Of a DNA stretch of 64,000 nucleotides, positions 1-64,000 are shown one piece after another. The notes beneath the pieces are model-generated. The model worked only from the letters and a program-made list of their open reading frames with translations, searched no databases and was not told the DNA's origin. This stretch comes from a virus. The DNA is taken from positions 1 through 64,000 of the IMG/VR virus record IMGVR_UViG_3300008107_000102. One strand, given 5' to 3'. Position numbers and translations under genes: made by a program. Numbering within the stretch: position 1 is the stretch's first letter; every line of letters starts with the position of its first letter.

Positions 1-2
1 GG

Positions 3-170
3 TTCCGTAAAGGAGATTTAGTTTCTTCTCCCAAAGGGATTGGTTATGTTAGTGGAGATACCGAAAAACAGCTATCTGTAAGCGATACCAGTTGGAAACG
101 ATTGGGACAGATAGTTGTTAGCAAGATTCAGTTAATTCGTCGTTCTAACGGTTTAATTGTTTCTCACTAA
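3..170 (+). CDS. C-terminal end of an IscB-type (RRXRR/HNH) protein, cut by the window edge
   Basis: An open frame runs in from the left edge for 55 codons and stops at 168-170. Its residues RKGDLV, GYVSGDTEKQ, SWKRLGQ and IQLIRR resemble the C-terminal end of the RNA-guided nickase-like IscB proteins of cyanobacterial IS200/IS605-type elements. That match is from memory of the family. The start and catalytic domains lie outside the window, so activity cannot be judged. Its last third is duplicated, with a frameshift, at 29181-29361. A stand-alone fragment is as likely as an intact gene. Confidence 0.5.
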   Translation, partial: FRKGDLVSSPKGIGYVSGDTEKQLSVSDTSWKRLGQIVVSKIQLIRRSNGLIVSH

Positions 171-228
171 CTTATGTAAAGCCGCTCTCCGTTATCGCTA
201 AAGGGCGGGGTTTCAGACCCATTTTTCT
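171..228 (+). mobile_element. right end of an IS200/IS605-type element
   Basis: Directly after the IscB-like stop comes a G+C-rich imperfect hairpin (CGCTCT ... AAAGGGCG, about 191-219) and then a pyrimidine-rich end, ATTTTTCT. The same arrangement follows the second copy at 29300-29361. Subterminal hairpins at the right end are typical of elements moved by HUH TnpA transposases. The element ends exactly where the next gene's ATG begins at 229, so the insertion replaced that gene's natural leader. Confidence 0.5.
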
Positions 229-516
229 ATGAATCTCATCAATTATCTATTGGAAAAGTTCAGCAAGGTGCAGTTCCGTACACTGCTTGTAGCTATCGGC
301 TTGTTATTAGCCTATAGTCTGGCGGTTATTATTGGACGTCTCGTTTATGCAGCGGGGGTGATGGGTATCGGCGATTTTCTTTGTGTGTTGGGCCTCTATC
401 ACGCGTGGCAGGCTATCGCAGACCTCGTACGATCAGTTACTCAATTATTAGTTAGTCCACCGACTAATCCACCGACTTCTATTAATCTCGAAACTGAAGA
501 ACTAGGCGATAAGTGA
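229..516 (+). CDS. small membrane protein, unknown function
   Basis: 95 codons beginning at ATG 229, immediately after the IS-type right end. Two hydrophobic segments are visible, about residues 19-40 (LLVAIGLLLAYSLAVIIG) and 42-58, followed by a polar Pro/Thr-rich tail with SPPTNPPTS. No family was recognised. There is no Shine-Dalgarno sequence before the ATG, because the upstream bases belong to the transposon end, so expression is uncertain. Confidence 0.5.
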   Translation: MNLINYLLEKFSKVQFRTLLVAIGLLLAYSLAVIIGRLVYAAGVMGIGDFLCVLGLYHAWQAIADLVRSVTQLLVSPPTNPPTSINLETEELGDK

Positions 517-589
517 CAACTCGCCACCTATACTGGGGGCGGTCTAAGTGAACGACCTACACCGCGAGTCTATTTAAGAAATCTTTGAG

Positions 590-699
590 CAGGGCCCACA
601 TAATGCCCTGCCCACAGCCATAGTAGTTTACTTAAGTAGGGAGTACAACTATTTGTCAACCTACGTTCAACTGATACTTAATTGCACCCACCTACTTAA
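590..699. promoter_or_regulatory. hairpin and inverted repeat upstream of the KGG gene
   Basis: The intergenic stretch holds a hairpin GCAGGGC/GCCCTGC near 590-614 and a spaced inverted repeat, TTAAGTAGG at 632-640 and CCTACTTAA at 691-699. It sits just before the small gene at 719. The spaced 9-bp arms could be an operator or a long-range hairpin. No clear -35/-10 pair was identified. Confidence 0.35.
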
Positions 700-718
700 T
701 CACATTAAATAGATTGTT

Positions 719-883
719 ATGCCTAAGTTTAATTCAGATACAGCGTCTATTATGGGGCGCCGCGGTGGTGAGAAGACAGCTCAGGATAGAGAGCACATGA
801 GAGAGATAGGTCGTCGGGGCGGACTGAAGGCCCAACAGCGGCTCGCTGAGAAGAAACAACAGCGTCCATTAGGTGACGAGTAG
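719..883 (+). CDS. KGG-repeat small basic protein
   Basis: 54 residues, highly basic. The segment GRRGGEKTAQDREHMREIG is followed by RRGGLKA. This is the pattern of the KGG (stress-induced) repeat family, found in general stress and spore-associated proteins, in which KGG/RGG motifs flank a short helix. The ATG at 719 is the first in frame. The last 15 bp overlap the end of the convergent gene at 869-1597. Its role in the phage is unknown; nucleic-acid binding is plausible from charge alone. Confidence 0.65.
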   Translation: MPKFNSDTASIMGRRGGEKTAQDREHMREIGRRGGLKAQQRLAEKKQQRPLGDE

Positions 884-1597
884 ATTATAGGTCACTATAT
901 TAACTATATCATTCACCTGCGAGGTATCCATAACTGTACCCTCCTCCCCTATGAAGTGGATGCTAATGAGAGCTATAGGGCTATCATCATCTAATAGTAG
1001 TTGCTGGTATAGGTGCCGCACTCCTATAACATCTAGGTGGGCCCGCTGCTTAAAACTAAGCAGTGTAGAGTTAGCATCAGTCTTCATGAAGGATCGGGTA
1101 CTAGCGTGTTGCACTAGAGTAGGTAGGTCATAGCAATGGTCGCTAATTAATACCTGCCTATAGAGATTAGCTATACTGCTAATCCCGGGGGCCAGACTCT
1201 CGTGAGTACACGTCATCTTGAGGAACTTAAGACCAGATATACTGCGACTAGGATTATGGAACTGGTGGAGTAAGACTCTATCGGCCGCCGTTGTAATCCG
1301 TATCTGGTTGAGTAGATCAAGTATATAGATATCCTTATCTATAGTGGTAACCTGGCGTATCAGATCCTGTATAGCGTACCTGCGCTCTATCTGATTGCGG
1401 AATATCCATCGCCCAATAAAGATTATAATAAATAGAGTCAGACTAAACGTGTTCTGCCATAGGAAATCAGTGACCTGTGGCAGAGCCTCTTTAACCAGAG
1501 TGTGCGGAGCTAGATGAATAGTGTAGGCCTTATCATTCTGTGGTACATTCATGTTTAATGCGGCATCCTTCAGATTAATTAATGCCTTTAAGTACAT
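869..1597 (-). CDS. membrane-anchored GAF-like protein
   Basis: 242 residues. A hydrophobic segment around residues 47-63 (FSLTLFIIIFIGRWIF) is followed by a basic stretch and then a globular region with ADRVLLHQFHNP and GLKFLKMTCTHE, a pattern seen in GAF-like sensory domains of phage and bacterial proteins. The topology suggests a short outer N-terminus, one membrane span and a cytoplasmic domain. It is divergent from thyX and convergent with the KGG gene. Function is unknown; a sensor or signalling role is inference. Confidence 0.55.
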   Translation of the reverse strand: MYLKALINLKDAALNMNVPQNDKAYTIHLAPHTLVKEALPQVTDFLWQNTFSLTLFIIIFIGRWIFRNQIERRYAIQDLIRQVTTIDKDIYILDLLNQIRITTAADRVLLHQFHNPSRSISGLKFLKMTCTHESLAPGISSIANLYRQVLISDHCYDLPTLVQHASTRSFMKTDANSTLLSFKQRAHLDVIGVRHLYQQLLLDDDSPIALISIHFIGEEGTVMDTSQVNDIVNIVTYNLLVT

Positions 1598-1654
1598 CCT
1601 TAAGTTAGTGTTTAAGTGCTTCTAGTTTTATATTTATTCACGAGGACTTTGTAG

Positions 1655-3130
1655 GTGAATTATAATTATGATAATCAATTAGGGCTTGCTTGTATTACTG
1701 ATACTGAGCGCAATATTAAGGTATTCTGTCCTGTGGCCCGCCCGGGCCACAGGTATGAGGCCACTATAGCCTATACTATGGCACGATATTCTCGTAGCGC
1801 TGAGTCAGTAGAGAATCTACTCGATGAGGCGCAGGGAGTAGATGCGGATAAACGTCTTCATAATATATTCTATAATTATGGTCACGGTAGTGTACAGGGC
1901 CTGGCCACGTTATCGGTGTGCTTTGAAGGTATTCCCCTATGGTTTGCGTTCTATCTGTTCAATACTATGCCTCTAGGGGCAGGGCAAGAGCGCAGTACTC
2001 GTTATCAGAAGATGGGGGATTACTATAGGGTTGGTAATGAGTCTTATGACGAGTCAATGGACTATCTATTCAGCGCATATGAAGAACTCTATGGGCCCAC
2101 TCGAGAGGCATTGGCCCGCGCTTACAGCGTAGATATGAGCGATAAACGCCAGGTACAGGCGCTGGATGCCCGTACGCTGGACTGTACGCGTTATCTATTA
2201 CCTATGGGAGCCCGCACTAGTCTGGCTATCACATCGGATGCCGAGACGTGGAGTCGATTCATCAGTGACCTATTGACTAATCAATTTAACTCGGGGCCCG
2301 ATGAGTTATACAGTGCTATTGGGCACATGCTGAAGCAACTGCTGGGCGGTTGTCCTGAGCTAGAGGCCCAGGGCTACGTAGCAGGTGCCCCTGGGCTCAT
2401 ACGTCATGCAGAGGCACGGCATGACCTGAGTGCTAGTCTAGCCAATATGGCGCGAGCGGCTCAGTCATCTCTCGTTGCTAATATGGATGGCGAGTATTAT
2501 AGCTCGAAGCTAGTAATTGTACAGAAGCCATACTGCGATATCGTTGGTAACCTGGCTCTATTACTCCAGAATGATGTGTATCGGCCGGCCCTAGTCCTAT
2601 CTACTAATAGAAGACTACTAGCTACGCTACAGGAGGAGTTGACTAGGTGGCGGCATTACGATAGACTACCTACTCAGTTCAATGCCCCGCATATGTACAT
2701 GAGTAGCTATATGGATGTGGGTGCGGCCCGCGACTTCAATCGCCATCGCAGTATATGGCGGTACTTTCCTGCTCTAACTAATGTAGAGCTATTACGGGGA
2801 GATACTGGTTATACTCTACCACTCTATGTAGAGCACCTTCCTATAGCTGAGAGTTATAGAGAGGTGCTGGATAAATATTACGAGACACTGGGCGGCCCTG
2901 CTATACAGTATCGTATACCACTAGCCCATAATATACGATACTGTATAGGTGGTTCTCATAAGCATATAGCCTATGTATGCCAGCTTCGCTCTCGAGTAGG
3001 GGGGCATATCAACTATCGTGTGATAGCTAATGAGTGGGCCAATAGTATAGCTGAGGTTAATCCACTATTCGACCTTACGCACATCACACGTGTAGTCGAG
3101 AATGGTCGAGATGAGTTCCTGAGTCGTTAG
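1655..3130 (+). CDS. thyX: ThyX-like flavin-dependent thymidylate synthase, double length
   Basis: 491 residues, about twice the usual ThyX. The N-terminal half has HGSVQ and the motif QERSTRYQ, matching the SxRY part of the ThyX signature that binds FAD and dUMP. The C-terminal half has a second RHR element in ARDFNRHRSIWRYFP, as if the protein were two ThyX-like domains in one chain. ThyX methylates dUMP using folate and FAD. The start is GTG at 1655 with GAGG at 1642 as ribosome-binding site. It belongs with NrdA/NrdB and dUTPase in dTTP supply. Whether both halves are catalytic cannot be seen. Confidence 0.75.
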   Translation: MNYNYDNQLGLACITDTERNIKVFCPVARPGHRYEATIAYTMARYSRSAESVENLLDEAQGVDADKRLHNIFYNYGHGSVQGLATLSVCFEGIPLWFAFYLFNTMPLGAGQERSTRYQKMGDYYRVGNESYDESMDYLFSAYEELYGPTREALARAYSVDMSDKRQVQALDARTLDCTRYLLPMGARTSLAITSDAETWSRFISDLLTNQFNSGPDELYSAIGHMLKQLLGGCPELEAQGYVAGAPGLIRHAEARHDLSASLANMARAAQSSLVANMDGEYYSSKLVIVQKPYCDIVGNLALLLQNDVYRPALVLSTNRRLLATLQEELTRWRHYDRLPTQFNAPHMYMSSYMDVGAARDFNRHRSIWRYFPALTNVELLRGDTGYTLPLYVEHLPIAESYREVLDKYYETLGGPAIQYRIPLAHNIRYCIGGSHKHIAYVCQLRSRVGGHINYRVIANEWANSIAEVNPLFDLTHITRVVENGRDEFLSR

Positions 3131-4401
3131 AGCGCGCGTATTAGGAATACGACAACCATGAATGGCGGCATGTTATTGTGTGCCTGGTCGGCCCCAGTTC
3201 CATATATACCAATGCCGGTTGCACTGGGATTGATTCCAATGTTAGCATTAGACGAGAATACTCGAATGTTAACATCAGCCTCACTAGTCTGACGGGTTCC
3301 TGTGGCGCGGTCCTCACCGCTACCACTCCTAGGTTGACGTGTTGCTTGTCCGCCACCTTCTGTATGGGTTAGGAAATCGTGCCGGTGTCTGTGGGTTTCC
3401 GTATTATGGCTGTGACCATTGTCGCTGATTATATGATTGTGCCCAGGGTCATGAATTGCGTGACTGTGATTAGGCATCTGGTTAACGTTGAGGGTAACAT
3501 TCTCCTCACCCGCCATCCATCCCTGAGTCCGACCATTACCTATCATTAAGGGGAAGCGGGCCTGCATATTAGGGAGGTTGAAGGTAGTAGAACCATTACC
3601 ATTACCGTATCCAGTACCTATCACCGAGAATAGCGCTGAGTATTGCGTCCTGCTGATCTCCCGCCCATCCAGTGGTATCCAATTAGTAGGGTAGTTCCAT
3701 CCCGCCCACATGATTATAGAACCTACTGGGGGGCCCGCCTGGCTGAAGCTAGCCGCTATGGCCTGGTTAACCCAGTCTACTCTAGCTATACTGTCAGTAG
3801 CAGGGGGCCATACAGTGCGGGGGTTACCCGTTAGGTAAGGACTATCTATATCAGCCTTAGTACTCGATAGACTAGTTAATTGTGTCTGTAGACTACCTAC
3901 AGTATTCTGTAATGCTACTATCTTAGGTATTTCTAGGTTGAGTCTGTTGTTTATATCACTGATTGTGGAATTGATGGTGGCTATCTGAGCAGTTATTTGG
4001 TTACTCAGTGTAGTAAATTGAGTCTGTAAACCACTGATAGCAGTTGTGTTAGTATCGCAGCATGTCTGTAGGTTCTGAATTATAGTTAACTCACCTACGG
4101 CAGCAGCTAGGTTATCAATTAGATCATTGACTAACTGCTGTATGTTATTAATGATCTGCTGTAACTCACCATCACCGAATAGGTCGTCGCGTAATTCCTC
4201 TAGTTCATTCTCTAGAATGGTTATATCAGCCAGCATGTCGGCAATAAATGCAAACGCCCGCACTGTGTCAGATAGATCGTATATAGTATTGGCTGCCTGT
4301 GTTCCCGTATGATTGGCGCGATTAGCGGCCTCTAGAAAGTTATTGTCGAGTTCGGCACAAGTAAGGGGACTTCCCTTACTCACCGATAGTATAATTGGCA
4401 T
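3127..4401 (-). CDS. tail fibre protein with phage tail-collar domain
   Basis: About 424 residues from the chosen start at 4401, encoding MPIILSVSKG; a longer frame begins at 4554 but would run antisense through the gene at 4477. The N-terminal half is rich in L/I/N/Q heptad-like repeats (coiled coil, about residues 60-190). The C-terminal half carries a tail-collar (microcystin-dependent-protein type) domain: GSIIMWAG, WIPLDGRE, GTGYGNGNGSTTFNLPN, then a His-rich segment (NHSH, GHNH, GHSH, HRHRHDF) that in such fibres can bind metal ions. Probably a distal tail or receptor-binding protein. It overlaps the thyX stop by 4 bp, convergently. Confidence 0.8.
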   Translation of the reverse strand: MPIILSVSKGSPLTCAELDNNFLEAANRANHTGTQAANTIYDLSDTVRAFAFIADMLADITILENELEELRDDLFGDGELQQIINNIQQLVNDLIDNLAAAVGELTIIQNLQTCCDTNTTAISGLQTQFTTLSNQITAQIATINSTISDINNRLNLEIPKIVALQNTVGSLQTQLTSLSSTKADIDSPYLTGNPRTVWPPATDSIARVDWVNQAIAASFSQAGPPVGSIIMWAGWNYPTNWIPLDGREISRTQYSALFSVIGTGYGNGNGSTTFNLPNMQARFPLMIGNGRTQGWMAGEENVTLNVNQMPNHSHAIHDPGHNHIISDNGHSHNTETHRHRHDFLTHTEGGGQATRQPRSGSGEDRATGTRQTSEADVNIRVFSSNANIGINPSATGIGIYGTGADQAHNNMPPFMVVVFLIRAL

Positions 4402-4476
4402 AGAACTGTAGCTAGTGGTTAATTTGGTTATACTATCGGTGTATGGCGTACTGTAAGCATTAGAAAGGAGGTATCG

Positions 4477-4701
4477 GTGAGTAGCGAGGTATGGGAGGTG
4501 GATATAAGAAATCCTCACAGGGTGCCAATCACTATATATAGTGATTGGCACCACCTAAATGGTATAGTCCTTAGTCCTAATAGTGGCCTAAGGACTAATT
4601 ACGAGATAGAGGACGGATACGAGTTATATGTTAGTCAGCTCTATCGAATTAGCGCTAATGAGGCGCCTAGATTGTACGTCGGATACCGCATAAAGGATTA
4701 A
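4477..4701 (+). CDS. small protein of unknown function containing a 32-bp palindrome
   Basis: 74 residues from GTG 4477, preceded by an excellent ribosome-binding site AAAGGAGGT at 4464-4472, so translation is likely. No family was recognised. The coding sequence contains a perfect 32-bp palindrome (4521-4552) and a second hairpin (4565-4597). The next gene starts four bases after its stop, suggesting one operon with probable structural proteins. Confidence 0.55.
   Translation: MSSEVWEVDIRNPHRVPITIYSDWHHLNGIVLSPNSGLRTNYEIEDGYELYVSQLYRISANEAPRLYVGYRIKD
4521..4552. repeat. perfect 32-bp palindrome inside a coding sequence
   Basis: Arm GGTGCCAATCACTATA is followed directly by its reverse complement, with no spacer. 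It codes in frame for VPITIYSDWHH in the gene at 4477. Such a symmetric site could be a dimer-binding operator, a recombination site or an mRNA hairpin. Confidence 0.9.
4565..4597. repeat. 10-bp inverted repeat next to the palindrome
   Basis: TAGTCCTTAG at 4565-4574 pairs with CTAAGGACTA at 4588-4597. It lies 12 bp after the 32-bp palindrome and also inside the gene at 4477. No T-run follows, so it is not an obvious terminator. Confidence 0.85.
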
Positions 4702-4705
4702 ATTA

Positions 4706-5065
4706 ATGCAATATTCAGTTGAATTTAAGGGTGCACGTGGTAATTTGTATACACAGCTTTTTGCTAGTTACACATTTACAGATACCACGCTGCCCCGCAC
4801 CATTACTCTAACCATGAGCCCCAGCGCAGTAGTATGGATTGATCTAATCGGTATTAGCTTACTACAGGTGGTAGGTATCTCGTGTGAGACAGGTTCTGTT
4901 AATCTCAAGCTTATCAATGATGGTAGCACTATTATTAATCTACCAAAAGTAGTAGCTGGCTCCTATCACTTTAATAACGTAAACATAGTCGATGCTAAGA
5001 TAGAACTAGTAAACGTAGGCACTGCGCCCGTACCGCTACAGTTAGTATACGCCGGCGTAGCATGA
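4706..5065 (+). CDS. probable small structural protein
   Basis: 119 residues, mostly alternating hydrophobic and polar residues typical of a beta-sandwich, without Cys-rich or catalytic motifs. It follows the gene at 4477 by four bases and its stop overlaps the next start (ATGA at 5062). A virion or decoration role is inferred from its all-beta appearance and nearness to the tail fibre gene. No family recognised. Confidence 0.5.
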   Translation: MQYSVEFKGARGNLYTQLFASYTFTDTTLPRTITLTMSPSAVVWIDLIGISLLQVVGISCETGSVNLKLINDGSTIINLPKVVAGSYHFNNVNIVDAKIELVNVGTAPVPLQLVYAGVA

Positions 5066-5631
5066 CCTGTCCACTAGAGTGGCAGCAGGCCTGCCGTAAT
5101 CTGGATATAGCGTGTCATAAATGTAGAGCTGAGATAGGAGAGGGTGAGCTGGCCTATTTACCACTGGCGGGTAGCCCCTCTATTAAGAGTCACCCTGCAT
5201 ATAAGAAGCCCCCTCCGCCTTCTCGTAAGCGGCTTAGCGCTGCATCGCAGCAGATTAACACTGCATCAAAGATAGGACGCGTCACTGAGAAGCGCGTGTT
5301 ACGAAATCTAGGTGCAAGAGCAACAGTGGCCAGTGGGGCCATCTTCGGAGACGGGGATGGCTCTATTGTTATAGATGGGGAGACCTGGCGTATAGAACAT
5401 AAGACACGGGTGGCCCGGCGTAATACACTAGGCCCTACTGAAGATGAGTGGGCTACTGCTCAGGCGCAGGGGTGCCGTCTATTCATCACTACTCATAATA
5501 ATCGAAGCGTCGTTACTATGGATATAGAGGACTTTAAGAGCCTAGCCGTATTGCCACCCGAGTTTACGGAGGGCGTTAACGAAGAAGCGGGGGGCCCAGC
5601 TCACTCGAGCGATGCCGAAGTCGCGGGGTAG
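5062..5631 (+). CDS. possible PD-(D/E)XK nuclease or Holliday-junction resolvase-like protein
   Basis: 189 residues. The N-terminus has Cys/His spacing (CRNLDIACHKC). A central part reads GRVTEKRVLRNLGARAT ... GDGDG ... WRIEHKTR, which fits the E ... D ... ExK arrangement of small resolvase-type PD-(D/E)XK enzymes (EHK as the ExK). The assignment is by eye and tentative. The start overlaps the upstream stop in an ATGA. Its last 90 bp overlap the convergent HNH gene. Confidence 0.45.
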   Translation: MTCPLEWQQACRNLDIACHKCRAEIGEGELAYLPLAGSPSIKSHPAYKKPPPPSRKRLSAASQQINTASKIGRVTEKRVLRNLGARATVASGAIFGDGDGSIVIDGETWRIEHKTRVARRNTLGPTEDEWATAQAQGCRLFITTHNNRSVVTMDIEDFKSLAVLPPEFTEGVNEEAGGPAHSSDAEVAG

Positions 5632-6183
5632 CTCGAGTAGCACATTCACTGCCTCTATCTGTAGACCGAGTGCGGCGAAGGTGCGTTCGATGCTCAACTT
5701 AACAATACTTACAAAGTACGCGATGGGGTTCTTAACAAGGCGCCCTTGCCGGTTGAATGGAATAGTCTTACCATGGAGAACACGGCTACCGCACTCACTA
5801 CGGATTGCCTGAGCCACAAGGCAATTCTCCATCGGCGAAACGTAGATAAGGTTACGGGGATGGTTGTTGAGAGGGTTATCATCAATGTGGTGTACCTCTA
5901 CCTCTCCTCGACGAGCGAGGAAGCCATTGCGGTAGGCCTTCCACCCCCAGTAAGCGTAGGCGACAACCTGATGGAGTCCAACGATGAGTCGCTGGGTATT
6001 CGTAACGTGAAAGTCAAAGAATCCGACTAGGTGTAATAGCTGATATAAGTGAGAGTTACGGGCCGCGCGCAGGACTAGGTAATCCCCCTGTTTAGAAGCC
6101 TGATAGGCCTTATCTCGCAGGATTGACTTCAGTGCCTTCAACGCTGCCTTGTTTACGTACCGTATTTGGTTGAACATGGTCAA
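5542..6183 (-). CDS. HNH homing endonuclease
   Basis: 213 residues with the HNH signature VEVHHIDDNPLNNHPRNL at about residues 95-112. Free-standing HNH endonucleases of this type in phages cut intron-less or endonuclease-less alleles and copy themselves in. The gene is on the strand opposite to its neighbours and overlaps the 3' end of the gene at 5062 by 90 bp, which suggests an inserted selfish gene. Upstream on its own strand lies a hairpin-rich non-coding region. Confidence 0.8.
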   Translation of the reverse strand: MTMFNQIRYVNKAALKALKSILRDKAYQASKQGDYLVLRAARNSHLYQLLHLVGFFDFHVTNTQRLIVGLHQVVAYAYWGWKAYRNGFLARRGEVEVHHIDDNPLNNHPRNLIYVSPMENCLVAQAIRSECGSRVLHGKTIPFNRQGRLVKNPIAYFVSIVKLSIERTFAALGLQIEAVNVLLELPRDFGIARVSWAPRFFVNALRKLGWQYG

Positions 6184-6738
6184 TGTCTGTTAGGTGAATA
6201 GATACAACAATACAGCCGTGGTTCTACAACCCGGCTTAGATTAATGTAGATCAGAACTGAGTCGCCCCAGAGACACAATAGGTCTGGCGCACCAGCGTAA
6301 CGGAGGATGTTTCCCTCCGTCCTACTCGCTGGCGGCGTCCACTAGAGTCAGAATTAACCTACCGCGCTTGACGTAACCGGTGTCAAGTCTTGTACATTTA
6401 GCCCTATCTTGTTTACTCAGTATTACTACTTAGCGGGGCACGGCGTGCGGAGGTGAAGCGTATGGGTTTACCCTGTCCCGCTCGGACTTCACGGCTCACT
6501 GTGTCTTTTAGTTTATAGATACCAGCCCCTCTCTGATGCCTACATCAATCAACTGATTAAGGCAAATGAGAGGGCGGTAAATAGGAGGTCATCGGTACCG
6601 CCTATCGGCAGTTTAAGGAACCTTAGCCATTCCTTCTACTATTATAGCACAGGTTTTTAATTCTGGTGTAAAATATTTATCAGGCGGGGCCCCCTCAAAT
6701 GGAGGGGCTTCTCTACCACAAATACGCAGGAGATAGCT
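6184..6738. other. hairpin-rich intergenic region, possible structured RNA
   Basis: 555 bp with no credible gene but several strong stems: CCAGCG/CGCTGG enclosing ACGGAGG/CCTCCGT (about 6291-6332), CTTGAC/GTCAAG (about 6367-6388), AGCGGG/CCCGCT with GTGAAG/CTTCAC crossing it (about 6432-6495), and CCCTCTC/GAGAGGG (about 6530-6575). The crossing stems suggest a pseudoknot. It could be a structured non-coding RNA, a decayed group I intron belonging to the neighbouring HNH gene, or a long regulatory leader. Confidence 0.4.
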
Positions 6739-6900
6739 ATGGAAGAGATTACCATAATTGAATTTTTAATTAATTCAATTAAAGAAGAAAAACCTTTGTA
6801 TAGTGATGAACAATGCTTAAATGTAGCTCTAGAGATAATCACAGCTAACTTTCCTATTTGTGCATCAAAATATTTCAAAGGAGAACAGTGGAAACTATAA
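6739..6900 (+). CDS. 53-residue protein, unknown
   Basis: ATG 6739 is preceded by the ribosome-binding site GCAGGAGA. The product is a small soluble protein beginning MEEITIIEFL and ending GEQWKL. No family recognised. It ends 25 bp before the next gene, with a terminator hairpin in between. Confidence 0.55.
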   Translation: MEEITIIEFLINSIKEEKPLYSDEQCLNVALEIITANFPICASKYFKGEQWKL

Positions 6901-6902
6901 CA

Positions 6903-6925
6903 ACGGGGGTGGGCCCCGTATTTTT
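6903..6925 (+). terminator. intrinsic terminator touching the next start codon
   Basis: Stem ACGGGG (6903-6908) and CCCCGT (6914-6919), loop GTGGG, then ATTTTT. The ATG of the 671-aa gene begins at 6926, directly after the T-run. Confidence 0.65.
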
Positions 6926-8938
6926 ATGATTACTACAATTGATTTCCGTGATATCCAGGCTGCATGTATTAAGCAGTTAGACGATATGTGTGAGGATAAG
7001 CAACCCTTATTTGTTGTCGACGTACCAGGAGATGTGCTCTGGCAGACCTACCTCGATGCATTCCCCTCACACGAGCGACAGGCGCATAACTGTATGGCCT
7101 GTCGACAATTCATTAAGAAGGCGGGGGGCCTCGTTAAACCAGATGAGAATTATAATCTCATTAGTATATGGAATATAACTGCCCCAGGTTACTTACAGGC
7201 AGTAGTCGATAAGCTCAATGCTCTAGTGACAGGAGCCAGCATTCGGGACACGTTCTTATTAAGTCGTAGTGAATTGACCGTAGGGCACGCAAGTGACTTG
7301 CAGCGTCTAGAGGACGGTACCACTATTAAGTGGCATCATCTATACTATAAGTTTCCTACGATCTATGCCTCCAGTGATGTAAATGGTAGTCAGAGTGATG
7401 CCCGTAATAAGGCGGCGGGCCTCAAGCGAGATCTAGAAGAGATCTCTATTGACTCAGTGAATACTGTCCTCGAACTCATCGATCAAGGCACTCTCTATCG
7501 CGGTACTGAGTTTAAGCCCCTGTTAACTAAGTTTCTAGCCCTACAAGAGCTACGTAATCCTAATTTTACTGAGGAGCAGTATAAAACCTTCTGCTGGGCG
7601 ATGTCTGCTAAATTTAGCCATATCCGCAATACAGTCATCGGTACTCTGCTAACTGATATTAGTGAGGGACGCGATCTAGATAAGGCTGTTACATCTTATG
7701 AGAGTAAGGTGGCCCCCGAGAACTATCGTCGTCCTACTGCCATCGTTACTGAGAGTATGAAGGCTAGAGCCCGGGCTGACTTTCTCGCTATGGGCTTCAG
7801 TCAATCTAGTCTAGAACGTCGTCAGGCTACTATCGATGATGTCCCTATTGACCAGTGGTTATATGTTGATAGACTACCAACGACCATCGAGACCGACTTT
7901 TTCAACGATATGCTTGTAGTCTCCCGCCCGCCTACGACTCCGCAGAATATCAGCTTCAGCGAGTTCCTTAGCAGCGTAGTGCCCAATATCACATCTATGG
8001 AGATCCTATTTGAAGATAAGCTGATAAATAATTTAGTTACTATGACGGCCCCTGTAGATACGGATACCCCTAGCTTCTTCCAGTGGCCTAATGGTATGGG
8101 CTGGAGCTATAATAATCAGTTAGCTGATAGTAGTCGTCAGCGTGTCAAGGCTGCTGGCGGTAAGGTAGATGGGGCCCTGTGCTGCCGATTGATGTGGTAT
8201 AATACTGATGACTTAGACCTTCATCTTCAGTTTAACGGCAATATAATATACTATGGAGGTAAGAGGGCCTGTGGCGGTGAGCTCGATGTAGATGCTAACG
8301 CCAGTTCTTCTTCTCTAACTAATACCCCCGTTGAGAATATAGCATTTGCCAATAAGGCACCTAATGCTGAGTATCTACTGTTTGTTAATCAGTTTAATAG
8401 ACGTAGTAGCGTTGATATCGGCTTCCAGGTAGACATCGAGACGGAGGGGGGCCAGTTCTACACCTTCACGTATAAGACCCTGATGCCTACTGGAAAAACT
8501 ATAAACGTAGCTCGCTTCAGTATGGTTAATGGTGTGCTAAAATTAGATACAGATAGTGATTTTCTTAAACCATCTAGTGCTACAGGCCGCTCTCTTACTA
8601 CGTGGGGTATGGGCACTAATCAGTGGCAGAAGGTCCGTCTCATTACTACCAGCCCTAATCACTGGGGGGATACACAGCGCGGTAACCTACACTTCTTTAT
8701 CTTCTTAGATAAGGCTGTATCCGAGGGGCCCATCCGTCCCTTCTTTAATGAATTTATTCGTGCTGATCTACTACTAGATCACAAGCGCGTGTTCGAGTTA
8801 CTAGGTAGTATGATACCAGTCAACAGTACGCCTAATGGACTTGCTGGCTTAGGCTTCTCTAGCACCACTTGCGCTAGTTTCACATGCCGCGTGGGGGATA
8901 GCTCCACACGTAAACGTACTTTCAAAGTCACATTCTAG
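6926..8938 (+). CDS. large conserved phage protein with DUF2135/YfaP-like domain
   Basis: 671 residues from ATG 6926. Around residues 425-470 it has DLDLHLQFNGNIIYYGGKR and GGELDVDAN, the pattern seen in YfaP/DUF2135-type domains (DxDLHxxxPxGxxIYYGNxxxxGGxLDVDxN). The region before it is helical and unrecognised. Proteins of this type recur in large tailed phages without a defined function; a metal-binding beta-domain is inferred from the Asp/Asn-rich motif. It is followed eight bases later by the gene at 8946. An upstream in-frame ATG at 6860 was rejected because it overlaps the gene at 6739 and crosses the terminator. Confidence 0.7.
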   Translation: MITTIDFRDIQAACIKQLDDMCEDKQPLFVVDVPGDVLWQTYLDAFPSHERQAHNCMACRQFIKKAGGLVKPDENYNLISIWNITAPGYLQAVVDKLNALVTGASIRDTFLLSRSELTVGHASDLQRLEDGTTIKWHHLYYKFPTIYASSDVNGSQSDARNKAAGLKRDLEEISIDSVNTVLELIDQGTLYRGTEFKPLLTKFLALQELRNPNFTEEQYKTFCWAMSAKFSHIRNTVIGTLLTDISEGRDLDKAVTSYESKVAPENYRRPTAIVTESMKARARADFLAMGFSQSSLERRQATIDDVPIDQWLYVDRLPTTIETDFFNDMLVVSRPPTTPQNISFSEFLSSVVPNITSMEILFEDKLINNLVTMTAPVDTDTPSFFQWPNGMGWSYNNQLADSSRQRVKAAGGKVDGALCCRLMWYNTDDLDLHLQFNGNIIYYGGKRACGGELDVDANASSSSLTNTPVENIAFANKAPNAEYLLFVNQFNRRSSVDIGFQVDIETEGGQFYTFTYKTLMPTGKTINVARFSMVNGVLKLDTDSDFLKPSSATGRSLTTWGMGTNQWQKVRLITTSPNHWGDTQRGNLHFFIFLDKAVSEGPIRPFFNEFIRADLLLDHKRVFELLGSMIPVNSTPNGLAGLGFSSTTCASFTCRVGDSSTRKRTFKVTF

Positions 8939-8945
8939 AGGAACT

Positions 8946-9350
8946 ATGGAACTCAATATTATTATTGATGCTCTCTATGCCCGGTACCGCTTTCCCTCTG
9001 TTAGCGGTGACCTCACGCTTGAGGATCTATTCCGTCTTAATCTCAGGTCTACTAAATCAACCAATACGCCCACTCTTAATGCTATTGCTAATGAGCTTAA
9101 CATGCGTATCGCAGCCTGCGGCTGCGTAGACTTCATTGATGGTAGCGATGAGATTACTCTCTTACAAAGAAAGCTCGACATAGTCAAATTTGTCATTGCT
9201 CATGTTAAGGGCCGCGCTGAGACTGCTAAGCAGACCCGTGCTAAAGAGGAGAATCGGCAAAACTTACTGGCCCTCATTGAGCGTAAGAAGAATGATCTTC
9301 TCGCTGAAGAGAGTATCGAAGAATTAGAGCAGCGTCTCGCTGCCCTATAG
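8946..9350 (+). CDS. conserved phage protein, unknown, coiled-coil C-terminus
   Basis: 134 residues with ribosome-binding site AGAGGA. The N-terminal half has LTLEDLFRLNL and a short Cys pair (ACGC). The C-terminal third (about residues 85-134) is charged and heptad-like, a probable coiled coil. It pairs with the DUF2135-like gene just upstream, and a joint function is likely but unknown. Confidence 0.6.
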   Translation: MELNIIIDALYARYRFPSVSGDLTLEDLFRLNLRSTKSTNTPTLNAIANELNMRIAACGCVDFIDGSDEITLLQRKLDIVKFVIAHVKGRAETAKQTRAKEENRQNLLALIERKKNDLLAEESIEELEQRLAAL

Positions 9351-9377
9351 AAGCCAAGGTAATAATAAGGTTAATTA

Positions 9378-9405
9378 GTTTGGCCCAGCTTGAGCTGGGC
9401 CAAAC
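9378..9405. repeat. 13-bp stem hairpin, no T-run
   Basis: GTTTGGCCCAGCT, loop TG, AGCTGGGCCAAAC. A very stable hairpin 12 bp before the gene at 9417. Neither strand shows a T-tract after it, so it may be a processing site or an operator rather than an intrinsic terminator. Confidence 0.75.
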
Positions 9406-9416
9406 ACACGAGCATC

Positions 9417-9590
9417 ATGACAGAATTAAAAGCAACTTATAATAACGGGGTTGTATATAGACTAGCTGATAGCAGTAATAGATTTGCTTCAATAGGACAA
9501 ATAATACTTGCCACCCAAGAAAAGAAAGTGATCATCGTAGTTAAAGCATTCGTCTCATATCAGCCAGAAAAGCCAATAAACGGGAGATAA
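9417..9590 (+). CDS. truncated duplicate of the protein encoded at 10456
   Basis: 57 residues from ATG 9417. The first 20 residues (MTELKATYNNGVVYRLADSS) match the start of the gene at 10456 almost exactly at the DNA level over about 60 bp; the remainder is unrelated. This looks like the 5' end of that gene cut by inserted DNA, the insert ending before the intact copy at 10456. The ribosome-binding site is weak. Confidence 0.45.
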   Translation: MTELKATYNNGVVYRLADSSNRFASIGQIILATQEKKVIIVVKAFVSYQPEKPINGR

Positions 9591-9595
9591 ACGCT

Positions 9596-10176
9596 ATGAG
9601 CAACCCTGAATTTTCCCTTGATACGCCTCTTAAAGAGCAACAAGAGAAATTTATGCAAATTTCTGATGAGAATATTGATTATTCAGATATTCCTCTTCTA
9701 GATGATGAATTTTTCAAGAATGCTAAACTGGTCAAACTAAATCCACAAACAGAGCAAAAAGGAATGATTTCTATTGTGAAACTTAAAGGCACTATTCAGC
9801 TATTTTTAGAAGGTTCAGAAGGTGGACTCCAGCGCCTAGCAAATTTACATCAATCGGGGGAATTGCAAGCCCTTCTCAATAAACTTAAACCAGACGATAT
9901 GCCCGAAATTGTTGTCACAAAAGTCGAGTTCACTACAGATGCAAAAGTTATTGAAAAAGCCGAATTAATTAAAACAATTCGAGAGGGAACAATCGATAAG
10001 ACAACTCTACAACAAGTTGATTTAAGTGGGGCTGACCTGAGAGTAGTACTAACCTGAGTGGGGCCGACCTGAGTGGGGCTGGCGTTGAAAACGCTATCTT
10101 TATCGATGCAACGGGGATCACCCCTGAACAAAAACAAGATTTAATTCGACGAGGGGCAATTTTTGCAGAGATTTAG
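9596..10176 (+). pseudogene. pentapeptide-repeat protein, frameshifted
   Basis: The frame from ATG 9596 gives 153 residues ending in a stop near 10055. Its last part, DLSGADL, continues in another frame as LSGADLSGAGVENA and ends with PEQKQDLIRRGAIFAEI at 10176, the usual C-terminus of cyanobacterial pentapeptide-repeat proteins. A single shift at about 10038-10050 therefore splits the gene. Codon use is AT-rich, like other host-type inserts in this window. Likely captured host DNA now decaying, though slippage cannot be excluded. Confidence 0.65.
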
Positions 10177-10455
10177 GTAGGGTTGGCTAAATATATGTGA
10201 AATATATACAGGGTAAGGGGGTTTGGCGGCCTGTTTGACCAAACAGCTGCAAGATTTTCAAGCTGGTGGCTCAAAAACCTTGTATCTTAACCGGCGGTCG
10301 CCCCCATACTCAATGTCTGATACATTTACGCAGGACTTTCTAGGGCATTCCCAGAAAGCTTTACGATAGCACTCTCTAAGTTTTATTGGTAAATGGAAAA
10401 CTCAGTTTGAAGACCGAGGTATCCCTGGATTAAAATTATCATATCAAGGAGCAAC
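10177..10455. other. non-coding remainder of an inserted segment
   Basis: 279 bp between the pentapeptide-repeat pseudogene and the intact gene at 10456. No ORF, tRNA or clear terminator is visible. Together with 9480-10176 it looks like foreign DNA lying between two copies of a roughly 60-bp direct repeat (9417-9479 and 10456-10518). Confidence 0.35.
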
Positions 10456-10887
10456 ATGGAAGAATTAAAAGCAACTTATAATAACGGGGTTGTATACGGA
10501 CTAGCTGATAGCAGTAATGTGTATATTGACGCTGTGTCTTTAAAGGAGGTGCTTAATTGTAGTATTTACTCAAAGCTCATAAAGTCAGATAGACTATGGG
10601 TATCAGCAGATGATCTAGCTGTAATTCTAGAGGATAATAATTGCCCTACGGATGATTTCGAGAAGTGGTTGATATCTATCCGCAACATGGATAATAAAAC
10701 CCACGCACTAACTTACAACAATGATGAAAAGGTATACTACAGATACGAGGGGCAGGAGGAGCCAGTATTATCATCTGCGGAGCTACGAGCTCTGCAGATG
10801 AAGTGGCCCGGGCTTGCGATTCTACGTTGGGCACCTGCCTGGATGACTGGAGCGGTGTTATGGGTAAAACCAAGGTTTACTAATTAG
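10456..10887 (+). CDS. unknown protein, intact copy of a duplicated gene start
   Basis: 143 residues with ribosome-binding site AAGGAG just before ATG 10456. The product is soluble, with a segment VYIDAVSLKEVLNCSIYSKLI that resembles helix-turn-helix or Bro-like proteins only loosely. The 5' end is duplicated at 9417. No firm family. The C-terminal third (from about residue 115) is Trp/Pro-rich and could be an added tail. Confidence 0.5.
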   Translation: MEELKATYNNGVVYGLADSSNVYIDAVSLKEVLNCSIYSKLIKSDRLWVSADDLAVILEDNNCPTDDFEKWLISIRNMDNKTHALTYNNDEKVYYRYEGQEEPVLSSAELRALQMKWPGLAILRWAPAWMTGAVLWVKPRFTN

Positions 10888-10970
10888 GCTAATTATGGCT
10901 CTATTAGACCACATAAAGAATAATGGTTAATGGTAGGCTCTTCATCCCATAGCCTGTAATCTAATAAACC

Positions 10971-11474
10971 ATGCCTAACATAAGAACTTACATCTTTAAT
11001 AGTACCGTAATACGGGTGATCATCAAATGTAAGCAACCCTGGTTTGTAAAGGACGACATACTCAATGTATTAGGCCTCCGTAGCACAGAGGTGCTAGATC
11101 CTAAAGAGTGCGCTACCTTCACTATTACTGATACTAATGGCGCAAGGGATATACCTGTTATATCCTTGCCTGCTGTATATAGGCTCATCTCTGTGCAGGA
11201 GGACGTAAGTAAGACGAATAGCCTTGCCCTGTTCCTGCGCCGCGTAGAAGACATGGTGGTAGGGGACATGGTATTATATGACGTTGTGCCTATTTATAAG
11301 AGCATTAGCTTATCTAGGTATCGCCGTCGCCATTGGTTTGATCTTGAGACTATAGTAATCCTTCTGGTTACTATAGTTATGTCGAGTTTATTCACGCCGC
11401 ATAAACATACAGTGATATCCCCACTTAATGGTATGTTGTCTGTAGATACGGTAGAGGCTCACAATTATAGATAG
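10971..11474 (+). CDS. Bro-N domain protein with C-terminal membrane segment
   Basis: 167 residues. Residues about 1-95 follow the Bro-N pattern (VIRVIIKCKQPWFVKDDILNVLG ... DPKECA) of phage antirepressor-type proteins that bind DNA. A hydrophobic helix at about residues 125-142 (TIVILLVTIVMSSLF) follows, with a short polar tail. A DNA-binding domain tethered to a membrane helix is unusual for this family. Which side of the membrane it acts on is inferred from the basic run RYRRRHW before the helix, which favours a cytoplasmic Bro-N domain. Confidence 0.6.
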   Translation: MPNIRTYIFNSTVIRVIIKCKQPWFVKDDILNVLGLRSTEVLDPKECATFTITDTNGARDIPVISLPAVYRLISVQEDVSKTNSLALFLRRVEDMVVGDMVLYDVVPIYKSISLSRYRRRHWFDLETIVILLVTIVMSSLFTPHKHTVISPLNGMLSVDTVEAHNYR

Positions 11475-11557
11475 AGCCCCGCGCGCTCTCTGGCTATGTG
11501 ATTAGTCTTTACACAGCGGCGCGCGTGAGCGGAGTGTCAACTTATTGAGATATAAAT

Positions 11558-12628
11558 ATGGCTAAGAATGAGATCTCAGAGCAACTTAAGCTTGCTCGAG
11601 AGCTGGACAATAAGCTTAGAGCAAAGTGCTCTAATTACATGGGGGGCCTTGGCTCTACTAGTTCTATCGAGCCTACTACTTTTATACCCAGTGGTATATT
11701 CTCATTGGACTATGTATTGGGAGGCGGGTGGCCCGTAGGTAAAATAGTAGAGATTGCAGGTGAGACTAGTGTAGGTAAGACCACACTTATGAAACAGTGC
11801 GTTAGTCTATTACAGGCTAAGGGATACATGGCAGCGTGGTTAGATCACGAGAAGTCATTCGAGGTTGGTTATGCCAGGATGATGGGTATGAAGATGGACC
11901 AGATAGCCATGTTCCGCCCCGATACAGGGGAGGAGGGCATGGATAGTCTTATTACTCTATTAGACGGTGGTCTAGTCAAAATAGTCGTTATTGATTCAGT
12001 AGCGAATATGATATCCGCTGTTGAGATAGAGAAGGGCTCTGCTGATGCTACTGTTGCTCAATTGGCCCGTCTGCTTAGTAAGAAGTTACCTCAAGTAGTC
12101 AATGCTGCTAGTAAGACTGGTGCTACCGTAGTGTTGATTAATCAGTATCGCACTAAGGTAGGTAGTTATGGGGCCCCCGTCGGCTCCACTGGTGGTAAGG
12201 CCCTGGCCTATAATGCTGCCGTACAACTGCGGCTAGGACGAGGAGATCCCCTTAAGCAGCGGGGCGTTATAACCGGCATGACTATTACAGTCAAGAACAC
12301 TAAGAATAGAGTAGCTATCCCCTTTCGTGAGGCAGAGTTAGATTTACTATTACCCTATGCAGGTCCCAATGGAAATCTGCTGGCGGGTGTGGATCTAGTG
12401 GGCGACATCGTACGTCAGGCCGTTAAGACTGGTATAGTTACTCGTAGTGGGGCCTTCTATACCCTACCTGATGGTTCTAAGTTCCAGGGCCTAGCAGCAG
12501 TTCGTGCTGGTATTAACCAGAGTATGCTAGATTCTATTTACAGTCAGTTGTCAGAGTATGATAAACAAGACAGCGCAGCAATACAAGTTGATGACACCGA
12601 CTCAGAAACAATTAGTGAGTATGTATGA
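11558..12628 (+). CDS. recA: RecA-type recombinase
   Basis: 356 residues, the usual RecA length. Visible motifs are Walker A GETSVGKTT (about residue 69), Walker B IVVIDSVANM, the L2-type region with NQYRTKVGSYG and GGKAL, and an acidic C-terminus (DDTDSETISEYV). It binds ssDNA and ATP to drive strand exchange in phage recombination-dependent replication and repair. Its stop overlaps the next start (ATGA at 12625), so the two are co-translated. A T4 UvsX-type relative is the alternative; the sequence looks closer to bacterial RecA. Confidence 0.9.
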   Translation: MAKNEISEQLKLARELDNKLRAKCSNYMGGLGSTSSIEPTTFIPSGIFSLDYVLGGGWPVGKIVEIAGETSVGKTTLMKQCVSLLQAKGYMAAWLDHEKSFEVGYARMMGMKMDQIAMFRPDTGEEGMDSLITLLDGGLVKIVVIDSVANMISAVEIEKGSADATVAQLARLLSKKLPQVVNAASKTGATVVLINQYRTKVGSYGAPVGSTGGKALAYNAAVQLRLGRGDPLKQRGVITGMTITVKNTKNRVAIPFREAELDLLLPYAGPNGNLLAGVDLVGDIVRQAVKTGIVTRSGAFYTLPDGSKFQGLAAVRAGINQSMLDSIYSQLSEYDKQDSAAIQVDDTDSETISEYV

Positions 12629-13059
12629 CAAATAAGACAACACAACCTCAGTATAAGGTGACACCACCGAATCAGAAACAATTAGCGAATATGACGCTAT
12701 CGGAGTTGACAAGCAGTATAGCTAGTCTCAAGCAGGCTCTGCATGTTATCAGTGAGTATATGAATAAGCATCTTAAGGATGCGGGCTATACGCCCCAGCA
12801 ATCTAGGAATGACATTTTCTATAGTGCCCCGCGCCATTATACTGATGGGCACGGTGATATAGGCAGTGATGCTGATATGAGGATTAACGATTATACTCCT
12901 ACTAGTGCTCCATCTCTATTTGAAGGACGACTAGCTATTGTAGATAGCACACTAGAGGACGAGTTCGGAAGAGGTGGGGACCTGTCTATTGAGGATATTA
13001 CAGGAGAGCATGAACGGCTCGACCTATTAAATAGCATAAGAGGCAGCCAGCAACAATAG
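12625..13059 (+). CDS. unknown protein downstream of recA
   Basis: 144 residues, acidic, with a short helical region (LSELTSSIASLKQALHVISE) at about residues 27-46. The start overlaps the recA stop by 4 bp and its own stop is one base from the NrdA start. No family recognised; position suggests a replication or recombination accessory role. Confidence 0.5.
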   Translation: MTNKTTQPQYKVTPPNQKQLANMTLSELTSSIASLKQALHVISEYMNKHLKDAGYTPQQSRNDIFYSAPRHYTDGHGDIGSDADMRINDYTPTSAPSLFEGRLAIVDSTLEDEFGRGGDLSIEDITGEHERLDLLNSIRGSQQQ

Positions 13060-13060
13060 T

Positions 13061-16045
13061 ATGCAAATCAACGTTATACACACAGATGGTACTCGTACCC
13101 CCTATGATGCCAATCGCGCTATCGAGGTAATTAACTGGGCCTGCGAGGGCCTAGATGTAGACCCCGATAAGTTATCTCGGCGACTTAGTCGTCGCTTCAA
13201 TGATGATACCACTACAGAAGCAATACAGAATGGTCTGATTAGATCAGCAGCTGAATTAGCCGATTTGCATTATCCTGATTGGCTGAAGGTCAGTGGTCGT
13301 CTTCGTATGTGGGATTGGCGGCGTAAGGTTAAGGCCCGCCGCGGCTATCTCTATGGTAATTATCCAGTGGCCTTCGAGTACCTGAGGTCTGAGGGCCTCT
13401 ATGAAGGAGACCTAATAAAGAAGTTCTTAGACACGTATAGTGCTGATGACATTGCTGAAGCCGGCACCTGGATAGACCCAGAGCGCGATATGCGCTTTGA
13501 TATAAGCGGCGCTGATCTACTCACAGCGCGTTATCTACTAGAGGGTGAGTTACTACAGGAGATGTGGCTAACACAGGCACTACTCCTCAGTATGCTGGAG
13601 CCCGCCCACGAGCGCATGACCTTTGCTCATAAGACCTATGACCTACTCAGCCTCGGTAAGATCAGCCTGGCCACTCCTCTTATGAGTAACCTGCGTCAGG
13701 CCGATGGTAGCCTCAGTAGTTGTCATATTATCGATATCGATGATAGTCGCGAGAGTATCTTCGATAATATCTCTCAGCTAGCAGCGATGAGTGCTAATGG
13801 CGGTGGAGTGGGCGTACGCATTAGTAAGGTGCGGGCCCGTGGTAGTCGCATTCGTAAGAAGAAGGGTGCCAGTGGTGGTGTATGCCCTTGGATTAAGATT
13901 ATCAATGCTACCATCGTCGCTACTAATCAACGTGGTGTACGCGCAGGAGCCTGTACCGTAGGTATAGACGTATGGCATGCTGACCTCCTTGAGTACATGG
14001 ACCTGCGGGGTGATGCTGGTAGTGAGCATACGAAGGCTCGTGATATCCTGCTGCAATTCATTATCTCTGATGAGTTCATGCGTCGTGTAATTCTAGATAA
14101 GGACTGGTACCTAGTGTGCCCTACTGAGATCAAGAATGTATTTGGATATCAATTAGCCGATATGTACGGCGATGAATTTACTGATGCCTATCACGTCATC
14201 GAGGCCTATATCAACTCCTCCGCTCCTCCGCTCGACGTAGTTAAGAAGGTCAGCGCTAAGGCTATATGGAAGAAGATGCTGATGCTCCTACTTGAGACAG
14301 GTACTCCTTACGTGGCTTTTAAAGACCGCATTAATGCGTTTAATCCTAATAAGCATGAGGGTATCATCGGTGGAGTAAATCTATGCGTAGCCCCTGAGAC
14401 ACTTCTTATGACTGACCGGGGCCACCTACCTATCGCTACCCTAGCAGGGCAGGTAGTCAACGCTTGGAACGGTAGTGAGTGGAGTGAGGTAACGGTACGC
14501 CAGACAGGGGAGAATCAACCTCTCCTACGAGTCCACTTCAGTAATGGAGAAACTCTTGACTGTACCTACTACCATAAGTTTCACGTACAGCGTCGTAATG
14601 GGATAGATATTGTCGAGGCCCGCGATCTCGATATAGGTGATAAGCTCATTAAGTCCGACCTGCCATTTGTGTCTTCTGATAGCGATGTAGACCTCCCTAA
14701 TGAGTTAACTGTTCCCATTAATGGTTATACTATTCAGACCCGATTAGAGTGGTTGGCTAGGCTGCTTGATTCTGATGGTACTTATAATAGCTTCCAAACC
14801 TTCAGAATAACGCATACCAGTAAGCCCTTCCTATTACAAGTGCGGCTCATGCTACAGACGCTTGGAGTGGACTCTGAGGTTTTCCTCCGGTATAAGGCAG
14901 GGCTTCGGCGTCGTCAGGAGAAGTTCTGCTTATTAATTGATAGGTACGGAGTATATCAGTTATACCAACTAGGCCTACGAACTAATCGCCTTCAGTGGAT
15001 AGCTATTAAACCTAAGTATGACAATACTAATTACATAACTATCAAGGAGGTAGAGCTCACTGGTCGTCACGATAATACGTATTGCGCCCACGAACCTAAG
15101 CGTAACCTGCTCATGTTCAATGGAGTGCTTACAGGCAATTGCGTCGAGTCATATAGTTTATTTAATAGCGGCTACTCACACTGCTGTATACTTCTATCGT
15201 TAGTATTACCTCGTATTGTTGACGATGAGATGGCTGATGTTAGCCGTATGGCTGTTCGCTTATTAGATGCCGCATGTGATCTCACTACTAGCCCTACTCC
15301 TGAGGCCCGCGCTCATGTGAACCGCTATCGTACCATAGGCGTAGGTGTCATGGGACTAGCTGACTGGTTAGCTATTAGACACCTTAAGTATCAGGATCTC
15401 GATGTCATAGAGAAACTATTCGAAGACATCTGCTTCTATACTACTCAGGCTAGTGTAGAACTAGCAGAGGAGCGGGGGGCCTACCCTGCATTCCCTGGTA
15501 GTGAGTGGAGTAAGGGCCTTATCCTGGGTGGTCGCGATAAGGAATGGGTCAGCGATAATAGCGCCGACCCCGAGAGATGGTACGCCCTCATGGAGCGTAT
15601 AATCGTATCGGGTATTCGTAATTCTCACATCCTGGCTACTGCTCCTAACTCCAGCACCTCGTTGGTACAGGGCACCACGGCCTCCTTCTTACCTGTCTTC
15701 TCTCGCCTTACCATTGATAAGAATGGGGCTGGTATTAATACCATAGTCCCGCTCTATATCAAGGAGGCATTTCACTTTTATCAGGAGAGCCGCCATACTC
15801 ATCCCAGTGTCGTAGTCTCTGCTGCAGCAACTATTCAGAAATGGATAGATACTGGTCTTAGCACTGAGTTGTTATTCAACTTCAATGAACACGCCTATGG
15901 CCTCGACTCCGTAATCACTGCTAAGGATCTAAATGATGTCTATCTGCAGGCGTGGCGTGAGGGCCTCAAGACATTATATTACGTGCGGAGTATATGGCAG
16001 GATAAGGTAACTGAGAAGAATGAGTGCCATTCCTGCGCTAGTTAA
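13061..16045 (+). CDS. nrdA: ribonucleotide reductase class I alpha subunit with intein
   Basis: 994-residue precursor. An ATP-cone-like N-terminus (VIHTDGTRTPYD) is followed by the catalytic barrel: SSCHII (active-site Cys at about 221), the active-site NLC-VES interrupted by an intein, and PNSSTSLVQGTTASFLPV. The C-terminus NECHSCAS carries the redox Cys pair that re-reduces the active site. After intein removal the enzyme is about 742 residues, the normal length. It reduces ribonucleotides with the NrdB radical subunit at 17673. The NblA gene follows after 16 bp. Confidence 0.92.
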   Translation: MQINVIHTDGTRTPYDANRAIEVINWACEGLDVDPDKLSRRLSRRFNDDTTTEAIQNGLIRSAAELADLHYPDWLKVSGRLRMWDWRRKVKARRGYLYGNYPVAFEYLRSEGLYEGDLIKKFLDTYSADDIAEAGTWIDPERDMRFDISGADLLTARYLLEGELLQEMWLTQALLLSMLEPAHERMTFAHKTYDLLSLGKISLATPLMSNLRQADGSLSSCHIIDIDDSRESIFDNISQLAAMSANGGGVGVRISKVRARGSRIRKKKGASGGVCPWIKIINATIVATNQRGVRAGACTVGIDVWHADLLEYMDLRGDAGSEHTKARDILLQFIISDEFMRRVILDKDWYLVCPTEIKNVFGYQLADMYGDEFTDAYHVIEAYINSSAPPLDVVKKVSAKAIWKKMLMLLLETGTPYVAFKDRINAFNPNKHEGIIGGVNLCVAPETLLMTDRGHLPIATLAGQVVNAWNGSEWSEVTVRQTGENQPLLRVHFSNGETLDCTYYHKFHVQRRNGIDIVEARDLDIGDKLIKSDLPFVSSDSDVDLPNELTVPINGYTIQTRLEWLARLLDSDGTYNSFQTFRITHTSKPFLLQVRLMLQTLGVDSEVFLRYKAGLRRRQEKFCLLIDRYGVYQLYQLGLRTNRLQWIAIKPKYDNTNYITIKEVELTGRHDNTYCAHEPKRNLLMFNGVLTGNCVESYSLFNSGYSHCCILLSLVLPRIVDDEMADVSRMAVRLLDAACDLTTSPTPEARAHVNRYRTIGVGVMGLADWLAIRHLKYQDLDVIEKLFEDICFYTTQASVELAEERGAYPAFPGSEWSKGLILGGRDKEWVSDNSADPERWYALMERIIVSGIRNSHILATAPNSSTSLVQGTTASFLPVFSRLTIDKNGAGINTIVPLYIKEAFHFYQESRHTHPSVVVSAAATIQKWIDTGLSTELLFNFNEHAYGLDSVITAKDLNDVYLQAWREGLKTLYYVRSIWQDKVTEKNECHSCAS
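14384..15139 (+). other. intein in NrdA, about 252 residues
   Basis: The intein starts at Cys442 (CVAPETLLMTDRG, splicing block A), has block B TYYHKF, a central LARLLDSDGTY resembling one LAGLIDADG endonuclease motif, and ends NGVLTGN followed by extein Cys694. The joined extein reads NLCVESYSLF, which restores the catalytic NLCxE site. The penultimate residue is Gly where most inteins have His, a known tolerated variant. A homing-endonuclease domain of this size is small and may be partly degenerate. Confidence 0.88.
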
Positions 16046-16061
16046 ACTAGGAGAAGTACCA

Positions 16062-16268
16062 ATGGATACAAAGGATACAAATTCACTAACACTTGAGCAA
16101 GAATTACGGCTGCGCGCTACGTCAGATACTATTGATAAGATGTCGCTAGAGCAGGCCCGCCATATGCTCAAGGATGTGGTGAAGCAAGCAATGCTTAGAG
16201 ATAATCTATTCGCGGCTATCATCAAGAAGAATTGGGGTCTAGAACCAACGACCCCACCTAATCACTAA
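16062..16268 (+). CDS. nblA: NblA-like phycobilisome degradation protein
   Basis: 68 residues from ATG 16062, chosen because TAGGAGA lies just before it; an upstream in-frame ATG at 16020 lies inside nrdA. The sequence SLTLEQELRLRATSDTIDKM, then SLEQARHMLKDVVKQAMLRD and NLFAAIIKKNWGLEP, follows the NblA pattern (LTLEQEFxLR ... SxEQAxxxLxxxxRQLMxxxNLFxxLxKxxW). NblA docks on phycobiliproteins and brings Clp protease to dismantle the antenna. Freshwater cyanophages such as Ma-LMM01 and PaV-LD carry it. Strong host clue. Confidence 0.85.
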   Translation: MDTKDTNSLTLEQELRLRATSDTIDKMSLEQARHMLKDVVKQAMLRDNLFAAIIKKNWGLEPTTPPNH

Positions 16269-16277
16269 CACCTACTT

Positions 16278-16298
16278 GGGGGCCCCGCCCCCTTTTTT
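16278..16298 (+). terminator. intrinsic terminator after nblA
   Basis: GGGGGC, loop CCC, GCCCCC, then six T. It ends the nrdA-nblA operon 12 bp before the ATG at 16311. Confidence 0.85.
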
Positions 16299-16310
16299 AT
16301 CTGGAGATAT

Positions 16311-16874
16311 ATGGATAATCAACTCGTACGTAACGTCTTTAATATGGTCGCCGATAAGGTAGTAACTACTAATGTTGCTATCAGCCTACTCGGTGCAGAG
16401 GATTATGTCACTACTCTCATTAACTCAGTAGCAGCCGGGGATAAGACACCTGAACTAGCTACTACAGCCTTCTATGACAGACTAGAGCGTAAGACTCTAC
16501 TAGATGTTGTACGTGGTACCCGTCGTAATGTGCCCCTTCAGTTAGCTCTATTGCGTGATATTCTACTAACTATCGAGTTACCAGAGCCCCCCGAATTCGA
16601 GTTTAATATCCTCAGTCGAGATGACTTTCAGGCTCTCCGTGCCCTAGTTTATAAGGCCCTCCCTCGTACAGTAGCTGACCCGGATGGGCAGAAGGCCTAT
16701 GCTAAGTTTACTAATTCAATGGGCCTTGCTAGTACTGAGGTACTCGAGTTATTTGATTATGACGACGAGGAGGAGGAGGAGGAGCTCAATGATGAGCTTC
16801 AAGAACTAGCCGCCGAGTTCAAGGAGGAGTTGAGCTTAATCACGAATGTAGAATCTAAGGCACCCCAAGACTAA
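16311..16874 (+). CDS. unknown protein with acidic tail
   Basis: 187 residues, mainly helical, with an unbroken acidic run DDEEEEEELNDE near residue 153. GGAG at 16303 gives a ribosome-binding site. The stop shares a base with the next start. No family recognised; acidic C-terminal runs occur in DNA-mimic, chaperone and scaffold proteins, but nothing here decides between them. Confidence 0.55.
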   Translation: MDNQLVRNVFNMVADKVVTTNVAISLLGAEDYVTTLINSVAAGDKTPELATTAFYDRLERKTLLDVVRGTRRNVPLQLALLRDILLTIELPEPPEFEFNILSRDDFQALRALVYKALPRTVADPDGQKAYAKFTNSMGLASTEVLELFDYDDEEEEEELNDELQELAAEFKEELSLITNVESKAPQD

Positions 16875-17668
16875 TGCACGCTTATATTGATGAGATACGC
16901 GCCCTCCGCCCTCTCGGCAATACAATAGAGCTGGCTATAGTTAAGCATCGCCAGGTGATAGTACAACGCGGACTGTTTGCAGTCGGTAGTCTATGTATTT
17001 ATGTGGCTCCTGGCTCTATTCTACGGAATGGGCTAGGGCCCTATAAGCCCGGCTATAGAGTTAAGATACGTAGTTACAATGGATATACTAGCCAGGGGTT
17101 AATATTACAGACCCCTCTTAATTTTATTAATTATCAACTAGGACACGATGTCAGTCAGGAACTAGCTATTGATTATCCTACTACGACTCTGCCTGCTATT
17201 ATACCTGCCCCGCGCCTTACCGAGTGCAGTGATTATAGTAAGGCGCGGGCCCTGGGTATGTACAGTTGGTATGAGTTACCCCCCGGTCAAGACTGCGCTC
17301 TATACGTCATAGATGGTGTATTTGGTTCTGGCCCTATAAGTGTTGATTATGATACCACGACTATATCAGCGTGTATGCGCGCATGGGGCGGAGATCTAGT
17401 AGTATGGGGTAGATACAGTGGTATATTCCTGATATATGATCTATATTTTATAGATCAGCAGCGTTATGCCACTCTAGAAGAGATAGAGGATTTCCTACTA
17501 GAAGTGCCCCTCCAAAGTTTATTAATTGAGAGACATGCCTCGTTACCTTTAACTGCTGATACTCTTCATATACTGTGCTCTACTGCCAATACTACCGTAC
17601 CTAGCAGTCACGTATTGTTGAAAGCAGAGGGGCCCGAGCCATCTCAATTCGTGGTTAAGCCACGTTAA
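16874..17668 (+). CDS. RNA-ligase-like protein (DRB0094-type N-terminal domain), active site degenerate
   Basis: 264 residues. Residues about 15-95 (NTIELAIVKHRQVIVQRG, SLCIYVAPGSIL, YRVKIRSYNGYTSQGLIL, LGHDVSQELAIDYP) follow the OB-like N-terminal domain of the DRB0094 RNA-ligase family. The nucleotidyltransferase domain that should follow has no KxDG lysine; the nearest string is ALYVIDGVFGSG. It may be an inactive or strongly diverged ligase, or an RNA-binding protein that kept only the first domain. It lies between the two ribonucleotide reductase genes. Confidence 0.5.
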   Translation: MHAYIDEIRALRPLGNTIELAIVKHRQVIVQRGLFAVGSLCIYVAPGSILRNGLGPYKPGYRVKIRSYNGYTSQGLILQTPLNFINYQLGHDVSQELAIDYPTTTLPAIIPAPRLTECSDYSKARALGMYSWYELPPGQDCALYVIDGVFGSGPISVDYDTTTISACMRAWGGDLVVWGRYSGIFLIYDLYFIDQQRYATLEEIEDFLLEVPLQSLLIERHASLPLTADTLHILCSTANTTVPSSHVLLKAEGPEPSQFVVKPR

Positions 17669-17672
17669 ATTA

Positions 17673-18719
17673 ATGCAAGTACATCTCCCCCCTATCTTTA
17701 ATCCCAATGGTGACGATAGCCCCCAGAAGCGTAGACTATTTGGTGGTAACCCTACTAATATCATTAATCTAAAGGATGTCAAATACAAATGGGCCAGTCA
17801 TCTCTTTACAGAGATGAGGGCTAATATATGGATTCCTCAAGCCACTGATCTCACGCCTGATATTAATAACTATGTCACGATGCCCCCTAATATGAGGCGG
17901 GCCTTCGATGGTATGTTATCCTATCTCACTTTCTTAGATAGCCTACAGACTCGCGTGTTACCGCTACTTATGCCTGTTATTACTGCACCTGAGGTTAGTA
18001 TATGTATGGGCGAGCAGTTATCACAGGAACAGGTACATTCTCAGTCATACGCATATATTATCGAGACTGTAATCCCCACAGATAAGCGAGATTACATCTA
18101 CGAGTTATGGCGGGAGGATACTGTGTTATTGAGGCGCTGTGAGTATATCCAGAATCTCTATGATAGGTATATTCATGAGATGACTATGGAGAATTATACT
18201 ATCAGTATGGTAAGTGACTTCTTACTCGAGGGTATATACTTCTTCCCTGGCTTCCGCTTATTCTACGCTATAGCTAATGAGCGTTATATGTCCGCTACAG
18301 CTGATATCATTAAGCTCATCGAGCGTGATGAACAGACCCACCTTAAATTAATCGCTAATATAATTCGTACCGGCCTAGCTGAGGGTACACTCATGTGGGA
18401 TACGGATGAGATTATGGATCTATTCCGTAAGGCCGCCGAGTATGAGATTGAATGGGGTCTCCATATTGGACTTGGTGTGAATGGTATTAGTGCTACTACT
18501 ATCGAACAATATGCTAAGTATCTATGTAATATTAGGGCCCGCGCAATAGGCTTACCTACTGTATTCGAGGGGCGCCAGTATAGCCGCAATCCCTACGCCC
18601 ACCTCGATAGATTCGCCGCTACTACTGGTGAGGACTCTATCACTCGAGATAACTTCTTTGAGAGTGGTGTTATGTATCGTAACCCCGCTAAGGTAGTAGA
18701 CGGTTGGGATTCTATCTAA
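17673..18719 (+). CDS. nrdB: ribonucleotide reductase class I beta subunit
   Basis: 348 residues. The iron-ligand set is visible: D in FLDSLQ, E and H in SQEQVHS, E in LLEGIYFFPG, and E and H in RDEQTHL. The radical-bearing Tyr is probably in the segment YAYIIE. The C-terminus DGWDSI is short compared with the usual acidic tail that docks to NrdA. It pairs with the intein-bearing alpha subunit at 13061. Confidence 0.92.
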   Translation: MQVHLPPIFNPNGDDSPQKRRLFGGNPTNIINLKDVKYKWASHLFTEMRANIWIPQATDLTPDINNYVTMPPNMRRAFDGMLSYLTFLDSLQTRVLPLLMPVITAPEVSICMGEQLSQEQVHSQSYAYIIETVIPTDKRDYIYELWREDTVLLRRCEYIQNLYDRYIHEMTMENYTISMVSDFLLEGIYFFPGFRLFYAIANERYMSATADIIKLIERDEQTHLKLIANIIRTGLAEGTLMWDTDEIMDLFRKAAEYEIEWGLHIGLGVNGISATTIEQYAKYLCNIRARAIGLPTVFEGRQYSRNPYAHLDRFAATTGEDSITRDNFFESGVMYRNPAKVVDGWDSI

Positions 18720-18742
18720 ACAACAGTTAATCAACTACACCG

Positions 18743-18763
18743 CCCCTCCGTTGGAGGGGTTTT
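18743..18763 (+). terminator. hairpin after nrdB whose 3' arm is the rIIA ribosome-binding site
   Basis: CCCCTCC (18743-18749), loop GTT, GGAGGGG (18753-18759), then TTTT. The second arm is also the only good Shine-Dalgarno sequence for ATG 18769, nine bases away, so the hairpin can both end nrdB transcription and mask the rIIA start. Confidence 0.7.
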
Positions 18764-18768
18764 ATTGT

Positions 18769-21153
18769 ATGGAATTATGTAAGGATCTAGACACTGTTAA
18801 TACTAATGTGAGTCTAGTTAATTATCAGCTCCCTACCGATGAGGTAGGTGTGCGCCTCCTAATGGAAGTATTGACCTCCCGCATGTATACTAATAAGCTA
18901 ACGGCCGTCATACGTGAGATATTCACTAATGCTGTCGATGCTAATGTCGAGGCAGGACGCCCTAACCACCCCGTTGACATTACACTACCAGCTATAATTC
19001 CCCTAGAGGTGCAGTCTAACCAGCTCATCATTCGTGATTACGGCATCGGTATTAGTCCTGAACGTGCGCCTGGTTTCTTTACATTTATGACTAGCACTAA
19101 GCGAGGTGATAATATTCAGTGCGGCGGATACGGCCTGGGTAGTAAGAGCCCCTATGCTATCGCTAGTCAATTTACAGTCACGACTATCCATAATGGTATA
19201 GAGTATATCTATGCCTGTTCTCTCAATAATGGCATGCCTACTGCTGCTCTATTAAATAGTCGACCCTCCAATGACAGCAGTGGCACGCGTGTGGCCATTC
19301 CTATCGTAGAACAACACAACCGTCGTCAGTGTTATAATGAGGTTATGAGTATAGTAATGTGGTCCCGCGCCGTTACTAATATTTATAATCCTGAGGATAC
19401 AGGAGGTGAGACTACGCGTCGCCTATTGGATTATCGTAATGATTATGACTACGAATATGGTGCGCCCGGCCCCTTTATTAGTAAGGCCTTTTATAATCGT
19501 AGATACACACTGCTGTGCTTTACTATCGGCGGTATACCTTACACTATTTCAGATAGTAAGGTATTTGATACTATTACTGCCTATCTAAAAGAACAGGGGT
19601 ACTCCATAAGAAATCTCTACAATATAGATCCTCATTGGGAGGGGGCATACAATGTTGTTGATTCTATCGTCATTCCAGTACCCATAGGTTATCTAGAGCT
19701 GCCCCCACAACGCGAGACCCTCGCGTGGTCAGAGTCTAATATTAAGAAGCTGAAGGAGTTATCTCTTAATGCTATCAAAAGTCTAGTTGACAGAAGACAG
19801 GCAGAAGTAGAGGCGTGCGATTCGTTAACCGAAGCAACTGGTGTCATAAACAAGTGGAATCTGGGTGATAAGTACTTTACATGGAGGGGTACACGCTACT
19901 GTAATGTTATAATTAACGTTATGGATGAACCAGCAGGGCCAGCTGATAATACTATATTACCTACTAACCTTATAGTAAAGAGTAATAGAAATCTGCGGTT
20001 GATAGGTTGTTCTGATGACATGAACGCAGAGAAATGGTATAATATCTATCGTGTGCTGCGTAATATAAACCGTTATAATTCGCGAGCGCCAAGTAGCCTA
20101 AATGCTAATACTTGTGTTGTCTGTAAAACAGCTGATGTTGTAGAAAGTTATGCGCGTAGCATTACTCTGGAAGACATACAGAAGGTAGCACTAGTTGTAA
20201 CTCGCGGGCACTATAATGCTAGAAGTATTCGCGCTGCTAGTGGTATACCAAATTATACGCCTATCTTATGGATAGACGTAACTGAGTGTGAGGATTGGGC
20301 TGATATATTATCTAATACAGACTTAGAAGAGCGGGCCCATACCACGTGGCCCTATATACGCTTCTTTCAGAGTGTAACAGGCCTAATTAAACCTATTAAA
20401 TCTTTAAAGCTGAGAAAGCAGGAGCAGGAGCAGGAGCAAGAGAAACAGGGGGCCGATTCTTTACGACTAAGCGGCCTGCGCGGTATTCGCATAGTTAATA
20501 AAACGTATACCTCCTATTATGCTGGGGATATACACAATCACTTGTCTGTAGTCGACTATCGTGATCTACCGACTAAGGCAGTGTATTGTGTTAGTCGTCG
20601 ACATTGTGGTGTATATCCTTACTGGAATTATGCTGATGATGGTAGTGATCTATATTATCTAACACCTAAACAGGCTGAGATTATTGCTGTCCATTATCCC
20701 GAGTGGCGCGATATAGACACGTGGGCTGAGGATAAACGTAATGAACTAGCTGTAAAATATGGGGCTGATAACCTATACCTAGCGCGTACTACTAACTGGC
20801 CACTATCTGATATCCAGACATTTATAAGAACTTATCCCTATCCTGAACACTTCAATAAGAATGTCCAGGCCCTAATAGATGATGGCTACTGGATGTTTAT
20901 GCAGCAATTAATAGACAATGGCTTCATAGCTGCAGATAGTGATGCAGTAAAGAGACTTTATGAATTTGCTGGCAGTAATAGTTGTATAGTATGGCTTAAA
21001 TGTCTACTAGGTGGTTATTACGATGCCTGTGCATTCCTAGAGTACTCTAAAAGCCAAGTAGTAGATACTATAATGCCCTTAATTAGTGCTTACTACAAGG
21101 TACAGGGCAATAGCTTGGGAGGGCCTAGTCCGTTGGACCAAGTTGTTGCTTAA
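18769..21153 (+). CDS. rIIA-like GHKL ATPase
   Basis: About 794 residues from ATG 18769. The GHKL fold is shown by REIFTNAVDANVEAG (N box), DYGIGIS (G1) and GGYGLGSKSPYA (G2). This matches the T4 rIIA family, membrane-associated proteins that with rIIB affect lysis timing and block exclusion by prophages. A charged QEQEQEQEKQ segment occurs near residue 550. The long frame starting with TTG 18751 was rejected since it begins inside the hairpin. rIIB follows at 21182. Confidence 0.75.
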   Translation: MELCKDLDTVNTNVSLVNYQLPTDEVGVRLLMEVLTSRMYTNKLTAVIREIFTNAVDANVEAGRPNHPVDITLPAIIPLEVQSNQLIIRDYGIGISPERAPGFFTFMTSTKRGDNIQCGGYGLGSKSPYAIASQFTVTTIHNGIEYIYACSLNNGMPTAALLNSRPSNDSSGTRVAIPIVEQHNRRQCYNEVMSIVMWSRAVTNIYNPEDTGGETTRRLLDYRNDYDYEYGAPGPFISKAFYNRRYTLLCFTIGGIPYTISDSKVFDTITAYLKEQGYSIRNLYNIDPHWEGAYNVVDSIVIPVPIGYLELPPQRETLAWSESNIKKLKELSLNAIKSLVDRRQAEVEACDSLTEATGVINKWNLGDKYFTWRGTRYCNVIINVMDEPAGPADNTILPTNLIVKSNRNLRLIGCSDDMNAEKWYNIYRVLRNINRYNSRAPSSLNANTCVVCKTADVVESYARSITLEDIQKVALVVTRGHYNARSIRAASGIPNYTPILWIDVTECEDWADILSNTDLEERAHTTWPYIRFFQSVTGLIKPIKSLKLRKQEQEQEQEKQGADSLRLSGLRGIRIVNKTYTSYYAGDIHNHLSVVDYRDLPTKAVYCVSRRHCGVYPYWNYADDGSDLYYLTPKQAEIIAVHYPEWRDIDTWAEDKRNELAVKYGADNLYLARTTNWPLSDIQTFIRTYPYPEHFNKNVQALIDDGYWMFMQQLIDNGFIAADSDAVKRLYEFAGSNSCIVWLKCLLGGYYDACAFLEYSKSQVVDTIMPLISAYYKVQGNSLGGPSPLDQVVA

Positions 21154-21181
21154 CTCAATATAAACTAAATGGAGATTCCTA

Positions 21182-21997
21182 ATGTTTAATTATGTCCAGT
21201 TGAGTGATAGTCTATCCTTTTTCGATGGGGATAGCGTTATTACTATCGACAAACCTACCTATCCAACACTGTTTGATCAGTTATCTGATGCACTAGCGCG
21301 CAATACTGCCTTTGAATTTGATAGCCACCCACTACAAAGCGCTACTGACTATAATGTTGTGTGGCTAGATAACGCGTATTACTTCAAGAATATGCGTCTA
21401 ACAGGAAGTATGAGTCAACGCCTTAGTCAGCTCATTGACCAGGGGTACGACTATACCCCTATCCTTAATTTTCTGACTAAGTTGCAATCAGTCGACCAGA
21501 ATATTACCGCAGATCTACAACATCTAGTGGCTAGTAAGGAGGTAGCTCTTACCTACGACGGTAACATCGTGCTTTATAAGCGCGCGTCCTGGAATAACAA
21601 TGGCCAGTGGCATAATGTAGTGACGCCTGGTACTGTGGTTACACAGAATGACGAACCTCTGCGTCTAGGCAGTCTAGACTGGATTATTTCGCTGTGCCCA
21701 GATCAGGGTGTTATGTCCGACGTGGAAGTACAGCCTCAGCACGTACTGTCGGTTGACTACGGTATAGTGAAGGTGTCAGAATATCGCTTCCTCAGTTATG
21801 TCGAAGAAGGCTACCGTGAAGTGGATAAGATTCACTTAGTCCATACTCTAACTAACTCACTGGGCAATGAAATCCTGGTACGCCTACCCTACACAGAGGA
21901 TAACCTACAGCACTACCTGATGCAAATGATTCACAATCGCGTGTTCGTTGCAGAACCTGTAGCGCGTGAATTCCAAAGCGTAGGCGTGAGTTGTTGA
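21182..21997 (+). CDS. rIIB-like protein
   Basis: 271 residues with GGAG six bases before the ATG. The central part (PILNFLTKLQ, then VALTYDGNIVLYKRA and TPGTVVTQND) resembles the conserved region of T4-type rIIB (FLxxL ... LPITxDGxFLAYKxV). Its position immediately after rIIA matches the T4 arrangement. The family acts with rIIA at the membrane; the mechanism is still unclear. Confidence 0.68.
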   Translation: MFNYVQLSDSLSFFDGDSVITIDKPTYPTLFDQLSDALARNTAFEFDSHPLQSATDYNVVWLDNAYYFKNMRLTGSMSQRLSQLIDQGYDYTPILNFLTKLQSVDQNITADLQHLVASKEVALTYDGNIVLYKRASWNNNGQWHNVVTPGTVVTQNDEPLRLGSLDWIISLCPDQGVMSDVEVQPQHVLSVDYGIVKVSEYRFLSYVEEGYREVDKIHLVHTLTNSLGNEILVRLPYTEDNLQHYLMQMIHNRVFVAEPVAREFQSVGVSC

Positions 21998-22054
21998 TCC
22001 TACACTTCGGGGCCTGTCACATGACTTGATAGTAGTTGTCTTGAAACCATTATC

Positions 22055-22726
22055 ATGCGAAGAAACAACGCAGGCCCCATCTTCCGTACGCATACTCTCA
22101 TTCGCCCAGCTACAGAAAACCAGCGCGCATTTGTTAAGAACATCAAGCGCAATACAATAACCATAGCCGATGGGGTGCCAGGATGCGGTAAGACGCTACT
22201 TGCACTTCATACTGCTATTACTATGATTAATGCGCCTGAGAATGGACTAGAGAGAATTATATACGTACGTCCTAATGTTGGTGTTAAGGATGAGCGTGAT
22301 GTCGGTTATCTCAAGGGCTCTCTACTAGAGAAGATATGGCCCCTCGCGGCGCCTGTGCTGGATAATCTAATAACCTTCATGAGTGAGGGAGATGCTAAGG
22401 CCGTTATCGAGAATGAGCATATTATTCCTACAGTAGTTAGTCTCATTAGGGGGCGCTCCTTTCGGAACTCGCTAATCATAGTAGATGAGGCCCAGAACAT
22501 ATCTATCAATGGACTCAAGGCAGTATTAACTCGTGTTGCTGAGAACAGTAAGGTAGTAGTAATAGGCGATTTGGGACAGGCCGATCTAGGAGAGCTTAGC
22601 GCACCTAATGGTCTAGCTGATGCGCTACGTAGATTTGTGGGCCTTGATGACGTAGGTATAATACGCTTCGAACCAGAGGATATTCAACGTCATGCCATTA
22701 TCCAACACGTCCTATCGCGTTATTAA
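22055..22726 (+). CDS. phoH: PhoH-like ATPase
   Basis: 223 residues, the normal size of phage PhoH. Walker A is GVPGCGKT (about residue 44), Walker B is LIIVDEAQN (about residue 147), followed by VVVIGDLGQADLG, all typical of PhoH. PhoH is common in cyanophages and is proposed to act in RNA metabolism or phosphate stress. The gene follows rIIB after 57 bp. Confidence 0.9.
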   Translation: MRRNNAGPIFRTHTLIRPATENQRAFVKNIKRNTITIADGVPGCGKTLLALHTAITMINAPENGLERIIYVRPNVGVKDERDVGYLKGSLLEKIWPLAAPVLDNLITFMSEGDAKAVIENEHIIPTVVSLIRGRSFRNSLIIVDEAQNISINGLKAVLTRVAENSKVVVIGDLGQADLGELSAPNGLADALRRFVGLDDVGIIRFEPEDIQRHAIIQHVLSRY

Positions 22727-22728
22727 CT

Positions 22729-22938
22729 ATGCCTCGCATTTCTGATACTACTCTTGCATTCTACCTAGCATTAATTTGTGCTTCATGCGCTTTATTTCTT
22801 GCTGTTTTTAGTACTTATCGTCCTATTAGTCCAGAGCAGACACAGAGTATCGAAATGGCAATGAACATATTTCGTGATCTCGCCGCAGGCTCCATGGGAG
22901 CCTTTGGTATGGGTAAACACCGAGATAGTTCAGCCTAG
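22729..22938 (+). CDS. small membrane protein
   Basis: 69 residues with one clear span at about residues 9-26 (FYLALICASCALFLAVF), then a soluble tail ending GMGKHRDSSA. Starts two bases after the phoH stop. No family recognised; holin-like or lysis-modifier roles are possible only from its shape. Confidence 0.5.
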   Translation: MPRISDTTLAFYLALICASCALFLAVFSTYRPISPEQTQSIEMAMNIFRDLAAGSMGAFGMGKHRDSSA

Positions 22939-22966
22939 ATATAATCCTTATTCTTACTTATTACTT

Positions 22967-22989
22967 GACCTGTCTAGACAGGTCTTTTT
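22967..22989 (+). terminator. palindromic intrinsic terminator before dut
   Basis: Perfect 18-bp palindrome GACCTGTCTAGACAGGTC followed by five T. The dUTPase ATG lies at 22993, three bases after the T-run, so the second arm (ACAGG) may also serve as a weak ribosome-binding site. Confidence 0.7.
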
Positions 22990-22992
22990 CTT

Positions 22993-23640
22993 ATGAAAAC
23001 ATTCGTTACCGCAGACCGTTATCTCCCTACTAAGAATAATAGTCGGGATGGTGGGTATGATCTTAAGGCCCGCCTCACAGAAGAGCATAAGTTCGTAACT
23101 GAGTGTCTCCTGAAGAATCTATCACTACAGAGAGCGTTGTTAGAGTCTGAGTGTGATCTATTCGTTAATGGGAGTCTCGTAGAGCATGACCATATAAAAG
23201 ATACACTAGAGACATGCCTACTCGATGAGAAGGGCTTCTATGTCCTGCTGCCAGGTCAATCTGTCCCTGTCCATACAGGCTTCTATGTGACCTCGCCTGG
23301 TTTGCCTGAAGAAACTCAGGATAAGTTAGTGGAGGTGGGTATAGGTCGCCTAGTGCGTATTGGTCGTATCCAGCCCCGCTCAGGATTAGCTAAGTGCGGT
23401 ATTAGTGTAGTTAATACGCCCGGCCTCGATGATATGGAGACATACGCAGGGGAGATCATAGCGCTACTAGAGAATAGAAGTTGCAATGTTCACCTATTCG
23501 GTGATGGGGCCCGTATTGCCCAATTCACATTCGAACTGGTAGCCGATATGGGAGACTTATCTAATTATCTCGTACGAGATGAATTTGACTTAGGTGCTAC
23601 TGCGCGGGGCCCCCGCGGCTTCGGCTCGAGTGGTGTATGA
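22993..23640 (+). CDS. dut: dUTPase
   Basis: 215 residues. The five dUTPase motifs are visible in order: DGGYDLKA, QPRSGLA, NTPGLDDMETYAGEI, GARIAQFTF and RGPRGFGSSG. It hydrolyses dUTP to dUMP, which feeds ThyX and keeps uracil out of DNA. It is longer than a standard trimeric dUTPase (about 150 residues) because of a roughly 60-residue insertion after motif I. Its stop overlaps the polymerase start (ATGA). Confidence 0.9.
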   Translation: MKTFVTADRYLPTKNNSRDGGYDLKARLTEEHKFVTECLLKNLSLQRALLESECDLFVNGSLVEHDHIKDTLETCLLDEKGFYVLLPGQSVPVHTGFYVTSPGLPEETQDKLVEVGIGRLVRIGRIQPRSGLAKCGISVVNTPGLDDMETYAGEIIALLENRSCNVHLFGDGARIAQFTFELVADMGDLSNYLVRDEFDLGATARGPRGFGSSGV

Positions 23641-24911
23641 GAGTTAATACTGATCTAATTGACCTAGAGTATATCACTACTCGAGAGGAGCTAGATGCAC
23701 TACTATTAGAACTAGGGGGCCGCCCCCTACTCGCTATGGATTATGAAACCTATGCAGATGTAGAAACGTGGGGGCCCCAGGCTAGTGCACTAGATCCCCA
23801 TACGTTAGTAGCCCGCCTGCTACAAATTAACTGGCCTGGTAATGCAATACCGTATGTGGTTGATCTCCGCGCCCTAGACTGGCCCACTGAGATACGGGAC
23901 ATATGGCTTGATAGTAGTGTCAGGAAGGTCTGCTTCAACGCACGCTTCGAAGCCCTAGTAACGCAAGCTACGTGGGGCGTATGGCCTAATAATCTATACT
24001 GCGCTATGGTGCTATTTCAACAGATAGGCGCTGCTACTGGATTCAAGGCGGGCCGTACTAGAGGCTATTCTTATGGTAGTCTAGTACGCGATATACTGGA
24101 TACTCCTCTGAATAAGGAACTCGCTAGTAGTGACTGGTCAGGTGAGTTAACACCCGCTCAATTACAGTACGCCGCTCTAGATGTAGGGGCCCCTCGTAAT
24201 TCTAATTACACTAGCCTCCTGCTAGAGGCCTATGCTCTACTACGTAATGAACTACTCTATACCTATGAGATGCCTCAAGTAGAAGAGATAGACCAGGCCG
24301 CCTTTATGGAGATAGCGCGCATGGAATGGGATGGATTGCCTATTAACATGAATGTCATGCGCAGCTTTCTGAGTACAGCTCAATCAGAGCTAGATAATTA
24401 TAAGCTGCGCATGAGTGCTCACTTCGACTTCAGCGTAGATCAGGTAGTCGATTGGAACTCGGGGGCCCCTCAGGTGACTCTAGTAGTACCTGATAAGATA
24501 ACAGCCCTACTGAATAACCCCACTGCCCTAGTGAGTCGTATCCAGAAGCTCCTACCCGTTGAGCTAGATAACCTGCAGCAGAAGACACTAGAAACAGTGC
24601 TGCGAGAACTAGATAGCGAGGATGACGAGGATGGCGCTACTAGTGAAGAGGGTATACGCGACCTGGGTATTCAGGTTATATCAGATCTACTGCGGTATAA
24701 GAAACTGACCAAGATGGTTAGTACTAACTGGGCGGCCCTGATTAACCCGCGTACAGGTAATGTCCACGCCCGTTACCAGACCATCGGCACCAGTACAGGC
24801 CGTATGAGTAGTTCTAGTAGTGGAGATACTAATAAATTCAATGCACAGCAGATTAGTAATGTTGAGCTAATAGTAGATATAGAGGAGGATAGATTGTTTG
24901 AAGACAATTAG
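23637..24911 (+). CDS. polA: family A DNA polymerase, N-terminal part (3'-5' exonuclease and upstream polymerase region)
   Basis: 424 residues. An exonuclease-like domain has MDYETYAD (Exo I D.E), VCFNARFE (Exo II) and YAALDV (Exo III). The polymerase part begins with GTSTGRMSSSSSGDTNKFNAQQIS, the TGR motif that normally precedes motif A. The chain then ends with a short unrelated tail and a stop at 24909, before motif A. The rest of the polymerase is encoded from 25043, so the enzyme is split and must assemble from two chains or be inactive. Confidence 0.85.
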   Translation: MRVNTDLIDLEYITTREELDALLLELGGRPLLAMDYETYADVETWGPQASALDPHTLVARLLQINWPGNAIPYVVDLRALDWPTEIRDIWLDSSVRKVCFNARFEALVTQATWGVWPNNLYCAMVLFQQIGAATGFKAGRTRGYSYGSLVRDILDTPLNKELASSDWSGELTPAQLQYAALDVGAPRNSNYTSLLLEAYALLRNELLYTYEMPQVEEIDQAAFMEIARMEWDGLPINMNVMRSFLSTAQSELDNYKLRMSAHFDFSVDQVVDWNSGAPQVTLVVPDKITALLNNPTALVSRIQKLLPVELDNLQQKTLETVLRELDSEDDEDGATSEEGIRDLGIQVISDLLRYKKLTKMVSTNWAALINPRTGNVHARYQTIGTSTGRMSSSSSGDTNKFNAQQISNVELIVDIEEDRLFEDN

Positions 24912-25050
24912 TAGTAAACGATTACGGCGTATACTAACCAACCGTTATCCCTCTGAGAGGGATACGGCATTATTATATGATGTTAATACTGGTAGGGTTA
25001 GAGTAATAGACCTCAGTCAATATAGACATGACGAAAATAAAGATGAATAG
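24898..25050 (+). CDS. 50-residue ORF inserted inside the polymerase gene
   Basis: TTG 24898 has a strong ribosome-binding site GAGGAGG at 24882-24888. The basic product begins LKTISSKRLRRIL and ends RHDENKDE. It overlaps the stop of the N-terminal polymerase part (24911) and the ATG of the C-terminal part (25043), each in a different frame, like a small gene spliced between them. No family recognised. It could instead be the remnant of a longer polymerase insert after two frameshifts. Confidence 0.5.
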   Translation: MKTISSKRLRRILTNRYPSERDTALLYDVNTGRVRVIDLSQYRHDENKDE

Positions 25051-26497
25051 TCGCTTTGCTCTGCAGGCCCCACCGGGCTATGCATGGGTAAGCGTAGACT
25101 TCTCGAGTTAGCTAACTGTCCATAGACAGATATAGACATCGACATCACTAACCTCGCCCCTTTCATGACGAGGATTGCCAGAACCAATTCTGAGGACGTA
25201 AGAGGTGAATAGACCATTGAGCTGCTAATTGCTACAGACTTCCAGATACTTCCCTAGTCTGGATTAACTCTAAGCCTTATTGGTAAGGCGTTGGATAAAG
25301 CCAAGTTATGTTATTAGTAGTGGTCGAAGGGACTTAAACGAGTTTGCTGGTTCTTGGGATTATATCCATTTAAAAATCAGTATGATGCATGTATCTGTCT
25401 ATATAGAAAGAGAGATAAATTTGGCTCGCTTGCTAGGAAACCGGCAAGGTAATATTCCACTAACTCGGGGAAAGGACTCTCTCCCAATCCCGAGCGAGTA
25501 ACACGTCAGTAGGGCTACTACCCATTGATAGACGTGTTACCGTGTAGAGACCATACGTGGAACACCTAAACCTAGTAGAGATGGTGAAGAGATGGTCCAT
25601 CCGTGACAGCGGAGGCAAGAGTTAAGATTGGCGGGGGCCTTCAGTAAGGATTCTGCTATTACAGAGATTTACGTACTCGAAGATGAGTACCATAGAGGTA
25701 TACGACCCCTCCCCCTATCGCCTGAGGGTCTAACTTATACTGACCCCAAGGTAGATCAGCACCTAGTCGCTAGTACGTTCCTGAATAAGGATATAGAGAG
25801 GCGCATGACACACGAGCCCTGGACTGTGAGTGCAGATGATCCTGTCATCTCGCCCTGGCGGAAGAAGGGTAAGATTATGAACTTCAAGGTGATATATGGT
25901 GGTAGCGCTAGTAGTTTAGCAGCAGACCTCAATTGTGATGACAAGGAGGCAGGTCGCTTACTCAAGCAATACTTCACAGGTTTCCATGGCCTCTATACCT
26001 GGATTGAGATTACGGGGAGCCTATGTTCTCGTACTCGATGGGTTCGTAGCGCTATGGGCCGCTTCATCAATGTCAATGAGGATAATGCTAAGGGTATAGC
26101 TGGTAAGAGTACTACGCGGCGAAAGGCAGTTAATTCTGTTATCCAGAGCTCAGGTAGTGAGATGCTGAAGATCTCGCTACCGCGAGTAAGGCAGGCCATA
26201 GAGACTATAGATGCAGGAGAACGGCGGGCCAGTATTATCAACGCTACTCACGATGAAATCAATCTACTAGTGCCGGGCTATGTGGCATGGCAAGTAGTTA
26301 ACTCTCGAGTAGTACCTATCTTGGATCAGGACTACTATACTGGTCAGCAGCTCGATGAGTTTATGCTGGCACAACGTTATGCCGCTGCTGCATTATATCA
26401 GATGGAGAGCGCAGGTAACTATATACTTAAGGATGTGCTGGGCTCCGATATACCATGTCGGGCTAAGCCAAATATACACCGCTATTGGTCACATTAA
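25043..26497 (+). CDS. polA: family A DNA polymerase, C-terminal part, interrupted by a group I intron
   Basis: Exon 1 is 25043-25108 (MNSRFALQAPPGYAWVSV then DFSS), exon 2 is 25616-26497, starting QELRLAGAFS. Joined, they give motif A as VDFSSQELRLAG, motif B RKKGKIMNFKVIYG and motif C INATHDEI, the three catalytic motifs of family A polymerases; about 315 residues. Exon 1 has no ribosome-binding site of its own, and its ATG overlaps the preceding small ORF, so translation is likely coupled. Without splicing it stops at 25109. Confidence 0.82.
25109..25615 (+). ncRNA. group I self-splicing intron in the polymerase motif A codons
   Basis: 507 nt. It follows a U (exon end AGT) and ends in G, as group I introns do. 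Candidate P7 is GACCAT (25549-25554) with ATGGTC (25592-25597), the latter inside GAAGAGATGGTCC, which resembles the conserved S element. Other stems are CTCGGG/CCCGAG (25464/25489) and TAACACGTC/GACGTGTTA (25499/25531). Removal joins the polymerase frame exactly. An ORF inside it (25280-25501) shows no endonuclease motif. Phage SPO1 and relatives also carry group I introns in polymerase genes. Confidence 0.8.
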
Positions 26498-27057
26498 TGG
26501 ATAAACTATTACAATTACTGAGGCTATATAACCCCATGAAGGCCATCGAGGCTTCATTAAGTAACTTCCCACTAACAGACGATTTTGCTCAGCAGGTAGC
26601 TATTAATGATAGGACTTATTTGGATATCGTAAGTGATACCGGTATCGGTGAGTTTCGTTACGAATGGGTACAGTTTAACCCAATGAGTCATGCGGATATG
26701 TTGGTTATGTCTGAGCATATGGCCCTAGTGTTAGACTTTGGCTATCTCTATACCTATATAAAACATGACCTAAATGATGTAGCTATAGTCTTAGAGTACA
26801 GGGCCGCCTTTAACTACGCTACGTTAAATAAGGAGAAGATGGATAAGTTCCTAGGTCGAGCAGGGCGGGCTGTGCATGTGCTTAATAGCTATACTGAAAG
26901 CTACGCAAAAAATAGGAAAAGAGAGGTCATAGAAGATCTAGTCAGTCAGGGCATTACCCTCGACGGTGATAATATGGATATCCTAGACTTCTCTTCACTC
27001 AATACAGATTCTAGTGAAGATGATGACGGTAATGACGGTATCGGTAGCCCAAATTAA
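26497..27057 (+). CDS. unknown protein between polymerase and clamp
   Basis: 186 residues from ATG 26497, whose A is the last base of the polymerase stop. Mostly helical with an acidic C-terminus (DSSEDDDGNDG). No family recognised. Its place between polymerase and sliding clamp suggests a replication accessory role. Confidence 0.55.
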   Translation: MDKLLQLLRLYNPMKAIEASLSNFPLTDDFAQQVAINDRTYLDIVSDTGIGEFRYEWVQFNPMSHADMLVMSEHMALVLDFGYLYTYIKHDLNDVAIVLEYRAAFNYATLNKEKMDKFLGRAGRAVHVLNSYTESYAKNRKREVIEDLVSQGITLDGDNMDILDFSSLNTDSSEDDDGNDGIGSPN

Positions 27058-28117
27058 TATACCTCAGTACGTAGCCGCATTAAAGGCAGTAGTGTCCTGT
27101 CTAGATAAAGACAGCCCGCGAGCTGACGCATCTTGTGTGCGTATGACTATAGGTAAAGGACAAATGCAACTGAGTGGTAATCACCTGGGCTCTCATAGCC
27201 TAATACTCAAACTACCAGTGCAGGCAGATGATGCAGATATCCTAGTACCTGGCGGGCCCCTCCTTAATCTAACTTGTCGTATGGGTACACCTACCTCGCT
27301 TGTTATCGATATAGAAGAGGATAAGATAGTCTATAGACTAGGTGCGTATGGTACTAACTCTACTCCTATCTATAGTGGCTCTCCTGCTACTCCTGTGGTA
27401 CTAGAGAGCGAGGGTATACTAGATAGTAATCTGATAGCCGGGGCTATGCGACTCATAACTGACTATAAGAGTAAGGAGAATCACATACGTCTGGATATCA
27501 CGCCTGATGGCTGCTCTCTTACCCGTCGTGTAGCAGCTAGTGCTTATGTACAGGTATCGTGGGCTGATAACCCAATTGCTCGTTGGTCTGCTAATCTGAC
27601 CTCCCGTCAGCTTCAGTTAGTATCTTATCTAGAGAGCCCCCTCACCTTATCAGTGGGCCGCGCTCCTCGTCGACTAATATTAGATAGCGCGCGGGGCTCC
27701 CTCACTATACTCACCGGTAAGGAAGCAGATAAGATACCCCACTTCGATAGAGCACCTGATGCTGAGTTCCGTGCATCAACTACAATCGATACTCGATTAC
27801 TACTGGGTGCTATCAATTGGCAGAGTACAGGAGCCAGTGTGGGGCAGGCCATACAACTGCACTTCACTAATAATAATTTACTGGTGCAGGGTGCAGGGGA
27901 GCCCGCTTCTATACCGTGCACTATTACTGGTGAGGCCTCTATTAATCTGCGGGCCTGTGATCTTACAACAGTCCTACGAGGAGAGGGACCTATCCAACTT
28001 ACTGTTAGAGCCTTTATAATAGGAGATAAGGCTATATCTATACTTCTCCTAGAGAAGGAAGTTAATGGCTTATCTACTAGAGCTCTACTCACTGAGAATG
28101 TTACCGTAGTAAGGTAA
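27014..28117 (+). CDS. dnaN: sliding clamp (DnaN-like)
   Basis: About 360 residues, the length of a three-domain bacterial beta clamp. The frame opens with GTG 27014, but ATG 27020, 27023 or 27032 are equally likely starts. Features are the alternating beta pattern, a SLILKLPV/ILVPGG region and the C-terminal ISILLL. It overlaps the previous gene by up to 44 bp. It would tether the split polymerase to DNA. Identification is by fold pattern and neighbours. Confidence 0.65.
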   Translation: MKMMTVMTVSVAQINIPQYVAALKAVVSCLDKDSPRADASCVRMTIGKGQMQLSGNHLGSHSLILKLPVQADDADILVPGGPLLNLTCRMGTPTSLVIDIEEDKIVYRLGAYGTNSTPIYSGSPATPVVLESEGILDSNLIAGAMRLITDYKSKENHIRLDITPDGCSLTRRVAASAYVQVSWADNPIARWSANLTSRQLQLVSYLESPLTLSVGRAPRRLILDSARGSLTILTGKEADKIPHFDRAPDAEFRASTTIDTRLLLGAINWQSTGASVGQAIQLHFTNNNLLVQGAGEPASIPCTITGEASINLRACDLTTVLRGEGPIQLTVRAFIIGDKAISILLLEKEVNGLSTRALLTENVTVVR

Positions 28118-28121
28118 CAGC

Positions 28122-28147
28122 CCGGGTTCCTAGTCAACCCGGTTTAA
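28122..28147 (+). terminator. intrinsic terminator after the clamp gene
   Basis: CCGGGTT (28122-28128), loop CCTAGTC, AACCCGG (28136-28142), then TTTAAT. Confidence 0.65.
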
Positions 28148-28214
28148 TCAAAAACTAGGTTAATTGTCAATATCCCCAGTCCGTGGGGTCAGTAAATTCT
28201 CGGAGTTATAATCA

Positions 28215-28589
28215 ATGTCTACTATTCCTACTTTCAATAAATTCGCTCGTCAAGGTGACGTACTTATTCAACGTATTCCAGAAGACAGCATTGACTTATC
28301 GAAAGCTACTCGTGTTGATAATACTGTCTTAGCATACGGTGAAGTCACTGGCCATAAACATCAGGTTGTTCCTGTTGAAACGGGCAATAACAATGCAATC
28401 ATCGGTGAAAATAAGGCTGCTGAACTCTTCCGTCTTGATGACAGCGGCACTCTGTACCTCCGCGTAAATGATAGTACGGCCCGTCTTCAGCACGAAGAAC
28501 ACGGTCCCATTATCTTTAAGCAGGGGCTCTACAAGATCGGTATTCAGCAAGAGTATACTCCTTCTGGTTTCCGCTCTGTAGCCGACTAG
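28215..28589 (+). CDS. conserved small phage protein with GEVTGHxH motif
   Basis: 124 residues. Notable strings are GDVLIQRI, LAYGEVTGHKHQV, ARLQHEEHGPI and YKIGIQQEYTP, a pattern I have seen in uncharacterised phage and cyanobacterial proteins. The His pairs could bind metal. Flanked by terminators on both sides, so it is a single-gene unit. Confidence 0.6.
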   Translation: MSTIPTFNKFARQGDVLIQRIPEDSIDLSKATRVDNTVLAYGEVTGHKHQVVPVETGNNNAIIGENKAAELFRLDDSGTLYLRVNDSTARLQHEEHGPIIFKQGLYKIGIQQEYTPSGFRSVAD

Positions 28590-28614
28590 TACTAATTACT
28601 GTAACCTCTACCGT

Positions 28615-28638
28615 GGCCGGCCTAGTGCCGGCCTTTTT
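28615..28638 (+). terminator. intrinsic terminator
   Basis: GGCCGGC, loop CTAGT, GCCGGCC, then five T. Ends the single-gene unit at 28215. Confidence 0.85.
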
Positions 28639-28704
28639 GGCAACACTCGACGGCATAAGTGTGACATAATCACAGTTTCGCATTTAACCCTCATAACCTG
28701 AAAT

Positions 28705-29100
28705 ATGAATATCATTGACGCTATCATTGACGCTTTAGATCTCAAAAAACCCCAAGATTACCCCTCCAAAGAAGCTTATCAGCAAGACGTTGTCAAAGCG
28801 GTACAGATCTTAATGCGTTTAGGTAATATGGACAATCCCTCGGCCGATTTAACCGCTTTCCTAAACTCTATCCTTGAGAAATTACAAGAGGATGAACTAG
28901 CTATCTACGATAGACGCAGTAAACAAGAAATTATCGCCGATTTAAAGCAAGTTAATAGTAAAATTGTTGAACTCGAGCGAGAAATAGCCGACTTAGAATG
29001 GGAAATTGCCATCAAAAAGGCTGAAATATCTGTGTGGAAGCAGGAATTTTGGACAGGGGCGGGAGGCAACGGAAACTTTGCTCGGCAAGTAGCTGAATAA
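28705..29100 (+). CDS. coiled-coil protein of host-like composition
   Basis: 131 residues. Residues about 70-115 (QEIIADLKQVNSKIVELE, then REIADLEWEIAIKKAEI) form a long heptad coiled coil. AT-rich codon use and the lack of GGGCC strings differ from the phage genes around it. It is immediately followed by the second IscB-type remnant, so both may have arrived in one insertion. No function known. Confidence 0.55.
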   Translation: MNIIDAIIDALDLKKPQDYPSKEAYQQDVVKAVQILMRLGNMDNPSADLTAFLNSILEKLQEDELAIYDRRSKQEIIADLKQVNSKIVELEREIADLEWEIAIKKAEISVWKQEFWTGAGGNGNFARQVAE

Positions 29101-29361
29101 GACCTTTGCAAGAGGTAACTAGCCACGCCCTAAAGCAACAGGGCTTGCCTAAATTGATCTAGGCAACGCAAGTAGAGACTTGGTTATGTTAATGGAAAAA
29201 CAGCTATCTGTAAGCGATACCAGTTGGAAACGATTGGGACAGATAGCTGTTAGCAAGATTCAGTTAATTCGTTGTTCTAGCGTTTTAATTGTTTCTTATT
29301 AATTTATGTAAAGTCGCCCTCCACTATCGCTAAGGGGCGGGATTTCAAACCCAATTTTTCA
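29101..29361 (+). mobile_element. second IscB-type remnant with IS200/IS605-type right end
   Basis: 29181-29361 repeats 41-228 closely (for example GCTATCTGTAAGCGATACC and TTGGAAACGATTGGGACAGA). An 8-bp deletion after position 29193 destroys the IscB-like frame. The right-end hairpin is kept as CGCCCT/AGGGGCG. As in the first copy, the element ends exactly before a start codon (ATG 29362). 29101-29180 holds no recognisable gene and may be an internal or left part of the element. Confidence 0.6.
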
Positions 29362-30444
29362 ATGACTTATCTTGAATTAACTCCGGAACATGAACAGCTA
29401 ATCCCTACCTACAAGGAGCGCTGGATCCGTATGGTAGATCGCCCCTTCGATAAAGTCCTAGCCCGCCAAGCGGTTACTGAACTATATGCCCTACTCAAGA
29501 AGCACTGTGACTTAGGAGATCTCGACTGTCCGCGTACTATCTTCACTAGCTCGCCCATCATGGCGGCCAGTATTATTGCTCTTCTCAATAAAGCTGAGGA
29601 GGAAGAGCAGAGTGTCGTTAGTGGTAAGAAGACTAAAACTAAGTTTACTAAGACTGAACTCACATTAATCAAGGAGTTCTTTAAGCGTAAGCCCGCTACT
29701 CCTGAGAACGAGGCCGTACTCCAGAAACTCGTCGATGCTTATGTTGCAGAGCGGGGCCCCATTGATCCTATTAAGGATAAGGAGTGTAGCAATTATATTG
29801 CTAATGGTCACTTCTCTTACGAGTGCCGTATGAGCTTTGCTGCATTCGCTAACTTCAGCGTCGAGGTACTCGGCGTGACTATGGAGGATTACGATAAGTA
29901 TATGCTCATTGCTGAGAACTTATCGTGGGTATACACCTATGAAGAGTTATGTATTGTATGTGAGCGGCCCAAGGTACATTATACTCTAGACGGCGATATT
30001 CATTGCGATGGTGAGCCCGCGATTAAATTCTCTGATGGCGTTGAATTGTGGTTATGGCACGGTATCCCGTTACCGGCCTTCATGCAGTGTCATAGCTCTA
30101 CCTGGGATCCCAAATGGTTACTTGATGATGAGAAGGGTATGAACTCTGAGCACCGCCGTATCCTCATTGAGGCGCTGGGCTACGAGAATATCTTATCGCG
30201 CCTGGATAGTGAGATCATCAGCACCTATAATACTACTAGCTACGTAGGTTCCGGTAATGAGTACGAGCTACACATCATCCGTGGTGACTTCGGTGGCGAG
30301 GACGCGCATATTCTAACCATGCGCTGCCCTAGCACTAATCACTACCATGCAGTACGTGTTGATCCCGCGCACACCTCAGCCCGCGAAGCTGTAATCGAAT
30401 TCAATAATGGCATAGATCCCGAAAGCTTCGAAATTCAGACTTAA
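29362..30444 (+). CDS. DUF6745-like protein
   Basis: 360 residues. The central segment CERPKVHYTLDGDIHCDGEP, then AIKFSDGVELWLWHGIPLP, and the later NSEHRRILIEALGYENIL, fit DUF6745, a family widespread in cyanobacteria and actinobacteria with no known function. Native phage-like codon use (GGGCCC, GGCGGCC) suggests long residence. Its natural leader was replaced by the IS-type end at 29361, and no Shine-Dalgarno sequence is present. Confidence 0.65.
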   Translation: MTYLELTPEHEQLIPTYKERWIRMVDRPFDKVLARQAVTELYALLKKHCDLGDLDCPRTIFTSSPIMAASIIALLNKAEEEEQSVVSGKKTKTKFTKTELTLIKEFFKRKPATPENEAVLQKLVDAYVAERGPIDPIKDKECSNYIANGHFSYECRMSFAAFANFSVEVLGVTMEDYDKYMLIAENLSWVYTYEELCIVCERPKVHYTLDGDIHCDGEPAIKFSDGVELWLWHGIPLPAFMQCHSSTWDPKWLLDDEKGMNSEHRRILIEALGYENILSRLDSEIISTYNTTSYVGSGNEYELHIIRGDFGGEDAHILTMRCPSTNHYHAVRVDPAHTSAREAVIEFNNGIDPESFEIQT

Positions 30445-30445
30445 T

Positions 30446-31201
30446 ATGACAGCGCTATACCGAGCCGTACAATTCAACCCGCAGTGTACCGTATGTAGTC
30501 TATCTACTAGGCAGGCAGTGAGTGGTCAGTCTGAGAGACCTATTAAGGATGTAATACTGGTAGCTATCTCAGCCTATCCTGGTAAACGGGAGGAGGCCAC
30601 TAAGATGAGCCTCGCTCCCGGCACTAACAATGAGGATACTGGTGGTGCCGGGGCCTTCCTCCGGCGTTGCTTATATTGGGCTATAGAATGTGACCCCACG
30701 TGGGATGGGCCCCCCATTAATGAGCTAGTGTATTTTACTAATGCTATAAAGTGCTCCCCTCGAGACAAGACAGTTAAAGATATTCATCGCTCCCGCTGTC
30801 GGGATACCTGGCTACTCCCTGAGCTCACAGCACTACCGACTGGCGTACCTCTATTACTAGCAGGTAGCGAGGCAGTTAAGGCCATACACGGTCTCGACGC
30901 CACTATAGCCAATTACAGAGGGGCTGTCTATAACTGGCGGGGCCATCCTACTGTAACTACGTTTAATCCAGTAGAAGTAGAGAGAGGTGTCTTCTATAAG
31001 ACTACTATAGATGAAGAGGATGTTAAACGTGACCTCGAGGCCCTACTACGTAGTAAGAAAACCCTGCGAGATAATGACATCGATAAGATAGTTAAGACTC
31101 GTATGTGGAACCCCGTCCCTGTAGGTAGTATGATGTGGTACTTCAGGAAGGATATAAATACCATCAAGCAAGAGATACTGAACTATGCAAACACAAAATA
31201 A
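30446..31201 (+). CDS. family 4-type uracil-DNA glycosylase-like protein
   Basis: 251 residues. CTVCSLS near the N-terminus, then APGTNNEDTGGAGAFLRRCL, FTNAIKCSPRD and CRDTWLLPEL, followed by LLLAGSEA, follow the order of family 4 uracil-DNA glycosylases, where four Cys hold an iron-sulfur cluster. The usual N-terminal GEAPG is replaced by AISAYPGKREE. It would remove uracil from DNA or act as a processivity-type partner in the replication cluster. Confidence 0.65.
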   Translation: MTALYRAVQFNPQCTVCSLSTRQAVSGQSERPIKDVILVAISAYPGKREEATKMSLAPGTNNEDTGGAGAFLRRCLYWAIECDPTWDGPPINELVYFTNAIKCSPRDKTVKDIHRSRCRDTWLLPELTALPTGVPLLLAGSEAVKAIHGLDATIANYRGAVYNWRGHPTVTTFNPVEVERGVFYKTTIDEEDVKRDLEALLRSKKTLRDNDIDKIVKTRMWNPVPVGSMMWYFRKDINTIKQEILNYANTK

Positions 31202-31448
31202 ACATGTCACAGAGCGGGCCGCCTTATTCAATAAGTTGCGCCTTCTGGGTATCAAGAGTATAGTCGTTCATTACTGGCACGATAATAAGCAACCCTGTCT
31301 CCTAGCGCCCCTCTATAACTCTGACGTTACTGACACGTACATGATATCCGCTAACTTTAATATCGAGGAGACTAAATTGATCTGGAGAATTGCGCGCAAT
31401 CTACTGCCCCAAGATAATCAAGAAGGACACATCACTATTATCGTTTGA
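31185..31448 (+). CDS. unknown small protein
   Basis: 87 residues, overlapping the glycosylase-like gene by 17 bp in another frame and ending one base before the next ATG. Contains KHVTERAALFNKLRLLGIK and YMISANFNIEET. No family recognised. Confidence 0.5.
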   Translation: MQTQNKHVTERAALFNKLRLLGIKSIVVHYWHDNKQPCLLAPLYNSDVTDTYMISANFNIEETKLIWRIARNLLPQDNQEGHITIIV

Positions 31449-31449
31449 C

Positions 31450-31620
31450 ATGAATATTAAGAATCTAGCGTACTGGTACCTATTAATTGGGGCCACCTAT
31501 GGTCTTACTGAACGTACTATTGACCTCGCTAAACAGGGGTTCACTCCTCTGGAAATAGGTACAATTGCTGTCATAGTCTTCACCCTAGTATGTATTATCT
31601 GTGTGCGTCCCTATGACTAA
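31450..31620 (+). CDS. small two-span membrane protein
   Basis: 56 residues from ATG 31450. Hydrophobic stretches at about residues 5-18 and 35-53 (IGTIAVIVFTLVCIICV). It overlaps the DnaX start at 31613. No family recognised. Confidence 0.5.
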   Translation: MNIKNLAYWYLLIGATYGLTERTIDLAKQGFTPLEIGTIAVIVFTLVCIICVRPYD

Positions 31621-32704
31621 TAGTCTATCTAATGAACATAGGCCCCGCCGACTAGCTGACTATGTAGGCGGCGGATTGGCTATCTCGCTAGTTAAGGCCC
31701 TTATCAGCAGAAATCTGCATAGCTCGGCAGGTAATAATGTTTACTCGGCGGGGAATATATTAATGTGGGGTCCGCCTGGTTGTGGTAAGACTACACTAGC
31801 TCTACTATATGCTCGTAGCACTCTCTGTCCTAACCGTGAGCCCGGTAGCTGGGAGGGCTGCGGTGAGTGCCCCGTATGTCTGGGTACTGATACCACTAAT
31901 ATTTATCATTATACTATCAGTAGCCCTACTGAGGCCCGGCCTCATATAGAGCGCTTCTTGGATATAGCCTATGCCAGTCCTGTAATAGTAGGGGATAGAG
32001 AAGATCAGTATCGCCAGTTCATCATCCTCGATGAATTTCAGCGTATCAGCCCTGAGCTGGCATCTCTATTACTAGAAGCCATTGAGTTCGGCCCCAATCA
32101 TACCAGTTGGATCCTCTGCACTATGGATAAGCAGAAGCTAATGGCTAATAAGGTGACGAGCCAGGCCATAGAGCGCCGTTGCTTAGAGGTACCGCTATCT
32201 AATCCCCCCATTGATGATATGGCGGGGCGTATTTGTGATATAATGAAGATAGAGCTGGAGGCAGCTCAGGCCCTCGTTAAACTGGCCGGTAGCGCTGGTA
32301 GAGCGTGGTCTCTTCTAGAACGACTACTACTAGTTAATACAGTGGAGGATATCACCTATGACCTAGTTTATGATGAACTGGCAGGTGGCGCTACTATAGA
32401 GGGCCGAGCTGCATTCTGGAGCGCCCTAGCCCTCAGTGATGTGAGAGCCGTCCGCGCTTATATCAAGATGTGGCGACTCGACGTTAATGGGGAGGTAATC
32501 GCAGGCCTTCTAGTGGAGGATATAATTAATAGAATTACTGGACCTAATCCCTCTATAGAACGATTACTTGCTGACCTAGCCCGCTGGTGGGGTAATAAGT
32601 CATACCCACTGGAGGCTGTTCTACTAGCCCATCTGGGTACTAGTGTGGTGTCCCCCGTACCCCTGCTATTAACTCAAGGTACGGGACTGAGGTGGCTGCA
32701 GTGA
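31613..32704 (+). CDS. dnaX: clamp loader subunit (DnaX, gamma/tau-like)
   Basis: 363 residues from ATG 31613. AAA+ motifs are Walker A GPPGCGKTT (about residue 52), a Cys cluster CPNREPGSWEGCGECPVC typical of DnaX zinc modules, Walker B FIILDEF, and the sensor-1 region SWILCTMDK with an arginine-finger-like ERRCLEVPL. It loads the sliding clamp at 27014 onto primed DNA. The stop overlaps the next start in a GTGA. Confidence 0.85.
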   Translation: MTNSLSNEHRPRRLADYVGGGLAISLVKALISRNLHSSAGNNVYSAGNILMWGPPGCGKTTLALLYARSTLCPNREPGSWEGCGECPVCLGTDTTNIYHYTISSPTEARPHIERFLDIAYASPVIVGDREDQYRQFIILDEFQRISPELASLLLEAIEFGPNHTSWILCTMDKQKLMANKVTSQAIERRCLEVPLSNPPIDDMAGRICDIMKIELEAAQALVKLAGSAGRAWSLLERLLLVNTVEDITYDLVYDELAGGATIEGRAAFWSALALSDVRAVRAYIKMWRLDVNGEVIAGLLVEDIINRITGPNPSIERLLADLARWWGNKSYPLEAVLLAHLGTSVVSPVPLLLTQGTGLRWLQ

Positions 32705-33378
32705 TATACCTGACTACTACACCTATCACTCTACTCAACTATCACTTGCGGCAGCAGGGCATTACTCCTCTAGTAGGACACGATGCATCTTGTCTCGAGT
32801 GGGGCAACTTCCTAGAGCCAGTGGTGGTTATATGGGAGGGGCCCCCCACTATTGATCACGTGACACAGGTAGAGGGTAACACCGCCTATCTCGTCTTCGA
32901 TAGGATACCAGCTGCATGGGCCGCTCGCGGTACAAGTTATGAGGTAGACCCCAATCAGTATCAGGCTATCCTGAATAAGGTAGGGGGCGTACTCACACAG
33001 CAGGGGCGCCTTAATCTATGGCGAGCCTATCATATGGCCCCTCGTCGCCTGGGAGCAGAGCTATTAATACTCAGCCTGCTCTATAAGGAGACTGGTAAGC
33101 CAGCAGATTGGGTCGGGCCTAGTACTCGGAGTAATCGAGTACGCCTGGGTCGTGGGGCCCGCCACATACTTAACCTAGATAGTGAGGTATATGTAGCATT
33201 GATGTCTAATAGCCGCACTGATAGTATAGGTGTTGCTATAGAGAGAGTAGCTGCCTGTATTAGAGCAGGCGGTCCGCGCTCTACCTGGCTGGCACTAGCG
33301 CTAGAGGAGTGGATAGCTAGAGTGGGGCCCACCCCATCAGAAAACGACCTCGCCTTTCTTGATACACTTCTGAACTAG
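32701..33378 (+). CDS. possible clamp-loader delta-like subunit
   Basis: 225 residues from GTG 32701, translationally coupled to dnaX (GTGA overlap). Has no Walker motifs; the helical C-terminal half and position next to DnaX fit a divergent delta subunit, which also lacks ATPase motifs. Evidence is context only. Confidence 0.45.
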   Translation: MIYLTTTPITLLNYHLRQQGITPLVGHDASCLEWGNFLEPVVVIWEGPPTIDHVTQVEGNTAYLVFDRIPAAWAARGTSYEVDPNQYQAILNKVGGVLTQQGRLNLWRAYHMAPRRLGAELLILSLLYKETGKPADWVGPSTRSNRVRLGRGARHILNLDSEVYVALMSNSRTDSIGVAIERVAACIRAGGPRSTWLALALEEWIARVGPTPSENDLAFLDTLLN

Positions 33379-33501
33379 GAGAATCTATCTTACCGAGTGC
33401 TGGCTCCTGCCACATAACTACGGCTATCGCATCGATTAGTCGCGTCTATAAGGTTACTGGTCCACCTAAACCAGATATACACCACATACATCTACACGAA
33501 T

Positions 33502-34668
33502 ATGTCTGATTTATTACTTAATGTCGATAACGATTATCTTGATTTAGCTGCTGAACTGAACATTGATATCAATACCATCACTGATACTATTGATATCAAC
33601 ACATCGAAGAGCAGCCTTAATACATACTTTACCTCGCTGCCTAAGGATATTGTCGTCCGCCGCCTCAATAGCGCTAGTTATCAAGATAGCCAAGAGATGC
33701 GCTGGGCCTACCCAGGCCAGGATGACCAGAAGTTATTCGAACAATTCGAGGGCGTGAATGGTGTGATTGTACGGTTACAGGGCGTAATACTACAGCACCA
33801 GGCGCAGTTAGACCACAGCTATTGGGATGAAGCTAATAGTAAATATGTGCGCTTCTGCAATAGTGTGGGATATAAGCGTGCCTATCCTGATGGTAGCATT
33901 AAACTAATCCAGGCCCTCCCTGAGAACGTATGTCTCAAGGGCGTAACTGAATATGGAGATCCACCTAATCGCCCTCTACCTATTGTCGATAAGCTAGGTC
34001 TAGTTGGTAAGAAGGGCATGACCTGTAGTGAATGTATTCGCGCAGGCCTGCATAGTCAAGAGGTAGAAGGTAAGGACCGCCCTGTTACCTGTAGCCCGAC
34101 GGGCCAGCTTATCTTCTATGTTACAGGCTTCACCACTCGTGTATTGTCTAATAAGGGGGGCAAGGTCACATCTACCTTCACTGACTATACAGTGAAGGAA
34201 CTCATGGATGATACTGGCTTCATCCTAATCATTCCCCTCAAGGCAAAGTCTACTCGCCGTGGTATCTGGGATGCCTCAACTAAACAGTGGACTAGTGTTG
34301 GTTATGAGGCTATGGTCAATAATCTCATCTACAAGCACAGCAAGGACTTCAATAATGCTCCTGTTGGCAAACGCGATACTATTGCAATGAAGATGAGTCC
34401 TTATTTTCAGACTATTATCATTAGTATCGTGCCGCCTAATCCAGAAGATAAGAACCCCAAGGCATCACTAAACTTCGCAGTTAAGGAGATTCCTGACTTA
34501 GGAGCTATTAAGGCAGCACGCAAATACTGGCAGCAGATTAATCCTGTTGATGAGATTAATGTCCTCAATGAGGGTGACTTCAGCAACACAAAGAGTGTTG
34601 GCCCGTGTACTGCGGAAATTGTAGAAGAAGAAACAATTGAGATTAATGGGAACCCCTGGGCCGAATGA
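33502..34668 (+). CDS. unknown replication-cluster protein, possible ssDNA-binding role
   Basis: 388 residues. A central Cys set (CSECIRAG ... TCSPTGQ) could bind zinc, beside a beta-rich region (FTTRVLSNKGGKVTSTF). The C-terminus is acidic (VEEETIEINGNPWAE), as in single-stranded-DNA-binding proteins that recruit partners. It lies between the clamp loader and a UvsW-like helicase. No family was recognised and the ssDNA role is inference. Confidence 0.5.
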   Translation: MSDLLLNVDNDYLDLAAELNIDINTITDTIDINTSKSSLNTYFTSLPKDIVVRRLNSASYQDSQEMRWAYPGQDDQKLFEQFEGVNGVIVRLQGVILQHQAQLDHSYWDEANSKYVRFCNSVGYKRAYPDGSIKLIQALPENVCLKGVTEYGDPPNRPLPIVDKLGLVGKKGMTCSECIRAGLHSQEVEGKDRPVTCSPTGQLIFYVTGFTTRVLSNKGGKVTSTFTDYTVKELMDDTGFILIIPLKAKSTRRGIWDASTKQWTSVGYEAMVNNLIYKHSKDFNNAPVGKRDTIAMKMSPYFQTIIISIVPPNPEDKNPKASLNFAVKEIPDLGAIKAARKYWQQINPVDEINVLNEGDFSNTKSVGPCTAEIVEEETIEINGNPWAE

Positions 34669-36107
34669 TAATACGAGTAGATGGTAACTGGGCCTATATA
34701 CCAGAACTACTGCCAGGCTGTCATAGACATCTCTCTGCAGTGCTAGACGTAGAAGAGGCCCGCTCTATAGCGGGTATTCTTCCTATTGAACCTCTAGCTA
34801 TACCCGCTCATTACCCTCTCTATTATCCAGATGAGCGAGGGGACTATCGCTTATTGGCGGGCCTCCTCCCTCTCTATATGGAGTTATTACGGCGGGCCGG
34901 CCATACTGCTACTCTAGAGCTACCCCCCCGACCAACGTTACTCGATCCTGTTATAGACGCCAGACTACGCCTCGACCAACGAGAGGCAGTAGCTAGCGTA
35001 TTAGGGGGCTACCGGGGCTACGTGCGGGCTGCTACTGGTTATGGAAAGAGCCCTGTTATTGCTACGCTGATGAAATACTTCGAGGCCCACCGACTCATAG
35101 TAGTACCTACCGTGCGCCTACTCTACCAGATGGCAGAGGATGTGCAGGAGTGGGCGGGCCTCTCTCCTGGGCTAGTAGGAGATGGTAATGATGATATTGG
35201 AGCTATGACTATCGCTACCGTAGATACTCTCTATGAGCGTATTAAACGGGGCGATAGACGCTATATAGAGTGGCTCTCTAGTATTGAGGTCGCTGTGTTC
35301 GATGAGGCGCATACCTATATGAATGCAAGTGGTATTACTACTGCTCTGTCATTAGACAATGCGTGTTATAAGATTGGCATGACTGCTACACCTACGCGCA
35401 CTAAGATGATGGAAGCTATATTCGGCCCCCTTCTCGGAGAGTATCAAGAGACTACTCTCATCGAGAGTGGCGTCATTATGCAGCCTAAGTTCGAGTTTTA
35501 TCCGGCCCCTCCCGGTGCAGTAGCGCGCGGCTCATTCGATAAGCCCTTTACACCATGGCTCTATAATCAGCTATACGATAGCGTCATAGTTAATAATAGA
35601 GCCCGCAATGCCCTTATAGCGAGGCACGCATGCCGACTGATAAAAGACGGCTATGGACCTGTGCTCATCCTAGTACGTAAGGTAGGTACTACTAGTAAGA
35701 AGAAGAATCCTGCTAGTCAGGCCCTTAACATACTGACTGAGCTAGAGGCGCTGGGCACATCTCTACCCATTATTCATGGTAAGAGTACTAACATAACCGA
35801 CGTACTAGACCAGCTGTCAGCGGGCTCTATATCTGGCGCTATAGCCAGTGAGGGTATCTTGAGCCTAGGTGTGAGCATACGTTCTATTGGTAGCATAATC
35901 ATGGCCGCCGGTGGTAAGGGAGGAGTAGATGGTGTATCTATGATTCAAAAGGTGGGCCGGGCCTTACGCATTAAAGAGGGTAAGCGTAACCCACCTATAA
36001 TTGACTTCGTGGATCCACAGGGCTGGTTCCACTCTCAGAGTAAGGCGCGCATTAGGATAGCCACTGATACATACGGCGGTGATCACGTCACTGTATTCAC
36101 TACTTGA
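34665..36107 (+). CDS. UvsW-like superfamily 2 helicase
   Basis: 480 residues. Helicase motifs: Q-like LRLDQREAV, motif I ATGYGKS, Ia VVPTVRLL, II VFDEAHTY, III GMTATPTR, V EGILSLGVSI, VI QKVGRALR. This is the pattern of T4 UvsW and related DEAH-type branch-migration helicases. It would act on recombination intermediates and stalled forks. The start overlaps the upstream stop by 4 bp. Confidence 0.82.
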   Translation: MIIRVDGNWAYIPELLPGCHRHLSAVLDVEEARSIAGILPIEPLAIPAHYPLYYPDERGDYRLLAGLLPLYMELLRRAGHTATLELPPRPTLLDPVIDARLRLDQREAVASVLGGYRGYVRAATGYGKSPVIATLMKYFEAHRLIVVPTVRLLYQMAEDVQEWAGLSPGLVGDGNDDIGAMTIATVDTLYERIKRGDRRYIEWLSSIEVAVFDEAHTYMNASGITTALSLDNACYKIGMTATPTRTKMMEAIFGPLLGEYQETTLIESGVIMQPKFEFYPAPPGAVARGSFDKPFTPWLYNQLYDSVIVNNRARNALIARHACRLIKDGYGPVLILVRKVGTTSKKKNPASQALNILTELEALGTSLPIIHGKSTNITDVLDQLSAGSISGAIASEGILSLGVSIRSIGSIIMAAGGKGGVDGVSMIQKVGRALRIKEGKRNPPIIDFVDPQGWFHSQSKARIRIATDTYGGDHVTVFTT

Positions 36108-36117
36108 CACTAGCTTC

Positions 36118-36381
36118 CTAGCATGCCCATGCCCTGCGCGCCTTGCATAAGCGCTTGTTAGGTGTCTTGCGACAGTCTATATTGTGCATATCCGCCTGAC
36201 CTGCGCTACGCGCACAGAAGCTCTTGCGGCGGGCCGCATCCACCTTGTTCTTGGGATTAGGGGCAGGGGGCTTCAGGTTAGAGCCAGTAGCGCGATTGTA
36301 ATCAGCGCGGCCCTTAGCTGTTAGCCCTCCGGCTGGGTCCTTGTGCTCTTTCTTAAAGGCAAAGCTCTTCTTCTTAGCCAT
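36118..36381 (-). CDS. DUF6321-like small basic protein
   Basis: 87 residues, strongly basic. KGRADYNRATGSNLKPPAPN and DAARRKSFCARSAGQ are the hallmark strings of a small protein family common in T4-like cyanophages. Four Cys near the C-terminus could bind zinc. It runs convergent to the helicase gene and divergent from the tRNA. Confidence 0.7.
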   Translation of the reverse strand: MAKKKSFAFKKEHKDPAGGLTAKGRADYNRATGSNLKPPAPNPKNKVDAARRKSFCARSAGQADMHNIDCRKTPNKRLCKARRAWAC

Positions 36382-36473
36382 AGTTAATGCTCTTCTAATT
36401 TCACCATCATCATACTCAACGTAATTGGTTAATAGTAGGTGTTAAGTACCTGGGCAATTAATTACACTCATGA

Positions 36474-36503
36474 TTGACACAGCATTAGTAATTGTGTTAA
36501 AAT
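36474..36503 (+). promoter_or_regulatory. sigma70-type promoter of the tRNA gene
   Basis: TTGACA at 36474-36479 and TAAAAT at 36498-36503 with an 18-bp spacer. The predicted start is about 36510, six bases before the tRNA. Confidence 0.7.
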
Positions 36504-36515
36504 TAAAACAAACAA

Positions 36516-36598
36516 GGGTTAGTGGCCGAGTAGTCGAAGGCGACAGACTGTAAATCTGTAGATTTAATTCCACGCTGGTGCAAATCCAGCTTAACCCA
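36516..36598 (+). tRNA. tRNA-Tyr (GTA)
   Basis: 83 nt with acceptor GGGTTAG/TTAACCC, discriminator A, anticodon loop CTGTAAA with anticodon GTA at 36550-36552, an extended variable arm typical of bacterial tRNA-Tyr, and T arm GCTGG-TGCAAAT-CCAGC. No CCA is encoded (CAT follows). The T-loop begins TGC instead of TTC, which is a departure from consensus. Confidence 0.85.
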
Positions 36599-36627
36599 TT
36601 AAAAATAATAACCATAGGAGTAAATCA

Positions 36628-36900
36628 ATGGACGAAACAGTCACAGTTTATATCACTAAATATGCTTTAACAAGTGGTATTATAAAGTGCAGTGGAAAAA
36701 TCTGCAATCAGGTATTTTCCCCGGATAATCCCCGTAAATTTAATGTGTTAATGCTAGACGGATTTACCTCAAAAGAGTACGTGCTAACGGAAACAGAAGC
36801 TCAAAAAGTCTTTGAAGAAAAGAGACTTAAAGCAATTAAACAAACTGAAAGAAAACTTGAAAAACTGAAGAATCTAAAAATGCAACTCAATGAGTATTAA
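36628..36900 (+). CDS. unknown small protein with charged helical tail
   Basis: 90 residues; ribosome-binding site ATAGGAG precedes the ATG. An N-terminal globular part with one Cys pair (CSGKIC) is followed by a Lys/Glu-rich helix (EEKRLKAIKQTERKLEKLKN). AT-rich, unlike the replication genes. No family recognised. Confidence 0.55.
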   Translation: MDETVTVYITKYALTSGIIKCSGKICNQVFSPDNPRKFNVLMLDGFTSKEYVLTETEAQKVFEEKRLKAIKQTERKLEKLKNLKMQLNEY

Positions 36901-36941
36901 ATGAATTTATTAACTCGTGACTGGTGGCATAATTTAATAGG

Positions 36942-37139
36942 TACTAGGGACGGGAATTGAACCCGCAAAACTTAATTAAATCTACTCCTGACGAAACGCC
37001 CTTCCCTCACTCAATCTTTGCCAAGTTCGGTGGATTCGCAAATTTCAGTTTTGAAACAAAAAACAAAGGTATTTTTTGCATTAAGTCCCTTTTCGGTTGA
37101 AGGCTCCGTTTCAGCCTTTAGCTACCAAGCTACCCTAGC
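36942..37139 (-). ncRNA. 198-nt RNA with tRNA-like ends
   Basis: Read on the minus strand, it begins GCTAGGG (37139-37133) and ends CCCTAGT plus A (36949-36942), forming a tRNA-like acceptor stem with a discriminator A. The 3' part has a perfect T arm GCGGG-TTCAATT-CCCGT (36966-36950). After the acceptor, the 5' part has a short D-arm-like TAGCTTGGTAGCTA, then AAGGCT-GAAACGG-AGCCTT, whose loop can pair with CCG downstream. About 120 nt sit where a tRNA would have its anticodon end. A consensus promoter lies just upstream. It is not a canonical tmRNA: no Ala identity pair and no tag reading frame were recognised. Confidence 0.6.
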
Positions 37140-37145
37140 ATTTCA

Positions 37146-37174
37146 ATTATATCAGAGGCTTCTAAAATTGTCAA
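37146..37174 (-). promoter_or_regulatory. consensus sigma70 promoter for the tRNA-like RNA
   Basis: On the minus strand TTGACA (37174-37169), a 17-bp spacer and TATAAT (37151-37146): both hexamers are perfect. The G of GCTAGGG is seven bases after the -10 element, a normal start distance. Confidence 0.85.
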
Positions 37175-37241
37175 TCCTAAGATAAATAATTTTAATTATG
37201 GTAAAGTAATATAGAACACCTAGAAAAGTTAAAGTAAAATT

Positions 37242-37400
37242 ATGAAAATAACCCTGATCTTGACTTTACTCTTAATTTCTGCGTGGGGATTTATGCTAAT
37301 CACTAAAGGATTGTTTTGTGTGAGTGATGTAACTTTTGATCAAACAAGTGCAGATTTTGAAATCCTTTGTAGATTTACATGGGGAACAATAAAGAAATAA
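37242..37400 (+). CDS. small membrane or exported protein
   Basis: 52 residues: a hydrophobic N-terminus (ITLILTLLLISAWGFMLI) that could be a signal anchor, then a short polar part with two Cys. No clear ribosome-binding site. No family recognised. Confidence 0.45.
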   Translation: MKITLILTLLLISAWGFMLITKGLFCVSDVTFDQTSADFEILCRFTWGTIKK

Positions 37401-37427
37401 CCGACAATACAACTCAGGAGTAAAACA

Positions 37428-37826
37428 ATGAACACTCAAACCTATCGAATATTAATCGATTCAAGCTACGATGAGTTACCAAGAGAAGCTAAGCATTACG
37501 TCAATCGTTTGGTAAATAAAGCATCAAAAAAACCCTTTGTATCGACAGTGTTAAAAGGATTTTATGACAGCGCAATTAAATCAGACGATATAGATGCACT
37601 TTTAAGCAGTGCATTTATTGACGCTGATCAGGACAGAAAAGTAGGGTGTTTTTGGTACTTAAAGACAAGAATATTACTGGTTGTTTTTTCGCTACTAGCA
37701 GGTGTGACAATACCTAAGCTTCTTAAGAAAAACTATTGTCTTTTTCTACAATCTCTTGTTATAGCTAGTTACCTTGCAAAGGAAGGTTATGTCAATGAAT
37801 CTCCCTTTGATTGGGACTACGAATAA
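37428..37826 (+). CDS. unknown protein with one or two membrane segments
   Basis: 132 residues; CAGGAG precedes the ATG by seven bases. Residues about 82-95 (ILLVVFSLLAGVTI) and 103-115 are hydrophobic. AT-rich codon use as in its neighbours. No family recognised. Confidence 0.5.
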   Translation: MNTQTYRILIDSSYDELPREAKHYVNRLVNKASKKPFVSTVLKGFYDSAIKSDDIDALLSSAFIDADQDRKVGCFWYLKTRILLVVFSLLAGVTIPKLLKKNYCLFLQSLVIASYLAKEGYVNESPFDWDYE

Positions 37827-37852
37827 ACTAAGAAACAGCTAAAATAACCTAA

Positions 37853-38083
37853 ATGAACCAAAAAATTGACTATTACGCACGCAATCCTCAAATTTCATTG
37901 ATGTCAGATAAACTAACGAATGTAGTCGGTAATACAGTTTTTCCTTTTTCTGATAAAGAAGAACAGCTAAAATTTTTTAGTCAGATGCTTGAAGAGCTAC
38001 TAGCTATATCATCTGTACCAAAATATACACCAGAGGGTATTGCATTGAATACAATTAAAGCCTTACTATCTGAGTTAGATTAG
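37853..38083 (+). CDS. unknown small acidic protein
   Basis: 76 residues, soluble, mostly helical (EEQLKFFSQMLEELLAI). No family recognised; in the same AT-rich small-gene row. Confidence 0.5.
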   Translation: MNQKIDYYARNPQISLMSDKLTNVVGNTVFPFSDKEEQLKFFSQMLEELLAISSVPKYTPEGIALNTIKALLSELD

Positions 38084-38141
38084 TGCAAAATTAGCTATTA
38101 GTTATTAGTTAAAAAATCAAATCAATTAGGAGTAACTCACT

Positions 38142-38312
38142 ATGTCATTCTTAAAGCCGCTTGTGTATAACAAAACTACTTCTGAAATTTCAGAAGTCAA
38201 AGAATTTCAGTTAACAGACAATGTTATTTTTGTTCTTCTTTCTAATGGTTATCGAATTAAACAAAAAGATTTTGAAAAAGACTGGGAATACGTTAAACCG
38301 CTCAAAAGTTAA
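38142..38312 (+). CDS. unknown 56-residue protein
   Basis: ATG 38142 with AGGAG twelve bases upstream. The product MSFLKPLVYNKTTSE ... KDWEYVKPLKS is soluble and Lys-rich. It ends directly before a strong terminator. Confidence 0.55.
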   Translation: MSFLKPLVYNKTTSEISEVKEFQLTDNVIFVLLSNGYRIKQKDFEKDWEYVKPLKS

Positions 38313-38318
38313 TAAATA

Positions 38319-38348
38319 AAAAACAGAGGGTTGTCCCTCTGTTTTTTT
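38319..38348. terminator. bidirectional intrinsic terminator
   Basis: A-run, then ACAGAGGG, loop TTGT, CCCTCTGT and seven T. It serves the plus-strand gene ending at 38312 and the minus-strand short RNA starting near 38390. Confidence 0.85.
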
Positions 38349-38390
38349 GTTATGCTCCGTTTTGGCCTTTAGCTACCAAGCTACCCTAGC
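38319..38390 (-). ncRNA. short RNA, duplicated 5' half of the tRNA-like RNA
   Basis: On the minus strand it starts GCTAGGGTAGCTTGGTAGCT, the same first 20 bases as the RNA at 37139, continues about 18 bases with a few changes, then runs into the terminator. A transcript of about 70 nt is predicted. The pairing stem seen in the larger RNA is lost here (AAGGCC ... GAGC). Confidence 0.5.
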
Positions 38391-38396
38391 ACTTCA

Positions 38397-38425
38397 ATTC
38401 TATCAGAGACTTCTAAAATTGTCTT
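38397..38425 (-). promoter_or_regulatory. duplicated promoter for the short RNA
   Basis: Minus-strand AAGACA (38425-38420), 17-bp spacer, TAGAAT (38402-38397). The spacer differs by one base from that of the promoter at 37146-37174, so promoter and RNA start were duplicated together. Confidence 0.65.
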
Positions 38426-38438
38426 TGCATGACTACCT

Positions 38439-39026
38439 ATGTTCTTTATTATTATTCATGGTTTGAGTGGCTCAGGTAAGACTGAAGCCTCTAAGTGTTT
38501 ATCTAAGTTACTGGGGGTACAGGAGATCCATCCTATAGCTCCGTGGAAGCGCTTCATGGAGAAATACTATGGATTGCCAGAGGGGGCCCTCGATACAACA
38601 GAATACAAGGAGTATACGCCCAATGGTATGAATATAACCATGAATCAGTTCATGGTTAATCTCTATCACTTCATGAGAGAGAATGACCGTTACTTCTCTA
38701 GTCGTATGATGCGGACTGAGATACAGCGCCATATTAGCGAGGGTATACCTACTGTTCTATTGTCCTTACGTAACCTAGAGGAGGTAGAGGTAATAGAGAG
38801 TATGCTATCTACATTGATTAATAGATGTTGTATAGTAATCAATATAAGCCGCCCGTCTGAGCAGGTACTGAGTAGTGATGTTAACTATCAGGCTATTAAG
38901 GACCGTCTGGCTCGTCTTGATGAGGCGGGCGTTCATTATATAGACATAGTTAATGACTACCGTAGAGTATCAGACTTGAAGAAGGCACTAGAGGGATTGC
39001 TTAAGATTTATGTCAATACTAGATAA
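38439..39026 (+). CDS. deoxynucleoside monophosphate kinase-like P-loop protein
   Basis: 195 residues beginning MFFIIIHGLSGSGKTEASKC, a P-loop (GLSGSGKT) at residues 8-15. The later segment VLLSLRNLEEVE and a helical C-terminus fit phage dNMP kinases, which phosphorylate dNMPs for DNA synthesis. Its neighbours in nucleotide supply support this. A general adenylate-kinase-like enzyme is the alternative. Confidence 0.65.
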   Translation: MFFIIIHGLSGSGKTEASKCLSKLLGVQEIHPIAPWKRFMEKYYGLPEGALDTTEYKEYTPNGMNITMNQFMVNLYHFMRENDRYFSSRMMRTEIQRHISEGIPTVLLSLRNLEEVEVIESMLSTLINRCCIVINISRPSEQVLSSDVNYQAIKDRLARLDEAGVHYIDIVNDYRRVSDLKKALEGLLKIYVNTR

Positions 39027-39465
39027 TAGACCGTGGTACTACGTTATATATGAGGGCCCCGATTCTTATATAGGTGTCACTGATTATCTCGCAGCCGTGG
39101 CGTATGATAGGCAGCCTAGTCTAAGTTTTATGACGCAACAGAGTAGATTACTCAATTACCTGAAGAAGGGCCGCGCAGATTATAAGGCTAGTATCCGCCT
39201 AGCCCGTGCTATTAGGCCCGCTAGTGTAGCAGGTTATGGTAACTATCTAGTAAGACAGAAGGGACACCTATCAGTTATTGAGCGGTGTGATGTTAGTACT
39301 CCTCATAGTCATAAGTATTTGAAGTCCGCGCGGGCCGAGTTGATTATCTATCTCGAATGCGAGATGAACCGATGGAGTAAAACAATTAGGACTATACGGA
39401 GATTAGATGCAGATAACGTTCAACGGCCCCTATCAGATGCTGCTGGGTCCAGCAGGGAGTGGTAA
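39010..39465 (+). CDS. unknown protein overlapping the kinase and helicase genes
   Basis: 151 residues, basic. It overlaps the kinase end by 17 bp and the helicase start by 59 bp. A segment YLVRQKGHLSVIERCDVSTPH is visible. No family recognised. Confidence 0.5.
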   Translation: MSILDNRPWYYVIYEGPDSYIGVTDYLAAVAYDRQPSLSFMTQQSRLLNYLKKGRADYKASIRLARAIRPASVAGYGNYLVRQKGHLSVIERCDVSTPHSHKYLKSARAELIIYLECEMNRWSKTIRTIRRLDADNVQRPLSDAAGSSREW

Positions 39466-40585
39466 GACAACATACATACAGAGTTTGAGTAAGGCCCTCA
39501 TCACTAGTAGTACCGGCGTGAGCGCTATTAATGCAGGTGGTACTACTATTCACGCGGCCCTCCAGTTCTTCGACACTACTAGTCTATTACGCTCCGCTTC
39601 TAGTGGAAAGCTGACCACTCAGCTACAGGCTATATCTAATGCATTTGATACTCTAGTCATAGACGAGATCAGTATGTTACATGGCCCTCAACTAACTATT
39701 ATCCATCACGTAATGGAGAAGAGTAACATAAATATGAATCTCCTACTCGTGGGAGACTTCTGTCAGTTACCACTAGTACCAGATAAAAAGGTCACTAGCA
39801 CGCCAGTCTATCAAACAGACTGCCTACAGAGCTTCGATATACAGTACTTACGAGAGGTCAGGCGCCAGAATGACCCCGGCTTTATACAGGCGCTGACTAG
39901 CGTAAGAGAAGGGCGGCCTCACGAAGCAGTAGATTGGTTCATAGATAATGTAGAGTTTGTCAATCAGCTCGAAGATAACTACGCAGGTACTACTATCCTG
40001 CCTACTAATGATAGTGTAGATAGATATAACGCCCTGCACCTAGCACAACTAGAAGGGCCTAGTCGCCTCTATACTAAGAATTACGTTATACCGAAGGGGG
40101 GGAGGACCGCTCCTGAGTGGGGCCAAATACCTGAATCAGTAGAGCTAAGGAAAGGCGCGCGCGTTATTCTACTTCGTAATAGACTACCTACATACGCTAA
40201 TGGCGATATCGCCATAGTCAAGGAGCTCATGACTAATACTATACTGGTGACAGTAGAACGTACCGGTCAGGAGACTATCATTGAATACGTGACACGAGAT
40301 AATAAAGAGCTCGGCACTAACAAACTATTGGGCCGCTGCCACTACTTACCCGTTAGACTGGGCTATGCCCTTACTGTCCATCGTAGTCAGGGGCTCACGC
40401 TTAATAACGTACAGGCTCGTCTCAGTAATTTACGTTGGCTCAGCGGGGGCCTCTATACTATTCTTAGTCGTGTACGTCACTATAGCGGCCTCCGCCTGAT
40501 AGGTACACGATCCGCCTTCTGTGATAGTTGCTATATAGAGCCCTCTATCCTTAAATTCTATAATCGGTTAGGTACTAAATCATGA
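39407..40585 (+). CDS. Pif1/RecD-like superfamily 1 helicase
   Basis: 392 residues. Motif I LGPAGSGKTT, Ia TGVSAINAGGTTIHAAL, II VIDEISML, III LLVGDFCQLPLV, and a C-terminal GYALTVHRSQGLTLNNV plus LYTILSRVRH (motifs V and VI) are those of Pif1-type 5'-3' helicases. Likely the phage's Dda/Pif1-like helicase for fork progression or recombination. The start lies inside the previous gene. Confidence 0.85.
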   Translation: MQITFNGPYQMLLGPAGSGKTTYIQSLSKALITSSTGVSAINAGGTTIHAALQFFDTTSLLRSASSGKLTTQLQAISNAFDTLVIDEISMLHGPQLTIIHHVMEKSNINMNLLLVGDFCQLPLVPDKKVTSTPVYQTDCLQSFDIQYLREVRRQNDPGFIQALTSVREGRPHEAVDWFIDNVEFVNQLEDNYAGTTILPTNDSVDRYNALHLAQLEGPSRLYTKNYVIPKGGRTAPEWGQIPESVELRKGARVILLRNRLPTYANGDIAIVKELMTNTILVTVERTGQETIIEYVTRDNKELGTNKLLGRCHYLPVRLGYALTVHRSQGLTLNNVQARLSNLRWLSGGLYTILSRVRHYSGLRLIGTRSAFCDSCYIEPSILKFYNRLGTKS

Positions 40586-40866
40586 TGTTAGATTTACTTA
40601 AATACTTGCGGGGGCGTATATCTGACTTCCGCGAACCATATCAATCTCATACGGCCCTTGGCGATGAGATCTTATGCTGGTTTCATGGCACCCGTCGTCT
40701 CGCGTGTATTAGATGGATTAATGGTGGTTATTGTATTATCCCTAACTACCGCCCTAATCTATTGAGCATCTTATCTACATTCAAGTCGGCTCAACAATAC
40801 AATGACGAGGAGGCACCTGATGCCGTATACGAGGCCTACAGAAATCTATTTGATAACAATGGGTGA
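40582..40866 (+). CDS. unknown small protein
   Basis: 94 residues; start overlaps the helicase stop in an ATGA. Contains LLKYLRGRISDFREPYQ and a Trp/Gly pair (CIRWINGGYCII). No family recognised. Confidence 0.5.
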   Translation: MMLDLLKYLRGRISDFREPYQSHTALGDEILCWFHGTRRLACIRWINGGYCIIPNYRPNLLSILSTFKSAQQYNDEEAPDAVYEAYRNLFDNNG

Positions 40867-40904
40867 ACTACTGTAAGGTAGAACCTTTCATCTATTATTA
40901 GTGG

Positions 40905-40933
40905 CCCCCCTTGCACTTTGGCAGGGGGGTTCT
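40905..40933 (+). terminator. probable intrinsic terminator
   Basis: CCCCCC and TGC pair with GCA and GGGGGG, with one T bulged; followed by TTCT, so the T-tract is weak. Confidence 0.5.
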
Positions 40934-41017
40934 ATTGTCTATAGCCCCAGTCTATTGCATGGCACTAACCAAAGAATCTGAATTTAAACCTAATTGTTAA
41001 TCTAAGGGAAAGATAAA

Positions 41018-41344
41018 ATGCATCAAAATATAAGCACCGATGAAGCTATCAAGCTACTCAAAGAGGATGATAATGCTGATTGGTCATGGTCGGGCGCTGA
41101 GGCTTTAGTTGGGTATCTAGAAGATTTAGAGGATAGCCTTGATGAATCTATCGAATTTGATAGAGTCGCTATCCGGTGCGAGTATTCAGAATACTCTAGC
41201 GCCCTAGAAGCGGCCGAACATTACGGCTTTATACCAGAAGATGATGAGGATGAGGATGATGTAGAGTCATCTGCTATTACTTATCTAGAAGACAAAACAA
41301 CAGTAATTAAATTTGAGGGGGGCGTTATTATTCAACAATTTTAA
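41018..41344 (+). CDS. acidic conserved phage protein
   Basis: 108 residues, strongly acidic (EDDEDEDDVESS near residue 75). The string VAIRCEYSEYSSALEAAEHYGF resembles a small protein seen in many unrelated phages, function unknown. AAGGGAAAG lies before the ATG. Confidence 0.6.
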   Translation: MHQNISTDEAIKLLKEDDNADWSWSGAEALVGYLEDLEDSLDESIEFDRVAIRCEYSEYSSALEAAEHYGFIPEDDEDEDDVESSAITYLEDKTTVIKFEGGVIIQQF

Positions 41345-41432
41345 TTAATTAGTTAGATATAAAGTATCTTAACGAGTATTCTTGTTAGTCTATTCTTATT
41401 ACAACATATTGTCGTCTATACAGAGGGTATAA

Positions 41433-41819
41433 ATGCTTACTGAATTTTTGCATGATTGGGTCAAGTCTGAGCCTCACATTTGTCGGTATGGGTGGGGTAC
41501 TTTTCGGAATACCTTTTTTATCCAACTATCTTGGGGTGATTGTATTTCTATCTCTACCTCTGATCCTGATCCCTTTTTGTTAGATCGGGGGTCGCTTGCT
41601 AAGTTGATCTATTTTTTCCAAATGCGTCTAGATAGCTCTGGTTATGGTTGGGTTATTCAACGATTACCTAATAGTTATACTGTGACAGTTAGTGTGAACC
41701 CCAATATTTACGAGACTTCGCGTTGTTTTGTCTCTCGACAAGAGTCTCTCATTGAGGCTTTGCTAGAGGTGTATTTAAAGGTGGTTGCTTATAAGAAAAA
41801 GTCGTTTTACGTCCAGTAA
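41433..41819 (+). CDS. unknown protein just before the mini-gene array
   Basis: 128 residues, aromatic-rich. It is not recognisably related to the array units, but shares their AT-rich composition and ends 15 bp before the first unit, so it may share their transcript. GAGGG lies eight bases before the ATG. Confidence 0.5.
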   Translation: MLTEFLHDWVKSEPHICRYGWGTFRNTFFIQLSWGDCISISTSDPDPFLLDRGSLAKLIYFFQMRLDSSGYGWVIQRLPNSYTVTVSVNPNIYETSRCFVSRQESLIEALLEVYLKVVAYKKKSFYVQ

Positions 41820-41834
41820 AAGAGGAGGCACCTG

Positions 41835-42044
41835 ATGAAAGAGATTAGTACAAATTATTGGGCGCCCCATAATCATTATGGGGCGCCTCATAATGATTAT
41901 CTATGGGACGCACCTATACCTATTACTAACCCGCCAATAGCAAACGGTGATACTTTATACTATAGGTTCTACGTTTATAATGCTGGGATGTTTTATTATA
42001 TACTGACACTGTTCGCTAAGGACAATTTCTATAAAGATAATTAA
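41835..42044 (+). CDS. array unit 1
   Basis: 69 residues, long form with two WAPHN/GAPHN stretches and YNAG, but a shortened core (MFYYILTL) and end (FYKDN). The best ribosome-binding site of the array, GAGGAGG, lies just upstream, so this is probably where ribosomes load. Confidence 0.65.
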   Translation: MKEISTNYWAPHNHYGAPHNDYLWDAPIPITNPPIANGDTLYYRFYVYNAGMFYYILTLFAKDNFYKDN

Positions 42045-42066
42045 TAGTACCAAAAGGAAACATTTG

Positions 42067-42300
42067 TTGAAAAAGATTAATCCAAACTATTGGGCGCCCC
42101 ATAACGATTATGGGGCGCCGTATTATGAATGGGACGCGCCTATACCTATTACTAACCCGCCAATTTTAGCAAACGGTGATACTGTATACTATAGCTTCTA
42201 CGGTTATAATGTTGGGGGGCCCTCCAAGTTTTACGATAGACTGGCAGGAAATGTATATAATATTCTATATGAGGGTGACTATTTCTATGAAGGTTATTAA
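42067..42300 (+). CDS. array unit 2
   Basis: 77 residues, start TTG 42067 (MKKINPNYWAPHN). Long form with VYYSFYGYNVGGPSKFYDRL and acidic end. Nearly duplicated as unit 4. Confidence 0.65.
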   Translation: MKKINPNYWAPHNDYGAPYYEWDAPIPITNPPILANGDTVYYSFYGYNVGGPSKFYDRLAGNVYNILYEGDYFYEGY

Positions 42301-42493
42301 TTCTAATGGTTGGGCTCCTCGTAATACTAGATGGGCTCCATATTGGGGTGAACTTGTACCTATTACTAATCCTCTGATAACAAGTGGTTATAGTTTATAC
42401 TATAAGTTTCATACTTATAATAATGAAGGGCTTGCTTGGTTTTATCGTAAACTATCGCCAGATGAGAATGATTATCTCTATGAAGAAGATTAA
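42287..42493 (+). CDS. array unit 3
   Basis: 68 residues. Starts 14 nt inside unit 2. WAPRNTRWAPYWGEL and LYYKFHTYNNEGLAWFYRKL; near-duplicate of unit 5. Confidence 0.65.
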   Translation: MKVINSNGWAPRNTRWAPYWGELVPITNPLITSGYSLYYKFHTYNNEGLAWFYRKLSPDENDYLYEED

Positions 42494-42698
42494 TTGTAAT
42501 GGTTGGGCACCCCATAATCATTATTTATGGGACGCACCTATACCTATTACTAACCTGCCAATTTTAACAAACAGTGATATTTTATATTATAGCTTCTACG
42601 TTTATAATGCTGGGGGGCCCGCCAAGTTTTACGATAGACTAGCAGGAAATGTATATAACATTCTAGATGAGGACAATTACTTCTATGAAGATGATTAA
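42480..42698 (+). CDS. array unit 4
   Basis: 72 residues, 14-nt overlap with unit 3. Close copy of unit 2 (FYVYNAGGPAKFYDRLAGNV), part of a recent two-unit duplication. Confidence 0.65.
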   Translation: MKKINCNGWAPHNHYLWDAPIPITNLPILTNSDILYYSFYVYNAGGPAKFYDRLAGNVYNILDEDNYFYEDD

Positions 42699-42891
42699 TT
42701 ATAATGGTTGGGCTCTTCGCAATACTAGATGGGCTCCATATTGGGGTGAACTTATACCTATTACTGATCCTCTAATAACAGATGGTTATAGTTTATACTA
42801 TAAGTTTCATACTTATAATAATCAAGGGCTTGCTTGGTTTTACCGTAAACTATCATTAGATGAGGATGATTATCTCTATGAAGATTATTAA
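42685..42891 (+). CDS. array unit 5
   Basis: 68 residues, 14-nt overlap. Close copy of unit 3. Confidence 0.65.
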   Translation: MKMINYNGWALRNTRWAPYWGELIPITDPLITDGYSLYYKFHTYNNQGLAWFYRKLSLDEDDYLYEDY

Positions 42892-43156
42892 TTGTAACGG
42901 TTGGCTTAGTAGTAATTGGGGTCCAGATATGTCTATATCTAAATCTATTACTGACCCAGCGATTCTAGCAAACGGCGATAATTTATATTATACATGGTTC
43001 TATGAAAGTATAATTGGGGCCTATACTCTTGAATTAGACAGGTTATATGTTTCTGTCGACTGGTTTTATTGTAAATTGCTGCTTTATCAGCGCTCTAACA
43101 TAGACTGGTACATTGATATTTTAGGTGAGGATAACTATCTCAATGAAAATAATTAA
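42878..43156 (+). CDS. array unit 6
   Basis: 92 residues, 14-nt overlap. Has an added internal part (YTLELDRLYVSVDWFYCKL) and a changed end (YIDILGEDNYLNENN). Confidence 0.6.
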   Translation: MKIINCNGWLSSNWGPDMSISKSITDPAILANGDNLYYTWFYESIIGAYTLELDRLYVSVDWFYCKLLLYQRSNIDWYIDILGEDNYLNENN

Positions 43157-43328
43157 TCCAAATTGCTGGGCTCTGTATAAATGGGGTTTACCTGTATTTA
43201 TCACCGCTCCGCCAGTAGCAAATATCAATAATTTATACTATAGCTTCTATCTTTATAATTCTAAAGGACTTGCTATATTTTACTATAGTCTGTCGTGGGG
43301 TAGTATTTTTTGTTATATGACTTTCTAG
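43143..43328 (+). CDS. array unit 7, shortened end
   Basis: 61 residues, 14-nt overlap. LYYSFYLYNSKGLAIFYYSL is intact but the acidic end is lost (ends FCYMTF). The next unit starts after an 18-bp gap with GAGGAGGGG before it. Confidence 0.55.
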   Translation: MKIINPNCWALYKWGLPVFITAPPVANINNLYYSFYLYNSKGLAIFYYSLSWGSIFCYMTF

Positions 43329-43346
43329 AGGAGGGGAATTATTTCT

Positions 43347-43583
43347 ATGAAGATTATTAACGACTGGCCTTCACTTAATAAGTTGAATATACCTGCTGCT
43401 GATCCGCCGGTTTTAGCAAACAGTGGTAGTTTATACTATAGCTTTTATCATTACCACTACGAAAGTATGAGTGTGGGTCTCTGGGTCTATCTACCTGAAT
43501 TAAATAAGTTTTATGCTTCTATCAAGTTGTTTTATTATAGACTGACATTGTTAGCTAAGGACAATTTCTATGAAGATAGATGA
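43347..43583 (+). CDS. array unit 8
   Basis: 78 residues with its own GAGGAGGGG ribosome-binding site. Contains LYYSFYHYHYES, YLPELNKFYASI and LFYYRL; a second loading point in the array. Confidence 0.6.
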   Translation: MKIINDWPSLNKLNIPAADPPVLANSGSLYYSFYHYHYESMSVGLWVYLPELNKFYASIKLFYYRLTLLAKDNFYEDR

Positions 43584-43752
43584 TAGTGACAAATGGGCCC
43601 CACGTAATAAGTTGAATATACCTAGGCCTATTAGAACTTATTATTACGATAACACAGGTCTTGTAACTATCGACCGGTTTTATTATAGACTGGTAAGCGT
43701 GTTTTATTATAACACTCTAGATGAGGACGATTATTTCGATGAAGATAATTAA
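43570..43752 (+). CDS. array unit 9
   Basis: 60 residues, 14-nt overlap. Lacks most of the LYYSFY block; keeps DRFYYRL and DEDDYFDEDN. Confidence 0.6.
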   Translation: MKIDDSDKWAPRNKLNIPRPIRTYYYDNTGLVTIDRFYYRLVSVFYYNTLDEDDYFDEDN

Positions 43753-43921
43753 TTGTAACAATTGGACCCCACGTCATAAGTTAAATCTACCTATGATATC
43801 TATACCTATTACTGACCCGCCTGTTGACCTACAGGTGTATTTTGCTTATAGTCGAGAAGTCGCCTGGTTTTATTATAGAATGGAAGAATTTGGGATATAC
43901 GGCTTTCTGAATAGGGGGTGA
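43739..43921 (+). CDS. array unit 10
   Basis: 60 residues, 14-nt overlap. VDLQVYFAYSREVAWFYYRM; ends early at FLNRG. Unit 11 starts after an 8-nt gap. Confidence 0.55.
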   Translation: MKIINCNNWTPRHKLNLPMISIPITDPPVDLQVYFAYSREVAWFYYRMEEFGIYGFLNRG

Positions 43922-43929
43922 TTACTTCA

Positions 43930-44106
43930 ATGAGAGCGATTAGTTGTAATAAGCTTAAGTACTTGTTTTTTTATTATGAGGATGTGACCATCGAGAGTCA
44001 TATTCCTGAATTTAGCAGGTGCTCTATCGACCGGCTTCACTATAAACTAACAGCTGTGATATACGACATTCTATATGGGGATGATTATTTCGATGAAGAT
44101 GATTAG
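43930..44106 (+). CDS. array unit 11
   Basis: 58 residues, short form beginning MRAISCNKLKYLFFYYED with IPEFSRCSIDRLHYKL. Similar to unit 28. Confidence 0.6.
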   Translation: MRAISCNKLKYLFFYYEDVTIESHIPEFSRCSIDRLHYKLTAVIYDILYGDDYFDEDD

Positions 44107-44320
44107 TTGTAATAATTGGGCCCCGTGTAATCAGTTGAATATACCTATACCTATTACTGACCCGCCTGTTGACCTACAGGTATTATTAAGCAAATTGTAT
44201 TTTGCTTATAGTCCTGGGAGACTCGCCTGGTTTTATTATAGACTGGGAGAATTTGTGATATATGGCTTTCTGAATGAGGCCTTAAGCTTGGGGGGCAATT
44301 ACTTCAATGAGAGCGATTAG
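44093..44320 (+). CDS. array unit 12
   Basis: 75 residues, 14-nt overlap. ITDPPVDLQ and YFAYSPGRLAWFYYRL; related to units 10 and 23. Confidence 0.6.
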   Translation: MKMISCNNWAPCNQLNIPIPITDPPVDLQVLLSKLYFAYSPGRLAWFYYRLGEFVIYGFLNEALSLGGNYFNESD

Positions 44321-44468
44321 TTGTAACAAGCTTAATTACTTTTTTTATTATTGTGAGCGTGCGGGTTTCACCTATACTCCTGAATTAAGGTTTTATGCTG
44401 TCGACCGATTTTACTATAGACTGTATATACACATAGTAGATAAATATATATTCTATGAAGATGATTAA
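44307..44468 (+). CDS. array unit 13
   Basis: 53 residues, 14-nt overlap. Short form, YTPELRFYAVDRFYYRL, ends IFYEDD. Confidence 0.55.
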   Translation: MRAISCNKLNYFFYYCERAGFTYTPELRFYAVDRFYYRLYIHIVDKYIFYEDD

Positions 44469-44628
44469 TTGTAATGTTTTCAAACTTGCTTTGTTTTACA
44501 ACTGGACTATCAAGAATAAGCTAAAGGCCCGTATACTTATTATCTCTACCGGCGGGTTTTACTATAGACTAAGAACTGTGATATACGATATTCTATATGA
44601 GGATGATTATTTCGATGAGAGCGATTAG
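44455..44628 (+). CDS. array unit 14
   Basis: 57 residues, 14-nt overlap. KLALFYNWTIKNKLKARIL then GGFYYRL and EDDYFDESD; founder-like for the later ALFYxW subgroup (units 29, 30, 36). Confidence 0.55.
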   Translation: MKMINCNVFKLALFYNWTIKNKLKARILIISTGGFYYRLRTVIYDILYEDDYFDESD

Positions 44629-44806
44629 TTGTAACAATTGGATTTTGAATAATGATTATTTCAATGCTTTGTACTTGTTTTATTATTATGAAGAGCTGGG
44701 TCTCGAGATTTATACTCCTGAATTAAACAAGTGCTGTGGCTCTATCTTCCAATTTTACTATAGACTGGCCTATAAACTGCGCTCTTATCAGCGCGCTTTA
44801 ACATAG
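44615..44806 (+). CDS. array unit 15, frameshifted end
   Basis: 63 residues, 14-nt overlap. After QFYYRL the frame runs off into LRSYQRALT. Compared with unit 6 (CAGCGCTCTAACATAGACTGG), one inserted base at about 44795 breaks the usual end. Confidence 0.5.
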   Translation: MRAISCNNWILNNDYFNALYLFYYYEELGLEIYTPELNKCCGSIFQFYYRLAYKLRSYQRALT

Positions 44807-44845
44807 ACTGGTATATTGATATTTTAGGTCAGGATAACTATCTCT

Positions 44846-45055
44846 ATGAAAACAATTAATCCAAATTGCTGGGCCCCGTATGAGTGGAATGTACCTGTAC
44901 CTATCACTGCCCCGCCAGTAGCAAATATCAATAATTTATACTATAGCTTCTATCTTTATAATTCTGGAGGACTTGCTATACTTTACTATAGACTGTCGGG
45001 GATAGTATTATATAACGTTCTATATGAGAATGATTATTTCGATGAAGAAGATTAA
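44846..45055 (+). CDS. array unit 16
   Basis: 69 residues; follows a 39-bp gap that is the out-of-frame end of unit 15. LYYSFYLYNSGGLAILYYRL, close to unit 7. Confidence 0.6.
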   Translation: MKTINPNCWAPYEWNVPVPITAPPVANINNLYYSFYLYNSGGLAILYYRLSGIVLYNVLYENDYFDEED

Positions 45056-45233
45056 TTCTGACAATTGGGTTCCTCGTAATAGAAGAGACCCGCATGTGGC
45101 TCCATACGTACTCACTATCACTAATCCACCTCTAGTGAGCGTTGATAATTTATACTATAGCTTTTATCTTTATAATGATGATGGGGGGCTTGCTATGTTT
45201 TATACTATAGTGGCCCTACCATTATTTCTATGA
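45042..45233 (+). CDS. array unit 17, shortened end
   Basis: 63 residues, 14-nt overlap. VDNLYYSFYLYNDDGGLAMF then ends out of pattern (TIVALPLFL). Near-duplicate of unit 18 in its first half. Confidence 0.5.
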   Translation: MKKINSDNWVPRNRRDPHVAPYVLTITNPPLVSVDNLYYSFYLYNDDGGLAMFYTIVALPLFL

Positions 45234-45424
45234 AGAAGATTAATTCTGACAATTGGGCTCCTCGTAATAGAAGAGACCCGCATGCGTGGACTTCATACAT
45301 ACCTATTACTAATCCGCCTCTAGCGAGCGTTGATAATTTATACTATAGCTTTTATGATGGGGTGCTGTTTTATTATATACTGGAAAGAGTAGCATCATAT
45401 AACATTCTAGATGAGGACAATTAA
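45230..45424 (+). CDS. array unit 18
   Basis: 64 residues, ATGA (4-nt) overlap. WAPRNRRDPHAWTS, ITNPPLASVDNLYYSFY. Confidence 0.55.
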   Translation: MKKINSDNWAPRNRRDPHAWTSYIPITNPPLASVDNLYYSFYDGVLFYYILERVASYNILDEDN

Positions 45425-45428
45425 TTAT

Positions 45429-45617
45429 ATGAAGAAGATTGATTGTAATGGTTGGACTCCGCGTAATTTAAATGGGCTCCGTATGAATGCACCTGTACCT
45501 ACTATTGTTCTTCCAATAGCAGATAATAATAAGTTATTCTATAACTTCTATCTTTATCATGGTGGAGGGCCTGCTTGGTTTTACCATAGATTGTTATATT
45601 TTTATGAATATGATTAA
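45429..45617 (+). CDS. array unit 19
   Basis: 62 residues from ATG 45429, where the GAGG-to-ATG spacing of 12 nt is kept; ATG 45411 would give the 14-nt overlap instead. WTPRNLNG, FYLYHGGGPAWFYHRL. Confidence 0.55.
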   Translation: MKKIDCNGWTPRNLNGLRMNAPVPTIVLPIADNNKLFYNFYLYHGGGPAWFYHRLLYFYEYD

Positions 45618-45804
45618 CGGTTGGCCTTCACGTAGTAAACTGAATAAATATATTACTGACCCGTCGATTTTAGTAGACAGTGATAGTTTATACTACAGTT
45701 TCTATAACTATAACTTTCATACTTATAACGCTGGGGGGCCCGCCAGGTTTTACCATAGACTAGCGGGAGTAGTGTTGTATAACATTCTAGATGAGGACAA
45801 TTAA
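45604..45804 (+). CDS. array unit 20
   Basis: 66 residues, 14-nt overlap. LYYSFYNYNFHTYNAGGPA and RFYHRLAGVV. Confidence 0.6.
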   Translation: MNMINGWPSRSKLNKYITDPSILVDSDSLYYSFYNYNFHTYNAGGPARFYHRLAGVVLYNILDEDN

Positions 45805-45808
45805 TTAT

Positions 45809-45997
45809 ATGAAGATAATTAACTGTAATGACTGGGCCCCACGTAATACGTTAGGTGTATCTACACCTATTACTAACCCGTTGATAGCAAACCATAATAG
45901 TTTATACGATAACTTTTATGTCAGAGGAGTCGCTTGGGTTTACCATAACCTATCTGAGCCTACTATAACCTACCATTATTTCTATGAAGATGATTAA
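45809..45997 (+). CDS. array unit 21
   Basis: 62 residues; same start arrangement as unit 19 (alternative ATG 45791). WAPRNTLG, YDNFYVRGVAWVYHNL, end YFYEDD. Confidence 0.55.
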   Translation: MKIINCNDWAPRNTLGVSTPITNPLIANHNSLYDNFYVRGVAWVYHNLSEPTITYHYFYEDD

Positions 45998-46241
45998 TTG
46001 TAACGATTGGGCGCCTCATAGTAGTAAACTGAATATATATATTGACCCGCCGATTTTACCAAATGGTGATAATCTATACTATCTATGGTTCTATCGTTAC
46101 TACCATGAAAGCATGGGTCTCGGGGCCTATATCCCTGAATTGGACAAGTTACATGTTCCTATCGACTTGTTTTATTATAAACTAGCATGTTTGTTATATG
46201 ACTTTCTAGGGGAGGGGGATTATTTCGATGAAGATGATTAA
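45984..46241 (+). CDS. array unit 22
   Basis: 85 residues, 14-nt overlap. LYYLWFYRYYHESMGLG, YIPELDKLHVPIDLFYYKL, end GDYFDEDD. Confidence 0.6.
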   Translation: MKMINCNDWAPHSSKLNIYIDPPILPNGDNLYYLWFYRYYHESMGLGAYIPELDKLHVPIDLFYYKLACLLYDFLGEGDYFDEDD

Positions 46242-46431
46242 TTGTAATGACTGGGCTCCGCGTAATAACTTGAATATACCTATTACTGATCTGCCCGTTG
46301 ACCTACGTAAATTATTAATCAAATTGTATTTTGCTTATAGTCCTGGAAGACTTTTTTATTATAGATTAGTAGAACTTGTAATATATAGCTTTCTTAATAG
46401 AGAGGACGATTACTTCAATGAGAGTGATTAA
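46228..46431 (+). CDS. array unit 23
   Basis: 67 residues, 14-nt overlap. ITDLPVDLRKLLIKLYFAYS and LFYYRL. Confidence 0.6.
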   Translation: MKMINCNDWAPRNNLNIPITDLPVDLRKLLIKLYFAYSPGRLFYYRLVELVIYSFLNREDDYFNESD

Positions 46432-46633
46432 CTGTGACGAGCACATTCAGATAAGTGACTTATTAGTTAAGCTCGATTATTATATTGCCTTGTTTTATTA
46501 TGAGAACATGGATCTCGATACCTATACTCTTGAATTAAGTAAGTTCTCTGGCTCTATCAACCTGTTTTATCATAGATTAGAACATTTATATAGCATTCTA
46601 GATGAGGACGATTATTTCGATGAAGGTGATTAA
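46418..46633 (+). CDS. array unit 24
   Basis: 71 residues, 14-nt overlap. YTLELSKFSGSINLFYHRL, end DEDDYFDEGD. Confidence 0.6.
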   Translation: MRVINCDEHIQISDLLVKLDYYIALFYYENMDLDTYTLELSKFSGSINLFYHRLEHLYSILDEDDYFDEGD

Positions 46634-46793
46634 TTGTGACGCCCCGTTTTATTGTCATGAGGGTATATGGCTTATAACTTATATACCTGAATTAGACAGG
46701 TTCCATGGTTCTATCAACCTGTTTTATCATAGATTAGGAGATGAGTTATATAACATTCTAGATGAGGATGATTATTTCAATGAAGATGGTTAA
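46620..46793 (+). CDS. array unit 25
   Basis: 57 residues, 14-nt overlap. YIPELDRFHGSINLFYHRL. Template-like for broken unit 26. Confidence 0.6.
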   Translation: MKVINCDAPFYCHEGIWLITYIPELDRFHGSINLFYHRLGDELYNILDEDDYFNEDG

Positions 46794-46947
46794 TTGTGAC
46801 GCCCTGTTTTATTGTATGAGGGTATGTGTCTTTACAACTCCTGTACCTGACTAATTCAGGTACCATGGTTCTATCAACCTGTTTTATATAGGAGATGAGT
46901 TATATAACATTCTAGATGAGAACGGTTATTTCGATGAAGATAATTAA
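46780..46947 (+). pseudogene. array unit 26, broken
   Basis: Begins normally (MKMVNCDALFYC) but one base is missing at about 46816 compared with unit 25, giving a stop at 46852. The remaining sequence, GGTTCTATCAACCTGTTTTAT, has a further small deletion. The end still forms the 14-nt junction with unit 27. Confidence 0.7.
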
Positions 46948-47173
46948 TTGTAACAATTGAGCCCCACGTAATAAGTTGAATATACCTATATCTATTACTG
47001 ATCTGCCAGCTGACCATCACGGATTATTAATATGTTATGAGGGTATGTGGCTTATAACTTATATACCTGAATTAGACAGGTTCCATGGTTCTATCAATCT
47101 GTTTCATCATAGATTAGAAGATGTGTTATATAGCATTCTAGATGAGGACGGTTATTTCAATGAGATGGATTAG
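46934..47173 (+). pseudogene. array unit 27, nonsense at the conserved Trp
   Basis: Begins MKIINCNN, then TGA at 46958-46960 where other units have the TGG of NWAPRN. The frame continues intact to 47173 (ITDLPADHHG, YIPELDRFHGSINLFHHRL). A restart at ATG 46976 could give 65 residues. Confidence 0.65.
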
Positions 47174-47333
47174 TTGTAACAGGCTTAATTACTTGTTTTA
47201 TTATTATGAGGATGTGACCATCGAGACTCATATTCCTAAATTTAGCAGGTGCTCTATCGACTGGTTTTACTATAAACTAACAGCTGTGATATACAATATT
47301 CTATATAAGTATACACTCTATGAAGATGATTGA
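47160..47333 (+). CDS. array unit 28
   Basis: 57 residues, 14-nt overlap. LNYLFYYYEDVTIETHIPKF, DWFYYKL; close to unit 11. Confidence 0.6.
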   Translation: MRWISCNRLNYLFYYYEDVTIETHIPKFSRCSIDWFYYKLTAVIYNILYKYTLYEDD

Positions 47334-47508
47334 TAATGATCTCGGGCTTGCTTTGTTTTATAACTTGATTCTGTACAATTGGAATGTGTATAATAAGCAT
47401 AAAGCCTCTATACCTATTAACGCTATCAACTTGTTTTACTATAGACTAGTGGTTTTTATATATAACGCTCTAGATGAGAGTGATTACTTCAATAAAGAAT
47501 ATTTCTAA
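47320..47508 (+). CDS. array unit 29
   Basis: 62 residues, 14-nt overlap. ALFYNLILYNWNVYNKHKAS and NLFYYRL; end SDYFNKEYF. Confidence 0.55.
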   Translation: MKMIDNDLGLALFYNLILYNWNVYNKHKASIPINAINLFYYRLVVFIYNALDESDYFNKEYF

Positions 47509-47686
47509 CGATTGTTTGTATGACATTACCTTATTTTACTACTGGAATGTGTGTGATAAGTTGAAGGGCCACACACATATTAACCCTACCGGCGAGTTTT
47601 ACTATAGACTAGTGGCTTTTATATATAACGCTCTAGATGATAATGATATTCTAAATGAGGATGACTACTTCAATGAAGATGGTTAA
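47474..47686 (+). CDS. array unit 30, usual start codon lost
   Basis: The homologous start (as in unit 34) reads ATA at 47492-47494. The frame can start at ATG 47474, adding MRVITS, to give 70 residues. TLFYYWNVCDKLKG, EFYYRL, end DDYFNEDG. Confidence 0.5.
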   Translation: MRVITSIKNISNDCLYDITLFYYWNVCDKLKGHTHINPTGEFYYRLVAFIYNALDDNDILNEDDYFNEDG

Positions 47687-47894
47687 TTGTAACAACCTGT
47701 TTTGTCATTATATTCATAGCAATAAAGGGGGTGTACTTACTATTACTGACAAGCTAAAATTAGCAAATGGTGAAAGTTTATACTATAGCTTCATCTTTAT
47801 TGTATATAGAGGGCCCGCCAGGTTTTATCATAGACTGGCAAATATGTTATATAACGTTCTAGATGAGGGTGGTTATTTCGATGAAGATGATTGA
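47673..47894 (+). CDS. array unit 31
   Basis: 73 residues, 14-nt overlap. ANGESLYYSFIFIVYRGPAR and FYHRLANMLYNVLDE; a long-form unit among short ones. Confidence 0.55.
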   Translation: MKMVNCNNLFCHYIHSNKGGVLTITDKLKLANGESLYYSFIFIVYRGPARFYHRLANMLYNVLDEGGYFDEDD

Positions 47895-48105
47895 TTATTG
47901 GCCTATGCTTAATAATAAGCTTATGGCATCTATATCTAGTAGAGAGCCTTCCACTGATATAAATGTAAGAAAGTATTATAATCATAATTATTTTAACCTT
48001 GCTATGCATTACAGTATTTTTTGGGTGTCTGCTTCGACATCTTTGTTTTACTTCAGATTGGGTAACTGGCTAGGAGTATGTTTTTATGAAGACTATTATA
48101 TGTGA
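47881..48105 (+). CDS. array unit 32
   Basis: 74 residues, 14-nt overlap. YWPMLNNKLMASI, SLFYFRL; ends FYEDYYM with a 20-nt overlap to unit 33. Confidence 0.5.
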   Translation: MKMIDYWPMLNNKLMASISSREPSTDINVRKYYNHNYFNLAMHYSIFWVSASTSLFYFRLGNWLGVCFYEDYYM

Positions 48106-48280
48106 CGAGTGGACTCTACACAATAACCTTAGAGCCTCTATGCTTATTAAGCCTTTCGCTAGGGCAACCGGCTTAGTGCCTAGGTTTTATTTAATAAGCA
48201 GGTACTACATCGGTTTGTTTTACTCTAGATTATATAACGCTCTAGATGAGAGCGATTACTTCAATGAAGAATATTTCTAA
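48086..48280 (+). CDS. array unit 33
   Basis: 64 residues. WTLHNNLRASMLIK, YYIGLFYSRL, end DESDYFNEEYF. 17-nt overlap to unit 34. Confidence 0.5.
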   Translation: MKTIICDEWTLHNNLRASMLIKPFARATGLVPRFYLISRYYIGLFYSRLYNALDESDYFNEEYF

Positions 48281-48542
48281 CGATTGTCTGTTACCTTGGA
48301 TTTTGAATAATGATTATCTCAATGCCTTGCGCTTGTTTCATTATTATGAAGAGATGGGTCTCGAGATTTATACTCCTAAACTAAGCGAGTGTTGCGGCTC
48401 TATCTTCCGGTTTTACTGTAGACTGGTAAATATGTTAGAAAACATCCTAGATAAGGATGATATTCTAGATGAGGGCGATTATTATCTTGAGGATGGGCAA
48501 TTCGATGAATATGAGGACGGTTATTTAGATGAAGATGATTAA
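48264..48542 (+). CDS. array unit 34
   Basis: 92 residues with the longest acidic tail of the array (DILDEGDYYLEDGQFDEYED and GYLDEDD), made of repeated copies of the junction codons. Core RFYCRL. Confidence 0.55.
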   Translation: MKNISNDCLLPWILNNDYLNALRLFHYYEEMGLEIYTPKLSECCGSIFRFYCRLVNMLENILDKDDILDEGDYYLEDGQFDEYEDGYLDEDD

Positions 48543-48696
48543 TGATTATTGGTCTTTGCACAATAAGCTTGAGGCCTCTATGCTTATTGAGTTTTCCGTT
48601 GGGGCAAATTACTTAGTAACCGAGTCTTATTTAATGGGCAGGTATTATGTCGGTTCGTTTTACTCTAGATTGAATTATAAGAGTTTGTTTTTATGA
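48529..48696 (+). CDS. array unit 35
   Basis: 55 residues, 14-nt overlap. YWSLHNKLEASMLIE, YYVGSFYSRL; lacks the acidic tail (ends KSLFL). Confidence 0.5.
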   Translation: MKMINDYWSLHNKLEASMLIEFSVGANYLVTESYLMGRYYVGSFYSRLNYKSLFL

Positions 48697-48875
48697 AGAG
48701 AATTTCTACTTATTGGATTTTATATAATAATTGGGTTCTGTGTAATAATGATTATTTCAAATTGAGTTTGCTTTACCACTGGACTCTCGACAATAAGCTC
48801 AAGGCCTCTATACTTATTACTTTTATAGATCAATTTTACTATAGACTGCTATACAATTATTTCGATGAAGACTAA
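48693..48875 (+). CDS. array unit 36
   Basis: 60 residues, ATGA overlap. LSLLYHWTLDNKLKASILI, QFYYRL, short end NYFDED. Confidence 0.5.
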   Translation: MKRISTYWILYNNWVLCNNDYFKLSLLYHWTLDNKLKASILITFIDQFYYRLLYNYFDED

Positions 48876-49063
48876 ATTGTAATATTTGGATTCTGCACAA
48901 TAAGCTGAAGGCCTCTATACTTATTACCTCTGTCGACCAGTTTTACTATAGACTGGTAAGTGTATTGTCTAACACATTCTAGATGAGAATGAGTAAGTAT
49001 AACATTATACATAAAGACGGTTATTTCAATGAAGATAGTTTCAATGAAGATGATTATGATTAA
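48865..49063 (+). pseudogene. array unit 37, broken
   Basis: The start ATGAAGACTAAATTGTAA stops after five codons, where intact units read ATGAAGACTATTAATTG. Downstream recognisable pieces (ILHNKLKASILI, DQFYYRL) are in more than one frame. Confidence 0.6.
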
Positions 49064-49205
49064 TGATTGGTCTCTACACAATAAGCTTAAGGCCTCTATG
49101 CTTATTGAGCCTGCAAGTTATTTAGTAACCCGGTCTTATTTAATGAGTAGGAATCATGTCGGTTCGTTTTACTCTAGATTGAATCATAAGGGTTTGTTTG
49201 AATGA
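49044..49205 (+). CDS. array unit 38
   Basis: 53 residues. NDWSLHNKLKASMLIE, HVGSFYSRLNHKGLFE; close copy of unit 35. Confidence 0.5.
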   Translation: MKMIMINDWSLHNKLKASMLIEPASYLVTRSYLMSRNHVGSFYSRLNHKGLFE

Positions 49206-49333
49206 AGACTATTTCTAACTATTGGATTTTCGACTGGACTCTCAACAATAAGGTCAAGGCCTTTATACTTATTACTCTTATAGATCAATTTTACTATAGA
49301 ATGCTATACAATTATTTCGATGAAGACTATTAA
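49202..49333 (+). CDS. array unit 39
   Basis: 43 residues, the shortest intact unit. YWIFDWTLNNKVKAFILI, QFYYRM, YNYFDEDY; 4-nt overlap upstream, 14-nt downstream. Confidence 0.45.
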   Translation: MKTISNYWIFDWTLNNKVKAFILITLIDQFYYRMLYNYFDEDY

Positions 49334-49484
49334 TTGTAGTGATTGATCTCTGCACAATAAGCTGAAGGCCTCTATGTTTATGCCTGAACCCTACATTGGA
49401 ACAGACAACTTAATACGCAAGTTTTATGATTGTAATTCTTTCAGACTTGCCCTGTTTTATTACAGACTGGAATTTTTTGCATAA
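49320..49484 (+). pseudogene. array unit 40, nonsense at the conserved Trp
   Basis: MKTINCSD then TGA at 49344-49346, at the position of the Trp in the SDW/NDW of its neighbours. The frame then continues (SLHNKLKASMF, LFYYRLEFFA) to 49484. Last unit of the array. Confidence 0.6.
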
Positions 49485-49516
49485 TACAAAGTCGTTTAGG
49501 TGTAGCTTCGCTTAAG

Positions 49517-49963
49517 ATGGATTCTGATCTTCATATAATGAACAAACAAGAAACAGCCCAAAAAATATTCAATTTCTGCCAAAAAACTTACCCAGAGCTA
49601 AAGTGGTCATTTACATCTTTAGGCAGAACTCAAGACATGATTTACGGGTATCGCCCTATTCTTAATTCTATAAATGGAATACAAATAGATATAAGTATCA
49701 ATAGTAACAACTTTTATAGTAGTGACGGTTCACCTAGCGATTTTAGAAATTACATAGAAGGTCGATCTACTATTTCTAATTTAGATTGGGAAGGAAGTTT
49801 TTTTGTATGGATAAATGATAGAAAAAACAGTAAAATCTCATTCAAGAAAAGTGGGACTGCTAAACATGGAGAATTAAATCTATGGCGTAAAAAAGGAACA
49901 CGAATTATGATTGATATTTATGAATTTATCGAAACTGAAATACAAACCGAGGTGACACTATGA
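49517..49963 (+). CDS. unknown host-type protein, first of a pair
   Basis: 148 residues (a second ATG at 49538 could be the start). Lys/Asn/Ile-rich, AT-rich codons, no GGGCC strings. Segments GIQIDISINSN and FFVWINDRKNSK suggest a beta-rich protein. The stop overlaps the next start in an ATGA, so two genes were co-translated. An immunity or defence pair is only a guess. No family recognised. Confidence 0.5.
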   Translation: MDSDLHIMNKQETAQKIFNFCQKTYPELKWSFTSLGRTQDMIYGYRPILNSINGIQIDISINSNNFYSSDGSPSDFRNYIEGRSTISNLDWEGSFFVWINDRKNSKISFKKSGTAKHGELNLWRKKGTRIMIDIYEFIETEIQTEVTL

Positions 49964-50450
49964 CAACAGCAGAAGAGTTTTTTAAAAGGCAAAAAGCTAT
50001 AGAAGGACCAAAAAAATAGATATACTTAAAAAAATTGCGGCTTTTTGTCACAAAGAATATAACGACAATTCTGATTGGAACAGTTGGTCGTTTAAAAACT
50101 TTCTTTGGTCAGAATGGGAACTAAAGTTTGAACAACAAATTTACCTAACAGGTAATGCTAAGGTTCTTTTAGATTGTCAGACGGTAGCCCATGTCAAGGT
50201 TTTTTGTGGTTTTGTACCAAGCTTTAGCTTAATACCAAAAACCAGAGTAACTGGTACGATATTTGATTTAAGAACAGGAAAAATAAAAGAAATAGCTATA
50301 TGTAGAGCGTATGATGATCCAGATGATGGATACTACTCAAGTTTTGGAATCTCTGACAAACAGGAAGAGATTACCTTTATTCGTGATAAAACAGAGGAAA
50401 TAGCAGAAACTATATCAAGTTTTATCGACAAACTTTTTACATTTAATTGA
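49960..50450 (+). pseudogene. second gene of the pair, interrupted at an A7 run
   Basis: ATG 49960 starts MTTAEEFFKRQKAIEGPKK and hits TAG after a run of seven A (about 50010-50016). With one more A the frame would continue as IDILKKIAAFCHKEY and run to 50450 without a stop. Either a one-base deletion inactivated it, or polymerase or ribosome slippage on the A-run restores it. Ends LFTFN. Confidence 0.6.
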
Positions 50451-50506
50451 AATTAAAATATGGACTCAGACTAAAGCGTTTAAAATTAACACAATCATCT
50501 AATATC

Positions 50507-50593
50507 ATGGCTTCGCAAGCAACAGCATCTTTTTTCAGGGAAAACTCTGCCAAATGGCGGTGATTTTGATGTTAGTCAATTAGAAATTCGTTA
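50507..50593 (+). pseudogene. small host-type fragment, frame broken at a T-run
   Basis: MASQATAS is followed by a six-T run. In one frame it stops after 18 codons; with one T fewer it would read FSGKTLPNGGDFDVSQLEIR and end at 50593. Looks like a short decayed gene; no family recognised. Confidence 0.35.
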
Positions 50594-50629
50594 GGTATCG
50601 CTTAAGAACAGTAGTATGGATGACGTGGG

Positions 50630-50839
50630 GTGGCCCTAGACGTTGGCGGTAGTAGTATATTAAGGTACCTGTTGAAAAAACTATCCGAGATATTCTTATG
50701 GAACGGGCCACGGGTAAGTGACATCACTTATCTCGAGCATATTGCCATTAACAGGCGATATGTATTAGTGTTAAAGTTTAAGCTTAGTTATTATAGTGCA
50801 TTCATCCAATATACGGAGAGCGGTGACGAGAGAGAATGA
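50630..50839 (+). CDS. unknown small protein before primase
   Basis: 69 residues from GTG 50630. Native-type composition, basic, mostly hydrophobic-basic alternation (LVLKFKLSYYSAF). It overlaps the primase start. No family recognised. Confidence 0.4.
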   Translation: MALDVGGSSILRYLLKKLSEIFLWNGPRVSDITYLEHIAINRRYVLVLKFKLSYYSAFIQYTESGDERE

Positions 50840-52016
50840 GCAACTGATAATGGAGCGGCTAACTATACCAGAGCTACTAAATCTACGGCATGGTACTAAT
50901 GATTGCCCTGCTTGTGGGGGCCGCGGTAAGCTGAGCGTGTATCCGCACTATATGAAGTGCTGGAGGACTAGTTGTGAGTTGAACGCAGGTATGGGTCTAG
51001 TCAATGCCTGGCGCTGGCATACTAAGCTTGATTATGCTGGGGCTATGCAGCAGTTAGAGGCCCGCGCTGGTATACGTCAGGCCCGCGAGGTTATGGATGC
51101 TCGCAGTATAGTACTAGAGAGCGCGCTAGAGGCCTATCATTATTATTTTGATACTACGCCTGCTGCTCAGGATTATATACTGCGGCGGGGCTGGTCCCTC
51201 GATCTAGCTCGTAGCATTGGTATAGGGTATGCTCCTCCTAGTGGTCTACGTCAATTCGATATAGATCATGAGGCATTAGCCCGCGAGGGTCTGATTAAGG
51301 AGGACGGCGAGGATTACTATAGGGAACGCATTATATTCCCTATACGAGATACACGAGGCCATCTAGTCCATATGGTTGGTCGCTATATAGGTAGTAGTGA
51401 GAGGGCCCCCCGCTATAAGGATACGCGGGCCGCTATTAATAGTAAGCGCTATCTCTATCTAGAACATTGTCTTAAGGAGTATAGTAAGCACCCAGCTCGC
51501 GAGCTATATATAGTTGAGGGCCCGCCTGATGCCACATCACTAATAGGTCGTGGTTTACCTGTAGTGGGACTATTGGGTCTGGAGTATCTATTATGTCACA
51601 CCAGTAAGTTCAAGCCCTTCCGTCGTATCACATTTATATTCGACTCAGATAAGTATAGCGATGATCATCCTACTCATGCCGGTGTATATAAGAGCTGGGT
51701 GCGTATCATACCTCAACTAGTTCAGCTACAGGTTAACTTACCATTAGCTGAGCTTATGACGTATATGGTTGCTGATTATAAAGATATTAATGAGTGGTTG
51801 GTAGCAGAGCCTCGCGTTAATGCTGCTGATACTATCAATGCTAACCGCATATTATTCGTAGATGATTTACTAGCTCAATGGGGGCCCGACATTAGTCATC
51901 ACGTAGATATATTGCGGGTATTGACTGCTACTCATTCCCCCTTAGGGCTACTGGCTCCTTATGTAGATAATCAATTAGGGCCCCTTGAATATGCCTCTCT
52001 ACTATTCGGATCGTGA
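50823..52016 (+). CDS. dnaG: DnaG-type primase
   Basis: About 397 residues from GTG 50823 (CGGAGAG upstream; ATG 50850 is the alternative). N-terminal zinc-binding CPACGGRGKLSVYPHYMKCW then C, RNA-polymerase-like domain with ERIIFPIRD and GHLVHMVGRYIG, and TOPRIM motifs LYIVEGPPDATSL and ITFIFDSDKYSDD. It makes RNA primers for the phage replisome. No helicase domain is fused, unlike T7 gp4. Confidence 0.88.
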   Translation: MTRENEQLIMERLTIPELLNLRHGTNDCPACGGRGKLSVYPHYMKCWRTSCELNAGMGLVNAWRWHTKLDYAGAMQQLEARAGIRQAREVMDARSIVLESALEAYHYYFDTTPAAQDYILRRGWSLDLARSIGIGYAPPSGLRQFDIDHEALAREGLIKEDGEDYYRERIIFPIRDTRGHLVHMVGRYIGSSERAPRYKDTRAAINSKRYLYLEHCLKEYSKHPARELYIVEGPPDATSLIGRGLPVVGLLGLEYLLCHTSKFKPFRRITFIFDSDKYSDDHPTHAGVYKSWVRIIPQLVQLQVNLPLAELMTYMVADYKDINEWLVAEPRVNAADTINANRILFVDDLLAQWGPDISHHVDILRVLTATHSPLGLLAPYVDNQLGPLEYASLLFGS

Positions 52017-52513
52017 TGACTAATTATCACGTGAGTATACCTGCTCGCGATTGTATGATATACCCCTATTATGTAGGGCGTTACGCTGATGGCCGCTATA
52101 GTGCTGTTACTATAACACTACAGTCGGGCTGGGCCCAGGAGTGGCGTATGTATCGGCGTGCCATAGAGTATCTACGTGAGGATAATGAAAGCCCGCCGAT
52201 TATAACAGGCTACCTACCTGATATGGGGCGGCCCCGCTCTGGCGCTGCCTGGTACTGTCTAGATACTACTGAGTATCTGCATGACTATAACCTAAATATA
52301 TATCACGAGCGCTACCCTACCCTGGGTATACTAGATCATAGGGGTATAGCTACACCTCAGCATATAGAGGCTCTAGCTCAGCTAGAGTTCTTACCCTACT
52401 TCTATCATCCTCTTATCGCAGCGCGGGCCTGTTATCTTATAGAGCCCCGCCCTGTCTGGTTAGAGGCTTTCCTATCATCTGATATTAACAGGAGATTATT
52501 CAATGTCTGCTAA
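52016..52513 (+). CDS. unknown protein after primase
   Basis: 165 residues, start ATG overlapping the primase stop (TGATG). Tyr-rich (YPYYVGRYADGRY). No family recognised. Confidence 0.5.
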   Translation: MTNYHVSIPARDCMIYPYYVGRYADGRYSAVTITLQSGWAQEWRMYRRAIEYLREDNESPPIITGYLPDMGRPRSGAAWYCLDTTEYLHDYNLNIYHERYPTLGILDHRGIATPQHIEALAQLEFLPYFYHPLIAARACYLIEPRPVWLEAFLSSDINRRLFNVC

Positions 52514-52844
52514 CCTATCTACGCTTATTAGTCTTAATCTAGAGTATCTGATGAAAGAGTACCCTGATAAGCCATTCCATGTGTATCTCTGTCAGATAGA
52601 TGCAGCCCTATGTGAGAGAGTAATCGAGGATGAGCCGCCCCCCGCTTTATTTGAATTGCTTCCGCGTATCTTCATGGAGATCAACGACCTATTATCTCCT
52701 AATTTTATAGATAAGGACGTGCGCTTCTTTGACAATGTCAAGGTAGAAAAGGTGCTCGGAGCACTACCTAACTCTGTAATTCAATTTTGCGAGGGCCGCC
52801 TAGCGTATTATCAAGAAAGAAACGTTCTATTAATTAAGGACTAA
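52503..52844 (+). CDS. unknown small protein
   Basis: 113 residues, overlapping the previous gene by 11 bp; AGGAGA before its ATG. Soluble, helical. No family recognised. Confidence 0.55.
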   Translation: MSANLSTLISLNLEYLMKEYPDKPFHVYLCQIDAALCERVIEDEPPPALFELLPRIFMEINDLLSPNFIDKDVRFFDNVKVEKVLGALPNSVIQFCEGRLAYYQERNVLLIKD

Positions 52845-52858
52845 ATTAGCTAAATGCG

Positions 52859-53044
52859 ATGAACAGCGACCATTTACCCAATATTCATCCCGGTGAAATC
52901 CTCAAGTTAGATTTTCTGGAACCGCTCAATATTACCCCCTACAGACTGAGCAAAGATTTAAGCGTAGCTCAAACTCGTATCGGTGAGATTTTAGCGGGTA
53001 CTCCATTTGCAGATGTGGCCGAGGGGAAAAGCGCAAGGGACTAA
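52859..53044 (+). pseudogene. truncated HigA-type antitoxin
   Basis: The first 42 residues (NIHPGEILKLDFLEPLNITP, YRLSKDLSVAQTRIGEILAG) match the N-terminal helix-turn-helix of HigA/XRE addiction-module antitoxins. The second half of the domain is replaced by an unrelated 19-residue tail. No HigB toxin is nearby. Likely a captured host fragment; a short repressor or antitoxin mimic is possible. Confidence 0.6.
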
Positions 53045-53215
53045 TTTTATCTGGGAGGGGGAACAGGATTAGTGAGAGGGTGGGACTGGGAGAAGCGGCA
53101 GGAATAAGGGGATTTTCAAATTTACGGACTTGGGGGACGGGTAACAGATAGAAAAGTAGGGCCTAGTATGTATTAACTACGCGCAACCTAACGTATATTG
53201 TAGAGTAGAGGACAA

Positions 53216-54016
53216 ATGTTTACTATTAATTATCGCTATCTAACAGAGGCGCAGGAATACTACAAACAAAAAGGCTATAGAGTAGTCGATCTAAAATGGG
53301 TCGTGCCCCGCAGAATTGGCTCTATAACCTCACCAGAGCCTAACAGTCAGGCCCCCTATAGCTGTTACGACACTTTTGTGCTGGTAGGTAGCGCAGAACA
53401 GACCTTCATCTATAATGCGATAAATGGACATTATCAGGCAGGTGACGCACTGCAAGCTATTACGCCGTGCTTTCGTCCACTGGATAATGACAATTATAGC
53501 TACCCTTACTTTATGAAGCTAGAGTTATTTGTGTACAAGGGTATGCCTGGTATGACTGTAAATACTATCTGTACTGATGCCTACCAGTGGATGCTACATT
53601 ACATTAATCCACATAATCTCAAGTACGTGCATTGTGCCAATGAGACGGATATAATCTATACTCCATTGAATCTAGAGCTGGGCTCCTATGGTAAGCGCTC
53701 TTATGATGATCACTGGTGGTATTATGGCACTGGTATAGCTGAGCCCCGCTTTAGTATAGCAGTTAATGACTCCTTCCGGCCCGGCTATCACTCTAGCCCT
53801 ATCCCTAAATATTCTGTTAATACGTTGGATAAGATATACGAGGAGCTGCTCGAGTGCCGCGAGGCCACTAATTCGTTATTGAGACAATGTGAGTTAGCTG
53901 ATCTATTACTCGCTGTTGAGCAATATGCTGTATCTCAATACGGTGAAGCAGGATGGGATGTTATTAGGGATATGGCTAAGTTAACACAACGCGCCTTCGC
54001 CGCAGATAAACGATAG
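53216..54016 (+). CDS. unknown protein with MazG-like C-terminus
   Basis: 266 residues. The first 200 are unrecognised, aromatic-rich. The C-terminal part (KIYEELLECREATNSLLRQC, ELADLLLAVEQYA) has the EExxE ... ExxD spacing of all-alpha NTP pyrophosphatases of the MazG type, which many cyanophages carry. If active it would hydrolyse NTPs or affect (p)ppGpp. Tentative. Confidence 0.5.
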   Translation: MFTINYRYLTEAQEYYKQKGYRVVDLKWVVPRRIGSITSPEPNSQAPYSCYDTFVLVGSAEQTFIYNAINGHYQAGDALQAITPCFRPLDNDNYSYPYFMKLELFVYKGMPGMTVNTICTDAYQWMLHYINPHNLKYVHCANETDIIYTPLNLELGSYGKRSYDDHWWYYGTGIAEPRFSIAVNDSFRPGYHSSPIPKYSVNTLDKIYEELLECREATNSLLRQCELADLLLAVEQYAVSQYGEAGWDVIRDMAKLTQRAFAADKR

Positions 54017-54082
54017 CGGGTTGAGGTTCTCGTTCCCCTAGAGTCAATGTCAAATCACTATTAATAATCCTGGGAGGTTAAA

Positions 54083-54163
54083 ATGGATAATGCACCGTTA
54101 GTTATAGGGCTAGCTCTCGCTCTTATCACAATAATTGGCTTGTTGTTTAATGACTTAACTTGA
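54083..54163 (+). CDS. 26-residue membrane microprotein
   Basis: ATG 54083 follows a very strong ribosome-binding site GGGAGG. The product is almost only one membrane helix (PLVIGLALALITIIGLLF). Its good initiation signal makes it likely to be real despite its size. Confidence 0.5.
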   Translation: MDNAPLVIGLALALITIIGLLFNDLT

Positions 54164-54223
54164 CCCTCCTCACTGTCGTACCGCTGTGTCGTAAGTAGAT
54201 CTATAATTTCTTAAGGAGTCTTT

Positions 54224-54718
54224 ATGCTTAGCATTCAAGTCCGTCAGGGTGTATTTGAAACTAATAGTTCGAGCACCCATAGTATATCTATTCCCTGTCA
54301 GACTAGCCTTACTATCCCTAAATTAATACATTTCGAGATTGGCGAATTCGGTTCTGAAACTAGTATCCTGAGTTCTATAGCAGCCAAGGCCAGTTATTTA
54401 TACACGGGCTTCGCCGCTAACGATAGAATGAAAGACGCCTATGACATGATACTCTATCTGCTATCAGAGGGTATTGCTGTAACTGCCGAGGATGTAGTAT
54501 ATGACAAATACAAAAGTCTTAATGGCGGCTACATGGACCACGCCAACGAGTTGAACGGCTTCCTCAATGCTATTGTAGCTAATAAGGATATGATGATGCG
54601 TTATCTATTCTCGCCCTATAGCTTTATCCTAACCGGTAGTGATAATGATTACAGTTATGTGATTGATAATAAGGGAGTGATGGAGTATGCTAGCGACTTC
54701 TTTTACAAGGGCAATTAG
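54224..54718 (+). CDS. conserved phage protein with N-terminal VRQGVFETNSSSTHS
   Basis: 164 residues with AAGGAG before the ATG. The opening SIQVRQGVFETNSSSTHSI is a signature seen at the start of many uncharacterised phage proteins. Function unknown. Confidence 0.65.
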   Translation: MLSIQVRQGVFETNSSSTHSISIPCQTSLTIPKLIHFEIGEFGSETSILSSIAAKASYLYTGFAANDRMKDAYDMILYLLSEGIAVTAEDVVYDKYKSLNGGYMDHANELNGFLNAIVANKDMMMRYLFSPYSFILTGSDNDYSYVIDNKGVMEYASDFFYKGN

Positions 54719-54767
54719 ATATCACTAGCTAGGGCTCGCCTAAACTAATTTACCAGAGGAAAAGTAA

Positions 54768-55124
54768 ATGTTGCCGAAAGACTTTATTAAAAAGGGTGCC
54801 AGGGTATGGGCAGTAATTCCCCACGAGGATGGTACATGGGGAACTATTAAATCAGTCGGGCGAAAGTATATAGTGGTTGATGGCAAGGAGTTTGATATTG
54901 ATACTCACCGTCAAGTAGGAGATTGGGAATGCGAATTATATACTTCTCCAGAAGCCTACACAAAAGAGCGTAGAGGTGAATGCCTCATCGAAGAGCTCCG
55001 ATGTTTATTGAGCAATCCTAATGTTACCGCCAAATGGTTCGGGGGGATAGATAAATTAGTTGAAGCTTGCGAGATCATGGGGATTAATACTGATGATTAT
55101 CCGTCATTCTATGACTATGAATAG
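54768..55124 (+). CDS. unknown protein
   Basis: 118 residues; AGAGGA before the ATG. A small SH3-like beta start (GARVWAVIPHEDGTWGTIKS) and a helical acidic end. No family recognised. Its end overlaps the radical SAM start. Confidence 0.5.
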   Translation: MLPKDFIKKGARVWAVIPHEDGTWGTIKSVGRKYIVVDGKEFDIDTHRQVGDWECELYTSPEAYTKERRGECLIEELRCLLSNPNVTAKWFGGIDKLVEACEIMGINTDDYPSFYDYE

Positions 55125-56034
55125 GTTTAATGAAGCGATAGCGTTAGCGCATTATATTAATGGTGATTATGAGTGTACTCTATATGCTGATGGTACCCTA
55201 GTTCGTACTACAAGTGTGGTTGGGGCCCGCCCTGCCTATCCCTGCTCTATAGATATTAAGATCACTGACTACTGTGATATGGGATGTAGGTACTGCCATG
55301 AGAGTTCTACTCGTAGTGGTAAACACGCTGACCTAACACGGTTACTCGATGTCCTTAGTGATATACCTGCTGGGGTCGAGTTAGCAAATGGAGGGGGTAA
55401 CCCACTATCTCATCCTGATATAGTGGGCTTCCTAGTAGAACTTAAGGCCCGCGGGCTTATAGCTAACATTACTGTTAACCAGGGTCATCTACATCGCTAC
55501 GCTACTCTAATAGAGGACATAGTAAGTCAGGAGTTAGTGCGGGGCCTCGGTATCTCAATCACTAGTAGTAACTATAGCAGTCTGATACCAGTACTGCGTC
55601 TCTCAGATAACATCGTGTATCACATCATCGCTGGTATCCATCCCGTCAGTATAATCGATGAGTTGGTTAGCCTCAGCGCTGTAACCAGTAAGGTACTCGT
55701 ACTAGGCTATAAGAACTTCGGCTTCGGTATAGATTATCATAGCCCTGAGGTAGATGCAGGCATAGCGCAGTGGCGGCGTTCCCTACCCTCTCTTATAGGT
55801 AAGTGTAATCTCTCCTTTGATAACCTGGCTATCGAACAGTTAGAGCTCAGACGTTTATTCACTGATGAGGGGTGGGCCCGCTTCTATATGGGCGATGACT
55901 TCCAGTTTACTATGTATATTGATGCAGTTAAGCAGCAGTATGCTCCTACTAGTCGTAGTTATAACCGTACGTCATTCGACTCTACTTCACTAATCGATTA
56001 CTTCCAGACAGGCTTCCCATGCACATCAGGCTAG
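55111..56034 (+). CDS. radical SAM protein
   Basis: About 307 residues from ATG 55111 (ATG 55117 also possible), coupled to the upstream stop. The iron-sulfur motif CDMGCRYCH (CxxxCxxC) at about residue 52 and the SAM-binding GGGNPLSHPD (about residue 95) define the family. The substrate cannot be told: it could modify a base, a peptide or a cofactor. No class III reductase is present, so an NrdG role is unlikely. Confidence 0.8.
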   Translation: MTMNRFNEAIALAHYINGDYECTLYADGTLVRTTSVVGARPAYPCSIDIKITDYCDMGCRYCHESSTRSGKHADLTRLLDVLSDIPAGVELANGGGNPLSHPDIVGFLVELKARGLIANITVNQGHLHRYATLIEDIVSQELVRGLGISITSSNYSSLIPVLRLSDNIVYHIIAGIHPVSIIDELVSLSAVTSKVLVLGYKNFGFGIDYHSPEVDAGIAQWRRSLPSLIGKCNLSFDNLAIEQLELRRLFTDEGWARFYMGDDFQFTMYIDAVKQQYAPTSRSYNRTSFDSTSLIDYFQTGFPCTSG

Positions 56035-56225
56035 GCGATGAGATTAATAATAAGGTAGTTACTAATATAGCATATCAATCAACGTACCCTAGGTCAGCGG
56101 GTTATAGTTACAACACGAAGGGTAATCTTTCTCACCGCTACGCTGGCCATAAGAACAGAGTGGTTGTTACGTTAGATGATAATACTGAACTAACCTGGAA
56201 TCCCTGGTTGTTTCAATTCGATTAG
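56019..56225 (+). CDS. unknown small protein
   Basis: 68 residues overlapping the radical SAM end by 16 bp. Begins MHIRLGDEINNKVVTNIAYQ and ends TELTWNPWLFQFD. No family recognised. Confidence 0.5.
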   Translation: MHIRLGDEINNKVVTNIAYQSTYPRSAGYSYNTKGNLSHRYAGHKNRVVVTLDDNTELTWNPWLFQFD

Positions 56226-56251
56226 TTATTCTCAGTGTAGCAGGCGTTATG

Positions 56252-56260
56252 TGCTATAAT
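56252..56260 (+). promoter_or_regulatory. extended -10 promoter before the resolvase gene
   Basis: TGCTATAAT gives a perfect -10 hexamer (56255-56260) with the TGn extension. The -35 region is poor, as is common for extended -10 promoters. The gene starts within 14-26 bases. Confidence 0.55.
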
Positions 56261-56273
56261 GATAATATACTAG

Positions 56274-56825
56274 TTGGTGATTATCTTGGATAAATTTATA
56301 TGTGGGATAGACCCAGGTTTAACTGGGGGACTTTGTATACTACAAAAGGGGGATACCCATAATGTAGTTGATGTTAGAATCATGCCAATCTCTACGTCTG
56401 ATAAGGATATAAACATGGGGGTAATTAAGAATTACCTGTCTTATTATAGACCTCATCTTACTATTATTGAACGCCAGATAGTAGTACGGCCCAGGATAGT
56501 TGCGGGAAAGACGCGGCGTCAGGGTCTGGGTTCTACTGCTAAGACTATGCTTAACTATGGGAAACTAATTGGCCTATTGGAGGGTATAGGTCTGAATTAT
56601 GTAGTAGTAGATTCCCGTGAGTGGCAATCGCACTATGCCGATATGGCCCCGCCTATTAAATGGACCTATAGTAAACCTACTAAGACACGCAGCGTATCTA
56701 TTGCTGTGGATCTCTATCCTGCTGTTAATTTATTCAGGACTCCTCTCTGCCACAAGCCCCATGATGGTATGGCTGAGGCACTATTATTAGCTCATTATGG
56801 CGCAGAGGTTATCGATGACCTCTAA
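56274..56825 (+). CDS. RuvC-like Holliday junction resolvase
   Basis: 183 residues or slightly fewer; possible starts are TTG 56274, GTG 56277 or TTG 56286. The RuvC acidic set is GIDPGLTGG, TIIERQ and HDGMAEALLLA. It would cut recombination or packaging junctions. It is near a RecB-like nuclease and far from the possible resolvase at 5062, so the phage may carry two. Confidence 0.8.
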   Translation: MVIILDKFICGIDPGLTGGLCILQKGDTHNVVDVRIMPISTSDKDINMGVIKNYLSYYRPHLTIIERQIVVRPRIVAGKTRRQGLGSTAKTMLNYGKLIGLLEGIGLNYVVVDSREWQSHYADMAPPIKWTYSKPTKTRSVSIAVDLYPAVNLFRTPLCHKPHDGMAEALLLAHYGAEVIDDL

Positions 56826-57939
56826 TATTATTACTAGTCGATCTATAGCAGAACGCCCGCCCTACTACTCTGTTAGTGCACTGCGCGTATATCGCCGCTG
56901 TGGGATGGAGTTCTATCATAAATACGTTGACCTCAATAGGAAGAGTGGGGCTACGCGCTCTACTCTATTGGGTAACCTAGTGCATGAGGCCCTCGAGTTA
57001 TTCTATGATCCTGAAGTAGAACATGATTATAATCTAGAGCAGTGCCTCGAGGAGACCTACATAAGCGCGCTTATGGCCGCTGGTGTCATTGTATCTAATA
57101 CGCCTGCGTCGGACCAGACCACTATCTCTAGTTACTTAATGGGTCTAGTAGATGGTTATGCAGCACTGCATAACAGAGCCCGCGCTGACTATAAGGGTCC
57201 CGATGCCATACGCACCGCTGCCGGTAAGGTGAGTAGTGCCTATCAGTCTACTACTGCATGGAAGCAGGCAGAGGAGCCCCTTCTCGCTCTACGGCATGCA
57301 GCTAATGAATATATGCTTATGCTTAATCCTGAATTGGATACTGAGCTTGATGTTATTGGCGCATTGACTGACGCGTTTAACCTATGTCGGGCCTTTATCC
57401 CTCCTAAGGAATTTAAGCGCACTATCTATGTTGAGTTACCTATCAGTGAGTATAATGACGGCACTATAATCAATGAGGTGTCTATGCCGCCTGACTGCGG
57501 CGGTGATGCCGGTATCAACCTCCTGGGCTTCATTGACTGGGTGGGAATCACCTCTCATGGCCTAACTATAGTTGATTATAAGACCAGTAAATCTGCCTAT
57601 ACTACAGATAAGCTGGCGTATAACCCTCAGCTCTGTGCCTATGCCTATGCCTATGAGAAATTGACAGGCACTCGCGTTGATGCTATGGGTATCTATAACG
57701 TCAGGGAGGGTAGTCTAGTACTAACACCTATTGACCGTAGCATCATGGATCGCGTACTAACCTCATTCTTTGGCACGCACAAATTAATCACGGCGGGTTT
57801 CTATCCTCACCACTACCCTGAGGATAATTATAGTCCCTGTCTCGATTCCTTCGGTAAGCCTTGTCCCTATCTCCATGATTGCTACCCTGAGCTCGCAGAG
57901 GAACAGAGCCTACTCGATCTCTATAGATTATTGATTTGA
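56815..57939 (+). CDS. RecB/Cas4-like PD-(D/E)XK nuclease
   Basis: 374 residues from ATG 56815. Nuclease motifs GNLVHEALE, GFIDWVG, IVDYKTSK and QLCAYAYAYE are the H ... D ... ExK(DYK) ... QxxxY set of RecB-type nucleases. Four Cys (RRCGMEFYHKY near the N-terminus; C-terminal CPYLHDC and a Cys before it) suggest an iron-sulfur cluster as in Cas4/AddB. Likely an exonuclease in phage recombination. Overlaps the resolvase gene by 11 bp. Confidence 0.82.
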   Translation: MTSNIITSRSIAERPPYYSVSALRVYRRCGMEFYHKYVDLNRKSGATRSTLLGNLVHEALELFYDPEVEHDYNLEQCLEETYISALMAAGVIVSNTPASDQTTISSYLMGLVDGYAALHNRARADYKGPDAIRTAAGKVSSAYQSTTAWKQAEEPLLALRHAANEYMLMLNPELDTELDVIGALTDAFNLCRAFIPPKEFKRTIYVELPISEYNDGTIINEVSMPPDCGGDAGINLLGFIDWVGITSHGLTIVDYKTSKSAYTTDKLAYNPQLCAYAYAYEKLTGTRVDAMGIYNVREGSLVLTPIDRSIMDRVLTSFFGTHKLITAGFYPHHYPEDNYSPCLDSFGKPCPYLHDCYPELAEEQSLLDLYRLLI

Positions 57940-57988
57940 CATACTGGTATTTAGTACGATAAGATTAATGGGTATATAGAGGATATGT

Positions 57989-58435
57989 ATGCCCAAACCT
58001 AACCCCTGGCTTGATGAAGTAAAGTATTACCTGCGTAAGAGGTTCTATCAGCAGATTGATTTCGAGTCTGCCTGTTACAATCGAACATTCTCATATGAGA
58101 CAGTGCGTAAGTGCATGTATTTAATTATGAGAACTAGCCCCGATATATATAGACATGCCGCCTGGCTCTGGGCTACGCAGCGCAGTCGCAATGACATCGC
58201 GGGCGGTCTTAATGTGGATAGTAGTACTATTAAGCGTAAGTTTGATGCTTTTGCTATCCAATTACTTAATTATCTGATTCATCCTAATATCATGCCTGTA
58301 TTAGGCCCCATCGATATTCGTATGCAGATGGAGGAAGAGGATAAGCACATCAGGATCCCTGAGATCGTCGAGGGTAATGTGTATACGGCCGCTGATTACT
58401 TAGATAGCGTGGTAGATGATGGCAGACTACACTAA
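57989..58435 (+). CDS. possible helix-turn-helix regulator
   Basis: 148 residues. NDIAGGLNVDSSTIKRKFDA at about residues 69-88 fits a helix-turn-helix of the sigma-region-4 type. The rest is unrecognised. It could be a transcription factor or a terminase-small-subunit-like DNA binder. Confidence 0.5.
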   Translation: MPKPNPWLDEVKYYLRKRFYQQIDFESACYNRTFSYETVRKCMYLIMRTSPDIYRHAAWLWATQRSRNDIAGGLNVDSSTIKRKFDAFAIQLLNYLIHPNIMPVLGPIDIRMQMEEEDKHIRIPEIVEGNVYTAADYLDSVVDDGRLH

Positions 58436-59126
58436 TATACTGCAGGAGCTGCGGGACTGGAAGAATGACTTTGGTAGTCTGCTTGATAGTAAGCAGCTTA
58501 TAGGAACTATTGATTGGCAGCCCCTCTGGGAGCGGTTAGTAGCTCTAGAGAAATTATTCAATGACCCTATAATATCTGAACCACTGGATAACTATAAGGT
58601 GGCTCTCCGCCACCCTATTGATGCCTGTGGGATGACAGAATTTGTCGTGCAGTTAATAGAGAAGGGTTCCAGTGAGAGTGATATATCCCGCGCCTTATCT
58701 ATGCACGGGGTTGATCTTACAGCGCGCGAGGTAGGTGAATGGATAACCGCCTATAGAAGCGCGCCTATAATGGAGAGAGTAGAGTATCCCTATGGCTCTG
58801 TGTTTGATACTCAGACACAGCTACAGACTATATTCAATGATCTTAAAGCAGGTATTATAGCTCTCGAGTCGGCCGATGATGAACCATTTTTTAAGGCTAG
58901 GAAAGTCAAGGAGGAAATATGGGTATCTATGTTGCAGGAGCAGCGTCAACTACTGAAGGATGCGCGCTCACTGATGGAGACTGTCAAGCAATTCGAGGCC
59001 ATAGACCGATTCAAGCAAATTGTAATAGAGGAGGTGAACAAGGAGAATCCAGCTATAGCGAGTCGTATCTACCGGCGTATACAGATGGCCAAGACACTCC
59101 TCAATACGTTGGAGCCCCGCGCGTAG
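58419..59126 (+). CDS. unknown DNA-packaging or regulatory protein candidate
   Basis: 235 residues, helical. A segment SESDISRALSMHGVDLTARE could be a helix-turn-helix. Long helices follow. Overlaps the previous gene by 17 bp and its stop shares a base with the next GTG start. Terminase small subunit is possible but not supported by a clear motif. Confidence 0.5.
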   Translation: MADYTNILQELRDWKNDFGSLLDSKQLIGTIDWQPLWERLVALEKLFNDPIISEPLDNYKVALRHPIDACGMTEFVVQLIEKGSSESDISRALSMHGVDLTAREVGEWITAYRSAPIMERVEYPYGSVFDTQTQLQTIFNDLKAGIIALESADDEPFFKARKVKEEIWVSMLQEQRQLLKDARSLMETVKQFEAIDRFKQIVIEEVNKENPAIASRIYRRIQMAKTLLNTLEPRA

Positions 59127-59389
59127 TGGCATCACAATATAGCACGCATATACTAGATGAATACTTTCTTTATAATAGCTTCAATGTATTCATCGGTACA
59201 TTTATATTTGGCCTAGGTGGTAGTATTAATTATGATAGATGTGGTTATACCTTCTATCAGGACATTCGACTGGGCTCCATCTATTGTGCTATTAGCTGGT
59301 CTAGTCAACGCCCATTTCATCTGAAAATTAGAGGTAAGCTCATTGAAAACAAACTATCACGGCGGGAGGTATCTCAGATGGAACAATAG
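59126..59389 (+). CDS. unknown small protein
   Basis: 87 residues from GTG 59126, coupled to the upstream stop (TAGTG). The longer frame back to 58919 lies antisense-like inside the previous gene and was not used. FNVFIGTFIFGLGGSINYD suggests a Gly-rich hydrophobic core. No family recognised. Confidence 0.5.
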   Translation: MASQYSTHILDEYFLYNSFNVFIGTFIFGLGGSINYDRCGYTFYQDIRLGSIYCAISWSSQRPFHLKIRGKLIENKLSRREVSQMEQ

Positions 59390-59710
59390 GGCAATAGTAA
59401 AAACAGTACAAAAAGCTAGTCGAGTGTTGTCGCACTGCCCAGCTTGAATTCAGTAAACATTCTACCTATCGCTTCCCGCCTTGATTATCCCCACCGTAGA
59501 GTTTTACCAGTTCTGTTACGGTACGGAGAAAAACGAACTCGTAGGGCTTGATCTCGCCCAGAGCTACGTCGTAAAAGAGGGAGCTTAGGAGCATGACAAT
59601 GAGTAAGTGATTTATTGATTGACCTCCTGGCTTCTTGAGTCCACTAATAAGGTTTTAAATCTCCTGGTGGGCTGTTGAGAGGGCTAATCTCAATGATGCG
59701 AAGCTAGAAA
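59390..59710. other. intergenic region between convergent genes
   Basis: 321 bp with no gene, tRNA or repeat that I can recognise; composition is mixed, with stops in all frames. It could hold the remains of a mobile element, but I see no conserved motif. Confidence 0.3.
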
Positions 59711-59712
59711 AA

Positions 59713-59738
59713 AGCCAGTACCTGTAGGGGTACTGGCT
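59713..59738 (-). terminator. terminator of the long minus-strand gene
   Basis: AGCCAGTACC (59713-59722) pairs with GGTACTGGCT (59729-59738). On the minus strand the stem is followed by six T (A-run at 59707-59712), a strong signal for the transcript of the gene ending at 59822. Confidence 0.8.
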
Positions 59739-59821
59739 CTTTACAAATGCATCCCCCCATCTTAGCTTATTAGGATAGGTTGAGTCAAGCTAATAATGTT
59801 GGGGATTCCTGACACGAGGGC

Positions 59822-62800
59822 CTAGCCCATGCGTAACATTGCCTCTCTATCAAGTTTACCATCTAACCTATTGACCCAGAGACTATTATCGTCACTGGGT
59901 CTTGTTGTGACTGTTACTGTATTACCATTCTGCTCGGCGCTGGTCTCCTGAGATATTAGTGCTATATGGCCCCGTCGTGTTGCCTCCTCTGCTATCTCCT
60001 TCAGCTCGGGGCTGAAGTTACCATTATTGCTTATAATGGCTCGAGATTGAGTAGCGGGTGCGGGCCCGCCTACTGTCTTACTGACGGCTATGGCTAGACG
60101 GGCCACCTCTGTATTATAAGGAGTAGCTGACTGGGCCAGCTTATTCATAGTGTCTGATACAGTAGCGCGAATAGCCGCCATGTTGTTTTTATACTGGCCT
60201 AGCATCTGCTGTCTAACGTATATCTTTATGGAGCCCCAATCACTACTGGCCCGCGCTGACTTGACCCAACTGGTCTGTCCGAATATCTCTACGTTGAAGA
60301 GACGGGCCCGTCGTGCTATCTCTCTCTCTGTGAATGGATCTAGTAGTTGTATGTTACTATCCCCTCCATCAGGTGTCGGTAACAGCATAGCTGCCGTCCT
60401 ATTACCAGCGGAGTCCTTGCTAGCTTCGGCCCATCTATCCGCGTTGTATTGGAAGGCGCGCCCTGGCATAGCTAGTGTCATGCCGCCTGGCCCTTGTTTA
60501 TAACGCGCTAGTAGATAATCTGTTGGCGTGACAAACATATTCAGCCCTGTTATCTTACCCATGCCCTCTACTGCGACGCTACTACCGCGGGCCAGTGTCT
60601 CGTGTACACCTGGGGTGGCAGTTATAACTGCCCCTCCTAGAAGGCCCCCCAGGCCTGATTTAGCTATTAGACTCCAGCCCGCGCCCTTGAACCAGCTTGC
60701 AGCCGCCCCGACTAGTGACATTGCACCTAGTGCCATGCCTATAGCCGATGTAATGACGCCCTTGACCTCATCATTACCCAATGATAGAACGCTGGGTATC
60801 TTATCTCCTATTATGTCGCCTATAGCTCTATCTACGCCGGCCCAGAATCTCTCGCTAGCTTGACTGAAGTCCTGCCAGGCATCGCCCTTGGTGACTGCCT
60901 CTAGGTGTTTATAGCCCCATGCAAATAGTCCTGTTGCTATACCTACGCCTATTGCTACCACCCCTATTGCTGCTATTAGAGGGGCGCCCATGACTGCCGC
61001 GCCTATAGCTCCTATTGCTTTAGCAGCTATTAGACCTGTGACTATACCAGTTATGGAGTTACGCACTGTCATACCAGCATGCTCCTCAAGTAGCTGTCTC
61101 TCTGCCTCAGTGTATAACTCATCCCGCTGAGATCGGCCGAGTCTTAAAAATGCACTACCCACATCTAGACTCTCTATGCCCCCCCAGGCTGTCATAACGC
61201 CGCCGCCTAATGCCTGAAGCGATCCCCATGCGCTGAGCCGCGCCTTAAAAAATGGGTAGACCTTTATCTCTGAGGGGTCAGCTATGGGAGCCTTACCGCT
61301 ATCCCAGTGGAATATACGCTTCCATTGGGGGGCCTTCTTCCGCTCTATATCTATAATGCCGCCCTGCTTATTGGCCCAGCCCTCTACTCTCTGATTGCGA
61401 CTACGCAATACTTCTATATCAGTAGTGGCCCCAGCCATTATCAGCGCCTTCTCCTTGATATCCTTGAATAGGAAGCCTAGTTCATTTAGTACGCTAGCGC
61501 TTATGATGCGTATCTGTTCGTCTGATGTCAGACCACGGAAGCGCGATGATATCATGAAGGCATCACCAGGATCGGGGTTAAGAGATATATTACGTATAAC
61601 CTCGCGCTCTATCGTCTCCTCGATAACCTCGCGTATACGACGTCTTAGGAATGAGTTAGCATCTCCATACTGTATCTTGAATGTCTCCTCGTTTAATCCT
61701 AGTAGTGAGTAGGCCTTCTGTGAGAAGAGGGCGGGCCCGTTATTAATTGATATATCGCTATCTAGTAGGTTTAATATCTTAGTTAGGAAGCTATCGGACC
61801 CGCGGCTTATAGCGTCATCTAGACTATCTACTAATTTACGTACTAGAGCATCCCTATCACCTATACTGCGTACAGTGCTCTCGTTTATAATAGGGGCATC
61901 GTATACGCGCGCCATTAGAGCATCCATCCCGTCATTTGCGGTTATACTCATAGAACTATTGAGGAAATAACCTATTCTCTTCCCTACCTCTCCGCCCATG
62001 CCATCAGGTGGACTGGCGTGTAGCGTATAGGTGAAGCGGCCCCGCTTCACCTCATACTTCATACGGTTCTCTCCTAGGGGGCTCTTAGCCTGGGGTGCCG
62101 TTATAATAAAGTGTTCTGCCTTCTCACCGGCCCATAGAACACGCAGCTCAGTCATAACGTTATCTATAGCTCGTGCCTGCTTACCTCCCTCTAGTACGCC
62201 AAATAAACTCATCATCGCGCCTATCGCGCCCGCAATCATAGTGGCTGCAACGCCCCCAGCTAGACTCGTCATAATGGGTGTGTTGATTAGTGGTATCTTA
62301 CCCCAGAAGTTAACTAAGAAGGATCCCATCATCCCCAGGATATTGCTCTCCTCTGTCCTCATTGATGTAGGCGCGCCCATCTCCAGCCAGTCTCCATCTG
62401 CAGCATATATATCTACCCGTCTACCTCCTGTACGCCGTTCCGACGAGTACTTAATGAAGTTCTCGTACTGTACGAAGTTGAGGGGATTAGCCACTCTGGA
62501 TGCCAGGCCAGGGAATGCAGTTTCTGCTAATAGTCGCATGTCTCCCTTACTCAACGATGCAATTAGCGTGTCTAGATATGACTTGGGTTTCTTACTATCC
62601 CGGGGATTCATACCATCAGGATTACCTAGATTAGTCATCTCAGATACTAGTGACTCGGGCCGCTGATATGCGAAGTTGCGTATTACCTGCAGGCGACTAC
62701 TCAACGCTATGTTCATCAACGGATCCGCTCTATAGAGGGCCAGGCTGGCTCTATTGAATGGGCTAGTTACGCGCCGGCGGTTCTTATCAGTCAGTGGGTC

Positions 62801-64000
62801 TAATCGTGCTGTTAGACTGACTACGCTGATGGCCATAAACTTGCGCTGATCCTTTGATAAGTCATTCATCGAGGCATCAGTTATATTAGCCTTACGGTAG
62901 TCGCGCGCGTATAGCTGGCCCATGGCCCCTGCCTTGACCATCTTGAACATATAGGCTGGCGCTGTAGAATATACTGCCGTACTGATGTCCTGGTTAGTAG
63001 ACTGTAGCTGCATGTAGAAGGTCTGACGCGAGCCTAGCTCTCCCTCTCGCACACTAGTACCGAATACTAGGACACTCATGAATGGGTTACTGGCATTTAA
63101 TACAAAGCTGCTGCGTAGGTTATCTATTGCAGTACTCATACGCCCTACGTTGCTCTCTATGGGGTTGATTAAGCGCACGCCGCGCTTACGCTTATAGGCG
63201 CCATCTGCCATTACAATCAGAGGCTCCAGAGGATCCGGTGCCACAGCTATATCCCGTCGTGTGACTAGACGGAATGCATTAGATACGAACTCCAGCGGCG
63301 TGCCATCCATAGCATTATAGAAGCCCGCTGTTGCTTCCTCCTGATTACCTGAGCCAGATAATATAGCACCTACACCTAATAGAAGAGCAGTAGCGGCTAT
63401 GTTCACGGTACCTAGTGCCGCTGCAGAACGTAATAGCCTATTACCGCCGGGCCCCAGTATTCTGGCGTTTCTATACTTGAGGTAGTCCCGGCTATCTACT
63501 AGGGTGCGTAGGTTCTCACCGTAATCTGTTAGTCTATAGTTACCTGCCTCGTCTATAATGTCCCGTACCTGGAAGTTAGATGGACGCCGGCCGTGTTCAT
63601 TCATAGCATCATGGTATGCTTTGCCATGCTGTGTCTTCAGGTGTTCATCTAGTAAATCGAAGCTATGATAGCCCCGTCGATTATTACGGTAGTCTGATAG
63701 GTAGGTCTCTACAGTATTGAAATCAGACCGTATGTCTCTCTCAAGAGAGGCTAGACGTAGCCGCCGCCACATACCTAGTGGGTTCAGTGGGTGCATCTTA
63801 CCTACCTTGGCCCTCATTCTACGATACCGCTCTATAGTAGCGCCTGGGTCTAGCCCGAGGTCTGCTAGTTCTACTACTGCCATAGCGTTTACGCCGGCAT
63901 AGAGCCCCACTGTAGCTAGTCGAGTCATGACATTGTCGTCCATGCCCTCACTTATGTTCCACCCAGTCTTAGTCTGGAATAGGGCTGCTGTAGTGCCAAG
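59822..64000 (-). CDS. very long virion-like protein, 5' end outside the window
   Basis: 1392 codons read from the right edge without a stop; ATG 63943 is the first in frame, but the frame is still open upstream of it to 64000. Several Gly/Ala-rich hydrophobic stretches occur (LLLGVGAIL; GLIAAKAIGAIGAAVMGAPL; GMALGAMSLVGAAASWFKG). Length, hydrophobic Gly/Ala segments and opposite strand to the replication genes fit a tape-measure or internal virion protein. No enzymatic motif was recognised. Confidence 0.6.
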   Translation of the reverse strand, partial: LGTTAALFQTKTGWNISEGMDDNVMTRLATVGLYAGVNAMAVVELADLGLDPGATIERYRRMRAKVGKMHPLNPLGMWRRLRLASLERDIRSDFNTVETYLSDYRNNRRGYHSFDLLDEHLKTQHGKAYHDAMNEHGRRPSNFQVRDIIDEAGNYRLTDYGENLRTLVDSRDYLKYRNARILGPGGNRLLRSAAALGTVNIAATALLLGVGAILSGSGNQEEATAGFYNAMDGTPLEFVSNAFRLVTRRDIAVAPDPLEPLIVMADGAYKRKRGVRLINPIESNVGRMSTAIDNLRSSFVLNASNPFMSVLVFGTSVREGELGSRQTFYMQLQSTNQDISTAVYSTAPAYMFKMVKAGAMGQLYARDYRKANITDASMNDLSKDQRKFMAISVVSLTARLDPLTDKNRRRVTSPFNRASLALYRADPLMNIALSSRLQVIRNFAYQRPESLVSEMTNLGNPDGMNPRDSKKPKSYLDTLIASLSKGDMRLLAETAFPGLASRVANPLNFVQYENFIKYSSERRTGGRRVDIYAADGDWLEMGAPTSMRTEESNILGMMGSFLVNFWGKIPLINTPIMTSLAGGVAATMIAGAIGAMMSLFGVLEGGKQARAIDNVMTELRVLWAGEKAEHFIITAPQAKSPLGENRMKYEVKRGRFTYTLHASPPDGMGGEVGKRIGYFLNSSMSITANDGMDALMARVYDAPIINESTVRSIGDRDALVRKLVDSLDDAISRGSDSFLTKILNLLDSDISINNGPALFSQKAYSLLGLNEETFKIQYGDANSFLRRRIREVIEETIEREVIRNISLNPDPGDAFMISSRFRGLTSDEQIRIISASVLNELGFLFKDIKEKALIMAGATTDIEVLRSRNQRVEGWANKQGGIIDIERKKAPQWKRIFHWDSGKAPIADPSEIKVYPFFKARLSAWGSLQALGGGVMTAWGGIESLDVGSAFLRLGRSQRDELYTEAERQLLEEHAGMTVRNSITGIVTGLIAAKAIGAIGAAVMGAPLIAAIGVVAIGVGIATGLFAWGYKHLEAVTKGDAWQDFSQASERFWAGVDRAIGDIIGDKIPSVLSLGNDEVKGVITSAIGMALGAMSLVGAAASWFKGAGWSLIAKSGLGGLLGGAVITATPGVHETLARGSSVAVEGMGKITGLNMFVTPTDYLLARYKQGPGGMTLAMPGRAFQYNADRWAEASKDSAGNRTAAMLLPTPDGGDSNIQLLDPFTEREIARRARLFNVEIFGQTSWVKSARASSDWGSIKIYVRQQMLGQYKNNMAAIRATVSDTMNKLAQSATPYNTEVARLAIAVSKTVGGPAPATQSRAIISNNGNFSPELKEIAEEATRRGHIALISQETSAEQNGNTVTVTTRPSDDNSLWVNRLDGKLDREAMLRMG

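Follow-up and report, generated by a model that had tools for sequence, protein, structure and literature searches.

The window is a 64,000-nucleotide stretch of an IMG/VR virus record that spans 89,435 bases in total. On its plus strand, a tight run of genes leads from a recombinase gene through nrdA into nblA, and nrdB lies beyond a terminator-like hairpin. The features of the region, with the evidence for each in brackets, are the following:

11558..12628, + strand: recA/uvsX-like recombinase, head of the tight gene run into nrdA-nblA (ORFs, profile matches)
12625..13059, + strand: conserved hypothetical protein, phrog_31605 (4-nt overlap with recA; ends 1 nt before nrdA)
13061..16045, + strand: nrdA, class I ribonucleotide reductase (RNR) large subunit, intein-bearing (profile matches)
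14384..15139, + strand: in-frame intein in nrdA, 252 aa, with a LAGLIDADG-like domain (comparison of relatives, profile matches)
16049-16053, + strand: AGGAG, 8 nt ahead of the nblA ATG, likely ribosome-binding site (sequence inspection)
16062..16268, + strand: nblA, 68 aa, phage NblA, PF04485 (profile search, PDB sequences, predicted helices 11-25 and 29-57)
16278..16298, + strand: intrinsic-terminator-like hairpin GGGGGC-ccc-GCCCCC followed by T6 (terminator scan, folding)
16311..16874, + strand: conserved hypothetical protein, phrog_34617, 3' of the terminator (PHROGs)
16874..17668, + strand: RNA-ligase-like protein (phrog_968; RNA ligase in the Ma-LMM01 annotation)
17673..18719, + strand: nrdB, RNR small subunit (profile matches)

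NblA is a cyanobacterial protein that tags the light-harvesting antenna for destruction. The 68-aa ORF at 16062-16268 (+), which runs from ATG to TAA, matches the PF04485 NblA profile with 51.8 bits (E 1.1e-13; curated cut-off 25). The match spans ORF residues 9-56 on profile positions 2-49 of 50, which places the protein within the Pfam family. Its phmmer matches among PDB sequences include the NblA chains 1ojh (8.8e-6), 2q8v, 2qdo, and 3cs5 (0.048). Hence, the first-pass annotation, which had called the gene NblA-like from the DNA alone, is borne out by both the profile search and the solved NblA chains. The only PHROGs assignment of the protein is phrog_23930, whose function is listed there as unknown. 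On the NCBIfam equivalog model for NblA (NF045916) the protein scores 19.9 bits, below the 100-bit threshold; four cyanobacterial NblA stretches likewise reach just 23-36 bits, so this model is a narrow one and does not test membership of the wider NblA family.

The gene has two possible starts. An alternative in-frame ATG is located at 16020, within nrdA, and would yield an 82-aa version. The Ma-LMM01 record annotates nblA from the corresponding longer start, and the MaMV-DC record from the shorter one. The AGGAG is retained upstream of nblA in the related loci L003-L013. We consider the upstream start less likely, since the spacing of the AGGAG suits the start at 16062; the short start, which the first-pass annotation had also chosen, is favoured because the ribosome-binding site fits it. 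Ma-LMM01 nblA has been described as partially overlapping nrdA (PMC4103541). That overlap hinges on the longer start, and from 16062 or the MaMV-DC start the two genes do not overlap.

AlphaFold2 predicted a two-helix hairpin for the 68-aa protein (helices 11-25 and 29-57, mean pLDDT 87.7, pTM 0.60), in line with the helix pair anticipated for an NblA and with the helix-loop-helix of about 60 residues that characterizes the family; the input alignment included 42 further NblAs, taken from IMG/VR and genome loci, so that the model and the sequence match are not independent lines of evidence. A Foldseek search of the PDB with this model, a short helical hairpin and hence a poor query, returned six matches at E<=10 and none at E<=0.001, and VIA-align, confined to these six, likewise yielded nothing significant; the matches listed included no NblA chain. 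What supports the fold is therefore the sequence match together with the predicted helix pair.

We then inspected individual residues in an alignment with 38 other NblAs, of which six are viral and 32 cyanobacterial. K55, W58, R18, E12, Q13, E30, and Q31 of the window NblA are each the commonest residue at their position. I53 and K55 align with L51 and K53 of 1ojh, which we take to be functionally important. The cyanobacterial NblAs (1ojh, 2q8v/2qdo, and 3cs5) share with the window NblA the family, the helix pair, and the C-terminal K..WGL stretch, and this K-x-x-W-G-L part is retained in the Fukuivirus NblAs. Identity to cyanobacterial NblA is about 29-46%, and the window NblA differs in having no phenylalanine at position 15 or 20. 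At position 20, F occurs in 38/38 of the other NblAs, against T in the five distinct Fukuivirus proteins; at position 15, 36/38 have F and those five have L. The retrieval patterns behind the comparison set favour the N-terminal motif and partly cover position 15, and 2q8v, a solved NblA, carries M at position 20. Ma-LMM01 NblA is said to hold all highly conserved residues (PMC4103541); judged by the larger set of 38 NblAs, this does not quite seem to hold.

The phage itself could be placed by comparison with known genomes. Positions 1-25000 of the window show 92.8-93.1% DNA identity over 70-77% of length to nine Fukuivirus-type records, and positions 25001-45000 show 93.2-94.0% over 74-76%. 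Over the 1-45000 compared, this DNA identity marks the window as a Fukuivirus fragment, about 93-95% identical to the Microcystis phages Ma-LMM01 and MaMV-DC. A freshwater host bearing phycobilisomes, as proposed before, is supported by this closeness to phages of Microcystis aeruginosa. Both phages have the same order recA-hypothetical-nrdA-nblA-hypothetical-RNA ligase-nrdB as the window, the place of the RNA ligase being labelled hypothetical in the MaMV-DC record. Their annotated nblA genes (Ma-LMM01 gp005 and MaMV-DC ORF5L) occupy the same place behind nrdA, and encode proteins about 80% identical to the window NblA, which has three more N-terminal residues. A search of phage records with the NblA protein found nine, all of the Fukuivirus group and with 80-81% identity. 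Of the relatives scanned with the Pfam profile, L002 scores 52 bits and L007 59 bits (cut-off 25). Further phages of the Ma-LMM01 group have been reported to carry nblA (PMC12542629, PMC9927357). Recent capture of nblA from the host finds no support from identity, the top match being 46% among the 80 cyanobacterial loci retained of 244 found; for Ma-LMM01 NblA and its M. aeruginosa homologue, 35% identity has been reported (PMC4103541). The window also has a tRNA-Tyr gene at 36516-36598.

The ATG of nblA follows the nrdA stop after a 16-nt gap, and the order is kept in 12/12 related loci (L002-L013), which confirms the adjacency to nrdA noted earlier. The stem-loop at 16278-16292 has six G-C pairs and a 3-nt loop, and is followed by TTTTTT. 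Folded alone, it reaches -12.4 kcal/mol (z -1.97), and 8/200 shuffles fold as well. All 13 sequences (the window and L002-L013) have the hairpin behind nblA, in the GGGGGC/GCCCCC version in eight and in a longer GGGGTGGC/GCCGCCCC version in five; that of Ma-LMM01 has just four consecutive T behind the stem. The terminator that the first-pass annotation had placed after nblA is thus found again as a terminator-like GC hairpin with a T-run. The best evidence here that it works is that the form of the hairpin is kept while its sequence changes between relatives. Our scan counted 10 terminator-like sites in the region, with 4.1 expected.

For promoter-like sites, the scan gave 15 against 15.1 expected, and so supports no particular transcript, including one from a separate nblA promoter. 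We infer that nrdA and nblA are co-transcribed. In Ma-LMM01, transcripts of both were detected by qPCR at 1 h and stood at or close to their peak at 3 h, giving similar early time courses (PMC4103541), and RNA-seq assigned the two RNR subunits to the middle expression class (PMC5780444); these data speak to timing rather than to one shared nrdA-nblA mRNA. The phage nblA transcript exceeded that of host nblA twenty-fold (PMC4103541). Both the position of nblA at nrdA and the similar time courses have already been published in that study.

Comparison with the related loci gives nblA dN/dS values of 0.19 (L005), 0.39-0.54 (L006, L011, L012), 0.51 (L002, Ma-LMM01), and 0.93 (L007-L010, L013), L003 and L004 being identical to the window. 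For the N part of nrdA the values are 0.09-0.16, for nrdB 0.06-0.09, and for two hypothetical neighbours 0.36-1.13, the last being within the range of nblA or higher. Because its dN/dS lies far above those of nrdA and nrdB, the NblA protein would be either much less constrained than its RNR neighbours or subject to driven change, as far as 68 codons, which are few, can indicate. Values of up to 0.93 could also be expected from a decaying copy whose frame is open by chance. However, the nblA frame is open and of equal length in 11/11 related IMG/VR loci, the ribosome-binding site and the terminator hairpin are kept, and L002 and L007 score about twice the Pfam cut-off, which makes decay highly improbable.

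The best explanation as a whole, to which we assign a probability of about 0.9, is that the ORF is the nblA of an uncultured Microcystis phage of the Ma-LMM01 type (genus Fukuivirus) and serves antenna takedown, with its activity, its benefit to the phage, and a transcript shared with nrdA all presumed. NblA would be made in the early/middle phase on a nucleotide-metabolism transcript that probably includes nrdA. The two-helix protein would bind phycobiliproteins and either deliver these to the ClpC-ClpP protease of the host or loosen the rods. Over a long infection, the loss of the antenna would release amino acids and ease excitation pressure. The hairpin 3' of nblA would stop or weaken transcription ahead of the RNA ligase and nrdB genes. 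Freshwater phage nblA expressed in Synechocystis is reported to lead to phycobilin loss, and marine phage nblA is known too (PMC9602691). Phage NblA has been proposed both to supply amino acids and to shield against excess light (PMC4103541), so the idea of the first-pass annotation comes close to the published one, its coupling of antenna breakdown with dNTP production being conjectural. PMC4103541 itself states that direct evidence for phage NblA as the cause of the degradation is lacking. The gene, its linkage to nrdA, and the proposed function are already known for Microcystis phages, which makes the locus largely ordinary. It contains a genuine auxiliary metabolic gene, and adds an uncultured Microcystis-type phage carrying the nrdA-nblA pair to the known ones. 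The terminator kept by form, the absent helix-1 phenylalanines, and the recurring nearness to RNR are small new details that leave the accepted picture unchanged, and raise questions on the way phage NblA works.

NblA has been described as a ClpC adaptor (PMC7966870), and two modes of action have been proposed, namely, ClpC adaptor via the N-terminal motif and structural mimicry (PMC4103541). A diverged NblA might thus still bind phycobiliproteins, no longer recruit ClpC, and loosen the rods or uncouple the antennae. The replacement of F at positions 15 and 20 by L and T in the Fukuivirus NblAs, together with the kept K-x-x-W-G-L, argues for such a mode. Yet the NblAs compared were fetched by patterns that favour the N-terminal motif, 2q8v does without F at position 20, and freshwater phage nblA is reported to bleach Synechocystis (PMC9602691); we regard the ClpC-free mode as unlikely. 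As to the place of nblA beside nrdA, it would rather probably reflect a shared early/nucleotide gene block without functional coupling. nrdA lies within a nucleotide block in both Fukuivirus and the group of contig G005, both RNR subunits share one expression class in Ma-LMM01 (PMC5780444), the nine known Fukuivirus records share the arrangement by descent, and one other contig has its RNR 15 kb away. Against this stand the six of seven RNR-holding contigs that have RNR within 5 kb of nblA, in two further lineages and in other gene orders.

These contigs come from a set of 15 non-Fukuivirus viral contigs that bear nblA, all with NblAs above the Pfam cut-off; seven have RNR and eight do not. 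The gap between nblA and RNR is 3.5-4.6 kb in G004, G005, G007, G011, G014, and G015 and 15 kb in G018, gap ends being domain ends in some contigs. The six NblAs with the short gap score 80-90 bits on the Pfam profile, above that of the window. In G005, G011, G014, and G015 a class I RNR lies downstream of nblA, and in G004 and G007 a phrog_367-type RNR lies upstream; unlike in the window, neither is adjacent. The four class I contigs form one lineage (nrdA 92-93% alike), and the two phrog_367-type RNRs are 28% alike. Assuming uniform placement and taking one contig per lineage plus G018, the Fisher p is 0.016 if the window is counted and 0.058 if it is left out. The test is post hoc, as the idea came from locus L098 in the same data, and phage genes are modular; given these points and the domain-end gaps, we treat the nearness of nblA to RNR beyond Fukuivirus, weakly significant and seen in two further lineages only, as a hint. 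A bolder proposal is that at least three unrelated cyanophage lineages each set nblA beside RNR (a directly neighbouring class I RNR, a class I RNR lying 3-4 kb downstream beyond thymidylate synthase, or a phrog_367-type RNR 4-5 kb upstream), antenna breakdown and dNTP supply being needs of the same phase, and that helix-1 drift would have made the Fukuivirus NblA ClpC-independent. We consider this combination quite unlikely.

Several other viral sequences deserve mention. A second viral lineage, comprising L103 (G005), L120 (G014), L106, and L110, groups nblA with nrdA, nrdB, and a thymidylate-synthase-like gene in a single stretch. L101 (G004) and L102 (G007) are large viral contigs with the phrog_367-type RNR 4-5 kb from nblA, and in L102 a MazG-like gene directly precedes nblA. 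In Nodularia phage vB_NpeS-2AV2, a short protein labelled hypothetical (L104:8980-9156) is a weak NblA match (22.2 bits, cut-off 25), with no RNR annotated within 9 kb, and a like weak match occurs in nine Nodularia phage records. The 97.5-kb viral contig G012:C1, which may be cyanobacterial DNA, has two NblA matches at 34645-34794 and 57479-57625.

The nrdA gene of the window differs from that of Ma-LMM01 in its intein. The intein scores 27.7 bits on LAGLIDADG_3 (cut-off 22.5) and 20.7 bits on Intein_splicing, below the cut-off of 35.8. Besides the window, it is present in nrdA of L003-L005 and absent from L002 and L006-L013, so that 3/12 related loci hold one. It is inserted directly before the C of the NLC motif, presumably the thiyl-radical cysteine. 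We found no report of an intein in nrdA of the Fukuivirus group in the literature retrieved, as far as its text was available, on intein, Microcystis, phage, and ribonucleotide reductase. Relatives of the intein occur in 312 phage records, many of them in NrdA, which makes it a common phage type.
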